Below, in pieces: positions 1 through 46,572 of a stretch of DNA of 46,572 bases. Position 1 is the first letter of the stretch. Every line of letters begins with the position of its first letter. The translations under genes and the position numbers were made by a program. The DNA comes from an uncultured Pelagibacteraceae bacterium (lineage in GTDB: Bacteria; Pseudomonadota; Alphaproteobacteria; Pelagibacterales; Pelagibacteraceae): assembly GCA_905618885.1 (NCBI GenBank), contig CAJQTC010000013.1, forward strand, positions 1 through 46,572, in the 5' to 3' direction. The notes beneath the pieces are model-generated. The model did no database searches, was not told the DNA's origin, and saw only the letters and a program-made list of their open reading frames with translations.

Positions 1-150
1 GATTGATATAGGTACTAGCATATTTAAAATATCTAAGAAATTATATCCCATCAAAAAAAAAATAGGTGTTCCAAAAATAAGCAACCCTAAACCAAAAATT
101 GATTGAAAAAAAATTAGAGTAGATATTATTACGAATTCAAAAAAAAACAT
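1..150 (-). CDS. TSUP-type (TauE/SafE) membrane exporter, N-terminal fragment cut by window edge
   Basis: Reading the minus strand from an ATG at 150 gives 50 codons open to the window edge, starting MFFFEFVIISTLIFFQSIFG. The segment is very hydrophobic and contains a QSxFGxGxLxFGTP-like pattern followed by a second hydrophobic stretch. That resembles the first membrane helices of TauE/SafE (TSUP) permeases, which move sulfite, organosulfonates or other small anions. Only the N-terminus is visible, so substrate cannot be suggested. It starts 24 nt after the end of the SMP-30 gene on the same strand and is probably co-transcribed with it. Family call rests on a short motif and is moderate; the presence of a membrane protein is firmer. 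Confidence 0.55.
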   Translation of the reverse strand, partial: MFFFEFVIISTLIFFQSIFGLGLLIFGTPIFFLMGYNFLDILNMLVPISI

Positions 151-173
151 TTTATAAAAATTATTAAAAAAAT

Positions 174-1049
174 TTATTTATATTTGGTACCTTGAATACC
201 TAGGTCAGCCATATAAAAAGAAGTACTAGCTGTGATGAACAGCTTTTTTCCATCTATCCCACCAAAATCAAGATTAGATACTCGTTCTGGCATTTTTATA
301 TAACCAATTTGTTCTCCTGATTGTGCATAACATGCCACACCATCTCCACAGCTTGTCCAAAGATTGTGATCAGCGTCAAATCTAAAACCATCAAAGACAT
401 AATTAGAATCTGTTTTTGCAAATGTTATAGGTTTAGTGATTTTCAAGTTTTTATCTATATCGTATCTTCTAATATATTTTTTTTCTCCTGTGTTTGAAAT
501 AAATAACTTTGACTCGTCCGGTGATAGTGCGATACCATTTGGACGTTCCATGTCAGTTACAAAAGCTTCTAATAGTTTTGTTTTTAAATCAAATTTAAAA
601 ACATAACATCCTTCATACATCATCTTGCCTGGAAAGCCTTCTACGCGTTTAGGGTTAATAATTCCATATGGGGGGTCTGTAAAAAAAATTGTTCCATTAG
701 AATGAACGCACACATCGTTTGGTGAGTTTAATCTTTTGTTGTTATATTCATCTGCAATTAGAGTAATGACATTATTTTGATTCGTAGTGGTAACTCTTCT
801 TGCTCCATGTTCACAGGTTACGAGATTGCCTTCATTGTCAGTTGTGTTGCCATTAGAGAAATTTGAGGGCGACCTAAAAATTTCAACTTTTTTAAAATCA
901 AAACTTAACATTCTATTATTTGGGATATCACTCCAAATAACTTTGTTTAATTTTTTTAAATAACAGGGTCCTTCAGTCCAGATACTACCTGTGTGTACTT
1001 GTTTTAGGTTAAGATTTTTTGTGTATTCTTCAAATTTTTTTTTATTCAT
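174..1049 (-). CDS. SMP-30/gluconolactonase family protein (sugar lactonase-like)
   Basis: A 291-residue protein of the SMP-30/regucalcin/gluconolactonase beta-propeller family. Members hydrolyse sugar or aldarate lactones with one divalent metal. The expected metal and active-site positions are visible: Glu26 in WTEGP, Asn111-Asp112 in SPND, Asn171 in RPNG and Asp220 in the VFDGFR segment. Length matches the family and there is no obvious signal peptide, so it is probably cytoplasmic. It lies upstream of the truncated exporter with 23 nt between them. A uronate-dehydrogenase-like gene lies 2.9 kb away; those enzymes make aldarolactones, but a link is only speculative. No Shine-Dalgarno is seen before the ATG. 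Specific substrate is unknown. Confidence 0.85.
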   Translation of the reverse strand: MNKKKFEEYTKNLNLKQVHTGSIWTEGPCYLKKLNKVIWSDIPNNRMLSFDFKKVEIFRSPSNFSNGNTTDNEGNLVTCEHGARRVTTTNQNNVITLIADEYNNKRLNSPNDVCVHSNGTIFFTDPPYGIINPKRVEGFPGKMMYEGCYVFKFDLKTKLLEAFVTDMERPNGIALSPDESKLFISNTGEKKYIRRYDIDKNLKITKPITFAKTDSNYVFDGFRFDADHNLWTSCGDGVACYAQSGEQIGYIKMPERVSNLDFGGIDGKKLFITASTSFYMADLGIQGTKYK

Positions 1050-1175
1050 ACTAACGGGTTACTATCTGTCTCTTATTGTATAATCAATAATACTATCAAT
1101 ATCTTAGCCATATATTCCCCTTTTATTGACTGGGCAAATCATATCTAGAGTTATTACATAAAAATTTAAATTTTT

Positions 1176-1203
1176 TTGATAATATAATTTTTCACTATAT
1201 AAT
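1176..1203 (+). promoter_or_regulatory. Candidate sigma70 promoter of the deacetylase-like gene
   Basis: TTGATA at 1176-1181 and TATAAT at 1198-1203 are separated by 16 nt. The predicted start would fall around 1210, leaving about 10 nt before the ATG at 1221. No ribosome-binding site is present in that short leader. AT-rich DNA produces such matches by chance, so confidence is limited. Confidence 0.4.
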
Positions 1204-1220
1204 CTAAATTATAAGCTTAA

Positions 1221-1985
1221 ATGATTAATTCAATAAAAAATTTTTTAAACCAACGTACTGGATTGTTAATACGTATTGATGATGTGGCAGAAAATATGAA
1301 TTGGTCGTTGATGGATAAATGTGAAGCTTTATTCGATCAATATAATATTAAGCCTCTCTTAGGGGTAATTCCCCTCAATGCAGATAAGGCGCTTTATGCT
1401 TATGAAAAAAATAATAATTTTTGGAATAAAGTAAGGGAATGGCAAAAAAAAGGGTGGGAAATATCGATGCATGGCTTGTCTCATGTTTATGACATGGATA
1501 CGAATAAAAAAGATTATTTCAACTATGGAGGTAGGTCAGAATTTTTTGGTCATGACTACCAAATACAATTTTCTCGTATAAAAAAAGGTCTTGAAAAATT
1601 TAAAGAAGAAAAAATAAATATTAGATCTTTCTTTGCACCTAATCATACTTATGATAAAACTACATTTGTAGCTTTAAACGAGTTAGGTGTTAAACATGTT
1701 ATTGATGGTTATGGTTTAATTCCATATACTGAAAATAATATAAACTTTTTTCCTCAATTGTTTTATAAAGAAATTATGCTTCCTTTTGGTGCGCAGTCCA
1801 CACAAGTTCATTTAAATTATTGGGAGAAAGGTGACTACAATAATTTTAAAAATTTTATTTTAAAAAATAATAATAAAATAATTAATTTTGATAAATGTAT
1901 AGAAATGATTAATAATAATTTTCTGAGCAAAGTTATAAATTTTAGTACAGAAGTGGCTATAAAAGGTATAAGAATTTTTAGGTAA
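1221..1985 (+). CDS. Polysaccharide-deacetylase-like protein (DUF2334/NodB-type fold)
   Basis: A 254-residue protein with a motif set seen in the carbohydrate esterase 4/DUF2334 group: LIRIDDV near the N-terminus with the acidic pair Asp20-Asp21, and MHGLSH with His84 and His88 after a conserved-looking WEIS strand. In NodB-like enzymes the Asp and two His residues bind the metal that hydrolyses N-acetyl groups on glycans. A later segment FFAPNHTYD is also typical of these deacetylase-like folds. There is no signal peptide, so a cytoplasmic role on a lipid-linked or nucleotide sugar is more likely than wall remodelling. It converges exactly with rlmN: its TAA is immediately followed by the rlmN stop, without a terminator. 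Confidence 0.7.
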   Translation: MINSIKNFLNQRTGLLIRIDDVAENMNWSLMDKCEALFDQYNIKPLLGVIPLNADKALYAYEKNNNFWNKVREWQKKGWEISMHGLSHVYDMDTNKKDYFNYGGRSEFFGHDYQIQFSRIKKGLEKFKEEKINIRSFFAPNHTYDKTTFVALNELGVKHVIDGYGLIPYTENNINFFPQLFYKEIMLPFGAQSTQVHLNYWEKGDYNNFKNFILKNNNKIINFDKCIEMINNNFLSKVINFSTEVAIKGIRIFR

Positions 1986-3056
1986 TTAGTTATAATGTTT
2001 TTTTTTTTCACTTTCAGTCCTTAGTTGCCCACACGCACCTAAGATATCTTGACCTCTCGATCTTCTAATAGTCGCAACATATCCAGCATCCTGAATAACC
2101 TTACCAAATTTTTCTATCTCGTTTCTTTTAGTTGGTAGATATTGAACACCGGGCCAAGGATTAAATTCTATAAGATTAACTTTGCAAGGAAATTGGGCCA
2201 TAAGCTTTACGAGTTGCTTTGCGCATTCAATATTATCGTTGATGTCTCTAAGCATAACATACTCTAAAGTTATTTTTTCTTTAACAATAGAACTATAATA
2301 TTTACACTGCTCTATAAGATCTATAATTTTAAATTTTTTATTAATAGGCATAATCATTTCTCTGATTTCATCAGTTGGGGCATGTAATGATAGAGCTAGA
2401 TAAGTACCTATTTCTTTTGCAGCTGCAGGAATTTTATTAGCGATGCCTGCTGTGGATACAGTTATTTTTTTTGCCCCGTAATTTAGTCCTTCTTTATCTT
2501 TTAATATTTCGACCGCAGTTTTTACATTATCATAATTGTAAAAAGGTTCGCCCATTCCCATTAAAACGATATTAGTTATTTTTTTTTGTTCATCCCAATC
2601 ATTAAGTTGTTCTTTTGCAATCATAACCTGATTTACAATTTCTGCGAAACTTAAATTTTTTACTAAACGCTGAGTTCCTGTGTGGCAAAATCTGCAATTT
2701 AAAGTACAGCCCACCTGTGAGGATATGCAAAGTGTAGCTCTAGTTTTTTCTGGAATATAAACACATTCTACTTCATTACCGTCAAAAAGTTTAATTAACC
2801 ATTTTATAGTTCCGTCAGTTGAAGTTTGAGTTTTTGTAATCTTTGGTCTTTGCAAGCTAATTAGGTCTTTAAGTTTTTTTCTAAGTTCTAATGGAAATGT
2901 GGTTAAACTGTTAATCTCAAATGAACCTTTTTTATAAACAGATTGCCAAATCTGCTTACTACGCATAGAAACTTTTTTTTCTTCAATTTTTAAATCTTTA
3001 TTTAAAAAAAGTTTCAAACTTTCGAGGTTAAAATCAAAAAAATTTTTTTCACTCAT
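1986..3056 (-). CDS. rlmN: Dual-specificity rRNA/tRNA adenine C2-methyltransferase RlmN
   Basis: A radical SAM methyltransferase that makes 2-methyladenosine at 23S rRNA A2503 and, in many bacteria, tRNA A37. From the ATG at 3056 the protein has 356 residues. The [4Fe-4S] motif CTLNCRFC gives Cys117, Cys121 and Cys124. Cys110 in LCISSQVGC and Cys342 near the C-terminus correspond to the catalytic pair that forms the methyl-carrying intermediate. GEPFYNYDNV and SLHAPTDEIR are family signatures. A GTG two codons upstream is also possible, but GGAG lies 5 nt before the ATG, which favours 3056. Stand-alone housekeeping gene, divergent from the YczE-like gene. Confidence 0.96.
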   Translation of the reverse strand: MSEKNFFDFNLESLKLFLNKDLKIEEKKVSMRSKQIWQSVYKKGSFEINSLTTFPLELRKKLKDLISLQRPKITKTQTSTDGTIKWLIKLFDGNEVECVYIPEKTRATLCISSQVGCTLNCRFCHTGTQRLVKNLSFAEIVNQVMIAKEQLNDWDEQKKITNIVLMGMGEPFYNYDNVKTAVEILKDKEGLNYGAKKITVSTAGIANKIPAAAKEIGTYLALSLHAPTDEIREMIMPINKKFKIIDLIEQCKYYSSIVKEKITLEYVMLRDINDNIECAKQLVKLMAQFPCKVNLIEFNPWPGVQYLPTKRNEIEKFGKVIQDAGYVATIRRSRGQDILGACGQLRTESEKKKHYN

Positions 3057-3105
3057 ATACACTCCGAATATAGAATAATATGTCGATTGTGTATACTTTG
3101 TACAT

Positions 3106-3768
3106 TTGATAGATAAACCAATGTTTCTTCACGTTAAAAATATCCCTAAACTGTCTTGGAGTTCTGATTCACCAGTCAACTTCAAACCTTCTTTAAAAAC
3201 TTTATTTTATCTTTGTTTGGGCCTAATTTTCTTTGGTTTTGGTGAGGGGCTATTAATTGTTTCTAGCATTGGTGCTTCACCCTGGAATGTTCTTCATCAG
3301 GGAGTAGCTGTGAGTCTTGGTTTATCTATTGGAACTATTGCTTTTCTAGTTAGCTTTCTAGTTTTATTACTTTGGCATTTTTTAGATCAAAAAATAGGCA
3401 TGGGTACAGTTATTAATTTTATAATTATTGCCGTTATGATTGATCTAACAATTTACTGCGTTGACAAACCAAACGATTTTTTTTTTCAACTCTTTATGAT
3501 TTTCGCTGGCATTTTATTAGTTGGTTTTGGTACAACTATGTATCTGATAGCTAACTTAGGAGCTGGGCCAAGAGATGGTTTGATGACGGGATTACAAAAA
3601 AAAACTAGTTTACCAATAGCTTTGGTAAGAACCTCAATTGAAATAATTGTAGTTTTCCTTGGATGGTTCTTAGGGGGAATAGTAGGTATCGGAACTTTAT
3701 TTTATGCCCTAGGAATAGGCCCTGCTATTGCAATATTTTTATATCTATTCTCAAAAAACCTAAAATAA
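3106..3768 (+). CDS. YczE/YitT-like integral membrane protein
   Basis: A 220-residue membrane protein with about five hydrophobic segments. Two internally similar stretches, GLLIVSSIGASPWNVLHQGV and MYLIANLGAGPRDGL, form the repeated G-x-G-A-x-P-x-D/N-x-L pattern typical of the YczE/YyaS/YitT group of bacterial membrane proteins. The biochemical function of this group is not established. The predicted start is TTG at 3106; an ATG at 3121 is a reasonable alternative because neither has a ribosome-binding site. The gene is divergent from rlmN with under 50 nt between them and is followed by a hairpin at 3863-3906 that may terminate it. Confidence 0.75.
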   Translation: MIDKPMFLHVKNIPKLSWSSDSPVNFKPSLKTLFYLCLGLIFFGFGEGLLIVSSIGASPWNVLHQGVAVSLGLSIGTIAFLVSFLVLLLWHFLDQKIGMGTVINFIIIAVMIDLTIYCVDKPNDFFFQLFMIFAGILLVGFGTTMYLIANLGAGPRDGLMTGLQKKTSLPIALVRTSIEIIVVFLGWFLGGIVGIGTLFYALGIGPAIAIFLYLFSKNLK

Positions 3769-3862
3769 TCACATTAGTGATTTATTTAGCCCTTAATGTC
3801 TGGACTAATTTTAACTGCTTTGTTAAATTTAATCAACTTTAGATTAAATAACTAACCAACAT

Positions 3863-3906
3863 AAAAAAACCTCTGGAAGTCATCCTAATATCTTCGTGGT
3901 TTTTTT
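3863..3906 (+). terminator. Two-part hairpin with T-rich 3' arm (terminator or leader structure)
   Basis: AAAAAAACC at 3863-3871 pairs perfectly with GGTTTTTTT at 3898-3906. Inside, GAAG at 3876-3879 pairs with CTTC at 3892-3895. The 3' arm is itself the T-run, as in intrinsic terminators. It lies 95 nt after the YczE-like gene and ends 4 nt before the AGGA ribosome-binding site of the next gene, so it could also act as a leader hairpin for that gene. Confidence 0.5.
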
Positions 3907-3920
3907 AAAAAGGACTAAAT

Positions 3921-4730
3921 ATGGAAGAACAAAAATTACGAGATAAAAGAATACTAGCTAAATTAAACCTAAATAAGCTTCCTTTCGAATTGAAAGATAA
4001 TACTTTTAAATCTTTTGGTACGGATTTAAAAAAAAAAAAAATAGATAAAAAAAAAAAATTTGTTTTAACTAATCTTAAAAATATTAAAGCAGTGATAAAA
4101 ATGACCAAAGGTATTCATGCTATCGTTCATTTTGGTGCTATACCCATAGAAGATACTCAATCTAATATTTTACAAAACAATATTATTGGTACTTACAACC
4201 TCTTTGAGGCAGCAAGAATCAATAAAGTAAAAAGAATAATTTTTGCAAGTTCAAACCATGCTATTGGTTTTCACAGAAGAACTACAAGACTAAACCATTC
4301 TTCAACTCAAAGACCAGATAGTCATTATGGTTTAAGTAAAGCTTTTGGCGAAGATTTATCACGCTTCTATGCAGATAAATTTAATATTAAATCTATGTGT
4401 ATTAGAATCGGTTCATGCTTGAGGGTACCAGAAGATAGAAGACACTTATCAACTTGGATTAGTTATGATGATTTGACTCAACTCGTAGATATTGGAATTA
4501 AACATGAATCTATCCATCATGAAGTTGTTTATGGAGCTTCTAAAAATAAAAAATCTTGGTGGAACAATTCAAAAGCTTATCAACTTGGCTATAAACCCAA
4601 AGATAGTGCTGATCGATTTAAAATTCATTTGTTAAGTAAAAATGAACATAAAGATAAAATGGCTCTACTTTTTCAGGGAGGTGTTTTTACATCGGCAAAC
4701 TTCACTGGTAAAATTAAAAATATTAAATAA
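3921..4730 (+). CDS. Uronate-dehydrogenase-like extended SDR lacking the glycine-rich nucleotide motif
   Basis: A 269-residue protein. From about residue 65 it closely fits uronate dehydrogenase-type SDRs: HAIVHFGA, NIIGTYNLFEAAR, FASSNHAIGF with Ser111, RPDSHYGLSKAFGEDL with catalytic Tyr136 and Lys140, SMCIRIGS, STWISYDDL and KSWWNNSKA. These enzymes oxidise galacturonate or glucuronate with NAD to aldarolactones. The N-terminal 60 residues do not show the expected TGxxGxxG loop; where it should be, the protein reads RILAKLNLNKL, then a lysine-rich stretch coded by A-runs of 14 and 12 bases at 4028-4041 and 4047-4058. Other frames do not restore the motif. Translation appears intended: AGGA lies 6 nt before the ATG. 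It may be a decayed or repurposed enzyme. Confidence 0.75.
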   Translation: MEEQKLRDKRILAKLNLNKLPFELKDNTFKSFGTDLKKKKIDKKKKFVLTNLKNIKAVIKMTKGIHAIVHFGAIPIEDTQSNILQNNIIGTYNLFEAARINKVKRIIFASSNHAIGFHRRTTRLNHSSTQRPDSHYGLSKAFGEDLSRFYADKFNIKSMCIRIGSCLRVPEDRRHLSTWISYDDLTQLVDIGIKHESIHHEVVYGASKNKKSWWNNSKAYQLGYKPKDSADRFKIHLLSKNEHKDKMALLFQGGVFTSANFTGKIKNIK

Positions 4731-4755
4731 AATTAATTTAATAGATATAGCAAAA

Positions 4756-5721
4756 ATGTTCTTCAAAAAACTTTTACAAGAAATTAAAGAAGTAACAATA
4801 CCTTTGTATAAAATTTTAATTCCTTTTGTTTTTATTATTAAGTTATTAGAGATCACTGGCATAGTAGGTTTTATTGCCAAAACATTATCACCTTTGATGA
4901 GTTTAATTGGTTTACCTGCCGAATTAGGTATTATCTGGGTAACAGCTATAGTGGTTAATATTTACGCGGCTTTAATTTTGTTCATAAATCTTCTTCCATA
5001 TCTTGATGTCAGCATAGCTCAAATAACAGTCTTAACAGTAGCTATGCTGCTCTGTCATAATCTTTTAATCGAGTCAGCTATATCAAAATCAGCGGGTGTT
5101 TCTTTTTTTTTTACTTCTTTTTATAGATTTATTTCAGCTTTTTTTGTTTGTTTAATTTTAAATTTTATTTATAGCAAATTGAATTATTTAAACGAACCGT
5201 TTACTACGTCTTTTATAGTAGAGTTGCCAGAGACAGGTTTTTTAGCTTGGATAAAAGATCAAACATTATATTTATTTTATATTTTTGTAATTGTAGTAGT
5301 GCTTGTGACCATATTAGAAATTCTTAAAGTAATAGGTGTAGAAAGTTTTTTGAAAAAAATATTAGTCCCTCCTTTAAAATTTTTTGGTATTAGTGAGTCA
5401 GCGATGAATATTATAATTGTAGGTATGACTATTGGGCTGCAGTTTGGAGGTGGTATTCTAATCAAAGAAGTGAATTCTGGTAAGATAGATAAACAAAGTG
5501 TTTTTCTTTCTGTTATGTTAATTAATCTTATCCATGCCATCATTGAAGACACACTTTTAATGCTTGCCGTTGGCGGGCATTTTTCAGGAGTAATTTTTGC
5601 AAGAATTTTTTTCGGCTTACTAATTTCTCTATTAATGCTAAAATTATATATAAATTTTAATTTATTTTTTGAAAAGTATATATTTAATAAAAAATTAAAT
5701 CAGCTACCTGATTTCAAGTGA
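4756..5721 (+). CDS. Nucleoside-recognition/gate-domain membrane protein (spore maturation SpmA/YjiH-like)
   Basis: A hydrophobic protein of 321 residues from the ATG at 4756. It has about eight membrane segments arranged as two repeats, with the pattern IIVGMTIGLQFGGGILIKEV in the second half and ENINA-like helices in the first half. This matches the nucleoside-recognition (Gate) domain found in nucleoside transporters and in SpmA/SpmB/YjiH-like proteins. Substrate is unknown. The open frame continues upstream to 4642, but that part overlaps the end of the SDR gene and reads as its frame-shifted copy, so I chose the internal ATG, 25 nt after the SDR stop. The two genes are probably one transcript. 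Confidence 0.7.
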   Translation: MFFKKLLQEIKEVTIPLYKILIPFVFIIKLLEITGIVGFIAKTLSPLMSLIGLPAELGIIWVTAIVVNIYAALILFINLLPYLDVSIAQITVLTVAMLLCHNLLIESAISKSAGVSFFFTSFYRFISAFFVCLILNFIYSKLNYLNEPFTTSFIVELPETGFLAWIKDQTLYLFYIFVIVVVLVTILEILKVIGVESFLKKILVPPLKFFGISESAMNIIIVGMTIGLQFGGGILIKEVNSGKIDKQSVFLSVMLINLIHAIIEDTLLMLAVGGHFSGVIFARIFFGLLISLLMLKLYINFNLFFEKYIFNKKLNQLPDFK

Positions 5722-5729
5722 AGTTGAAA

Positions 5730-6011
5730 TTATTTTTCATCCTTATCTTCTTCACCATTAAAGTCTAGATCTTCATCATCATCATCTAAATTATCTTCAT
5801 CTTCGTCAACAAAGTCGTCATCTTCATTAGAATTATGCAGTTCTGCAAATTCAACTTTTTCTTTTTTAATCCATTTTTCAGCCGATTGTGGAATTTCTTC
5901 TTCTTCTTCCCAGGCCTCAATATCTGAGATTTCTAAATCTAATGCTTCAGCAGCTGAATCTAGATCTAATTCAAGTTCTTCTAGGGCTTCTAAAAATTCT
6001 TTGTATATCAT
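5730..6011 (-). CDS. Small, extremely acidic protein with an HTH-like N-terminus
   Basis: A 93-residue protein. Residues 1-48 resemble a Cro/XRE-type helix-turn-helix (a helix, then SAAEALDLEISDIEAWEEEE, where a normal HTH would read AAxxLGVSxxTVxxWE), but nearly every exposed position is acidic. Residues 60-93 are an almost continuous Asp/Glu tail. No known function is recognised. The charge makes ordinary DNA binding unlikely; binding to a basic partner or acting as a DNA mimic is a possibility, not a conclusion. It is convergent with the gate-domain gene with only 8 nt between the stops and has no ribosome-binding site before the ATG. Confidence 0.7.
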   Translation of the reverse strand: MIYKEFLEALEELELDLDSAAEALDLEISDIEAWEEEEEIPQSAEKWIKKEKVEFAELHNSNEDDDFVDEDEDNLDDDDEDLDFNGEEDKDEK

Positions 6012-6169
6012 TTAACTTTTTAATTAATTTATTAACTGCCATGTACACTAATTTATTAATTATTAAAAGCACACTTAAAATTCATATAAACTGTGTAAAA
6101 ATTAGTCAGTTTATATTGAGTGTCTTGTTTTTATCTTTTAATTTACTTGTTACTAAGACTTGTTAGTCG

Positions 6170-6250
6170 TTAAAGAATATATTTATCAGTAAGATAAATA
6201 AGCAATCCAATAGCTATTCCAGTTAATAAATAAAAATAGATTTCTTTCAT
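6170..6250 (-). CDS. Possible 26-residue single-span membrane peptide
   Basis: A short frame from ATG at 6250 to TAA at 6170 encodes a peptide that starts MKEIYFYLLTGIAIGLL and ends TDKYIL. It has a basic/acidic start, one hydrophobic helix of about 17 residues and a charged tail, the usual layout of small bacterial membrane proteins. It begins 21 nt after the stop of the SDR gene on the same strand, so it could be its second cistron. No ribosome-binding site is visible, and such frames are common in AT-rich DNA, so it may be spurious. Confidence 0.35.
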   Translation of the reverse strand: MKEIYFYLLTGIAIGLLIYLTDKYIL

Positions 6251-6271
6251 TGAATATAAATATTTTAATTT

Positions 6272-7018
6272 TTAGTATGTAGCTCTACCACCACTTAAGT
6301 CAAATACTGCTCCTGTTGTATAGGAATTTTCCTCACTAACTAGCCAACCTACAAGAGAAGCTAATTCTTCAACAAGTATAAATCTATTTCTTGGAATCTT
6401 AGACAACATATAATCAATATGTTCTTTTGTCATTTGATCAAAAATTCTAGTTTTTGCTGCTGCTGGGGTTACCGTATTTACTGCTATATTCTTATTTGCT
6501 AATTCTTTACCTAAGGACTTGGTCAAGCCAATCACTCCTGCTTTAGAAGTACTATAAGCTGAAGCATTAGGATTTCCTTCTTTTCCAGCAATCGATGAAA
6601 TATTTACAATTCGTCCGTAATTATTTTTAATCATGTGAGGAGTGATTGCTTTTAGACAATAAAAAACAGCATTAAGATTTAGTTCTAAAACTTTTCTCCA
6701 TTCATCAATTGGGTATTCCCAAACCGTAGTGTTTTTACCTGCAATACCTGCGTTATTTATAAAAATATCAATTTTTGTGTCTTTAGTTATCTTTTCTATT
6801 TCGGAATTTACTTGGTCAAAATTGGTGACATCAATATTTGTTGAAGACAATTTTGGATTATTTAATTTTTTTAACGCTAGCTCCGATGCTGTTTTGTCCA
6901 AATCCCAAATGATTACACTTGCTCCTGAATCTAAAAAACGTTTAGTCATAGCAAAACCGAAACCTTGTGCTCCACCAGTGACAATAGCTGTTCTATTACT
7001 TAAATTTAATTTGTTCAT
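6272..7018 (-). CDS. Short-chain dehydrogenase/reductase, FabG-like
   Basis: A classical 248-residue SDR with all hallmarks: TGGAQGFG cofactor loop at 14-21, NNAG at 88-91, Asn114, Ser142, and the catalytic Tyr155-x3-Lys159. Asp39 at the end of the second strand in IIWDLD suggests NAD rather than NADP. The C-terminal SGGRATY ending is typical of 3-oxoacyl-ACP reductase/glucose-dehydrogenase-like members, but sequence does not settle the substrate, which could be a sugar, polyol or short hydroxyacid. Single gene, divergent from the EamA permease; a very small frame follows it. Confidence 0.9.
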   Translation of the reverse strand: MNKLNLSNRTAIVTGGAQGFGFAMTKRFLDSGASVIIWDLDKTASELALKKLNNPKLSSTNIDVTNFDQVNSEIEKITKDTKIDIFINNAGIAGKNTTVWEYPIDEWRKVLELNLNAVFYCLKAITPHMIKNNYGRIVNISSIAGKEGNPNASAYSTSKAGVIGLTKSLGKELANKNIAVNTVTPAAAKTRIFDQMTKEHIDYMLSKIPRNRFILVEELASLVGWLVSEENSYTTGAVFDLSGGRATY

Positions 7019-7120
7019 AGGTATAATTTATTAAATTAAAAAAACTATAATTACAATAAATTATTAACTAAGCACTACTTAACTTATAATCTTAGATCGT
7101 GTATGAATATTTAAAATTTT

Positions 7121-7963
7121 ATGGATACAATAGTTTTTATTACAGTTCTATTTTCTGCCGTTCTTCATGCTATTTGGAATAGTATGGCCAGTAAATATAA
7201 AAATAAAAATGTATCTATACCCGCAATTGTTTACGGACATGTTCCAGCCTGTATTATTGCTGTAATTTTTTTACCATCACCAAGTATTGAAAGTTTTCCA
7301 TACATTATTCTTAGTGCTTTAATTCATCAAGGATACCAAAATTTTCTTTTAACAGCTTATCAGACTGGAAAATTTACAACTGTTTATCCTATAGCACGCG
7401 GATTTGGCCCGTTAGTAGCGACCATAATTTCAATTGTTTTTTTAGGTGTTTATCTAAAAGTATTAACTATTTTATCTATTCTGCTTATTTCAGCAGGAGT
7501 AATTTTAATTGGTATTTTTAGCAAGTCTGTTATCAAAAATAACAAAATACTTTATACTTCATTAGCTGCTGGAGTTTTTATTGGAATTTATTCTGTCGTA
7601 GATGGTTATGGAGCAAGATTAAGCGGATCTGCTATTAGTTATATGAGTTGGGTATTTATTTTTAGCGCTTTATTTTTTCCTGTTGTTTTACATTTTAGAA
7701 AACAAAAAAATATTTTAAAAAAAACTTTGACTGAAGGAAAAGTTGTCTTTTGGGTTGGTGGAAGCTTTTCCTATGTTGCTTATGTGATTACTGTGTGGGC
7801 TTTTACAAAAGCACCTATTCCTATGGTAAGCGCTTTAAGAGAATCTAGTATTATCTTTGCCATATTCATTGGCTACTTTTACTTAAAAGATAAAATAAGT
7901 TTTTATAAGATAATTTCAATTTTATTAATTTTTCTTGGTGTAATAGGTTTGAAAGTATTTTAA
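7121..7963 (+). CDS. EamA/DMT-superfamily permease
   Basis: A 280-residue membrane protein with ten predicted helices in two EamA halves. The first half ends with the typical YPIARGFGPLVATIISIVFLG motif and the second with PMVSALRESSIIFAIFIGYFYLKDK, both standard for drug/metabolite transporters. Members export or import amino acids, nucleosides and other metabolites; the substrate here cannot be deduced. TATAAT at 7085-7090 is a possible -10 site, giving a leader of about 24 nt. A short GC-containing hairpin follows the stop. Confidence 0.85.
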   Translation: MDTIVFITVLFSAVLHAIWNSMASKYKNKNVSIPAIVYGHVPACIIAVIFLPSPSIESFPYIILSALIHQGYQNFLLTAYQTGKFTTVYPIARGFGPLVATIISIVFLGVYLKVLTILSILLISAGVILIGIFSKSVIKNNKILYTSLAAGVFIGIYSVVDGYGARLSGSAISYMSWVFIFSALFFPVVLHFRKQKNILKKTLTEGKVVFWVGGSFSYVAYVITVWAFTKAPIPMVSALRESSIIFAIFIGYFYLKDKISFYKIISILLIFLGVIGLKVF

Positions 7964-7967
7964 AAGA

Positions 7968-7987
7968 AGGGAACTTGAAAATTCCCT
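7968..7987 (+). terminator. Short hairpin after the EamA gene, possible terminator
   Basis: AGGGAA at 7968-7973 pairs with TTCCCT at 7982-7987 around an 8-nt loop. It lies 5 nt after the EamA stop and 20 nt before the end of the convergent small gene. There is no proper T-run on either side, so termination is plausible but weak. Confidence 0.4.
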
Positions 7988-8006
7988 CCTTTAGAAGTTG
8001 AATTAA

Positions 8007-8204
8007 TTAAAAATTATTATTTCCTTTAGTCGAAATGTGACCTAAAATTTTTCCTTTATTAGGGCCATTTTTAATTCTGTAACCTGTCGTACCATTGCCA
8101 TAAGCTTCAACGGCAACTTTTTTTTTTTCAATTGCTTTTTCTTTCTGATCGTTTGTGTGTTGGTTTTTGATCGTCTTCATTAGATGATCTTTGATTTTAA
8201 GCAT
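8007..8204 (-). CDS. Small basic hypothetical protein
   Basis: A 65-residue lysine-rich protein. The N-terminal half is charged and probably helical, and the C-terminal half carries an ordered-looking glycine pattern, YGNGTTGYRIKNGPNKGKIL. I do not recognise the family. GAGG lies 7 nt before the ATG at 8204, a good ribosome-binding site in a window where most genes have none, so the gene is probably translated well. The upstream region on this strand carries two tandem 24-nt hairpin units that would be in its leader or operator. Nucleic-acid binding is suggested only by the charge. Confidence 0.6.
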   Translation of the reverse strand: MLKIKDHLMKTIKNQHTNDQKEKAIEKKKVAVEAYGNGTTGYRIKNGPNKGKILGHISTKGNNNF

Positions 8205-8232
8205 AGGTTTACCTCACTGTTAAAGTTTACCT

Positions 8233-8280
8233 ACTTTTAACTCATGTAGATGAGCCACTTTTAATCCATGTGAATGGCAC
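8233..8280 (-). repeat. Two tandem 24-nt units, each containing a small palindrome
   Basis: On the plus strand each unit starts ACTTTTAA (8233 and 8257) and is followed by a hairpin: CTCATGTAGATGAG at 8241-8254 (5-bp stem) and CCATGTGAATGG at 8266-8277 (4-bp stem). The stem bases differ between units but pairing is kept, and both loops start with GT. The array lies 29 nt upstream of the small basic gene, so on the minus strand it would be in the 5' leader or act as a double operator. Confidence 0.6.
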
Positions 8281-8644
8281 ACTTATTTATAAGCATTGTA
8301 CAACTATACCTCCAATATTAAAATAGTCAATATTATGAAAATATGTATAACAAGCAGCACAAAAAAACACTGATATTAAAAATCCCTTATTAATTAAGTA
8401 TTTTTTATAGATTTCAAATGTAATATTTTAAAAGATTAAGCGGATGAAATTCAATTGTTTTATTTAACATAGACTTTTACCAGAATCTTATTGTTAGAAA
8501 TTAATTAATTTTAATCTACTAGTAAAGAAAAGTTATCACAAAGAAGATTTAATCTTATTCTAGCAGCTAATGAACTTGACTAAGCTTTTAATTTTACCAC
8601 ATCAACATTAAGTAAAAATATTTATAAAAACTAAGCTTATTATG
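8281..8644. other. Intergenic region, no gene recognised
   Basis: About 360 nt of AT-rich sequence between the tandem hairpin units and the promoter of the polysaccharide operon. I found only frames under 20 codons, no tRNA-like fold, no insertion-sequence end and no convincing long inverted repeat. It marks the boundary between the mixed metabolic region and the surface-sugar island and probably holds upstream control sites for both divergent transcripts. Confidence 0.5.
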
Positions 8645-8653
8645 TGCTATAAA
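8645..8653 (+). promoter_or_regulatory. Candidate extended -10 promoter of the polysaccharide operon
   Basis: TGC-TATAAA at 8645-8653 is an extended -10 element 5 nt before the ATG at 8659. Transcription would start close to the ATG itself, so the mRNA would be nearly leaderless, which agrees with the absence of a ribosome-binding site. No good -35 box is seen. Confidence 0.4.
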
Positions 8654-8658
8654 ATTTT

Positions 8659-9246
8659 ATGAACTCAGTGAAAAAAGACATTATTTTTTTAAAAAATTAT
8701 CTAAATGATCTTTCAGATACAATCAGACCTGGTAAAGATATAATTAACGATCTCATACAGGTTAGAAATATATTTTTAAAAATATCGAAAAAAAAAGGTA
8801 AAATTTTAATCTTTGGAAATGGTGGAAGTGCAGCGATTGCCAGTCATGTAAGCGTAGATTTAACAAAAAATGCAAAAATAAGAACTGTTAACTTTAACGA
8901 GGCCGATCTAATAACTTGTTTTTCTAATGATTATGGTTATGAAAGATGGATAGAAAAAGCAGTAGACTTTTATGCAGATCCAAATGACGCGCTAGTTCTG
9001 ATCTCATCTAGCGGAAAATCTAAGAACATGCTAAATGCCTGTAAAGCGGCAAAAAGAAAAAAAATTAAAGTAATTTCACTGACAGGTCATACAAAAAATA
9101 ATCCTTTGTCTAAAGTAGCTGATCTAAGTTTGTGGATTAATTCTAAAGCTTATAATTTTGTTGAAAATACCCATCAAATTTGGCTATTAACTGTTTGTGA
9201 TTTAATTATTGGTAAAAGAGAATATCCCGCAAAAAAAAAAAATTAA
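8659..9246 (+). CDS. gmhA: SIS-domain phosphoheptose isomerase, GmhA-like
   Basis: A 195-residue SIS-domain protein. GKILIFGNGGSAAIASHVSV and ISSSGKSKNMLNAC are the two phosphosugar-binding loops, and VENTHQIWLLTVCDLI near the C-terminus carries the His of the isomerase active site. GmhA converts sedoheptulose 7-phosphate to D-glycero-D-manno-heptose 7-phosphate. The match to GmhA is supported by the heptose kinase at 13753 and by the nucleotidyltransferase-GmhB fusion at 21332, which complete the GDP-heptose route. It is the first gene of a long operon. A related phosphosugar isomerase is the alternative reading. Confidence 0.8.
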   Translation: MNSVKKDIIFLKNYLNDLSDTIRPGKDIINDLIQVRNIFLKISKKKGKILIFGNGGSAAIASHVSVDLTKNAKIRTVNFNEADLITCFSNDYGYERWIEKAVDFYADPNDALVLISSSGKSKNMLNACKAAKRKKIKVISLTGHTKNNPLSKVADLSLWINSKAYNFVENTHQIWLLTVCDLIIGKREYPAKKKN

Positions 9247-9260
9247 TTTAATTCTATTTT

Positions 9261-10778
9261 ATGAGCAACTTAGACGTCTTGTTTATTACGCCCAGATCCA
9301 GACTAGAAGTTTATCAAGGACTATCAAATGAATATGCTGCGATCGAGCCTCCAGTTTGGTCTTCGTTAATCGCAAACTATCTTTTAAAAAGAAATTATAA
9401 TGTTAAAATCCTAGATGCCGAAGCAGAAAATTTAAACCACGACGAAACCGCTGAAAAGATTTTAAAGTTAAATCCTAAATTAGCAGTTTTCATGATTTAT
9501 GGACAGCAACCTTCGGCATCAACTCAGTGCATGCCAGGTGGTAATAAAACTTGCAAAAAATTGAATGAACTATCATCAAACGAAATCAAGTCAGTAGTTG
9601 TTGGAACACACGCATCTGCACTACCGCAACAAACATTAGAGGAAGAACCCTATACATATGTTTGCCAAGGTGAGGGACCTTTAACTATAAAAAATTTAAT
9701 TGATTTTATAGATGGAAAAATTAGTGACATAAAAAAAATTCCAGGACTATGGTATTATGACAAAGATAAAAATTTAAGTTTCAATCCACAAGCAAAAATG
9801 TTTGAAAAATTAGATGAAGATCTTCCAGGACAAGCGTGGAAATTTTTAGATATGAATAAATATAAAGCACACAATTGGCATACGTTTGGTAGACTTGAGT
9901 CTAGAAATTCTTACGCTTCACTCCAAACAAGTTTAGGCTGTCCTTTTAAATGTACTTTTTGTTGCATCAATGCCCCTTTTGAAAGAAATACTATAAGATT
10001 TTGGTCACCTCAACATATAGCTAAACAGGTTAGAGTATTAGTTGAGGAGTATAATATTTTAAATATTAAAATTCCTGATGAAATGTTTGTTCTAAACCCA
10101 AAGCAAGTAATCGGTGTTTGTGATGAAATTATTAAACTTGGCTATGGAGATAAATTAAATTTTTGGGCATACGCAAGAATAGACACTCTTGAAGACGATG
10201 AAATGTTGAGAAAAATGCAGAAGGCCGGCATTAAATGGTTGGGACTAGGAATAGAATCAAGTTCAAAACATGTAAGGGATGGAGTGGTTAAAGGCAGATT
10301 CGACAATTATGATATTGAAGGTATCGTAAAAAAAGTTAGAAAAATGGGTTTTTTTGTAGGAGCAAATTATATTTTCGGTTTACCTGACGATACTTTAGAC
10401 TCTATGAAAGAAACTTTAGATTTATCTTTAAGAATTAATAGTGAGTGGGCAAATTTTTATTCAGCTATGGCATACCCTGGTTCACAATTACATATAATGG
10501 CAAAAAAGAACTCATGGCAGCTTCCGGAAGACAAAGGAGGACCTGGTTGGATTGGCTACTCACAGCATGCATACGAGTGTCTTCCTCTAAGAACGGAAAA
10601 ACTTAAATCAACAGAAGTTTTAGATTTTAGAGATAAAGCTTTTTCAGCATATTTTAACGACTCAAACTATTTATCGATGATAAAGTCTACATTTGGAAAC
10701 AGCACATCTGACCATATTCAAAAAATGATAGCATACAAAATTAATAGAAAACATCACAAAGAGAAGGTTAATTATTAG
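9261..10778 (+). CDS. B12-binding-domain radical SAM enzyme
   Basis: A 505-residue protein with an N-terminal Rossmann-like cobalamin-binding domain (about 1-190, with LDVLFITPRSR, SSLIANYLLKRNYNVKILDAEA and VVVGTHASALP) and a radical SAM domain whose cluster motif CPFKCTFC gives Cys227, Cys231 and Cys234, followed by GLGIESSS and the IFGLPDDT segment. Enzymes of this architecture include methyltransferases acting on unreactive carbons and other radical rearrangements. In this operon a nucleotide sugar or lipid-linked glycan would be a natural substrate, but that is inference. The usual DxHxxG cobalamin ligand motif is not evident, as in many members. It lies 14 nt after gmhA. Confidence 0.85.
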   Translation: MSNLDVLFITPRSRLEVYQGLSNEYAAIEPPVWSSLIANYLLKRNYNVKILDAEAENLNHDETAEKILKLNPKLAVFMIYGQQPSASTQCMPGGNKTCKKLNELSSNEIKSVVVGTHASALPQQTLEEEPYTYVCQGEGPLTIKNLIDFIDGKISDIKKIPGLWYYDKDKNLSFNPQAKMFEKLDEDLPGQAWKFLDMNKYKAHNWHTFGRLESRNSYASLQTSLGCPFKCTFCCINAPFERNTIRFWSPQHIAKQVRVLVEEYNILNIKIPDEMFVLNPKQVIGVCDEIIKLGYGDKLNFWAYARIDTLEDDEMLRKMQKAGIKWLGLGIESSSKHVRDGVVKGRFDNYDIEGIVKKVRKMGFFVGANYIFGLPDDTLDSMKETLDLSLRINSEWANFYSAMAYPGSQLHIMAKKNSWQLPEDKGGPGWIGYSQHAYECLPLRTEKLKSTEVLDFRDKAFSAYFNDSNYLSMIKSTFGNSTSDHIQKMIAYKINRKHHKEKVNY

Positions 10779-10830
10779 TTTATAAAAAACTTATAATTGA
10801 ATTGTTTTATTAATTAATGTAAAAAATTTT

Positions 10831-11352
10831 ATGTTTACATCTATAATTATAAGTGGTGCGCTGGCTCAAGATCATGAGTTTATCTACCCCTATTATCGTC
10901 TATTAGAAGCTAAGAGTAAATTAGACGTATGCATTATTGGTGGAAAACCTGTTAATGGAATTTTAGGTACTATTTTACCACCAAACAAAGATCATCCAGT
11001 TAAAGATATTAATCAAATTAATGTTAAAGATTATGAATTGTTAGTTCTACCTGGAGGAGTAAAGGCGATGGAGAAAATACGTCAAGATGAAAGATTGATA
11101 AAATTTATTAGTGATTTTCATAAAGCAGAAAAAGTTATTGCGTGTATCTGCAGTGGAGCTCAGTTGTTAATTTCGGCAAAAATAGTTAAAGGTAAAAAAA
11201 TCGCTGGTTATTACAGTATGAAAGATGACATCATAAACGCAGGGGGAATTTATACTGATCTACCTGCAGTAGTTGATGGAAAAATTATTACAACTGCACA
11301 CTATAAAGATATGGGTCCTTGGATGGCAGCTACTCTTAATTTCTTTAAATGA
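10831..11352 (+). CDS. DJ-1/PfpI family protein
   Basis: A 173-residue single-domain protein of the DJ-1/PfpI group. The nucleophile elbow CICSGAQLL supplies Cys107, and Glu16 sits where the family has a conserved Glu near the cysteine. LLVLPGG is the usual strand before it. Functions in this group include glyoxalase III/deglycase-type reactions, isonitrile hydration and amidotransfer. Its place between a radical SAM enzyme and a sugar cupin suggests a small-molecule role in the sugar pathway rather than proteolysis. Its last bases overlap the cupin start by 4 nt, showing translational coupling. Confidence 0.85.
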   Translation: MFTSIIISGALAQDHEFIYPYYRLLEAKSKLDVCIIGGKPVNGILGTILPPNKDHPVKDINQINVKDYELLVLPGGVKAMEKIRQDERLIKFISDFHKAEKVIACICSGAQLLISAKIVKGKKIAGYYSMKDDIINAGGIYTDLPAVVDGKIITTAHYKDMGPWMAATLNFFK

Positions 11353-12044
11353 ACAAAAAAAAAAATGCTTATTATGATAATAGAATTGTATTTAAACCTT
11401 GGGGTCATGAATACGTAGTTTATCGTTATAAAAATATTTTATCAGTTACTTTACTTAATATAAACCCAACCAAAAGTACTTCACTTCATTGTCATCCAAC
11501 AAAAAAAACTGGTTTTGTTTTATTAGACGGCAAAGCATTAATTCAATTAGGCCTTTGGAAAAGTGAAAGAAAAATTTATAAAAGTCCTTCTAAGCTAATG
11601 ATTAGGACTGGCTTATTCCACTCCATAAAATGTATATCTAAAAAGCCATTATTGGCTTTAGAATTTGAAACACCTATAAATAAAAACGATCTAGTAAGAT
11701 TTAACGATAAATATGGGAGAGAAAAAAAGCCGTACGAACAGGGAAAAAAAATTTCAAATTTAACTAAAAATAAAAATATTTTAAAATTACATAAATTTAA
11801 AGAAAAAAAAGAGTATTTATTTGGTAAAACGACAGTTAAACTTGAAATTCATAAAAATTTTAAAAAGCTTGTAGCTGAAAAAAATAACACTATATTTGCT
11901 GTTTTAAACGGAAGTGTATGCAATAAAAAGAAACAAAAAATATTATCTCCTGGAGATATTATTAGAACAGGAACTTTTAAGAAATTAGCTCAAGTTTTTA
12001 AAATAGATAAAAAGTTAGCTGTCTTAAAAATTAATAATGAATAA
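11349..12044 (+). CDS. Cupin protein, mannose-6-phosphate isomerase type II-like
   Basis: A 231-residue protein with an N-terminal cupin: KPWGHEYVVYR, then SLHCHPTKKTGFVLLDG with metal ligands His48 and His50, and a further His at 92. The first motif resembles the C-terminal isomerase cupin of type II phosphomannose isomerases. A second, weaker cupin repeat follows at about 155-225 (KLEIHKNFKKLVAEKN, SPGDIIRTG), without clear metal ligands. The family Glu after the two His appears replaced by Thr. It may isomerise or epimerise a sugar phosphate, or be a binding protein. It overlaps both neighbours (4 and 8 nt). Confidence 0.65.
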   Translation: MNKKKNAYYDNRIVFKPWGHEYVVYRYKNILSVTLLNINPTKSTSLHCHPTKKTGFVLLDGKALIQLGLWKSERKIYKSPSKLMIRTGLFHSIKCISKKPLLALEFETPINKNDLVRFNDKYGREKKPYEQGKKISNLTKNKNILKLHKFKEKKEYLFGKTTVKLEIHKNFKKLVAEKNNTIFAVLNGSVCNKKKQKILSPGDIIRTGTFKKLAQVFKIDKKLAVLKINNE

Positions 12045-12873
12045 AAACTTTAGATTAGAGATCTTTAAGAAAGCTTCTTTGTGCAGAAACTTTGAAGAAA
12101 GAGTTATTGAAAACGTAAATAATAAAAAAATTACAACACCAGTTTATGTCTCTGCTGGGCAAGAATTTATAGCAGCAACACTATCTTCAATTTGTAAAAA
12201 AAAAAAAATCAAACCATTAATATTTGGTCAACATAGATGTCATTCAACCTATTTAGCTTTTGGAGGAAATATTATTAAACTTATTGACGAATTACTTGGA
12301 AGAGAGAGTGGATGCACTAAAGGGAAAGGTGGCTCAGCATCAATTCATTCTAAAGATATCAATATGTTTGGTCATGATGGCTTGATGGGTTCAAACGGGC
12401 CTATCGGTGTTGGAGCGTGCTTTGCAACAAAAAAACCTACTATAATATTTCTAGGTGATGCTGCTGCGGAAGAAGACTATGTTTTAGGTGCTCTTGGTTG
12501 GGCTTCACATAAAAAATTACCAATTTTATTTATTGTAGAAGATAATGATTTATCTATTTTAACCAAAAAAAGTGTCAGACGTAATTGGAACATGAAAGAT
12601 GTGGCCAGATCATTTAAACTAGAAGGACATGACATTAAAGATGATCCCAAAGAAATTGAAAAACACTCAAATTTGTTCTTTAAAAAACCTATGCTGTTGA
12701 ACATAAATACCAATAGAATTTATTGGCACGCTGGAAGTGGAATAGATAATAAAAAAACTTTCGATCGATTTAGAAATGAAAAAACAAAATTAGGAAACCA
12801 AGCTATAAAAATAGACGAACAGTATAAAATAAATATTAAAAAATTATGGAAATTACAGTTAGAGAAACAATAA
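12037..12873 (+). CDS. TPP-dependent 2-oxoacid dehydrogenase/transketolase-like E1 alpha subunit
   Basis: A 278-residue E1-alpha-type protein. The thiamine diphosphate site is visible as LGDAAAEEDYVLGAL (140-154) running to VEDND with Asn170, and GQHRCHSTYLAFGG and KGKGGSASIH are the usual E1-alpha loops. The second half of the enzyme is the next gene, overlapping by 28 nt. In 2-oxoacid dehydrogenases E1 decarboxylates the acid and passes the acyl group to a lipoyl E2; no E2 or E3 is encoded in the window. In a sugar operon an E1-like pair more likely works as a carboligase that transfers a two-carbon or acyl unit to a sugar. That is inference from context. Confidence 0.85.
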   Translation: MNKNFRLEIFKKASLCRNFEERVIENVNNKKITTPVYVSAGQEFIAATLSSICKKKKIKPLIFGQHRCHSTYLAFGGNIIKLIDELLGRESGCTKGKGGSASIHSKDINMFGHDGLMGSNGPIGVGACFATKKPTIIFLGDAAAEEDYVLGALGWASHKKLPILFIVEDNDLSILTKKSVRRNWNMKDVARSFKLEGHDIKDDPKEIEKHSNLFFKKPMLLNINTNRIYWHAGSGIDNKKTFDRFRNEKTKLGNQAIKIDEQYKINIKKLWKLQLEKQ

Positions 12874-13778
12874 AAAAAACAGTTTTAAAGCATTTAAAAG
12901 AAAAAAATGGTTTAATTCTTGGACAATGTTTGTCAGCCGTTGGATGGGTTGGTGGAACAATTCCTGAGTTAACCGAAAAAGAAGGTGTTATCGAATTAAG
13001 CATGGCTGATGTTGCAAATGGTGGTATTGTTGTTGGAGCTGGCCTGTCCAATAGAAGACCTATATATGTCATTAGATATCAGGGTTTTAATTGGTTCAAC
13101 GCCCCAATCATCCTAAATTATGCATGTAAATCCAAAGAATTATGGAATGTACCTTGCCCAATATTTATTAGAGGTATAGCTATGGAGGGCTCAATTGGTC
13201 CAGTAGCAGGATCATCTCATTGTTCCCTTTATTACCGAATGCCTGGAGTTAAAATTATCTCACCAATGACTCCTAAAGAGTATAAATTAGCATATAAAAG
13301 TTTTATGAACGAAGATGAAGTTTACTACGTCTCTGAACATCGAGCCAGCTATGGTAACCACAAAGAACTTAATGATTTTTTATCTGATGATGTTGATATA
13401 ATTATTTTTTCAATATCCATTACAAGATTTGAAGCTCAAAAAGTTAAAGAAACTCTTGAAAAAGAAAATTTAAAAATTGCGATAGCAAATATTTTATGGA
13501 TAAAACCATTTGAAATTAAAGATCAATGGCTAAGAACTCTTGAAAAATCTAAACACGGCGGAATTATTTTAGATGATGACTATGAGAGCGGGGTTGCCTC
13601 TGATATGGCGTACCAGTTAATGAAACTATCTAGCAAAAAAGTGGAAGTAATGGGATTAAAAAATCAGTCAGCCGGTTTCTCCAAAAAAAGTGACAACCTT
13701 CCTCCTAATGAAAAAGAAATTATTAAAAAAATAAGAGAAATTATAAAAAAAAATGTTAATTACAAAAACACCCTATAG
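12846..13778 (+). CDS. TPP-dependent E1 beta subunit (transketolase pyrimidine + C-terminal domains)
   Basis: A 310-residue partner of the preceding E1 alpha. Residues 1-170 are the transketolase pyrimidine-binding domain (VIELSMADVANGGIVVGAGLSNRRPIYVIRYQGFNW in the TPP region), and about 190-300 the transketolase C-terminal domain. Where E1-beta proteins normally have a Glu (SEMGFAG) that activates the TPP aminopyrimidine, I align Asp55 in SMADVANGG. This could alter chemistry, but the alignment is by eye. It overlaps E1 alpha by 28 nt and the heptose kinase by 26 nt, so the three proteins are made from one message. Confidence 0.85.
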   Translation: MEITVRETIKKTVLKHLKEKNGLILGQCLSAVGWVGGTIPELTEKEGVIELSMADVANGGIVVGAGLSNRRPIYVIRYQGFNWFNAPIILNYACKSKELWNVPCPIFIRGIAMEGSIGPVAGSSHCSLYYRMPGVKIISPMTPKEYKLAYKSFMNEDEVYYVSEHRASYGNHKELNDFLSDDVDIIIFSISITRFEAQKVKETLEKENLKIAIANILWIKPFEIKDQWLRTLEKSKHGGIILDDDYESGVASDMAYQLMKLSSKKVEVMGLKNQSAGFSKKSDNLPPNEKEIIKKIREIIKKNVNYKNTL

Positions 13779-14733
13779 AATCTCTTTTTTTGGTGGAGGT
13801 ACAGACTATCCTGTGTGGTACCAAAAACACGGAGGTGCGTTTCTTTCAACTACTATTGATAAATATGTTTATTTAACTGTAAGACAATTACCTTCATTTT
13901 CGGACTCTAATTATAGAATTGTGTGGTCAAAAGTAGAAACAGTAAATAAAATTAAAAACATTCAACACAATGTTGTTAGAGAAATGTTAAATAATTTTAA
14001 TTTCAAAACAGGAATGGAAGTTCATTATCAAGGCGATTTGCCGGCAAGGAGTGGAATGGGTTCTAGCTCTAGTTTCGTTGTGGGACTAATGAATTCTTTT
14101 TTAAATATTAAAAAAAAAAGGGTCTCAACAAAAGATTTAGCAAAAAAAAGTATTTATTTTGAACAAAAAACGCTCAAAGAAGTAGTTGGTATGCAAGATC
14201 AAATTTCAGCGACGTATGGTGGATTTAACAAAGTAGATATAGATCGAGATGGTAACTATAAAATAAAAAAAATTAAGATAGATAATAAAATTAAAGAGTT
14301 TAATAAAAATCTTGTTTTAATTTTTACTGGAATAAACAGAACAGCAAATGAAATAGCAGGTCAATATGTAAGCAATCTAAAAAACAAAGAATATGAAATG
14401 AAAGAAATATCATCACAAGTTAAAGAAGGAGAACGCTTATTATTGAAAAATAAATTTAATGACTTTGGACGTTTATTACATGAAGGTTGGAAATTAAAAA
14501 AAAGTTTAGGAAAAGTAATTACAAATCAGAAAATAGATGATCTTTATGAATTTTCTTTGAAGCATGGTGCGTTAGGAGGCAAAATATTAGGAGCTGGGGG
14601 TGGCGGGTTTATGCTCTTATACTTACCAAAAAACAAAATAATAAATTTTAAAAAAAAGCTTAAAAATACTACTATTATACCCTTTAATTTCTCCGAAAGT
14701 GGTTCAGAAATTTTATTAAATACTGAAAAATGA
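13753..14733 (+). CDS. hddA: D-glycero-D-manno-heptose 7-phosphate kinase (GHMP kinase), HddA-like
   Basis: A 326-residue GHMP kinase. The N-terminal TPYRISFFGGGTDYP, the ATP-binding motif SGMGSSSSF at 100-107 and the C-terminal GAGGGGF at 280-286 are all present. This signature set is the one seen in HddA, which phosphorylates heptose 7-phosphate at C1, and in related L-fucose/GDP-sugar kinases. The gmhA-like gene in the same operon and the GmhB-nucleotidyltransferase fusion nearby favour HddA. It shares 26 nt with the E1 beta gene and 4 nt (ATGA) with the DegT-family gene. Confidence 0.82.
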   Translation: MLITKTPYRISFFGGGTDYPVWYQKHGGAFLSTTIDKYVYLTVRQLPSFSDSNYRIVWSKVETVNKIKNIQHNVVREMLNNFNFKTGMEVHYQGDLPARSGMGSSSSFVVGLMNSFLNIKKKRVSTKDLAKKSIYFEQKTLKEVVGMQDQISATYGGFNKVDIDRDGNYKIKKIKIDNKIKEFNKNLVLIFTGINRTANEIAGQYVSNLKNKEYEMKEISSQVKEGERLLLKNKFNDFGRLLHEGWKLKKSLGKVITNQKIDDLYEFSLKHGALGGKILGAGGGGFMLLYLPKNKIINFKKKLKNTTIIPFNFSESGSEILLNTEK

Positions 14734-15914
14734 AAAATTTTAAACACCCATTAATGGAGAATAATTTCACTAAGTCGGATATAGATTTAGTAGTTAAATT
14801 GTTAAAACAAAAAAATGTAATCTTAACTCAGTCTACAAATGTTTTGAAATTTGAGAAAGCTTGGTCAAAATGGCTGGGAGTTAAATATAGTGTTTTTGTT
14901 AATTCTGGTTCATCAGCTAATCTATTAAGTATTTCAATACTTAAAATTTTAGATAAGAAAAAAAAAAATATAATATTACCAGCACTTACATGGTCTTCGG
15001 ATGTTGCTTCGATTATACAAAATAACTGTAAACCCGTTTTTGTAGATATAAATTTAAACAATCTTTCAATGAATCTTGAAGAAGCAAAAAAGAAGATAAA
15101 TAAAAAAACTTTGGCCGTTTTTATTACTCATGCACAAGGATTTAATGCCCTTACAAAAAATTTCATTGATTTCTTAAAAAGAAAAAAAATACCTTTAGTT
15201 GAAGATGTTTGCGAGTCTCACGGTGCAACATTAAATAAAAAAAAACTTGGAACGTTTGGTTTGATTTCAAATTTTTCTTTTTACTATGCTCATCATATGT
15301 CGACTATAGAGGGCGGTATGATATGTACCAACAATAAGAATGTTTATGAATTAGCTCGTTTGTTAAGATCCCATGGAATGGCAAGAGAACTTTCAGACAA
15401 AAAAAAAGAAATAGAAATCATTAAAAATAATCCAAAACTTTCTCCTAAATTTATTTTCATACATCCCTCCTACAACATGAGAAACAATGAAATAGGCGCC
15501 GTTCTAGGACTTAATCAACTTAAAAGACTAGATAAAAATAACATCATAAGAGCTAAGAATTTAAAACTATTTTTAAACCTTATTAATAGTAGCAAATATT
15601 ACACAGACTTTAATCTTAGTGGAAATTCAAATTATGCTTTTCCAATAATATTAAAAACTTTAAATATTAAAAAAAGAGATATTTTCGAAAAAATTTTAAG
15701 TAGTTATAATATTGAGTTTAGGAGAGGAAATGCTGGAGGTGGTAACCAGTTGAGGCAACCATATTTAAAAAAATATATTCGTAATATTAATGTAGAAAGT
15801 TTCAAAAATGTGGAGAGAGTTCATTTCTTCGGGTATTATATAGGCAATTACCCTTCTTTAACTAAAACAAAAATTATAAAAATTTGTAAAATTTTAAACA
15901 ATATTATATTTTAA
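14730..15914 (+). CDS. DegT/StrS-family sugar 3-dehydratase (ColD/RfbH type, His in place of PLP lysine)
   Basis: A 394-residue PLP-fold protein of the DegT/DnrJ/EryC1/StrS family: NSGSSANLLS, ALTWSSDVASII, VEDVCESHGA. The segment that normally carries the Schiff-base lysine reads SFYYAHHMSTIEGGM, with His188 at the lysine position. This substitution is known from ColD (GDP-4-keto-6-deoxymannose 3-dehydratase) and RfbH/E1 of ascarylose biosynthesis, which use PMP and remove the C3 hydroxyl. Length fits ColD better than the longer, iron-sulfur-containing E1. The product would be a 3-deoxy-4-keto nucleotide sugar. It is the last gene of the operon and its stop codon shares TTAA with the converging HemN-like gene. 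Confidence 0.85.
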   Translation: MKNFKHPLMENNFTKSDIDLVVKLLKQKNVILTQSTNVLKFEKAWSKWLGVKYSVFVNSGSSANLLSISILKILDKKKKNIILPALTWSSDVASIIQNNCKPVFVDINLNNLSMNLEEAKKKINKKTLAVFITHAQGFNALTKNFIDFLKRKKIPLVEDVCESHGATLNKKKLGTFGLISNFSFYYAHHMSTIEGGMICTNNKNVYELARLLRSHGMARELSDKKKEIEIIKNNPKLSPKFIFIHPSYNMRNNEIGAVLGLNQLKRLDKNNIIRAKNLKLFLNLINSSKYYTDFNLSGNSNYAFPIILKTLNIKKRDIFEKILSSYNIEFRRGNAGGGNQLRQPYLKKYIRNINVESFKNVERVHFFGYYIGNYPSLTKTKIIKICKILNNIIF

Positions 15915-17338
15915 ACACTTGTTCTTGGTATCTGTCTTGCAATAATATCTTTTTGATCGTCGTAAGTTTCGATTCTGTTATATTTATCAAACACATTAAT
16001 TATTTGGGGAGTAAAATGAATTCCAATATCAGTAATTTGAATTTTTTCATTGCTGCAAACAACTAATCCGTCATTTTCAAGCTTTTTTAGTAAAGCAAAC
16101 TCTATTTCAAAGTATTTTTTAAAATTAATCTGAAATTTTTTTTCAATATTAGCAATATTTAAATAATAGTATGTTTTTAAAAACTGTAAAATATTTCTTC
16201 TTATTTTGTCATCTGAGTTAAGTTTAGTGCCTCTAAAAGTGGGTAAATGTCCTTGCCTAATACACTCTCTGTATTTATTTTGTTCGTAATAATTTTGAAA
16301 ATAATAATCATCACCTAAACATCCTCCACCCGAAGTTCCTAAAGCAATAAAATTTGTCACATCTCCTGTTTGGGTGCCCAACGAATTGTATAGTGCTTTT
16401 TCATTACTCATCGCCTTGATAAGAGGATCGTCAGGTAAAGCATATGATTCAAATCCAGCTTTTTTATAACCTCCATCATTCATTAGTTTTTCCTTAACAA
16501 CCCCGTACATCTCTTGCCGGTCGTAAAAATCCGGAAGAGGACCATCTTTCAACATATTAATCATATATTTTCTCTTAAACGGATCATAGTGCAGAAGCAT
16601 GGGTTGAATTTGAGTAGGTTTTATTTTGATTACTTTATCTAAAGTTTTACTCATGCTTGTGGAAGTCTGGCCCGGAAGACCGATCAATAAATCAAAATTA
16701 ATTACTTTAAATTTATCTCTTACTTTAGTGGTAAGTAAGCTATCAAATAATTTTTCATCCTGTATTCTGTTTATTCTCTTTTGAACTTCCAAATCAAAAT
16801 CTTGAACTCCAAATGAAAGACGATTTACACCGCACTCATGATAAAATAACAATTTTGACTCATCTACTCTTCTTGGGTCGATCTCAACAGTAAAATCAAT
16901 AACATTATCAAAATTATAACAAGTTTTTAATTTATCTATAAGTGCCTTAAATTCTTTTTCTTTATAAAAGGTTGGCGAACCTCCACCAAAATATATTTCT
17001 TTTACATTTAAAGTTATATTATTTTCTTTCAAAAAAGAAAAAAGCATATCTATTTCTTTAAATAAATAATTATATAAATAATCTTCTGCTTTTTTGTACT
17101 CAGAAGTTATTTCTTTGCTGCAGAAACAAAAATAACAAAGTTGTTCACAAAAAGGTGTGTGTACATATAACATTATTGGTTCTGACGTATTTCTCGGCAG
17201 CCAATCTAATAAGCTTTTTTTATAATCATCTGATTTAAAATTATAGTTCCAATTATCTTTAGTGGGATATTCAGAGTAATTAAAGAATATATCCCTATGA
17301 TATTTTTTTAGTAAATTTGCATCAAGCTTACTCATCAA
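15911..17338 (-). CDS. HemN-like radical SAM protein
   Basis: A 475-residue protein close in layout to oxygen-independent coproporphyrinogen III oxidase. YVHTPFCEQLCYFCFC contains Cys64, Cys68 and Cys71 of the cluster plus the extra Cys73 typical of HemN. EIYFGGGSPTF, EIDPRRVDESKL and GVNRLSFGVQDFD are family motifs, and a C-terminal HemN-type domain follows. True HemN makes protoporphyrinogen in haem synthesis, but HemN-like proteins also include haem chaperones and other radical SAM enzymes. Its setting, translationally coupled (11-nt overlap) to a glycosyltransferase within a sugar island, is odd for a haem gene, so I do not give a symbol. Confidence 0.8.
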   Translation of the reverse strand: MMSKLDANLLKKYHRDIFFNYSEYPTKDNWNYNFKSDDYKKSLLDWLPRNTSEPIMLYVHTPFCEQLCYFCFCSKEITSEYKKAEDYLYNYLFKEIDMLFSFLKENNITLNVKEIYFGGGSPTFYKEKEFKALIDKLKTCYNFDNVIDFTVEIDPRRVDESKLLFYHECGVNRLSFGVQDFDLEVQKRINRIQDEKLFDSLLTTKVRDKFKVINFDLLIGLPGQTSTSMSKTLDKVIKIKPTQIQPMLLHYDPFKRKYMINMLKDGPLPDFYDRQEMYGVVKEKLMNDGGYKKAGFESYALPDDPLIKAMSNEKALYNSLGTQTGDVTNFIALGTSGGGCLGDDYYFQNYYEQNKYRECIRQGHLPTFRGTKLNSDDKIRRNILQFLKTYYYLNIANIEKKFQINFKKYFEIEFALLKKLENDGLVVCSNEKIQITDIGIHFTPQIINVFDKYNRIETYDDQKDIIARQIPRTSV

Positions 17339-18266
17339 AACCTATTTTACTTTCTACGATGTATTTTGGTCTATTAGTTGTTTGTTTATAAATTAGCCCA
17401 ATGTATACAGAAATAATACTTAAAATAAAAGCTTGAATTCCAACAAGAAAAAATACGCCAAAAAGAAGTAAGTTTGAAAAGCTTAAAAAATCTTGATTTT
17501 GGATAATTTGATAAATCATAATTGGTATTAATAATATAATTATTGCTATACCCACAAAACCAACAATAAAAGAAAATCTTATTAAAGTATCAGAAAAAGG
17601 CAGCAAGGCACCCTCAAGAAAGTTAAATATTACAGATTTAAAACCAAATTTACTTTCACCATGTTCTCTTGGTTGACGCTGATATAAAACTTTTTCTCTT
17701 TTGAAACCAACAAAATCTACTAAAAATCTAAAGTTACTTGTTTCATTTAACTCAATTATTTCTTTAATTACTCTTTTTGAAATAAGACGAAAATCTCCAG
17801 CGTTTTCTTCTAAATTTATATAATTAAATTTTTTTAATATCTTATAACCAAAAAATGTTAAAATATTATTTATAAAAGAATTTTTAAATTTTTCTCTTTG
17901 AGAATAAACAACATCACAATTTTGTTCTCTCCATTTTCTTATCATTTTAGCTATAATTTCCGGAGGATCTTGTAAATCAATATCCATATGAATAGCCGCG
18001 TCACCTTCACAATATTTTAAACCAGCAAGGACGCAAGGCATATGACCAAACCTTCTTGACATATTGATAACTTTAATTTTTTTATTATTTATAGATTTAT
18101 TTGATAATAATTTTAGTGAATCGTCAGTAGAGGAGTCATTAATAAAAATTAATTCATAATCTAGATCTTGAATACCTGACAATGCATTGGAAACATGTTC
18201 AACCGCATCGTTAATACAGTTTTCTTCATTAAAAAAAGAAAAAATTATTGATATTTTTTGTGTCAT
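17328..18266 (-). CDS. Family 2 glycosyltransferase, GtrB/ArnC/DPM-like
   Basis: A 312-residue membrane-anchored glycosyltransferase. The GT-A domain (1-210) shows SIIFSFFNEE, the nucleotide-sugar and metal site DIDLQDPPE (Asp95, Asp97, Asp100), GDFRLIS, and REHGESKFG. Two C-terminal helices (about 225-253 and 263-290) follow. This architecture belongs to polyisoprenyl-phosphate glycosyltransferases that charge undecaprenyl phosphate with one sugar for later transfer on the periplasmic side. It is the first gene of the minus-strand pair with the HemN-like protein. The large membrane protein at 22582 could be the periplasmic transferase using its product, an inference. Confidence 0.87.
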   Translation of the reverse strand: MTQKISIIFSFFNEENCINDAVEHVSNALSGIQDLDYELIFINDSSTDDSLKLLSNKSINNKKIKVINMSRRFGHMPCVLAGLKYCEGDAAIHMDIDLQDPPEIIAKMIRKWREQNCDVVYSQREKFKNSFINNILTFFGYKILKKFNYINLEENAGDFRLISKRVIKEIIELNETSNFRFLVDFVGFKREKVLYQRQPREHGESKFGFKSVIFNFLEGALLPFSDTLIRFSFIVGFVGIAIIILLIPIMIYQIIQNQDFLSFSNLLLFGVFFLVGIQAFILSIISVYIGLIYKQTTNRPKYIVESKIGFDE

Positions 18267-18440
18267 ATAAATTTTATATAAAATAATTATTAATTATTAT
18301 CAAATGATTAATAGAATCCATCATAATTTTTAACTAAAAAATATAAAAACACCTATATCACGTCGTTTGTCTAAAAAATATGAATTCTTTATAACTAATA
18401 AAGGTAGATTGATACCTGAAAAGTTCTTTTAGTGCTTCAA

Positions 18441-18953
18441 TCATATTTTTTTATATAAATAGAATAGAACAGTCGACAACACACCACTTGTTTCAAACTT
18501 ATTTTTATTCAAGTTTTGAATTATTTGTTTTTTATTCATCCATTTTCTTTCTATTTTTTCTATTTTATTTTTTGTCTCTTTTTTTTTAATATTGCTCGCA
18601 AAAAATATATAATCTTTGCCACAATTGTATGTGCCGTGGCGTGAATAAGTGAATAATAATTTCCAATTTTTAGCTATGAAACCTGTTTCTTCTAAAAGTT
18701 CTCTTTTAATAGCCTGGATAGGTTTTTCTTTTTTTTCTATATTGCCTCCAGGGAAACCTAGGGACATTTTTTTTAAACCTCTTCTATATTCATTTAAGAA
18801 TAAAACTCTCTTTTCTTTATCTTGGAGTACTACCATACTTGAGTTTTGCAGATAAATTTGATGAAAGTTTTTTTTGCTTTCATATTTATTTATGTAGTTT
18901 TCCCTAATAATTTTAACAAACGGTTTAAATTGATAAACAATTTTTTTTGGCAA
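18441..18953 (-). CDS. NUDIX hydrolase
   Basis: A 170-residue protein with a complete Nudix box at 70-92: Gly70, Glu76, Arg84-Glu85, Glu88-Glu89 and Gly91. The preceding NEYRRGLKKMSLGFPGG is typical of ADP-ribose or nucleotide-sugar pyrophosphatases. In this island it might remove damaged or excess nucleotide sugars; the substrate is not determined. It is transcribed divergently from the dioxygenase-like gene with 63 nt between the starts. The 174 nt between it and the glycosyltransferase contain nothing I recognise. Confidence 0.88.
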   Translation of the reverse strand: MPKKIVYQFKPFVKIIRENYINKYESKKNFHQIYLQNSSMVVLQDKEKRVLFLNEYRRGLKKMSLGFPGGNIEKKEKPIQAIKRELLEETGFIAKNWKLLFTYSRHGTYNCGKDYIFFASNIKKKETKNKIEKIERKWMNKKQIIQNLNKNKFETSGVLSTVLFYLYKKI

Positions 18954-19016
18954 GACAAAATCCTTGTTTTAAGTTTTAAATTTAATTAATTATAAAATTA
19001 CTATATACAATGTCAT

Positions 19017-19916
19017 ATGAGTATTAAATATAGAATAAGTAGAATAGATAAAATTAGTAAAAATTGGAAACTGAACAAGGTTCATCCGCTAATTGCAGCT
19101 TATAAAATTGAAAAAAATTTATTTAATGATTTTAAATTTAACTTAAAACTTTACATCTCAAAAGCAATGTCGATAAAGTTTGATGATAATGATAAAAAAT
19201 TTATTAGTAATGTTGATAAAGCTAGAAAAAATAGAAGAAACATAACACCTAATGGAGCCGTAGTACCCAAAAGAGAGTATCACCTAGAATACAACCTAGT
19301 TTTAAGAAGTTGGTGTGAGTTAATAAAAAAAATAACTAAAAAAGATGAAAAATTATTAAAACTTTTTAGGATAACTCCCAATATTAGAATAAAGTTCGGT
19401 AAAGAGCTAAGTGAAAATGAAAATAGAGAATTATCTACCTCTGTTCCACATTCCGATGCTTGGGTAGAAGGACCCTGGGGAATGAATTGTTTTATACCAT
19501 TTATTGGAGATGTAAAAAAAAATAATTTACTTTTTTATGAACCCAAATCTAAATTTGAAGAAAAGTTTTTAAGTGATTCACCATCTTATAAAAAAATGCA
19601 ATGGGTGATGAAATATTATAAGCCTATTAAGAATCTAGTTCCTAAAATTGGACACGTTCATTTTTCAGATTATGCTGCGATTCACAATACCTATAGAAAA
19701 AATAATTGCGGGACTAGAATTTCAATTGATACAACTATATTTGTTGGAAATCACTTACCACATAAAGATAGAATTAAAGAATATTCAAAAATAATACCCT
19801 CTATCGGTCTGGATCAATTTATCGATTCTGGACAATATGAAAGAAATAAACCAGCAGAAAAAATGAGCACATATTCTCACTACACATCTAAGGTTTTGAA
19901 AATTATAAAATTTTAA
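19017..19916 (+). CDS. Putative Fe(II)/2-oxoglutarate-type oxygenase, StrG-like
   Basis: A 299-residue protein without close family recognition. The central part suggests a double-stranded beta-helix oxygenase: VPHSDAWVEGPWGMN gives His145-x-Asp147, and after a spacer HVHFSDYAAIHNTYRKN gives His223, followed by Arg234 in GTRISIDTT. A H-x-D...H...R layout is the Fe(II)/2-oxoglutarate site. I have seen similar proteins labelled StrG-like in sugar clusters, whose reaction is not established. It starts a plus-strand operon with the RmlC-like and SDR genes (1 nt and 0 nt spacing), so a sugar-modifying hydroxylase is a reasonable guess. Confidence 0.6.
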   Translation: MSIKYRISRIDKISKNWKLNKVHPLIAAYKIEKNLFNDFKFNLKLYISKAMSIKFDDNDKKFISNVDKARKNRRNITPNGAVVPKREYHLEYNLVLRSWCELIKKITKKDEKLLKLFRITPNIRIKFGKELSENENRELSTSVPHSDAWVEGPWGMNCFIPFIGDVKKNNLLFYEPKSKFEEKFLSDSPSYKKMQWVMKYYKPIKNLVPKIGHVHFSDYAAIHNTYRKNNCGTRISIDTTIFVGNHLPHKDRIKEYSKIIPSIGLDQFIDSGQYERNKPAEKMSTYSHYTSKVLKIIKF

Positions 19917-19917
19917 A

Positions 19918-20409
19918 ATGATTTCAGGTTTAAAGATAATAAAAAATTCATCGTTTAAAGATAAAAGAGGTTTTTATTGGACAACATGGAAAAAAGGAAT
20001 GTTTAACAAAATTAAATTTAATCATGACAAATTCTCAACATCAAAAAAAAATACAATTAGAGGATTGCATTGTGACTTTAAATCATGGAAATTAATCACA
20101 TGTGTTTTTGGTAAAATATTATTAGTTGTGGTTGATATGCGAAAAAATTCAAATAATTATTTAAAAACACAAAAAATAATATTATCACATGAAAAACCTA
20201 AGCTAGTTTTAATACCTCCTTATTATGCAAATGCACATTTGTGTTTATCGCAAACCTGTGTTTTTCATTATAAATGGTCTTACAAAGGAAAATATATAGA
20301 TGCAAAAAAACAAAAAAGCTATAAATGGGATGATCCTAAATTTAATATTAAATGGCCAATAAAAAAACCAATACTTAGCAAAAGAGATAAAAATTCTAAA
20401 TATATTTAA
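19918..20409 (+). CDS. RmlC-like nucleotide-sugar 3,5-epimerase
   Basis: A 163-residue cupin of the dTDP-4-dehydrorhamnose 3,5-epimerase family. NTIRGLHCDFKSW contains the catalytic His51 motif RGLH, preceded by DKRGFYWTTWKK and followed by KILLVVVDMR and PPYYANAHLCLS, in family order. RmlC-like enzymes epimerise 4-keto sugars at C3 and/or C5; in Campylobacter related enzymes act on GDP-6-deoxy-4-keto-heptose. The usual catalytic Tyr region is altered (VFHYKWSY), so single-position epimerisation or a different substrate is possible. It sits directly between the oxygenase-like gene and an SDR. Confidence 0.78.
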   Translation: MISGLKIIKNSSFKDKRGFYWTTWKKGMFNKIKFNHDKFSTSKKNTIRGLHCDFKSWKLITCVFGKILLVVVDMRKNSNNYLKTQKIILSHEKPKLVLIPPYYANAHLCLSQTCVFHYKWSYKGKYIDAKKQKSYKWDDPKFNIKWPIKKPILSKRDKNSKYI

Positions 20410-21345
20410 ATGAAAAAAATTCTTATTACAGGAGGTGGAGGATATATTGGATCGATGTTAAGCACAGAACTCATTAATCAAGGCTATAAAGTTACAGTTA
20501 TTGATATATTAAAATATGATAAAGGATCTTTGGATCATCTTTATTTTAATAAAAATTTCATTTTTATAAATAATGACGTTGGAAACACATCTCTCCTCAA
20601 AAAACAGATTAAAGAACATGACTTTATAATTCCATTAGCTGCTTTAGTTGGTGCACCATTATGTGAAAAGAATAAAAAAGATGCTGTAGCTATTAATTTT
20701 GGATCAATTAAAACTATATTAAATAATTTAAATAATAAAAATAAGTTGATTTATCTGACTACGAATTCTGGATACGGTATTGGAAAAAAAAATAAATACT
20801 GTGATGAAAACAGTCCATTAAAACCGATATCATTATACGGCCAAACAAAATGTGACGCAGAGAATGAAGTACAAAAATTTAAAAACACGATAAGCTTTAG
20901 ATTAGCTACCGTATTTGGTGCAAGCTATAGAATGCGAAGCGATTTGCTAGTAAACAACTTTGTTCAAAGAGCTGTAGAAAAAAACTACATTGAAATTTTT
21001 GAACCTAAATTTAGAAGAAATTTTATCCATATTAAAGATGTTGTTAAAGCAATAATATTTTCAATAGAAAACTTTAATAAACTTAAATCAAATGTTTATA
21101 ATCTTGGTCTTTCCAGCGCTAATATTACTAAAATTGACCTAGCTAAAAAAATAAAAAAACAGCTTAAAACTTTAAAAATTAAAGTTATAAAAAATAGATC
21201 AGACCCTGATAAACGTGACTATTTTGTTAGCAATGTTAAAATAGAAAAAAAAGGTTTCAAAGCCACAATTTCTATAGAAGAGGGAATTAGAGAATTAATC
21301 GAAGTTTTTAAAAATAATAGTAATAAAATTACTAACAATTATTAA
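20410..21345 (+). CDS. NAD-dependent epimerase/dehydratase (extended SDR)
   Basis: A 311-residue extended SDR: cofactor loop TGGGGYIGS at 7-15, Asp31 after the second strand (NAD preference), Thr117-Thr118 and the catalytic pair Tyr143-x3-Lys147 in SLYGQTKCDAE. RRNFIHIKDVVKAI is a conserved part of the nucleotide-sugar domain. It is probably a nucleotide-sugar 4-epimerase, 4-reductase or 4,6-dehydratase. It starts immediately after the RmlC-like stop, so together they could act as epimerase plus 4-ketoreductase on a deoxyheptose. Its end overlaps the convergent nucleotidyltransferase-GmhB gene by 14 nt. Confidence 0.87.
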   Translation: MKKILITGGGGYIGSMLSTELINQGYKVTVIDILKYDKGSLDHLYFNKNFIFINNDVGNTSLLKKQIKEHDFIIPLAALVGAPLCEKNKKDAVAINFGSIKTILNNLNNKNKLIYLTTNSGYGIGKKNKYCDENSPLKPISLYGQTKCDAENEVQKFKNTISFRLATVFGASYRMRSDLLVNNFVQRAVEKNYIEIFEPKFRRNFIHIKDVVKAIIFSIENFNKLKSNVYNLGLSSANITKIDLAKKIKKQLKTLKIKVIKNRSDPDKRDYFVSNVKIEKKGFKATISIEEGIRELIEVFKNNSNKITNNY

Positions 21346-22528
21346 TCAAAGATTTTATTTGTTCATAGAAATTTGGAGCAGGGTAAAAAAATTTAATTCT
21401 ACTTGATCTTGCAGCCATCATATCAGTAACTTTATCTCCTATCATAAAACTTTTTTTAGAATTTAAATCCCAATTAAATTTAATATTTTGAATCATTTTA
21501 TTTCCGGGCTTTCTCATCAGAGAATTTCTTTTATATATTTTTATAGTAGCTTTTGGGTGAAATGGTGAATACTGCACATCATCAAAAAAAATATTAAGCT
21601 TTTGAAGTTTTGTTTTAATTTGTCGGTGAAATTTAATAAAATCATTTTCTGTATACATCCCTTTAGCTATGCCAGCCTGATTAGTGACTATAAAGATATA
21701 GTAGTTTTTTTTTATTAAAAATTTTAATCCTTTTAAAACACCTTTCTTAAACTTGAAATCTTTTAATTTATGAACATGACCTTTGTCATAATTAATTACC
21801 CCATCTCTATCTAGAAAAGCAGCAGGTCTTTTATATTGATTTCTGAGTTTAGCTTCTCCTTCCTTTAAATAATGTTTTGAACCTATGTCTATAAAAAAAT
21901 TCTTAAACGTTTGTCCATTAATTTTTTTATTATTAATTAATTTAGGCAACAATTCATTTTCTAGCGAAGTATTATTTTTTATATAATTAAATATTTCTTT
22001 TTTAAAATAATAAATACCACCATTCATCATAGAGCTATTTTTTTTAATAAAGAGGATTTTTTTTTTTGAAATTAAATTATTTAATTTTTTGCTTTTTTGA
22101 CTTTTATTTTTTGTCAATGCAACAATTCCTATTTTATTTTTTTCTAAGTTAGCAGTGAGTAAATTTAAATTAATATCAAAAATTGTGTCTCCATTCATTA
22201 ACACAAAATCTTCAACATTTAACTTTTTTAAATTTCTTAATGCGCCAGCAGTACCTAATAATTTTTTTTCTCTCAAACATATAATTTTATTAAAGTTTAT
22301 AATTTTATTATGATATTTTTTAAAAAAAAATTTATGCCGATAACCACATAAAATTATTATTCTTCTAAAATTATATTTACTTGTATTATTAAGAATGTAT
22401 TGAATGAAATGTTTTGAATTAAATTTTATCATTGGCTTAGGATATTTTCCAAGAAAATTTTTAATTCTCGTTCCTTTCCCACCTGCTAAAATTACTAAAT
22501 CAATCTTATCAAAATTTTTATTTATCAT
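21332..22528 (-). CDS. Fusion of sugar-1-phosphate nucleotidyltransferase (HddC-like) and heptose-bisphosphate phosphatase (GmhB-like)
   Basis: A 398-residue two-domain protein. Residues 8-230 are a nucleotidyltransferase with LAGGKGTR at 14-21, GTAGAL and MNGDTIFD. Residues 235-385 are a HAD-family GmhB domain: FLDRDGVIN with Asp240 and Asp242, VTNQAGI, and GDKVTD with Asp365 and Asp369. The pair would carry out the last two steps to GDP-D-glycero-D-manno-heptose in one protein. The Cys/His zinc loop known from E. coli GmhB is not present: SPFHPKATIKIYKRNSLMRKP has one His and no Cys. I prefer the ATG at 22528 to a TTG two codons upstream. Confidence 0.85.
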   Translation of the reverse strand: MINKNFDKIDLVILAGGKGTRIKNFLGKYPKPMIKFNSKHFIQYILNNTSKYNFRRIIILCGYRHKFFFKKYHNKIINFNKIICLREKKLLGTAGALRNLKKLNVEDFVLMNGDTIFDINLNLLTANLEKNKIGIVALTKNKSQKSKKLNNLISKKKILFIKKNSSMMNGGIYYFKKEIFNYIKNNTSLENELLPKLINNKKINGQTFKNFFIDIGSKHYLKEGEAKLRNQYKRPAAFLDRDGVINYDKGHVHKLKDFKFKKGVLKGLKFLIKKNYYIFIVTNQAGIAKGMYTENDFIKFHRQIKTKLQKLNIFFDDVQYSPFHPKATIKIYKRNSLMRKPGNKMIQNIKFNWDLNSKKSFMIGDKVTDMMAARSSRIKFFYPAPNFYEQIKSLINNC

Positions 22529-22581
22529 TAGCAATTTATTATTTAGTATTTTATATTAATCATAATTGAATTTAATTTAAA

Positions 22582-24444
22582 ATGAAAAAATGTTTTCCTC
22601 TAGTTTCGTCTTTGGTTTTTTTGATATTAATAGTTTTTATATGGGACTATATTAAATTACCCTATAATAATGAAAACGTCATAAATGGTGAGTATTATTT
22701 AAAGAAATTTAATCCTTTAAATGAAACTCTAAGATTTCTATTGTTTATCTTATTGCCTAGTCTAGTTTATTTTATAAGCTATCTTTTAATTAATAAAGAA
22801 ACATATAATTTAAATTTAAACAGTCCAAATTATTTCCTTCAAAAAAAACATAACAATTTCTACAATTCATTAAATTTTTACTTTTTTTTATTTATATTAT
22901 TAATTTTACTAGAGTTTCTTTCAGTAAATTTTAGTGTTTTTGTTTATGAAACTGACGTTTTTCATGAAGGCAGCTACTTAGTTCCGCCTTTAAACTATTT
23001 AAAAAATAATGAATTATTTAGGGGAACATTTCATGATTACGGATTAATTGCTAATAATTTCGGTTTAATTTCTAAATATTTTTTAGGTTTTTACTCCATA
23101 GGAAGTATTAAATTTTTTAAATTACTATTATTTTTTTTAATAAAATTATTCTTGGTATTTATTTCAAAAAAAATAGCCTCAAATTTAAACTTAGAAGATA
23201 CTATTAAAAAAATTTTTTTTATTGTTTTAACATTTTTTGCAATTGGCCTTTCAAATTATTATGATTTTCAAAGTAATTTTTCATTCAGACATGCGTTCTA
23301 TGTATTTTTTGTTTTTATGCTAGGATCAACATTATGTAGTACTAAAAATTTAAATTTAAAATTTTTTTTTGTTGGGATATTTTCTTTAATCTCAATGCTC
23401 TGGTGGTACGATATTGGAGCTTACGCAAACATTCTAATAGCCTTTTCTATTATTTATTTATTAATTCACAGGAAAATACAAAATACTTTATTTATAGTTG
23501 CTGGAATTTTTCTATCGTGGATAATTTTTTTTTTAATACTACCATCTGAAGAAATAAAGGAATTCCTATTTCAGATTAATCTAATTTATTCTAGCGTTTG
23601 GGAATATATGTTAGGGATAGAATACCGAAAACCTTTTAGTGCAGGTAGCGGTAGGTGGACCAAAGCATTACTAATAATTTATACAACCAGTATAATACTC
23701 GTAAATTTAAATTTTAGTAAAAAATTCTATGTTAGTCATAAAACTAAAATTTTTGTAAACTTGCTATTTATTAGCGGGGTATTAATTTTTAAATCAGCAC
23801 TTATGAGGTCAGATAGTTTTCACATTAAATATTCATCAGGACTATATACGTATGTTTTTGTTTTAATTTTAATGTTATTTTTATTTCAAAGATTGGACGC
23901 ATATAAAAAAATACAATATCTGACAAAAAATATTAGTAAGGAAACTTTATCTAAATCTATTTTTTTATTTTACATAGGTTTAGCGTGCTTATTTTTTTCA
24001 GGTACGTTCAATAAAAGTGACAATACTGAAGTATGGAAAAAATTACAAAATATAAAAAATTCAAAAACAAATATTAAATATCTCATCGAAGCACAAGACG
24101 ATTTATTTTTAAATAAAAATACCAAGTCAATTTTAAAATATTATAAAAAAATTAGCAAAGATGATAATTGCATTCAAATATTCACAGATGACGTTGCCTT
24201 TCCTTATTTTTTAAGAAAGCCAACCTGCACACAATTCTATGTCCCGGCTCAAGTTATAATTGGTCATACAGAAAAAAAATTTATAAACCAACTTGAATTA
24301 GCATCACCTAATATTATACTTTATAAGTCGCCCCATAATATTTTAACAAATTACTCTAACATGCCAAAAACAATAAAATATATTAAAAAGAAATATTCTT
24401 TCTTTGAAAATTATAATAATTATATTTTTTATAAAAAAAATTAG
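22582..24444 (+). CDS. Large multi-span membrane protein, possible GT-C-type glycosyltransferase
   Basis: A 620-residue protein with about eleven to thirteen membrane helices in the first 475 residues and a soluble C-terminal part (480-620). The loop after the third helix contains ETDVFHEGSY with Asp125, His128 and Glu129, and a later loop reads ALMRSDSFHIKYSSG. Acidic residues in the first large external loop are typical of GT-C glycosyltransferases that use polyprenyl-phosphate sugars, but I cannot assign a family. Position at the end of the sugar island and the presence of a GtrB-like enzyme support such a role. Polymerase or ligase activity is the alternative. Confidence 0.5.
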   Translation: MKKCFPLVSSLVFLILIVFIWDYIKLPYNNENVINGEYYLKKFNPLNETLRFLLFILLPSLVYFISYLLINKETYNLNLNSPNYFLQKKHNNFYNSLNFYFFLFILLILLEFLSVNFSVFVYETDVFHEGSYLVPPLNYLKNNELFRGTFHDYGLIANNFGLISKYFLGFYSIGSIKFFKLLLFFLIKLFLVFISKKIASNLNLEDTIKKIFFIVLTFFAIGLSNYYDFQSNFSFRHAFYVFFVFMLGSTLCSTKNLNLKFFFVGIFSLISMLWWYDIGAYANILIAFSIIYLLIHRKIQNTLFIVAGIFLSWIIFFLILPSEEIKEFLFQINLIYSSVWEYMLGIEYRKPFSAGSGRWTKALLIIYTTSIILVNLNFSKKFYVSHKTKIFVNLLFISGVLIFKSALMRSDSFHIKYSSGLYTYVFVLILMLFLFQRLDAYKKIQYLTKNISKETLSKSIFLFYIGLACLFFSGTFNKSDNTEVWKKLQNIKNSKTNIKYLIEAQDDLFLNKNTKSILKYYKKISKDDNCIQIFTDDVAFPYFLRKPTCTQFYVPAQVIIGHTEKKFINQLELASPNIILYKSPHNILTNYSNMPKTIKYIKKKYSFFENYNNYIFYKKN

Positions 24445-24478
24445 TTCATCACTGTAATTTTTAATAATAAATTCTAAA

Positions 24479-25027
24479 ATGAAAAAACTTTTAATAATAC
24501 TTATTTACACACTTTTTATTTCTGATTATACTTTAGCAAATCAAGTGGTTATTGATTCCCTTAAAAGTAGTGGTAAATTAATATTTATTAGACATGCTTA
24601 TGCCCCGGGTGGAGGAGATCCTGATAATTTTCGTATTGAAGATTGTTCGACGCAAAGAAATTTAGATAAAACGGGCATTGAACAAGCCAAGCGTATTGGG
24701 AAATTTTTTAAAGATAATCAAATTTCTATTGATTTAGTACTTTCAAGTGAATGGTGCAGATGCAAAGAAACAGCTAAAAAAGCTTTTAAAAATTACAAAA
24801 CCTTTAGTGCTTTAAATTCTTTTTTTGCTTCAAAATTTGAAAAAAATAGAGACAAACAAATAAAAGACTTAAAAACTTTTATTACAAGCCTGAGTAGTAA
24901 AAAAAATATAGTTTTTGTAACTCATTATGTGGTAATTTCAGAGATACTTAATACAAATGTAAGTTCGGGAACAATTATAGTTGCTGATAAAAATTTTAAA
25001 GTTATTGGAACAGTGGAAGTAAATTAA
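24479..25027 (+). CDS. Exported histidine phosphatase family protein
   Basis: A 182-residue protein with a signal peptide (hydrophobic residues 3-17, probable cleavage after Ala20). The phosphatase motif is FIRHAYAPG with Arg38 and His39 (RHA instead of RHG, as in a subgroup), EWCRCKETAKKAF carries the second Arg, and VTHYVVISE supplies His149. Related periplasmic proteins of unknown substrate are found in many proteobacteria. It follows the membrane protein by 34 nt and precedes the TerB-like gene by 1 nt. Confidence 0.82.
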   Translation: MKKLLIILIYTLFISDYTLANQVVIDSLKSSGKLIFIRHAYAPGGGDPDNFRIEDCSTQRNLDKTGIEQAKRIGKFFKDNQISIDLVLSSEWCRCKETAKKAFKNYKTFSALNSFFASKFEKNRDKQIKDLKTFITSLSSKKNIVFVTHYVVISEILNTNVSSGTIIVADKNFKVIGTVEVN

Positions 25028-25028
25028 A

Positions 25029-25409
25029 ATGAATAAAGAAAATTTAAAAAAAATATCTGCTTTATTAGTACATGTTGCTAAAGTAGATGAAATTTATACA
25101 GATAAAGAAAGAGGAATAATTAAGAACTTTATTATATCTTTTTCTTACAATGAAGAAGATTGTGAAACTATTTTACAAGATTCTGAAAAATTAGAAGCAG
25201 ACTCCATTCAGTTGTTCAACTTCACTAGTGCTATTAAAAAAGAGTCCTTAGAGGTCAAAACAGAAATCATTGAACATTTATGGAAGATTATTATTTCTGA
25301 TAAAAGTGTAGATCAATACGAATCTAGTCTTATGAGACGTATTTGTGGTTTAATCTATTTTCCAGATAAATTGTCAGGCGAGATAAAACTGAAAATTTTA
25401 AATCAATAA
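25029..25409 (+). CDS. TerB-like helical protein
   Basis: A 126-residue all-helical protein matching the TerB family: LLVHVAKVDEIYTDKERGIIKNFI in the first half and LWKIIISDKSVDQYESSLMRRICGLIYFPD in the second. TerB proteins have two acidic metal-contacting positions between helices and are found in tellurite-resistance loci but also stand alone with unknown roles. No other ter gene is nearby, so tellurite resistance should not be assumed. It is the last gene before a bidirectional terminator facing katG. Confidence 0.75.
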   Translation: MNKENLKKISALLVHVAKVDEIYTDKERGIIKNFIISFSYNEEDCETILQDSEKLEADSIQLFNFTSAIKKESLEVKTEIIEHLWKIIISDKSVDQYESSLMRRICGLIYFPDKLSGEIKLKILNQ

Positions 25410-25420
25410 TAAATTTTTAT

Positions 25421-25461
25421 ATTAAGCGCCAGCTTCGAAAATATCAAAGATAGCGCTTAAT
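25421..25461. terminator. Bidirectional terminator-like hairpin between TerB-like gene and katG
   Basis: ATTAAGCGC at 25421-25429 and GCGCTTAAT at 25453-25461 are a perfect 9-bp inverted repeat with a 23-nt loop. It lies between two converging genes, 12 nt after one stop and 15 nt before the other. There is a T-run only before the left arm, which would serve the minus-strand katG transcript. Confidence 0.65.
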
Positions 25462-25475
25462 TGAATTTAACAAAA

Positions 25476-27653
<2,178 letters not shown>

Positions 27654-27692
27654 TTAATTATAAATTAAATGTTAACACGATATTGACATAAG

Positions 27693-27714
27693 ATATAATT
27701 ATATTTAATTATAT
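27693..27714. promoter_or_regulatory. Perfect 9-bp inverted repeat between katG and oxyR, candidate operator
   Basis: ATATAATTA at 27693-27701 and TAATTATAT at 27706-27714 are separated by 4 nt. The site is centred 29 nt upstream of the oxyR ATG and about 65 nt upstream of katG, where a LysR-type dimer would bind to control both genes. The repeat is all A/T, so chance is a real alternative. TTGACA at 27683-27688 lies next to it. Confidence 0.4.
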
Positions 27715-27732
27715 ACGTTATAACTTTTACTT

Positions 27733-28614
27733 ATGATAAATATATCAGCAAAGCAACTTAGATACTTCCTCGCGGTTGCTAAACAAAAAAACTTTCAAAA
27801 AGCAGCTGATGAATGTGCAATTTCGCAGCCAGCCTTATCTATGAAAATCAAAGAACTCGAAGGCACACTTGGTCAGCTTATTGAAAGAGGAAGTAAGAAA
27901 TTTTATTTAACTCAAACTGGACAAGCTTTAGTTAATAAAGCAGAAAATATTATCCAATCATTTGATGACCTTAAACACCTGGCAAATAAAGGTGATGGCA
28001 TTAATCAATTGTCTATTGGTGCAATTCCAACGGTTGCTCCTTATTTGCTGCCTAAAATTATTAAAACCATTTCTAAGCAATACAAAGATATTGTGATTGA
28101 ACCTAAGGAGGCCGTTACAGATAAATTAGTTTCTTATTTAATTACTGGAAAAATAGACTTAGCTATTTTAGCTCTCCCAACTTATGAACCTTTATTAACT
28201 GAGATACCTCTTTTTGAAGAAGAATTTTTATTAATTCGTCATATAAACGACGCAAATAAACCTGTGCCAAACAATAAAGAACTAACAAACATGAAATTAC
28301 TATTATTAGAAGAAGGACATTGTTTAAGAAGTCAGACACTATCTTTTTGCAAAGTAACTTCTGTGCCAAAAAATATTATGGAGGGCACTACACTAACAAC
28401 ATTAGTTCAAATGGTTAGTTCAGGCATTGGCGTAACATTAATTCCTGAAATAGCTGTACCTTTTGAAACAAGGTCAGCTAAAGTTTCAATTAGTAAATTT
28501 CAACAACAAAAACCAAAACGAATTATAGGGCTGGTTTGGAGAAAATCTAATCCATTGTTACGACAATTTAATGAAATTGCAATTTTGTTAAAAAATTTAA
28601 ACCAAATAAAATAA
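27733..28614 (+). CDS. oxyR: OxyR-type hydrogen peroxide-sensing LysR regulator
   Basis: A 293-residue LysR-family protein: winged HTH at 1-60 (FLAVAKQKNFQKAADECAISQPALSMKIKELE) and a substrate-binding-like domain. The peroxide-sensing segment LLEEGHCLRSQTLSFC contains Cys197 and Cys206, matching the redox pair Cys199/Cys208 of E. coli OxyR, including the neighbouring GHCLR motif. That makes a true peroxide sensor likely. It is divergent from katG, the classic target. The palindrome at 27693-27714 may be its site. A small C39-like gene follows 6 nt after the stop. Confidence 0.93.
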   Translation: MINISAKQLRYFLAVAKQKNFQKAADECAISQPALSMKIKELEGTLGQLIERGSKKFYLTQTGQALVNKAENIIQSFDDLKHLANKGDGINQLSIGAIPTVAPYLLPKIIKTISKQYKDIVIEPKEAVTDKLVSYLITGKIDLAILALPTYEPLLTEIPLFEEEFLLIRHINDANKPVPNNKELTNMKLLLLEEGHCLRSQTLSFCKVTSVPKNIMEGTTLTTLVQMVSSGIGVTLIPEIAVPFETRSAKVSISKFQQQKPKRIIGLVWRKSNPLLRQFNEIAILLKNLNQIK

Positions 28615-28620
28615 AAAGAC

Positions 28621-29106
28621 ATGTTTTTTAAAAGATTATTTTCTAGAAGCAATCTAAAACTTGAAGTTGATGATGGTGGGCGAGCAGCAGCAGGTTATAA
28701 GGGTCAAGCTGGTGATTGTGTAGTCAGATCCATATCAATAGTAACGGGTATGCCATACCAAAAAGTTTATGATGATTTATTTAAAGCTAATGAAGAATTT
28801 AGAAATACATCAAGAACAAAACTTGCAAGAAGTTTAAAGCAAAAAAATGATAGCCCAAGATCAGGCACACACAGAGTGGTTTTAAAGAAGTATCTTGCTC
28901 AACTAGGCTTTCAGTGGACACCTACAATGTTTGTAGGACAAGGATGTAAAGTACATTTAAAAAAAGAAGAATTACCGAATGGAACTCTTTTAGTTTCTTG
29001 TTCTAAGCACATTACTGTAGTTAAAGAAGGCGTTCTACACGACACACATGATTGCTCTAGAAATGGAACACGTTGCGTATATGGTTACTGGACTAAAGCT
29101 AATTAA
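28621..29106 (+). CDS. Small protein with papain/C39-like Cys-His-Asp pattern
   Basis: A 161-residue protein. Residues 25-52 read GYKGQAGDCVVRSISIVTGMPYQKVYDDL, with Cys33 at the start of a helix, and SKHITVVKEGVLHDTHDCS gives His130 and Asp141. This Cys-helix...His-strand-Asp layout is that of papain-fold (C39-like) peptidases or transglutaminases. Similar short proteins occur in phages and bacterial genomes with no known role. There is no signal peptide. It directly follows oxyR (6 nt), so peroxide-linked expression is possible. Whether it is a peptidase is not shown by sequence alone. Confidence 0.6.
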   Translation: MFFKRLFSRSNLKLEVDDGGRAAAGYKGQAGDCVVRSISIVTGMPYQKVYDDLFKANEEFRNTSRTKLARSLKQKNDSPRSGTHRVVLKKYLAQLGFQWTPTMFVGQGCKVHLKKEELPNGTLLVSCSKHITVVKEGVLHDTHDCSRNGTRCVYGYWTKAN

Positions 29107-29185
29107 TTATTATTTAAAACGTAAATAAAAATAAAGAATTATACGTGTACAGATAAGACATAAATATTTCACATATGTATATATC

Positions 29186-29194
29186 TGCTATTAT
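29186..29194 (+). promoter_or_regulatory. Candidate extended -10 promoter for the betaine transporter genes
   Basis: TGC-TATTAT at 29186-29194 forms an extended -10 element, with TTTCAC 16 nt upstream as a weak -35. The leader would be about 78 nt. I saw no recognisable riboswitch fold in it, but it ends with GGAGG at 29270-29274, the strongest ribosome-binding site in the window. Confidence 0.35.
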
Positions 29195-29278
29195 TCACCT
29201 TTTAGTTGAGTCCGGTTACATTTAGTGACTTTAGATGCTATGTTTGACCATAACATTCATTAAAATAACGGAGGAAAT

Positions 29279-30220
29279 GTGAGATATTTAAAATACCTAG
29301 TAACTATAATGCTAGCATTCACTATTAGTAGTAGTGTAAACGCGGCTGATGTGAGAATGGCAAGAGCCAATTGGGACACAGGCTATTTTCAAGCGGAAAT
29401 CTACAAACAAGCTCTAGAAAAAATGGGATACAAGGTTACAGAGCCAAAAACTATGAAACCCTCAGTTTTTTACCTTGCTGCAGCTGCAGGAGACCTAGAT
29501 TTATGGGTTAATGGTTGGTTTGGAACTCATGATACTTACATCAAAGAAGCCAAAGGCAAAGTTAAAGCAGTTGGTAATGTAATGGCAAAAGGTGGTTTAC
29601 AGGGTTATTTAGTAGATAAAAAATCTGCAGATAAATTTGGCATTAAAACTGTTATGGATATTAAAAAACACGCTAAACAATTTGACTCAAACGGTGATGG
29701 AAAAGCAGACATGGTAGCTTGCCCTCCAGGCTGGGGATGTGAAAAACAAATTACAAAACATTTCGCTGAGCTTGGTTTAGGTGATTTTATTAACCCAGTA
29801 CAAGCAGACTATTCGGCTTCTATGGCTGATACTATTGCAAAATATAAGAACGGGAAATCTGTTTTGTTTTACACTTGGACTCCTAATTGGACAGTTGGTG
29901 CCCTTGAGCTTGGTAAAGACATTGTTTGGATAGAAGTCCCTTACAGTGAGACTAAGTCAGTTAAAGTACCTAATGCGACAAAATCTAAAATTAATATGGG
30001 TTTTGGAGCTGACGATATTCGTCCTGCAGCCAATGTTGATTTCTTGAAAGCCAATCCTAAAGTTGAAAAGATGTTAAAAAAAGCATCTATTCCTTTAGCA
30101 GATGTAGCAGCTCAAAACATGAAGATGAATGAGGGTGAGAAATCTGAAAAAGCAATTAAGAAACATGCTAATGCTTGGATAAAAGCTAATCAAAGCACAT
30201 TCGATAGCTGGATTAAATAA
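29279..30220 (+). CDS. proX: Glycine betaine/proline-type ABC transporter substrate-binding protein
   Basis: A 313-residue periplasmic binding protein of the ProX/OpuAC type. Residues 1-22 are a signal peptide ending SSVNA. Aromatic residues suited to a quaternary-ammonium cage are abundant: Trp32 in RANWDTGYFQ, Trp76 and Trp80 in DLWVNGWFGTHD, and Trp152 in CPPGWGC, where two cysteines may form a disulfide. Start is GTG at 29279, because GGAGG lies 4 nt upstream and the nearby ATG is followed at once by a stop. The permease follows after 17 nt. Likely ligands are glycine betaine, proline betaine or choline. Confidence 0.88.
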   Translation: MRYLKYLVTIMLAFTISSSVNAADVRMARANWDTGYFQAEIYKQALEKMGYKVTEPKTMKPSVFYLAAAAGDLDLWVNGWFGTHDTYIKEAKGKVKAVGNVMAKGGLQGYLVDKKSADKFGIKTVMDIKKHAKQFDSNGDGKADMVACPPGWGCEKQITKHFAELGLGDFINPVQADYSASMADTIAKYKNGKSVLFYTWTPNWTVGALELGKDIVWIEVPYSETKSVKVPNATKSKINMGFGADDIRPAANVDFLKANPKVEKMLKKASIPLADVAAQNMKMNEGEKSEKAIKKHANAWIKANQSTFDSWIK

Positions 30221-30237
30221 ATTAGTTAGTCAGAACA

Positions 30238-31089
30238 GTGAGTTTAAAATTAGCACCTTCTGATTATGAGATTTATTTACCTATAGCTGAATGGATTGAA
30301 AAAAATATTAAAGAGTGGTTGTTTATGCAGCGACCACTCTTTAAAAAACTTTCCTCTCCCATTGATACAGTTTTAAATAGTTTAGAATATTTATTTAATA
30401 TAATTCCATTCCCTGTTGCTATTTTAATATTTATTTATTTTGCTTATAAAACTAACGGTTTTAAATTTTCAGTTATGACTGTCATAGGTTTAGTTTTTAT
30501 TGACCTTGTAGATCTTTGGTCAGAATCTATGACTACGCTTGCAATGATTTTTACCGCTGTCATTTTTTGTATAATCATAGGTATACCTTTAGGCATTCTT
30601 TGTTCTAGAAGTAAAATATTTGAAACAATCATGAGACCAATATTAGATGTGATGCAAACCATTCCTAGTTTTGTATATTTAATTCCTGTTGTTATGCTTT
30701 TTGGAATTGGTTTAACTCCCGGCGTGATAGCTACAATAATTTTCGCTCTCCCACCAACTATTCGACTTACTAATTTAGGTATTAGACAGGTAGGTAAAGG
30801 CTTTAAAGAGGCCGGATCAAGTTTGGGCTTAACTAAGTTAGTAATATTAATAAAAATTGAGATACCTTTGGCGCTGAAAACCATAATGGCAGGTGTAAAT
30901 CAAACATTAATGTTATCTTTATCAATGGTCGTTATTGCAGCATTAATAGGTGCTGGCGGATTAGGGCTTACAGTTTATATCGCTCTAGGAAGATTAGATA
31001 TTGGATCTGCAGTAATTGGAGGAACTGGTATTGTTATTTTAGCAATTATATTAGATAGAATTACTCAAAAGTTTGCAAACACGAAGTAG
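30238..31089 (+). CDS. proW: Betaine-type ABC transporter permease (ProW/OpuAB-like)
   Basis: A 283-residue permease with about six helices and a long N-terminal cytoplasmic extension typical of ProW. The BPD transmembrane domain shows PILDVMQTIPSFVYLIPVVMLFGIG and the EAA loop GKGFKEAGSSLGLTKLVILIKIEIPLAL that contacts the ATPase. A ProV-type ATPase is expected beside it, but the next gene is an unrelated hydrolase on the opposite strand, so the ATPase must be encoded elsewhere. Start is GTG without a good ribosome-binding site. Confidence 0.9.
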   Translation: MSLKLAPSDYEIYLPIAEWIEKNIKEWLFMQRPLFKKLSSPIDTVLNSLEYLFNIIPFPVAILIFIYFAYKTNGFKFSVMTVIGLVFIDLVDLWSESMTTLAMIFTAVIFCIIIGIPLGILCSRSKIFETIMRPILDVMQTIPSFVYLIPVVMLFGIGLTPGVIATIIFALPPTIRLTNLGIRQVGKGFKEAGSSLGLTKLVILIKIEIPLALKTIMAGVNQTLMLSLSMVVIAALIGAGGLGLTVYIALGRLDIGSAVIGGTGIVILAIILDRITQKFANTK

Positions 31090-31101
31090 TTAAATTAATT
31101 T

Positions 31102-31905
31102 TTAAATAACTGAAATAAATTTTTTTATTTCATTTAGTAGTTTTTGGTCATATCGCATCATGTGATCATCGTTGTCGATAAAATATTTGAACTTAGGTTC
31201 ATTTGCTTTCTCGAATAATTTTTTACCCATAGAAAAAGGTACGATACTATCTAATCTACCATGCAACACTAATAGAGGTGAATTAATATTAGTTAATTTT
31301 TTTATTGTTTCATACTTGTCTTTTAATAAATATTTAACAGGTAAAACTGGATAATACTTCTGCGCAAGCTCTATCATAGAGGTAAAAGGTGACTCCAAAA
31401 TAATTCCTGCCAAATCTTTATTTTGGGCAGTCTCAATAGCTACAGCCGTACCTAGAGATTCACCATATAGGATGAGATTTCTTTCTTTAACACCTTTCAT
31501 TTTTATCCAATCCAATGTACTTCTTGCATCTTCGTATAAACCTTGTTCGCTGGGTTTGCCTTGGTTACCACTAAATCCTCTATAAGCAACAATTAAAAAA
31601 TTAACATCAAGCTTTGATAGCTTATTTAATTTGTAGTTTCGATTTCTTAGATTTCCAGCATTTCCATGAAAAAAAATTATAGTTTTTTTATTAGTTAAAT
31701 CTTTTTCATGCAGCCAAGCTTTTAATTTAATTCCTTTTTTATTTTGAATGAATATTTCTTTGTAATCAAAGTTAATCTCATCTTCCTGATAGCTATTATC
31801 TGAAGGATGATAGAGCAGATTTCTTTGAAAAAGATAAATATAGGTAAGAACTATAAGATAAGTTATTAAACCCAATGATAGAGAAATATAAAAGAATTTA
31901 TTCAT
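31102..31905 (-). CDS. Membrane-anchored alpha/beta hydrolase (BEM46/ABHD13-like)
   Basis: A 267-residue protein with one N-terminal membrane helix (about 6-26) and an alpha/beta-hydrolase domain. FFHGNAGN at 78-85 is the oxyanion part; LYGESLGTAVA gives the nucleophile Ser150; Asp219 in HGRLDSIVP and His248 in NDDHMMR complete the triad. YHPSD near the start is typical of the BEM46/ABHD13 group, whose substrates are not settled (esters or acyl groups are likely). Single gene, convergent with the permease and divergent from rmuC. Confidence 0.88.
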   Translation of the reverse strand: MNKFFYISLSLGLITYLIVLTYIYLFQRNLLYHPSDNSYQEDEINFDYKEIFIQNKKGIKLKAWLHEKDLTNKKTIIFFHGNAGNLRNRNYKLNKLSKLDVNFLIVAYRGFSGNQGKPSEQGLYEDARSTLDWIKMKGVKERNLILYGESLGTAVAIETAQNKDLAGIILESPFTSMIELAQKYYPVLPVKYLLKDKYETIKKLTNINSPLLVLHGRLDSIVPFSMGKKLFEKANEPKFKYFIDNDDHMMRYDQKLLNEIKKFISVI

Positions 31906-31941
31906 AGTTTAATTTGAAAAAAGAACGGTTATAATGGTTAT

Positions 31942-33057
31942 ATGGATATAAATTTGATTCTCCTAACAATTATCTCAATTTCTTTAATAGTTTTAATTTA
32001 TTTTGTTGTTTTTAAAAAAAAAGAGATTGCTGCAGATGAAACAAAAGATAATTTAACCGAAGAAATTACTCGTTTAAAAGATACGCTTAATCAATCCATA
32101 AACAGTCAAATGTCCAACATGTCGACTTCTTTTAATTCCCTATCAAAAGATGTGACTAGAGATATGACCAAGGCCTTAACAGAAGTTGATCAAAAAGTTG
32201 GCACATTCAATAAACAAGTAGAAGGCTTAAGCAAAAGTTCAGAAAATTTTACTAGAATTTTATCAGGAGTAAAACAATATGGAGTATTAGCTGAATTTTC
32301 ATTGGCTTCTCTATTAAAAGATTTATTACCAGCTTCTCAATTTATAGAAAACGTTAAAATGAAACCTGGTGAAACCCAAGACACCGTGGAGTTTGCTGTT
32401 AAGCTTGAAGATGTTTTAGTTCCAGTTGATAGTCACTGGCCTATAGAAAAATATAAAGCCATAGATGATGCTTTTCAAAATAATGACAAAGAAGCTTTAG
32501 CTGAAGCAAGGAAAAATCTAGCTACAGCCTACAGAAACAAAGCTAAAGCCGTAAGTGAAAAATATATTGCACCACCAAAAACAACAGATTTTGCAATTGT
32601 CTATGCTCCAACAGAAGGTTTGTTTGCTGAGTTATCTAGCTACCGAGATCCAAAAACAAAAAAATTATTACTACAAGAACTTATGACTGAATACAAAGTA
32701 ACGGTTGCGGGACCAAATACACTATCGGCTTTACTTCAATCTTATCATTTAGGCTTTCAAACTTTAAAAGTACAAAAGAACGCAACGCAAATTTACGGAG
32801 ATCTTAGGAACATAACAGCAAGGTTTGAAAAACATTTTTTAGGTATAACTGTCCTTAGAAAAAAATTAGACGAAGCAATGAAAGCAACTGATCTATTTGG
32901 CCGCGATGGAAGGTCTATTATGCGTACTTTAGAAAATATTAAAGATCCAAATAGCAGTGGTGACAATGATAAAGTCTCAACTCTACCGAAAAGTTCAACA
33001 GGTAGTTATGGACAGGTAGAAGATTCAATTGAAGAAAAGATTGAAAAAATTAATTAA
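31942..33057 (+). CDS. rmuC: DNA recombination protein RmuC
   Basis: A 371-residue RmuC: an N-terminal membrane helix (4-24), a coiled-coil region (about 38-105) and the conserved nuclease-like core with VEFAVKLEDVLVPVDSHWPIEKY and DFAIVYAPTEGLFAEL. RmuC limits inversion and recombination at repeats. TATAAT at 31930-31935 lies only 6 nt before the ATG, which would make the message nearly leaderless. It is followed after 21 nt by sbcB, and both act in DNA recombination or repair. Confidence 0.93.
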   Translation: MDINLILLTIISISLIVLIYFVVFKKKEIAADETKDNLTEEITRLKDTLNQSINSQMSNMSTSFNSLSKDVTRDMTKALTEVDQKVGTFNKQVEGLSKSSENFTRILSGVKQYGVLAEFSLASLLKDLLPASQFIENVKMKPGETQDTVEFAVKLEDVLVPVDSHWPIEKYKAIDDAFQNNDKEALAEARKNLATAYRNKAKAVSEKYIAPPKTTDFAIVYAPTEGLFAELSSYRDPKTKKLLLQELMTEYKVTVAGPNTLSALLQSYHLGFQTLKVQKNATQIYGDLRNITARFEKHFLGITVLRKKLDEAMKATDLFGRDGRSIMRTLENIKDPNSSGDNDKVSTLPKSSTGSYGQVEDSIEEKIEKIN

Positions 33058-33078
33058 TCCATTATTTATAACCTCTTA

Positions 33079-34500
33079 ATGTCAAATTTTGTTTTTTACG
33101 ATTTTGAAACCAGCTCATCTAATAAATCTTGGGGTCAGATAATTCAGGTTGGAGCTATTTTAACCAATGACAACTTGGAAGAGCTTGATCGTTACGAAGC
33201 AAGATGCAGGCTAAGTCCAAGTATTATTCCAGAAGCTATGGCTCTCATCGTAAATAAATCTTCACCAAAAATGCTAAAAGAAGCGAACCTTTCTCATTAT
33301 GAAATGATTAGACAGCTTGTTGAAACTTTAAAGCGTTGGGGTAAGGCTACATTTATTGGTTTTAACAGCATAGACTTTGATGAAGAATTCTTAAGAACAA
33401 CTTTATTTCAAACATTAGAATATCCTTACTTAACAAACTCAAATGGAAATAACAGAGGCGATCTACTTAACCTAGCAAGAGCTGCTAATCTTTATTATCC
33501 AAACACTCTTAAAAATTCTATAAGCGCAAAAGGAAATGCTGTTTATAAATTAGATCAAATGGCACCTCTTAACGGTATTGAACATGGTGACGCCCACAGT
33601 GCTATAGGTGATGTAATTGCAACATTAGGAGTTGCAAAAATTATTTCAAAAAAAGCTCCAAACGTTTGGAAAGCAAGTCAATTAACAACAAACAAAGACT
33701 CAACTTTAGAGGTTATAAAAAAAGAACTTTATTTTTGCACAAATGAATATTTTTACGGGAAAAGCAGACCTTACATACAGGCTTTTGTTTGCCAGCATCC
33801 CAAATATCAGTGGCCAAAATGCTTTGACTTAAAACATGACCCTAGCGTTTATCTAGATATGCCCGCAGCAGAGTTAAAAGTTGCAATGGGTAAAAACCCA
33901 AAATTTTTAAGAACAGTTAGACACAACAAACACCCAATTATTATGAATCCCTCATACGGAAATGAATTTGATGATTATAAAATGCTAGGAGCAGAAAAAC
34001 TAGCAGCAAGAGCTAAACTTATTAAAGATAATAAAAAATTTGCAGAAAAAATTAGTCTTATTTTACAAGATGAAGCTGAAGAAAAAGAACAAACAAAATC
34101 GCAAGAGGACATCTATGAAGAAGAAAGTATTTATACTAAATTTACAGGTCCTGAAGACAATAAAATGATGCCTGAATTTCATAAAGTAGAATGGGATAAA
34201 AAATTTTCAATTTTAAGCAAGTTTAAAGATGAAAGATTACACTATTTTGGCAGACGTCTAATTTACGAAGAAAAACCAGAGTTACTTCCAGAGATTGAAT
34301 ACAATGAAATTAGAAGAACTATTGCCAAAAGACTTCTAAGCACCAATAGTGAAAAATGGAATACCATACCAAGAACTTACTCAGAGATTGACACATTACG
34401 AGAAAAATTTGAACGAGAAGGCCAACCTGAACGTTTACTTATCTTAGATGATATTAACACATATGTTGAAGAGATGGAGAAATTTTATAACGCTGTCTAG
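33079..34500 (+). CDS. sbcB: Exodeoxyribonuclease I
   Basis: A 473-residue protein, the same size as E. coli exonuclease I. The DEDDh active site is visible: Asp8 and Glu10 in YDFETSS, Asp101 in NSIDFDEEF, and His173 and Asp178 in HGDAHSAIGDV. The C-terminal half contains SH3-like and helical parts. It degrades single-stranded DNA 3' to 5' in repair and recombination. SbcB is best known from gammaproteobacteria. The pairing with rmuC suggests a small DNA-repair operon. Confidence 0.93.
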   Translation: MSNFVFYDFETSSSNKSWGQIIQVGAILTNDNLEELDRYEARCRLSPSIIPEAMALIVNKSSPKMLKEANLSHYEMIRQLVETLKRWGKATFIGFNSIDFDEEFLRTTLFQTLEYPYLTNSNGNNRGDLLNLARAANLYYPNTLKNSISAKGNAVYKLDQMAPLNGIEHGDAHSAIGDVIATLGVAKIISKKAPNVWKASQLTTNKDSTLEVIKKELYFCTNEYFYGKSRPYIQAFVCQHPKYQWPKCFDLKHDPSVYLDMPAAELKVAMGKNPKFLRTVRHNKHPIIMNPSYGNEFDDYKMLGAEKLAARAKLIKDNKKFAEKISLILQDEAEEKEQTKSQEDIYEEESIYTKFTGPEDNKMMPEFHKVEWDKKFSILSKFKDERLHYFGRRLIYEEKPELLPEIEYNEIRRTIAKRLLSTNSEKWNTIPRTYSEIDTLREKFEREGQPERLLILDDINTYVEEMEKFYNAV

Positions 34501-34538
34501 TTGACTTTAATTAAAAAATACTTATTTATTAATTATCT

Positions 34539-34859
34539 ATGACCACAAAAAAAATAACAGATGAAAATTTTGAAGCAGATGTTTTAAAAGCATCAAAGCC
34601 AACCGTGGTTGATTTTTGGGCGGAGTGGTGTTCGCCGTGTAAGCAAATTGGCCCTCTTCTTGAAGAGATTTCAGATGAAATGAAAGATCAGATTATAATT
34701 GGAAAACATAATATTGACGAAGATCCAAATTCTCCTACAAAATATGGCATACGTGGAATTCCAACAATGCTATTATTTAAAGACGGTCAATTAAAAGCAA
34801 CTAAAGTTGGAGCTACTACAAAATCAAATATAATTTCTTGGATTAAAGAAAATATTTAA
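34539..34859 (+). CDS. trxA: Thioredoxin
   Basis: A 106-residue thioredoxin. The active site reads WAEWCSPCKQI (Cys31 and Cys34), with Ser in place of the common Gly of WCGPC. The cis-proline is Pro75 in RGIPTMLLF, and KDGQ follows. No signal peptide, so it is cytoplasmic. Its stop codon shares the bases TTAA (34856-34859) with the stop of the converging folC gene. Next to folC and accD, this matches the common alphaproteobacterial trp-accD-folC-trxA arrangement, though trxA here is in the opposite orientation. Confidence 0.93.
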   Translation: MTTKKITDENFEADVLKASKPTVVDFWAEWCSPCKQIGPLLEEISDEMKDQIIIGKHNIDEDPNSPTKYGIRGIPTMLLFKDGQLKATKVGATTKSNIISWIKENI

Positions 34860-36115
34860 TTTTTACTTAAAACTTCCCCCGTTAAATACAAGCTACCAAA
34901 AATTACGATAGTTTTTCTCTCCACAGTAGACAATTGTTTCAATGCTTCTTGAACATTAGATGCAACATTTGTAGGCATATACTTTTGACCAATAGATTGA
35001 AGCTCCTCTGCTTTTAAAGCGTTAAGTTCACGCGGAATAGTTATTGTTATTATTTTCTTAAATATTTTGTTAAATACTTTAATAAATAGCTCCGGTAACT
35101 TATTTTTTTTCATACCCCAAATTCCATAGACAGGTTCTTTTAATGTTTTAAGATAGTTATACAAATTTTGTGCACTTGCTATAGAGTGACAACCATCAAC
35201 TAATAAATTTTCATGCGGTTTGAGTAGTTTCTTTAATTTTCCTTTTGTAAGATATTGAACTCGACCTTCAAATTCAATTTTAGGAATTGTTTTAACAATA
35301 GTTTGTTTGGGTACACCAAAATCTAAAGCTACTTTAATCGCTAGCGCTAGATTATTAATTAGACCTTCGGAGTGAATAGTTTTTGATAGAATAGGAATAT
35401 CATATTTTCGATCTTTGTATTGATAACAATTTTTTATTTTTTTAACGCTAAATTGAGAGGCGTAAACTTTTTTACTTTTATTTTTCTTTAAAATATTCTT
35501 AATTATTGCTAACGTTTTAGGCTGCTGTTTTGCTATATAAATTGTGGTATTTTGCGAAAGCGAACTTAGTTTTTGTCTACAAATTTCAGCTAAAGTTTGA
35601 GGTTTAACCCATTCTTGATGTTGAAAATTAATATTAGTTACAATTTGAGCTCTGGGATCAGTCCATAAATTGGTGCTATCTTTTTTAAACAATAAACCTG
35701 CTTCTACTAAATGATAATGAATATTTTTTTGTTTTTTAGCAGCTAAAATATAAATACAGGTTAATAGTTCAAATAAAGTTAACTGCAACCCTGTATTTTC
35801 TATCAACATAGTAAATTTCTTTATTTCTTTGAGAGTAATATATCTGTTTTTTAACCAAAATCTTTTTTTGACATCATAGAGATGAGGACTAGTAAAAGCA
35901 GTGACGTTTTTTTTATGAGCTTCAAAAAAGTATTTAAGCGATGTTAATATACTCATCTTTCCATCGCTACCTAAAATATTGATAGGTAACTTTAATTCTA
36001 GATGAGGAAAATCAAGTTTGGTTAAAACTTTTTGGATACGTTTAAGATCGAGATTAATTCTTCTGCTGTAGCGCTTTTGAAGATTGTTGTAGAGATTGAT
36101 CGATTGTGACAACAT
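34856..36115 (-). CDS. folC: Folylpolyglutamate/dihydrofolate synthase FolC, divergent
   Basis: A 419-residue Mur-ligase-type protein placed after accD as FolC usually is in alphaproteobacteria. FTSPHLYDVKKRF, EAGLLFKKDSTN, INFQHQEWVKPQTLAEICRQK and GCHSIASAQNLYNYLK are recognisable FolC segments. The P-loop is unusual: ILGSDGKMSILTSL, so GSDGKMS (49-55) instead of GTNGKGS, keeping Lys53 and Ser55. The N-terminus overlaps the accD end by 62 nt; the overlapping residues resemble the usual FolC start, so I kept the first ATG. Likely adds glutamate to (dihydro)folate, if still active. Confidence 0.82.
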   Translation of the reverse strand: MLSQSINLYNNLQKRYSRRINLDLKRIQKVLTKLDFPHLELKLPINILGSDGKMSILTSLKYFFEAHKKNVTAFTSPHLYDVKKRFWLKNRYITLKEIKKFTMLIENTGLQLTLFELLTCIYILAAKKQKNIHYHLVEAGLLFKKDSTNLWTDPRAQIVTNINFQHQEWVKPQTLAEICRQKLSSLSQNTTIYIAKQQPKTLAIIKNILKKNKSKKVYASQFSVKKIKNCYQYKDRKYDIPILSKTIHSEGLINNLALAIKVALDFGVPKQTIVKTIPKIEFEGRVQYLTKGKLKKLLKPHENLLVDGCHSIASAQNLYNYLKTLKEPVYGIWGMKKNKLPELFIKVFNKIFKKIITITIPRELNALKAEELQSIGQKYMPTNVASNVQEALKQLSTVERKTIVIFGSLYLTGEVLSKN

Positions 36116-36995
36116 TTGATGGTTCAGTATTAACCTGTGTTTCTCTTCTTTTCAACAGAACAGTTAGTAATGTGCTAATCGTTGATCTTAAGTATTTTCT
36201 TTCTATCACAAGATCTAAGCCTCCATGATCTTTTACATATTCTGCTGTTTGAAATTCCTCAGGTAAGGTTTCCCTAACGGTATCTTGAATTACACGCCTA
36301 CCAGCAAAACCAATCGTAGATTTAGGTTCGGCAATTAAAATATCTCCTAACATTGCCCATGAAGCTGTAACACCACCTGTTGTTGGATTGGTTAATACTA
36401 CAATGAAAGGAATGTTATTTTTCTTTAATTCATTAACTGCAAGAACCGTTCGACTCATCTGCATTAAAGCAATACTTGATTCCATCATTCTCTGTCCACC
36501 AGAACAAGAAAAAAAAATGAAAGGGTTTTTGTTATCGATAGCATGTTGCGCCCCATGGATAAAAGCTTCACCACTTGCTGCACCAAAAGAACCTCCTATA
36601 AATCTAAAATCTTGAGCACCTACTGTTACTTGAATATTTTCAACTTTCCCCGTTGCTATTGCTACAGCATCATCTTGCTTGGTAATTTTTCTAGCTAACT
36701 TAAGTCGATCAGTATATTTTTTTGTATCAACAAAATTAATTGGGTCATCTTTAGGCAGAGGTGTATCGATAATTTTATAAACTTTATTATCAAAAAAAAT
36801 TTTAAATCTTTCAACACAACTTAATTTGTGATGAGCTCCACATTTCGGACAACAATTAAAGTTTTTTTGTAAATCTTCTTTGTAAATAAGATTTTTACAT
36901 TCACAGGTTGTCCATAAGACTTGGTCAGACTCCGCAGTTTTCTTTTTAAACAGAGATACAATTTTAGGTTTTATAAATTTTGTAATCCAATTCAA
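36054..36995 (-). CDS. accD: Acetyl-CoA carboxylase carboxyltransferase beta subunit
   Basis: A 313-residue AccD, which with AccA transfers carboxyl from biotin to acetyl-CoA in fatty-acid synthesis. The carboxyltransferase core is well kept: VGAQDFRFIGGSFGAASGEAF, FSCSGGQRMMES, PTTGGVTASWAMLGD and GFAGRRVI. The N-terminal zinc ribbon has CECKN (Cys31 and Cys33) and CCPKCG (Cys49 and Cys52); the first pair appears as C-x-C instead of the usual C-x2-C. Start overlaps the trpA stop by 4 nt and its end overlaps folC by 62 nt. Confidence 0.95.
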   Translation of the reverse strand: MNWITKFIKPKIVSLFKKKTAESDQVLWTTCECKNLIYKEDLQKNFNCCPKCGAHHKLSCVERFKIFFDNKVYKIIDTPLPKDDPINFVDTKKYTDRLKLARKITKQDDAVAIATGKVENIQVTVGAQDFRFIGGSFGAASGEAFIHGAQHAIDNKNPFIFFSCSGGQRMMESSIALMQMSRTVLAVNELKKNNIPFIVVLTNPTTGGVTASWAMLGDILIAEPKSTIGFAGRRVIQDTVRETLPEEFQTAEYVKDHGGLDLVIERKYLRSTISTLLTVLLKRRETQVNTEPSNVVTIDQSLQQSSKALQQKN

Positions 36996-37792
36996 ATAAT
37001 TTTCCTTTTTAAATTAAGCACGATTCTATCTAAGTTTGTGACAGGATTTTGTCGAATTTGCAAGGATCTCGTAATTTCTTTGCACAATTGACTGCCTACT
37101 ACTAAGCCATCTGCTTTTTTCAATGCCGCAATTGTTTTTGTAGTTATACCGAAACCTATTACTAAATTTATATTAGAATTAATTTTTTTAATTAGATTGT
37201 AGTTAGCTAGTATTTTTTTAGGTGATACTTTGAGTTTGCCTCCAGTCGTTGATAACATACTAATATAATAAATCATTTCGTGTGAATCTCTGATGATTTT
37301 TCTCATTCTTTCTCTGGATGTTGTAGGTGACAACAATTGAACAAAAGTTACACCATGACGTTTACATTGAACTGCAAACAACTTGTTTTCTGGATAAGGT
37401 AAATCAACAACAATCAAACCATCAACTCCAACTTTCTTGCATTGCTTTAGAAAAGCTAATATCCCTTATTGTAAAATTAAATTAAAGTAACCCATTAAGA
37501 TTAAAGGTTTAGAATATTTACTTTTTTTAAAGTCCTTAACTATTTGAAAAACATGCGACAGTTTTATTCCATTTTTCAAAGCACGGTGAGAGCTCTCTTG
37601 AATTTGCTCACCATCAGCAATAGGGGTATTGTGAGGAAAACCTAATTCAATAATATCAGCATTCTTAGCAATGGATTTAATTATTTCTAGAGATTGTTTT
37701 TTAGTACTATCTCCAGCAACGGTATATGTGAGAAGTACGGGTCTTTGTTCTTCCTGACATTTACGAAAGGTTTCTAAAATTTTTGATGTCAT
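36992..37792 (-). pseudogene. trpA: Tryptophan synthase alpha subunit interrupted by one in-frame TAA
   Basis: Reading straight through, the frame has 266 sense positions plus a final stop, the normal TrpA length. Codon 109 (37466-37468) is TAA. Before it the protein reads GYFNLILQ and after it GILAFLKQCKKVGVDGLIVVDLP; homologues often have Tyr at the stop position, so one base change from TAT or TAC explains it. No frameshift is needed. Catalytic Glu49 (IIELGFP) and Asp60 (PIADG) and the C-terminal GFGI and VGSQL motifs remain. It overlaps trpB and accD by 4 nt each. It is either a recent nonsense mutation, a sequencing error or, least likely, readthrough. Confidence 0.88.
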
Positions 37793-39027
37793 CGTATGTA
37801 ATTGCCTAATCTCTTTTTAATAATAAATTTATCTTTCAAAGAGTCTCCACAACTATTAACAATAATGATTGTTGAAGAACTCAATTTAGGAGCAAGCTTA
37901 ATAGCTTCTGCAAATGCATGAGAAGGCTCTAGAGATGGAGAAATATCTTCTAACTTAGTAACTAATTGATAAGCTTCTAAAGCTTCTTCGTCAGTTGCGG
38001 ATGTGTACCTAGCTCTTTTAGCATCTTTTAAGAAACAATGAAGTGGAGAAATACCTGGATAATCTAAGCCCGCAGAAATAGACTCAGTCTCATTAATCTG
38101 ACCTTCTTTATTCTGCATGACATATTGTTTTGCTCCATGCAAAATACCAATTTTTGCATTGTTGGTAAGTGGAGCGGCATGTAACTTACTATTTTTAGGG
38201 CCACCTGCTTCTACACCAATAAATTCAATTTGTTTTGAACTATAGTCCATAAATTCATTCCAAAAACCCATAGCAGAACTTCCACCACCTACGCAATTAA
38301 TAAGTTTTATTTTTGGTGGAATTTTTTTGAATACATTTTTAATCTGAATCTTTAATTCTCTAGAAATTTGAGCTGTACTCCATGCACAAATTTTAACAAA
38401 AATATTAGGTCCAACCGTTGAACCTACACACATGTGCGTTGTATCACAATTTGAAACCCAGTAACGCATACATTCACTAACGGCTTCAACTAGAGTTTGA
38501 TTGCCTGAATAAACCGGAACTATTTGGGCGCCATTTTTTCTCATAGCATCAACATTTGGTTTCTGTCTTTTCATGTCCTTTGCTCCCATGAAGATTTTAC
38601 ATTTAAGATCAAATTTTTTAGCTGCCATAGATAGCATTTTCCCTGCATAACCAGCGCCTGTATCACCAACAACATATTTTTTTCCTGCCTTTTTAGCTAT
38701 CAAGCAATGAACTGTGGCATTATAAATTTTATGGGCTCCACCATTTGCTTCTGAGACGACTTTTGCCCAAATCTGTGCTCCCTCTAAATGGTTAGTCAAA
38801 TTCTGTAGTTTAATAAAAGGTGTAGGTGCACCAATATAATTATCAAAATAGTAATCTCTTTGTTTTAAAAATTGTTTATCGTATCTTAATTTTTGAAAAA
38901 GTTGAGTGAGATCATCAATAGGTTTTTTAAGAGTTTCAGGAATAAAATTACCACCAAATTTTTTAGCATATAAACAATCCTTATCGTGCTGGTCAATTAA
39001 GGGAATATTTTTTTTAATTTTGATCAT
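37789..39027 (-). CDS. trpB: Tryptophan synthase beta subunit, with altered active-site motifs
   Basis: A 412-residue TrpB by overall match: GGAHK with PLP Lys100, MGAKDMKRQKPNV, CVGGGSSAMG, SISAGLDYPG and ATDEEALEAYQL are all in order. Several positions that are nearly fixed in TrpB differ. The ETGAGQHG loop is GDTGAGYAG (Asp122 for the catalytic Glu, Tyr127-Ala128 for Gln-His), GPHPYP is GPNIFV, and the SGRGDKD phosphate-binding end is NSCGDSLKD (391-399). It normally makes tryptophan from indole and serine in complex with TrpA. The frame is intact, which points to a retained but possibly changed function. Confidence 0.85.
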   Translation of the reverse strand: MIKIKKNIPLIDQHDKDCLYAKKFGGNFIPETLKKPIDDLTQLFQKLRYDKQFLKQRDYYFDNYIGAPTPFIKLQNLTNHLEGAQIWAKVVSEANGGAHKIYNATVHCLIAKKAGKKYVVGDTGAGYAGKMLSMAAKKFDLKCKIFMGAKDMKRQKPNVDAMRKNGAQIVPVYSGNQTLVEAVSECMRYWVSNCDTTHMCVGSTVGPNIFVKICAWSTAQISRELKIQIKNVFKKIPPKIKLINCVGGGSSAMGFWNEFMDYSSKQIEFIGVEAGGPKNSKLHAAPLTNNAKIGILHGAKQYVMQNKEGQINETESISAGLDYPGISPLHCFLKDAKRARYTSATDEEALEAYQLVTKLEDISPSLEPSHAFAEAIKLAPKLSSSTIIIVNSCGDSLKDKFIIKKRLGNYIR

Positions 39028-39631
39028 TAATTTTTTTTATTTTATCTAAAAATTTTTTAATTTTAAAAATATCTTTTACTTTATTCGTCTCTAAAGCTCC
39101 AGAGACATCAACAATATCAGCAATCCCTTTTACACTTTCAAGCATATCCATATTAATGTTACCTGCGATCATTCTTAAAACAGAAGACGGAACAGGTTTA
39201 ATCCAATTATAATCCCAGCTTAAAGATTTATGCAAGCCTGAACTATCAAAAAGAATGATATCAGCTACTTTTTCATAAATTTTATATTTTAAAACATCTT
39301 GCTTTCCCTTTATCTGCAGTGCCATAATAATTTTTTTTGAAATTTTATTCTTGAGTTGAACAATTTCTTTACTTGAATAATCTCCATAAATTTGAAAATA
39401 ATCTAAGTTAAGATTTGAAAAGGTGTTTAATTCTTCAGTAGTTGGATTGACTAGAACACCTACATAGCTAGTTTTTTTTTTATTTATTTTTATTAACTGT
39501 TCAGCTGCTTGGTAACTAATATAGCGATGGCTTTTTTTATAATTTAAAATAAACCCACAGAAGTTAGCCCCATATTCTATGCAAGTTTTAACTTGTTCTG
39601 ATGTTGTTAGGCCGCATATCTTCACTTGCAT
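39014..39631 (-). CDS. trpF: Phosphoribosylanthranilate isomerase, somewhat divergent
   Basis: A 205-residue (beta/alpha)8 barrel of the PRAI family. VKICGLTT holds the catalytic Cys6 and ILFDSSGL the catalytic Asp129. Order and position before trpB support the call. Typical phosphate-binding patterns are weakened: SGLHKSLSWD replaces GGTGxxFDW, FQIYG replaces QLHG, and VSGALE replaces SSGVE. It converts phosphoribosylanthranilate in tryptophan synthesis. It overlaps trpB by 14 nt and shares one base with pyrF. Confidence 0.85.
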   Translation of the reverse strand: MQVKICGLTTSEQVKTCIEYGANFCGFILNYKKSHRYISYQAAEQLIKINKKKTSYVGVLVNPTTEELNTFSNLNLDYFQIYGDYSSKEIVQLKNKISKKIIMALQIKGKQDVLKYKIYEKVADIILFDSSGLHKSLSWDYNWIKPVPSSVLRMIAGNINMDMLESVKGIADIVDVSGALETNKVKDIFKIKKFLDKIKKINDQN

Positions 39632-40314
39632 TAGTTTGCCGAGTTAATAATATTTTTAATATTTTCTAGAGCATTACCTTCATATATGGGCCTACCGATG
39701 ACTGCGTAACACTTGTCATCAGCAACGGCATTAAATTCTTTATAACTTAATGTTCTCTTTTGATCTTGAATATTTTGGCCACTTCTAATTCCAGGACAAA
39801 ATATTTTAATTCCTTTTGATATCTGACGTACTAGTACAATATCTTGAGCTGATGCAATCACACCAGAGAGCTTAGCTTGACAAGCAAGATTGACCAATAA
39901 TTTTACTTGTTCTCTAACTTCACTTGTAATACCGATCAGTTCCAGATCTTTTTTATCCCATGAAGTTAATACACTAACTGCTAAAAATTCTAAATTTGTA
40001 CCGTTTGAAGCTTTTTGTGCGGCTTGTAACATTTCTAAAGAACCTAAAGCGTGGATAGTTAAATACTTAACAGTTTCAAGGTTGGAAATAACCTTAATAG
40101 TTCTAGCTACTTGGTTTGGAATGTCAAAGATTTTAGCATCTAAGAAAATAGGTAATTTGAATTTTTCAAATTTTTTAACGCCATCTAAACCTATGGCACT
40201 ATAAAGTTCTAAACCTATTTTGATTCCTGCTAAATGTTCTTTAGTTTGATCAGTTATATCTAAAGCTTTATTTATTGAGTTAAAATCTAAGGCTAAGAAT
40301 ATATTTTTTTTCAC
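39631..40314 (-). CDS. pyrF: Orotidine 5'-phosphate decarboxylase
   Basis: A 227-residue OMP decarboxylase, last step of UMP synthesis. The catalytic network is complete: Asp10 and Lys32 early, and Asp59-x-Lys61-x2-Asp64 in FLDAKIFDIPNQVA. The C-terminal CPGIRSG and IGRPIYEGN are phosphate-binding motifs. Start is GTG at 40314. It lies 4 nt after ihfB and shares a base with trpF, as expected in one long operon. Confidence 0.96.
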   Translation of the reverse strand: MKKNIFLALDFNSINKALDITDQTKEHLAGIKIGLELYSAIGLDGVKKFEKFKLPIFLDAKIFDIPNQVARTIKVISNLETVKYLTIHALGSLEMLQAAQKASNGTNLEFLAVSVLTSWDKKDLELIGITSEVREQVKLLVNLACQAKLSGVIASAQDIVLVRQISKGIKIFCPGIRSGQNIQDQKRTLSYKEFNAVADDKCYAVIGRPIYEGNALENIKNIINSAN

Positions 40315-40318
40315 TATT

Positions 40319-40603
40319 TTATCTTTTATTTATTTCTTGTTTTAAATGTTTTGACATTTTAAAGGAAACTTTTTTCTTCTCTGGCACATAAATTATTTCT
40401 CCAGTTTTAGGGTTTCTGGCATTATACTTTGCTTTAATGCTTTTTACTGAGAATCTTCCAAAATTTCTGAGTTCAACTGGTTTATGCTTTGCTAGACTGT
40501 CTGAAATCGTATCAAACATAATATTCACAATGGATTCGATTTGAGATCGATTAAAAGCTGGGTGTTTTATGTGGAGTTGTTTAATAATTTCTGACTTAAC
40601 CAA
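40319..40603 (-). CDS. ihfB: Integration host factor beta subunit
   Basis: A 94-residue HU/IHF-family protein. ELRNFGRFSVKSIKAKYNARNPKTGEIIYVPEKKKVSFKMSK holds the DNA-intercalating beta arm with RNPKTGE. Position next to rpsA is the usual place for ihfB (himD). It bends DNA as a heterodimer with IhfA. Start is TTG at 40603, just 3 nt after the rpsA stop, with the purine-rich end of rpsA acting as ribosome-binding site. Confidence 0.93.
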   Translation of the reverse strand: MVKSEIIKQLHIKHPAFNRSQIESIVNIMFDTISDSLAKHKPVELRNFGRFSVKSIKAKYNARNPKTGEIIYVPEKKKVSFKMSKHLKQEINKR

Positions 40604-40606
40604 GAA

Positions 40607-42337
40607 TTAATCTTCTTCTTTTTTCTTTTTCTTTGGTTTGTTACCCAAAGCTTTTTGAAAGATTCCCGCAAGTGTTGCACCTGATTTTGCCGCGTTCACA
40701 CCAAATTTAGCTACTAAACCTTTTTCTTCATAAACTTGAGCGGCTTTAACACTTAAGGCAACTTCTCTTTTTTCTAAATCTAACTCTGTAATCATAGCAT
40801 CCAAAGCATTTCCTGACACAAAAATTTCAGGTCTAGCGTCAGCTGATTCTTTTGCTAATTGATTCTTTTTAATCATAACAATGATATGTTTATCAGAATC
40901 TACCGATACTTTTACGCCTGTTTTTAGTACCTCGTGAACTCTAGTAGTTATAATAGATCCTTCTTTTTTTTTGTTTTCTTTAAACCAGTCAAAAGGATCT
41001 TTTTCAAGTGCTCGTACCGAGAATCTAAGCTTGTCATCTTTTAATTCTACAATTTTAACTTTTATTTTTTGTCCTTTTTTGAAGTTTTTTAAGTCTTGCT
41101 TTTCCTCTTGGTAGGAAAGCTCTCGATGATGTAACATACCTGTTAAGCCGTTATCTAAATTAGCAAATATAGCTTTATCTGTAATGTTGTTAATCGTTAC
41201 TTCAATAGTTGAGCCTACTTTATCTTTAACATCATTCCATGGATTTGATAAAGTTTCCCTGTATGATAGTGAAATTCTTTTAGCACTACTATCGATAGAG
41301 ACAATTTTTATTTTCACATCTTGAGAAGCTGATAAAATTTTAGCAGGTTGAACATTTTTATTAGTCCAAGACAATTCTGAGCTATGGATTAGTCCTTCAA
41401 TACCGTCTTCTAATCTTACAAAAGCACCGTAATCCATTAATTTAGTAACTGTGCCTGTGTAGATTGAACCAATTTTATATTTCTTCTCCAAGCTATCGTA
41501 TGGATCTTCCGTTAAAGCTTTAACCGAAGCAGATACACGATTAGTTTCTTTGTCAATTTTTGTAATTTTGACCTTCATAGTCTGACCAATAGTTACGAGG
41601 TCTGAGGGTTTCTTTACTCTACCATGCGATAAATCAGACACATGTAGAAGTGCATCTATACCTTTAATGTCTAGGAAAATTCCCCAATCAGTGGTTCCTT
41701 TTACTTTTGCGTCATCAATAATATCACCTTCATTTAAATTTTTTAAAGCTTCTTTTGCATCGCTATCTTTACTTTTTTCTAAAACTGCCCGTCTACTAGT
41801 GCAAACGTTACCTCTAACCTTGTCTATACGTGTCGCGATAACCTTCAAAGGTACGTTCATTAAATGATCAAATCTTTTAAGTGGTTTGACGTCAATTTGT
41901 GAAGCGGGCATAAAAGTCGGTAAACCATCACAGGTTGCGATAAAGCCACCTTTAACTCTACCTGTAATGTAAGCAGTAATTTCTTCGCCAGTTTCAAAAA
42001 ATTTTTCCATTCTATTCCAGGCATTCATACGTCTTGCTTTTTCTCTAGAGATAACAATCTCACCTTTAAAACTTTCGATACGCTCTAAAAAGACCTCAAT
42101 CTTTGATCCCACTTTTAATTTTGATAATTCATCATCATTTTTAAATTCTTCAATTGGAATCATACCTTCCATTTTTGCTTTGCAATCGACTACAATAAAA
42201 TTTTTTGTGATTTCAGATATGGTTGCTTTGATGATTTCGCCTTCTTTAAGCTTACGATCTTTAAAGTCTTCATTTAGTAAACTTTCAAACTCTTTTTGAG
42301 AGCTAGATAGTTCTTGGGGAATTATTTCAACTGCCAT
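40607..42337 (-). CDS. rpsA: 30S ribosomal protein S1
   Basis: A 576-residue protein with six S1 OB-fold repeats, the full-length form. Examples are EGEIIKATISEITKNFIVVD, KGTTDWGIFLDIKGIDALLHVSDLSHGR and TVTKLMDYGAFVRLEDGIEGLIHSSELSW. It ends in a lysine-rich tail. S1 helps the ribosome bind mRNAs, which would matter in a genome where many genes show no Shine-Dalgarno sequence. It overlaps cmk by 11 nt. Confidence 0.97.
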   Translation of the reverse strand: MAVEIIPQELSSSQKEFESLLNEDFKDRKLKEGEIIKATISEITKNFIVVDCKAKMEGMIPIEEFKNDDELSKLKVGSKIEVFLERIESFKGEIVISREKARRMNAWNRMEKFFETGEEITAYITGRVKGGFIATCDGLPTFMPASQIDVKPLKRFDHLMNVPLKVIATRIDKVRGNVCTSRRAVLEKSKDSDAKEALKNLNEGDIIDDAKVKGTTDWGIFLDIKGIDALLHVSDLSHGRVKKPSDLVTIGQTMKVKITKIDKETNRVSASVKALTEDPYDSLEKKYKIGSIYTGTVTKLMDYGAFVRLEDGIEGLIHSSELSWTNKNVQPAKILSASQDVKIKIVSIDSSAKRISLSYRETLSNPWNDVKDKVGSTIEVTINNITDKAIFANLDNGLTGMLHHRELSYQEEKQDLKNFKKGQKIKVKIVELKDDKLRFSVRALEKDPFDWFKENKKKEGSIITTRVHEVLKTGVKVSVDSDKHIIVMIKKNQLAKESADARPEIFVSGNALDAMITELDLEKREVALSVKAAQVYEEKGLVAKFGVNAAKSGATLAGIFQKALGNKPKKKKKEED

Positions 42338-43001
42338 ATTTTTCTTTAATTTTTCTATCGATTACTTCAGACATTTTATTTAGCATGCCTTTGATATTTT
42401 TTAATTTATCAGTTTGCACAATTACCGCATTTTTGGCCTGAATCAAAGGAGAATTTTTACGTTTTTTGTCTAAATTATCACGTATCTGCATGGCTTTTTT
42501 AACCTCAGAGAACTTAATACTTTTATTTGTTTTTTTAAGTTCTTTAAACCTTCTTTTGGCAGCAACATCTATATTACATTTAAAAAAAAATTTTATATCA
42601 GCTTTTGGTAAAATCACCGTACCAATATCTCTTCCCTCAATACAAACTTTATTATATTTTTTAGCAAATTTTGTTTGAAAATTTTTTAAAATATTTCTTA
42701 TTTTTTTATCTTTAGCAATAATTGAAGTGTAGGTAGAAATTTCAGGAGAATGTAAATTTTTATTGTTTAGTTTTCTTAAACTTAATTGACTAAAACATTT
42801 TTTTAAATAAGGAATAGCATTTTTTGGCTTGTGAGATAATAATTGATTACTAGCATAGCGATAGAGCAAACCTGAGGATAAAAATTTTATACCATATTTT
42901 TTTGAAATTCTTTTTGCACCTGTAGTTTTGCCACTAGCCGCTCCACCATCTGCAGCAATAATTAAATTATGATGTTTTTTTAATTTCAAATTTTCCTCCA
43001 A
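42327..43001 (-). CDS. cmk: Cytidylate kinase
   Basis: A 224-residue kinase that phosphorylates CMP and dCMP. P-loop GGAASGKTT at 19-27, LSSGLLYRYAS for nucleotide binding, and IEGRDIGTVILPKADIKFF in the CMP-binding part. Residues RDNLDKKRKNSPL form the lid. aroA-cmk-rpsA is a conserved order in proteobacteria. It overlaps aroA by 35 nt; no later start codon is available before the P-loop, so the overlap is probably real. Confidence 0.95.
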   Translation of the reverse strand: MEENLKLKKHHNLIIAADGGAASGKTTGAKRISKKYGIKFLSSGLLYRYASNQLLSHKPKNAIPYLKKCFSQLSLRKLNNKNLHSPEISTYTSIIAKDKKIRNILKNFQTKFAKKYNKVCIEGRDIGTVILPKADIKFFFKCNIDVAAKRRFKELKKTNKSIKFSEVKKAMQIRDNLDKKRKNSPLIQAKNAVIVQTDKLKNIKGMLNKMSEVIDRKIKEKYGS

Positions 43002-44325
43002 GTGATTTAATAATTTCTAAAAATGATGGTGATGATGTTTTAACTGTTTCAAAGTTTTTGATCTCTGTTTTAATTCCTGTTACTAAAGACAAAATAACAG
43101 TACTCATACAAATACGATGATCACCTAAGTTAGGTACTTTGATTACGGTATTTATTTTTTTAATTTTTTTAGTACCAAAAATTTTCATTTCATTTTTAGT
43201 CGATTTACATTTGATGCCAATATGATTTAATATTTTTTCCATCTCTAAAATTCGATTACTTTCTTTGTTTGCTAAATCTTTAATTCCTCTAAAGACAGAA
43301 GTCCCTTCGGTCAAAGCCGCAATAACAAAAAGAATAGGATATTCATCTGTAGCTGAACCATAATAATTAGGACTCGCATTTATAGCCTTTAATTTACTAC
43401 CACGTACTTCAATATCACCTACACTTTCATAATTTATTTTTTTTATATTTTTAAATTTTATTTTAGCTCCATATTTTTTAAGGAGATTATAAAACCCAAT
43501 TCGTCTCGGATTTAAACCTACATATTTAATTTTTAAATAAGAATTAGGCGTAAGCAATGTTAACGCTGTAAAAAAAGCTGCAGAACTTGGATCGCCACCA
43601 ACGTTAATTTTTAAAGAATTTAAATAACTTTTGCCATAGACTTTTATGTGATTTTGCTTTTTATTATTTTTTTTAATTTTTAAAACATTGGGACTTTGTA
43701 GCAGTATATTCTCAGTATGATTTCGACTCTCTTCTTCTTCAATTACATTGGTTACTCCATTACTATTAAGTCCCGCTAGAAGAACAGCACTTTTGAGTTG
43801 TGCGGAAACTCCTGCTTTATATTCTACACCGATTGGAATTTCTGAAGAAATTAAAGTTAAAGGAAAATTAGTTTTATTTTTAGGTAGAAAAGCTGCTCCA
43901 AAATCACTCATTAGATTGATGAGCTTAACCATGCTCCTTCTATTTAAAGAATGATCGCCCTTAATTTTAACTTGAATATTTGGATTCGTAGAAAGCAAAC
44001 CAATGAGTAATCTTGCGGTTGTTCCTGAATTACCACAATCTAAAACTGTGTTTTTTTTGGCATAAAAAGAACCAAGACCCTTGCCGTATACAAGATAATG
44101 TTTTGCTTTTATTTTATGAATTTTAATACCTAATTTTCTTAGGCAGTTAATACAAGAAAAAATATCATCAGATTCTAAAACATTTTTTATTTCTGAGACG
44201 TTATGACTTACGGCTCCAATTAAAAAAGAACGAATAGAAACAGATTTATCAGAATCAACCTGGGTAGTTTTGTGAAAGGGTTGGATTGAATTAGAAACGT
44301 AGAGCGAAAAACTTTTATTTAGCAT
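42967..44325 (-). CDS. aroA: 3-Phosphoshikimate 1-carboxyvinyltransferase (EPSP synthase)
   Basis: A 452-residue EPSP synthase, sixth step of the shikimate pathway. DKSVSIR at 26-32 has the catalytic Lys27, LDCGNSGTTARLL at 95-107 binds PEP, GDHSLNRRSM is the Arg-rich site, and GGDPSSAAFF and LGDHRICMS are C-terminal signatures. Proteobacterial position before cmk. It follows lptB by 5 nt. Confidence 0.96.
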   Translation of the reverse strand: MLNKSFSLYVSNSIQPFHKTTQVDSDKSVSIRSFLIGAVSHNVSEIKNVLESDDIFSCINCLRKLGIKIHKIKAKHYLVYGKGLGSFYAKKNTVLDCGNSGTTARLLIGLLSTNPNIQVKIKGDHSLNRRSMVKLINLMSDFGAAFLPKNKTNFPLTLISSEIPIGVEYKAGVSAQLKSAVLLAGLNSNGVTNVIEEEESRNHTENILLQSPNVLKIKKNNKKQNHIKVYGKSYLNSLKINVGGDPSSAAFFTALTLLTPNSYLKIKYVGLNPRRIGFYNLLKKYGAKIKFKNIKKINYESVGDIEVRGSKLKAINASPNYYGSATDEYPILFVIAALTEGTSVFRGIKDLANKESNRILEMEKILNHIGIKCKSTKNEMKIFGTKKIKKINTVIKVPNLGDHRICMSTVILSLVTGIKTEIKNFETVKTSSPSFLEIIKSLGGKFEIKKTS

Positions 44326-44330
44326 TATGA

Positions 44331-45089
44331 TTAAGCCCTATAAGAAGATCCAAAGTATAGTTCAATTGCTTTTGAAGATTTCAGAATTTCAGATGGAGTA
44401 CCTTGAGCTATAATAGATTGTTCACCAAGTACATAGGCACGGTCTACAATATCAAAAAGGTTATTAACTTGGTGATCGGTTACTAAAATTGCACAACCAT
44501 AATTTTGAAGTTTTAAAATATATTTTTGAATATCTTGAACTACAATAGGGTCTAATGCTGCCATCGGCTCATCTAATAATACTACACTTGGTTTGTTAAT
44601 TAGTAAACGTGCAAGCATTAATCTTCTGACTTCTCCACCAGATAAATTTGAAGCTTGAATGTTTCTTAAATGTTGAAGATTGAACTCATCAAGCAATCTT
44701 TCAGTCAATTTGATTTGATTTAAATCACCTTTGATTGTCAACTGACAAATTCCTAAGATATTATCGCGGACACTCATATCAAATACACTTCGTTGTTGAC
44801 TTAGATATCCAATACCAGCTTTTGCTCTTAAATGAATAGGTTGATTTTGAATTTCTTTACCATTTAAAATTATTTTTCCTGAGTCGGCATAGATTTCACC
44901 AATAATAGTGCTATACAAAGTTGATTTTCCCGAACCATTAGGACCCAGCAAACCCACACATTCCCCAGGATGAAGATCCATATTAATTTTTTTTAAAATA
45001 GGTCTGCCATCGAAGGACTTGGTAATGTTTTTAATTTCAAAAACGGGTCTATCATTCTTGAATTTAATTATTCTAAAACCTTTTTTCAT
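44331..45089 (-). CDS. lptB: LPS export ABC transporter ATPase LptB
   Basis: A 252-residue ABC ATPase. Walker A GPNGSGKST (49-57), Q-loop LSQQ, signature LSGGEVRRL (149-157), Walker B VVLLDEP with Glu174, and the switch His in VTDHQV. GYLSQQRSVFDMSVRDN is typical of LptB. It powers LPS extraction with LptF and LptG. The start shares one base with the lptC stop. LptA, normally between lptC and lptB, is absent here. Confidence 0.94.
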   Translation of the reverse strand: MKKGFRIIKFKNDRPVFEIKNITKSFDGRPILKKINMDLHPGECVGLLGPNGSGKSTLYSTIIGEIYADSGKIILNGKEIQNQPIHLRAKAGIGYLSQQRSVFDMSVRDNILGICQLTIKGDLNQIKLTERLLDEFNLQHLRNIQASNLSGGEVRRLMLARLLINKPSVVLLDEPMAALDPIVVQDIQKYILKLQNYGCAILVTDHQVNNLFDIVDRAYVLGEQSIIAQGTPSEILKSSKAIELYFGSSYRA

Positions 45090-45664
45090 TAATTTTTTAT
45101 TTTTACTTTTACTTGTTTTGTTCCAAACATTGAAAAATTTAAATTTTTATCTGCTAAATCGTATTCAAGATTATCTGCAATAAATTCTCCTTTTTCTATA
45201 CTTTCTCCTCGCACATTACCAGTAGCAATTAATTTACCCAATGAACTTGAGTAAGACAAAAAATCAGAAATCAAAGTATGTGTTAAAAAGTCAGCTTCAA
45301 CATTTTTTTTAAATTTCATATCAAGTGATATATTATTATAAAGTCCCTCATCACTAATCACAGTTAAAATGGTATCATCTTTTAAATAAAATTTCGCTAT
45401 AACTTCTTTCATATTAATGAGCTCAGGTGACTCAGTTTTAAAATCAGCTTCTCCAGCGGTTAATACGTATCTATTTCCTGTAAGATCAAATCCAGAGTAT
45501 TGAATATCTGTAAAATTATTTGAGTCAGGTTCAGCTCCAGTTCCTATTTTAACGGGTTCTTTTATCTTTTTGCTTTTATCGTGATATGTAATGTAAAGCA
45601 GTGCAACGGCAATAAGAAAAATAGTAAGCTGTATTATAAAAAGTTTTTTTTTTCTAACTGTCAC
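45089..45664 (-). CDS. lptC: LPS export periplasmic protein LptC
   Basis: A 191-residue protein with one N-terminal membrane helix (about 8-24) and a periplasmic beta-jellyroll of LptC type: FTDIQYSGFDLTGNRYVLTAGEA, LIATGNVRGE and ADNLEYDLADKNLNF. LptC links the inner-membrane LptBFG complex to the LptA bridge. It overlaps the kdsD stop by 4 nt and lptB by one base. An LptA gene is not fused to it; the length is that of LptC alone. Confidence 0.88.
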   Translation of the reverse strand: MTVRKKKLFIIQLTIFLIAVALLYITYHDKSKKIKEPVKIGTGAEPDSNNFTDIQYSGFDLTGNRYVLTAGEADFKTESPELINMKEVIAKFYLKDDTILTVISDEGLYNNISLDMKFKKNVEADFLTHTLISDFLSYSSSLGKLIATGNVRGESIEKGEFIADNLEYDLADKNLNFSMFGTKQVKVKIKN

Positions 45665-46572
45665 TTTATTCCGTACTGCAAAAGAGAATGAATATGCACT
45701 ATTCCCTTTAATTTTCTATTTGTTTTAACTTTACTATAATCTTTTTCAGAAGAAACTAGTAGGCTTGTAATTTTCCTTTCATTCATAAGCGATAAAGCTT
45801 TCGAAGCAGGTGCTGATTCCGAGATGAACAAAGGGTTCGAAGTCATAAATTTTTTTAAATGATCGTCTTTGGTGTAATATTTAATTCCTCTTCTCGCATC
45901 GCCGTCAGTTAAGATTCCTTTAACTTGATTTTTTTCCATCACTATAACAAGACCAAGTTTTTTACTGTCTATTATTTTAGTAGCGTCATAAATACTTTTG
46001 CTAACGTTAATTCTAGGCAGCTTATTACCAGTTACCATAATATCTTTAACTAGTAATAAAGTTTGTCCAATATTTCCTCCTGGATGAAATACTTTAAATC
46101 TTTCTTTAGAAAATCTTATTTTATTCATCAGAGCTACCGCCAAACAATCTCCTAATAACAAAGTGATACTTGTGCTTGTAGTTGGCACCATTCCCGTTGG
46201 GTCTGACTCTTTAACTTGTGGTAAAAGTAATTTCACATCACTTGCTTTTAATAATAAGCTATTTTTTTTTGATGCTACGCCAATTATCTTAATATTGAAT
46301 CTATTGGCATAACGAAGCATATTTGCAATCTCTGATGTATTACCAGAGTAAGAAAAAACCAAAAGTAAGTCTCTCTTATCGATTTGTCCAAGGTCACCAT
46401 GATTAGCTTCACTTGGATTTAAAAAAAACGAAGAAATTCCAACTGATGATAATGTTGCTGCAATTTTTCTGGCAATCAAACCACTTTTTCCAATCCCAGC
46501 AGTAATGACTTTACCTTTGCAATTTGCAATTAGATCGACCGCTTGAACAAATGATTTATCAAATACTTTATT
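45661..46572 (-). CDS. kdsD: Arabinose-5-phosphate isomerase (KdsD/KpsF), 5' end outside window
   Basis: The frame is open from the window edge, 303 residues visible and the start missing. SIS domain: VITAGIGKSGLIARKIAATL, FSYSGNTSEIANML and TTSTSITLLLGD; then two CBS domains (ILTDGDARRG and ITSLLVSSE). It isomerises ribulose 5-phosphate to arabinose 5-phosphate, the first step of Kdo synthesis for LPS core. It heads the kdsD-lptC-lptB part of the operon and overlaps lptC by 4 nt. Confidence 0.93.
   Translation of the reverse strand, partial: NKVFDKSFVQAVDLIANCKGKVITAGIGKSGLIARKIAATLSSVGISSFFLNPSEANHGDLGQIDKRDLLLVFSYSGNTSEIANMLRYANRFNIKIIGVASKKNSLLLKASDVKLLLPQVKESDPTGMVPTTSTSITLLLGDCLAVALMNKIRFSKERFKVFHPGGNIGQTLLLVKDIMVTGNKLPRINVSKSIYDATKIIDSKKLGLVIVMEKNQVKGILTDGDARRGIKYYTKDDHLKKFMTSNPLFISESAPASKALSLMNERKITSLLVSSEKDYSKVKTNRKLKGIVHIHSLLQYGIK

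Follow-up and report, generated by a model that had tools for sequence, protein, structure and literature searches.

The question raised by this locus is which sugar is built by a gene cluster that combines a GDP-heptose gene set with genes for a ColD-type dehydratase, a thiamine (TPP) enzyme resembling pyruvate dehydrogenase (PDH) E1 and a radical SAM enzyme. The window, i.e. the whole stretch of DNA analysed, comprises one contig of 46.6 kb from a SAR11-type genome. Our analyses suggest that the operon and its neighbours probably direct the synthesis of a GDP-3-deoxy-heptose, which would be extended by TPP-dependent C-C bond formation and altered by the radical SAM enzyme for use in a surface glycan.

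Gene organization and the GDP-heptose genes

ORF positions and family searches of the window placed all genes named in the original prediction where it had located them. Adjacent genes overlap by 4-28 bp throughout the run of DJ-1, cupin, E1 alpha, E1 beta, GHMP kinase, and DegT genes, indicating that these six genes are read as one transcript. Short gaps of 14 and 52 bp separate the SIS gene from the radical SAM gene and the latter from the DJ-1 gene, respectively. The best curated NCBIfam names of the cassette proteins are gmhA, HddA, HddC plus GmhB, RfbH, PDH E1 alpha/beta, and HpnJ/BchE. None of the window's cassette proteins reaches an NCBIfam equivalog cut-off, the phosphatase half of a fusion protein alone passing two broad HAD domain models, and family assignment thus relies on other tests.

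All four families required for GDP-D-glycero-D-manno-heptose (GmhA, HddA, GmhB, and HddC) co-occur in the window, with scores below the curated cut-offs (90/209, 155/600, 122/150, and 97/300 bits, respectively). The top PDB matches of the SIS-domain protein (8659-9246, + strand), which would have the GmhA role, are all phosphoheptose isomerases, and DiaA ranks lower; a relative with 71% identity is again a cassette neighbour in locus L037. The GHMP kinase (13753-14733, + strand), a putative heptose 7-phosphate kinase, scores 155 bits with HddA versus 91 bits with the runner-up. Its PDB ranking is headed by sugar kinases without a name (4usm/4usk, 5.8e-39), followed by the heptose kinases 4n3o (3.7e-36) and 3k85 (5.4e-35), and mevalonate kinase is more distant (1.5e-15). 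The HddC-like guanylyltransferase and GmhB-like phosphatase form the N- and C-terminal parts of a fusion protein (21332-22534, - strand; assigned by NCBIfam), which recurs among SAR11-type loci (389-411 aa). Apart from the top-ranked unnamed sugar kinase, the SIS protein, kinase, and nucleotidyltransferase are thus nearest to heptose enzymes in both HMM and PDB rankings. The same four families make GDP-octose in lincosamides; the similarities of the SDR and RmlC proteins described below favour a heptose as the predicted product and lend the heptose reading stronger independent support than do these rankings. The heptose backbone and GDP activation proposed in the original prediction are supported.

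Predicted C4 oxidation, 3-dehydration and C5 epimerisation

A ColD-type enzyme needs a 4-ketone, the source of which was left unexplained in the original prediction; the SDR (20410-21345, + strand) would supply it. In a profile search of the PDB, this protein matched 6vo6/6vo8 best (E 8.6e-103; following family, 2.6e-23), with 52% identity over 300 residues. We take 6vo6 to be Cj1427, the GDP-heptose C4-dehydrogenase of Campylobacter jejuni. The SDR contains a Tyr-x-x-x-Lys motif, the Tyr and Lys of which are kept in 61/61 aligned SDRs. The RmlC-like protein (19918-20409, + strand), a presumed C5 epimerase, is nearest to C. jejuni GDP-4-keto-heptose epimerases (E ~1e-43; 47% identity over 156 residues), and the next group, of the dTDP type, follows at 1e-20; one of its matches, 7ani, belongs to the C. 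jejuni heptose epimerase paper. The parallel with Campylobacter drawn in the original prediction is supported.

The DegT-fold protein (14730-15914, + strand), a predicted PMP-dependent 3-dehydratase, has ColD as its best PDB match (2gms, E 9.5e-53). A His replaces the PLP-binding Lys (HH) in 80/80 DegT proteins (the window and 79 relatives) and aligns with the residue that differs in 3b8x and 2r0t. The Cys cluster motif that we assumed for the [2Fe-2S] enzymes of the RfbH/E1 type is absent from the window protein, which has Cys only at positions 100, 161, 199, and 386. Both the ColD match and the catalytic His support the 3-deoxygenation that had been predicted. According to the available part of PMC10680097, a C4-dehydrogenase, C3-dehydratase, and C3,5-epimerase of C. 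jejuni yield GDP-3-deoxy-4-keto-heptoses in vitro. Together, the SDR, RmlC, and DegT proteins indicate GDP-3-deoxy-4-keto-heptose as a well-supported predicted intermediate.

The modification of GDP-heptose in C. jejuni (Cj1427, the HS:5 C3-dehydratase, and C3/C5 epimerases) thus resembles that proposed here in its substrate and in the use of related enzymes for C4 oxidation, PMP-dependent 3-dehydration, and RmlC-type epimerisation. In C. jejuni, however, C4 is reduced by GDP-fucose-synthase-like reductases, none of which were seen in the RmlC-bearing SAR11-type loci, and the cassette contains additional TPP and radical SAM genes. Moreover, the C4-dehydrogenase and C3-dehydratase are paired only as an in vitro mix from two serotypes in the available text of PMC10680097, whereas their genes lie together here. 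The cassette also shares a ColD-type dehydratase with the colitose pathway and, in many non-SAR11 cases, a GDP-fucose-synthase-like SDR, but differs in acting on a heptose rather than a hexose, in having a C4-dehydrogenase in place of a 4,6-dehydratase, and in the added TPP and radical SAM genes.

Conservation of the cassette and its TPP and radical SAM enzymes

The cassette recurs, whole or partial, in eight genomes of the same genus (partial copies reflecting contig ends and one reduced cluster) and in most of 80 loci selected by DegT from many phyla, with carriers in SAR11, Cyanobacteria, Nitrospira, Lentisphaerota, and other phyla. TPP and radical SAM genes are present in 66 and 61 of the 80 loci, respectively, and both in 57; among the 51 loci flanked by 5 kb or more on both sides, a TPP pair or fused pair is found in 46, the radical SAM gene in 43, and both in 41. 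The co-occurrence expected among relatives was thus observed. Fourteen loci lack a TPP gene, 19 lack a radical SAM gene, and 10 lack both, in some cases due to contig ends; three of these ten (L059, L095, and L096) have 5 kb on either side. In L043, L127, L132, and L135, the DegT, RmlC, and transketolase pair genes are kept and the SDR and kinase genes were not in the examined stretch. As a control, 11 of 12 loci at the next DegT paralogues had no E1, transketolase, or cassette-type radical SAM match. When five loci were entered through the radical SAM protein, three contained an E1 pair together with SDR and kinase genes and a different ColD-type DegT (the nucleotidyltransferase was also found in two of them), one contained the E1 pair alone, and one had no partner.

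The E1 alpha-like subunit (12037-12873, + strand; GDA...EDND motif) was assigned by Pfam E1_dh (72 bits) and PDB matches to PDH E1 alpha, and the E1 beta-like subunit (12846-13778, + strand) by Pfam Transket_pyr and Transketolase_C and PDB matches to E1 beta. The pair lies within the deoxysugar cluster with no E2 or E3 gene alongside. In the covered 57% of the genome, no other protein matches E1_dh, and the sole E2 match sits on another contig. The catalytic Glu is absent from E1 beta proteins of the window type, which have Asp in 13/13 cases, and is kept in 59/59 other aligned pyrimidine-domain proteins. The thiamine slot is filled by an E1 pair, a short E1 pair, or a split transketolase, and the partners remain constant; long and short E1 pairs coexist in seven SAR11-type loci, four of which also have an acetolactate-synthase-like gene, and the long and short pairs are therefore perhaps not simply interchangeable.

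Similar E1 alpha/beta pairs occur in the paulomycin (Plm8/Plm9), kosinostatin, and avilamycin clusters, where they are thought to carry out two-carbon additions, and yersiniose synthesis (YerE) likewise combines a 3-deoxy-4-keto nucleotide sugar with a TPP enzyme. These branched sugars are, however, hexose- or pentose-based and linked to nucleotides other than GDP, whereas the cassette would act on a GDP-heptose, with three TPP enzyme types exchanged in one slot and an Asp for Glu in the window E1 beta. In the available part of PMC4802897, E1-like pairs are reported to attach a two-carbon unit to the C4 position of deoxysugars. For the cassette, a two-carbon branch placed at C4 by the TPP enzyme is an unproven prediction; we infer that a C-C bond is formed, where it lies, and that a radical step takes place. 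GDP-fucose-synthase-like SDRs, whose possible reduction of C4 would remove the ketone needed for branching, are present in 22 of the 80 loci, 19 of these outside SAR11, and none was found in the examined stretch of 24/24 RmlC-bearing SAR11-type loci.

The radical SAM enzyme (9261-10778, + strand) exceeds the Pfam cut-offs for B12-binding and Radical_SAM domains, carries CxxxCxxC at residues 227-234 (a motif present in 54/54 radical SAM proteins examined), and groups in one clade with those of other cassettes. Two of the 61, in L126 and L132, share 28-29% identity with the window protein and may be paralogues. Both profile searches and Foldseek with its AF2 model (pLDDT 91.4), re-aligned with VIA-align, identified the sugar-acting 1,2-diol dehydratase AprD4 as the nearest solved protein, but the two share 19% identity over aligned residues and differ in substrate, and the score of 83 bits is below the curated AprD4 cut-off of 500. 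The best curated HMM name is HpnJ (133 of 577.6 bits), of hopanoid cyclitol ether formation, which forms a separate clade on a long branch and, according to the available part of PMC12583986, converts a sugar to a carbocycle. As signs of B12 use or salvage by the host, which a cobalamin-dependent enzyme would need, neither BtuR nor an above-cut-off MetH or BtuB was found in any of nine SAR11 genomes (57-89% complete); a weak partial MetH match confined to the N-terminal third was found in six and a below-cut-off TonB receptor in five. BtuR is present in carrier G138.

Proposed pathway and competing explanations

In the proposed pathway, sedoheptulose 7-phosphate would be converted to GDP-D-glycero-D-manno-heptose by the SIS protein, GHMP kinase, and GmhB and HddC domains. 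The SDR would then oxidise C4, with 2-oxoglutarate as the final oxidant if it is Cj1427-like, the ColD-type enzyme, using PMP and glutamate, would take away the hydroxyl at C3 to leave GDP-3-deoxy-4-keto-heptose, and RmlC would invert C5. These four predicted steps are based on homologous enzymes whose functions are known. We infer the later steps, for which order and position are tentative: the TPP enzyme would add a two-carbon unit, the likeliest being a pyruvate-derived acetyl group placed on the C4 ketone; the AprD4-like enzyme would remove another hydroxyl or make a ring or C-C change; and a GT2 protein (17328-18266, - strand; ArnC/DPM1 type by Pfam and NCBIfam) would transfer the sugar to polyprenyl phosphate, from which a GT-C protein would pass it to the acceptor. 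The GT2 protein is the presumed user of the cassette sugar. Of the 29 SAR11-type loci that have the fusion gene, 18 carry a GT2 relative right next to it; in the window, the GT2 gene lies 3 kb away. The polytopic membrane protein (22582-24444, + strand; AF2 pLDDT 80.5), a presumed periplasmic glycosyltransferase, gave weak Foldseek matches, of which the top four are all GT-C (DPY19, ArnT, and AftA), and its relatives come after GT2 in six loci.

Chain extension without branching is possible but unlikely. The radical SAM enzyme would then act as a C6-C7 1,2-diol dehydratase, TPP-dependent two-carbon addition to the resulting 6-deoxy-7-aldehyde would give a nine-carbon sugar, and GDP-fucose-synthase-like SDRs, where present, would reduce C4. 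The nearness of AprD4 in profile and fold is consistent with this, as are the pairing of radical SAM and E1 genes without other partners in L173, the coexistence of TPP genes with GDP-fucose-synthase-like SDRs, and the presence in the thiamine slot of transketolase, which normally takes aldehydes as acceptors. However, closeness of fold does not prove the reaction, no sequence feature indicates the site of attack, and a TPP gene occurs without radical SAM in 9/80 loci and the reverse in 4/80. In addition, a C4-reductase was not seen in the examined stretch of RmlC-bearing SAR11-type loci, so that a 4-ketone would be left over.

It is distinctly unlikely that the pathway ends at a colitose-like 3-deoxy-heptose and that the E1 pair and radical SAM enzyme serve another product of the glycan cluster, e.g. 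an acyl or lipid decoration. Several sugar pathways do occur within glycan clusters, the E1 block of L121 is 7-8 kb away from DegT, and C. jejuni pathways make GDP-3,6-dideoxy-heptoses (PMC10680097, available part). Nevertheless, the E1 pair lies between the radical SAM and kinase genes with overlapping reading frames, the same partners recur across phyla, also on entry through the radical SAM protein, and no C4-reductase of a known type was seen in the examined stretch of SAR11-type RmlC loci. A very improbable role for the split transketolase or E1 pair is to supply sedoheptulose 7-phosphate to the SIS isomerase with no sugar branching: the pathway requires this substrate and some loci have true transketolase-type pairs, but PDH-E1-type pairs, which do not make ketoses, fill the same slot, and cells already have a transketolase.

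If the preferred extension of a GDP-3-deoxy-heptose is correct, SAR11 and bacteria of several phyla make a deoxygenated, C-extended heptose by joining C. jejuni heptose chemistry with a yersiniose-type thiamine step. The pathway would provide every step with a defined substrate and an expected mass, and the cassette would offer a sugar-acting radical SAM family. With little probability, the cassette could represent a route to carbocyclic or higher-carbon sugars that is widespread but as yet undescribed: GDP-3-deoxy-4-keto-heptose (C1-C7) would receive acetyl or glycolyl (C8-C9), depending on the thiamine enzyme type, and the radical SAM enzyme would then join C7 to C8 in a ring. Caryose, a 4,8-cyclo-3,9-dideoxy-nonose of the Burkholderia caryophylli O-antigen, has the same carbon plan, which bradyrhizose would fit on an eight-carbon sugar. 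An 11-gene cluster for bradyrhizose was proposed in 2016, with steps not assigned (PMC4743980). The gene set can be tested against such branched or carbocyclic O-antigen sugars, the genes for which are at most tentatively placed. Were the ring closure true, these sugars would be carried by SAR11, whose cells rank with the most numerous in the ocean; SAR11 surface sugars likely also matter for phages.

The window-type sub-module includes a DJ-1/PfpI protein (10831-11352, + strand; Pfam) and a mannose-6-phosphate-isomerase-type cupin (11349-12044, + strand; PF01050). The DJ-1 gene also lies between the radical SAM and cupin genes in L058, L072, and L090, and is apart from the rest in L121; the cupin is found in the same four loci. 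Oxy299 (19017-19916, + strand), which has no Pfam or NCBIfam match, ends one base upstream of RmlC and contains an HxD...H motif that we take to be that of 2OG/Fe(II) oxygenases. The HSD and H are kept in 3/3 aligned copies, and a relative is encoded immediately upstream of the radical SAM gene in L072.

Gene layout and evidence for a heptose precursor

The source genome is a 571-kb assembly with an estimated completeness of 57%, and the window is its contig C13. All of the genes named in the original prediction of a deoxyheptose pathway were found in the window, at the positions assigned to them there. The genes for the DJ-1 protein, the cupin, E1 alpha, E1 beta, the GHMP kinase, and the ColD-type 3-dehydratase (DegT) follow one another in this order with head-to-tail overlaps of 4–28 bp. 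The SDR gene abuts the RmlC gene and is convergent with the nucleotidyltransferase–GmhB fusion gene, and the gene at 19017–19916 (Oxy299) ends one base before RmlC. Oxy299 carries an HxD...H motif as in 2-oxoglutarate oxygenases, was placed in no family, and gave no Pfam matches at E values up to 1; locus L072 contains two copies (3648–4550 and 14292–15230). A HemN-type radical SAM protein is encoded at 15911–17338 (minus strand), scoring 314 bits, slightly below the hemN cut-off of 325 bits, and L072 contains one too. The gene at 25476–27638 (minus strand) presumably encodes a catalase-peroxidase-like protein and the adjoining gene at 27733–28614 a LysR-type regulator, both names having been assigned by reading.

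The top-ranked curated models for the SIS, kinase, GmhB, and nucleotidyltransferase domains were phosphoheptose isomerase, HddA, GmhB, and HddC, respectively, with none of the four domains reaching the curated cut-off. In the PDB, the SIS protein is nearest to phosphoheptose isomerases, and the kinase to an unnamed sugar kinase, followed by two heptose kinases. The SDR and RmlC similarities make a stronger case for a heptose than these rankings. A profile search with the SDR retrieved 6vo6/6vo8, which we take to be Cj1427, at 8.6e-103 versus 2.6e-23 for the next family, and 155 of 300 residues are identical. The RmlC-like protein is nearest to the GDP-4-keto-heptose epimerases of C. jejuni (73 of 156 residues identical). 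Cj1427 is described in PMC7949155 as the C4 oxidase of GDP-manno-heptose.

DegT (14730–15914) is nearest to ColD and carries a histidine at the position altered in two ColD variants of solved structure; the His-His pair is present in all 80 DegT proteins examined, i.e. that of the window and 79 relatives. The DegT of locus L108 was dropped by the ORF filter, and this locus is outside both the His-His count and the set of 51 loci described below. According to PMC10680097 (section 24), Cj1427 combined with a C3-dehydratase yields GDP-3-deoxy-4-keto-heptose, which is then accepted by a C3,5-epimerase, and the section heading terms the products novel. The published mass signal for the 3-deoxy-4-keto product of the C. 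jejuni enzymes is m/z 616.08. The window operon seems to encode a natural counterpart of this C. jejuni enzyme mix. A conserved GDP-3-deoxy-heptose route is likely.

The thiamine and radical SAM enzymes

In the proposed pathway, the deoxyheptose would be extended by thiamine chemistry and changed by the radical SAM enzyme. The thiamine-enzyme (TPP) genes seen are of several types: an E1 alpha/beta pair, separate or fused; a short E1-like pair of ~200 and 178 aa; and a split transketolase pair. An acetolactate-synthase-like protein is additionally encoded in seven SAR11-type loci, and long and short E1 pairs occur together in seven SAR11-type loci. Four clusters (L061, L064, L067, and L116) contain three thiamine systems each, namely the acetolactate-synthase-like protein, the long E1 pair, and the short E1 pair. 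A single partner of the TPP pair was detected in L070, L105, and L108, and the short pair of L101 was assigned by hand. No short-pair match was found in the genome of L072 (completeness not given), the cluster most like that of the window, nor in the 57% of the window genome that is covered, apart from E1 beta of the window itself, which matched weakly.

In the SAR11 long type, the catalytic glutamate of E1 beta is replaced by aspartate in all 13 proteins (window, 12846–13778, and 12 relatives), and the glutamate is kept in all 59 other aligned proteins. The Asp-type E1 beta is accompanied by the acetolactate-synthase-like gene in seven loci and by DJ-1 and cupin genes in five, including the window; L073 has neither. 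The E1 pair might be read as a displaced house-keeping pyruvate dehydrogenase, but this was rejected as the main reading because no E2 or E3 gene adjoins the pair, its beta subunit has little similarity to genuine E1 beta proteins (37 bits), and the beta-subunit residue differs. Thiamine-dependent carbon addition to the sugar is the probable function.

The predicted model of the radical SAM enzyme (rSAM, 9261–10778) is of good quality (pLDDT 91.4). Its nearest solved structure is AprD4, both by profile (9.4e-25) and by Foldseek (6e-23); VIA-align, used as a re-check of the Foldseek matches, agrees on AprD4 (Z 30.2, rmsd 3.0, 416 aligned) and ranks MgmA second (27.9). Among curated sequence models, HpnJ and BchE score best. 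HpnJ converts BHT-glucosamine to a cyclitol ether, as stated in PMC12583986. That the window enzyme is HpnJ itself was rejected, because the eight HpnJ proteins above the model cut-off are set apart in the tree as a long-branched clade; a plain methylase is a less favoured reading. Five of the nine SAR11 genomes searched (G009, G017, G021, G022, and G037) encode a TonB receptor that reaches 118–189 bits with the BtuB model, whose cut-off is 600 bits.

The rSAM type follows the TPP type only partly. In comparisons of 54 rows each, the minimum number of TPP-label changes is 11 for the rSAM tree and 15 for the DegT tree, the least possible number being 3 and the shuffled means 28.7 and 29.0, respectively. 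The rSAMs of L092 (transketolase) and L134 (E1) are sisters with different TPP types, and the types therefore swap.

Conservation of the cassette

DegT matches at 1e-40 were found in 34 of 101 genomes (the source genome and relatives), nine of them, including the window, at 51% identity or more. RmlC is near DegT in all eight other high-identity loci, and SDR and nucleotidyltransferase genes are also present in seven of these. Two loci, L039 and L042, are cut short where their contigs stop; the cluster of L043 is a reduced one in which SDR, kinase, rSAM, and nucleotidyltransferase gave no match. Scanning named genomes gave 551 pattern matches, of which 495 were confirmed and the best 80, picked by DegT similarity, were retained (46 with Pelagibacter-type titles and 34 with other titles). 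Among these best 80 of 495 loci, a TPP gene is present in 66, rSAM in 61, both in 57, kinase in 65, SDR in 60, and nucleotidyltransferase in 49. The corresponding numbers for the 51 of the best 80 loci with at least 5 kb on either side are 46 (TPP pair or fused pair), 43, 41, 47, 45, and 40. As a control, the surroundings of the next DegT paralogues (32–41% identity) were inspected at 12 loci of the same genome set, and E1, transketolase, and cassette-type rSAM matches were absent from 11; the exception, L048, combines a short E1 pair with kinase and SDR genes but gave no rSAM match. A distant acetolactate-synthase relative occurs in three of the 12.

A DegT-independent entry was provided by searching the HpnJ model over 143 genomes of the class, from which 16 rSAMs, eight of them over the HpnJ cut-off, were put in the tree. 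Five of the eight sub-cut-off rSAMs group within the cassette clade, and three of these five adjoin an E1 pair, SDR, kinase, and DegT, with a nucleotidyltransferase in two of the three loci (not in L172). The three DegT proteins are merely 32–34% identical to that of locus L107, yet keep the ColD motif SHH. As for the other two rSAMs, that of L173 has an E1 pair as its sole cassette neighbour, and that of L176 stands alone. A literature search, thin on subscription journals, found no paper whose listing describes such a pathway.

Possible fate of the C4 ketone and presumed use of the sugar

Among the best 80 loci, RmlC is present in 25 and a GDP-fucose-synthase-like SDR (>250 bits) in 22, and only L111 contains both. 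The C4-reductases of C. jejuni are of this SDR type, according to PMC7949155. No such SDR was found within the available stretch of the 24 RmlC-bearing SAR11-type loci, one of which (L063) has its sole RmlC match ~9 kb from DegT. This absence fits a C4 ketone spent on C–C bond formation. The presence of the SDR in other loci counts against such use of the ketone, or favours extension at another carbon.

The glycosyltransferase GT2 (17328–18266, minus strand) and the membrane protein at 22582–24444 (plus strand) look like an ArnC/ArnT-type pair. The membrane protein has no Pfam matches and gave weak Foldseek matches (best E value, 3.9e-4); its predicted model appears GT-C-like. The fusion gene is present in 29 SAR11-type loci, and in 18 of these a relative of GT2 directly adjoins it. 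In six loci, a GT2 gene is followed by a relative of the membrane protein.
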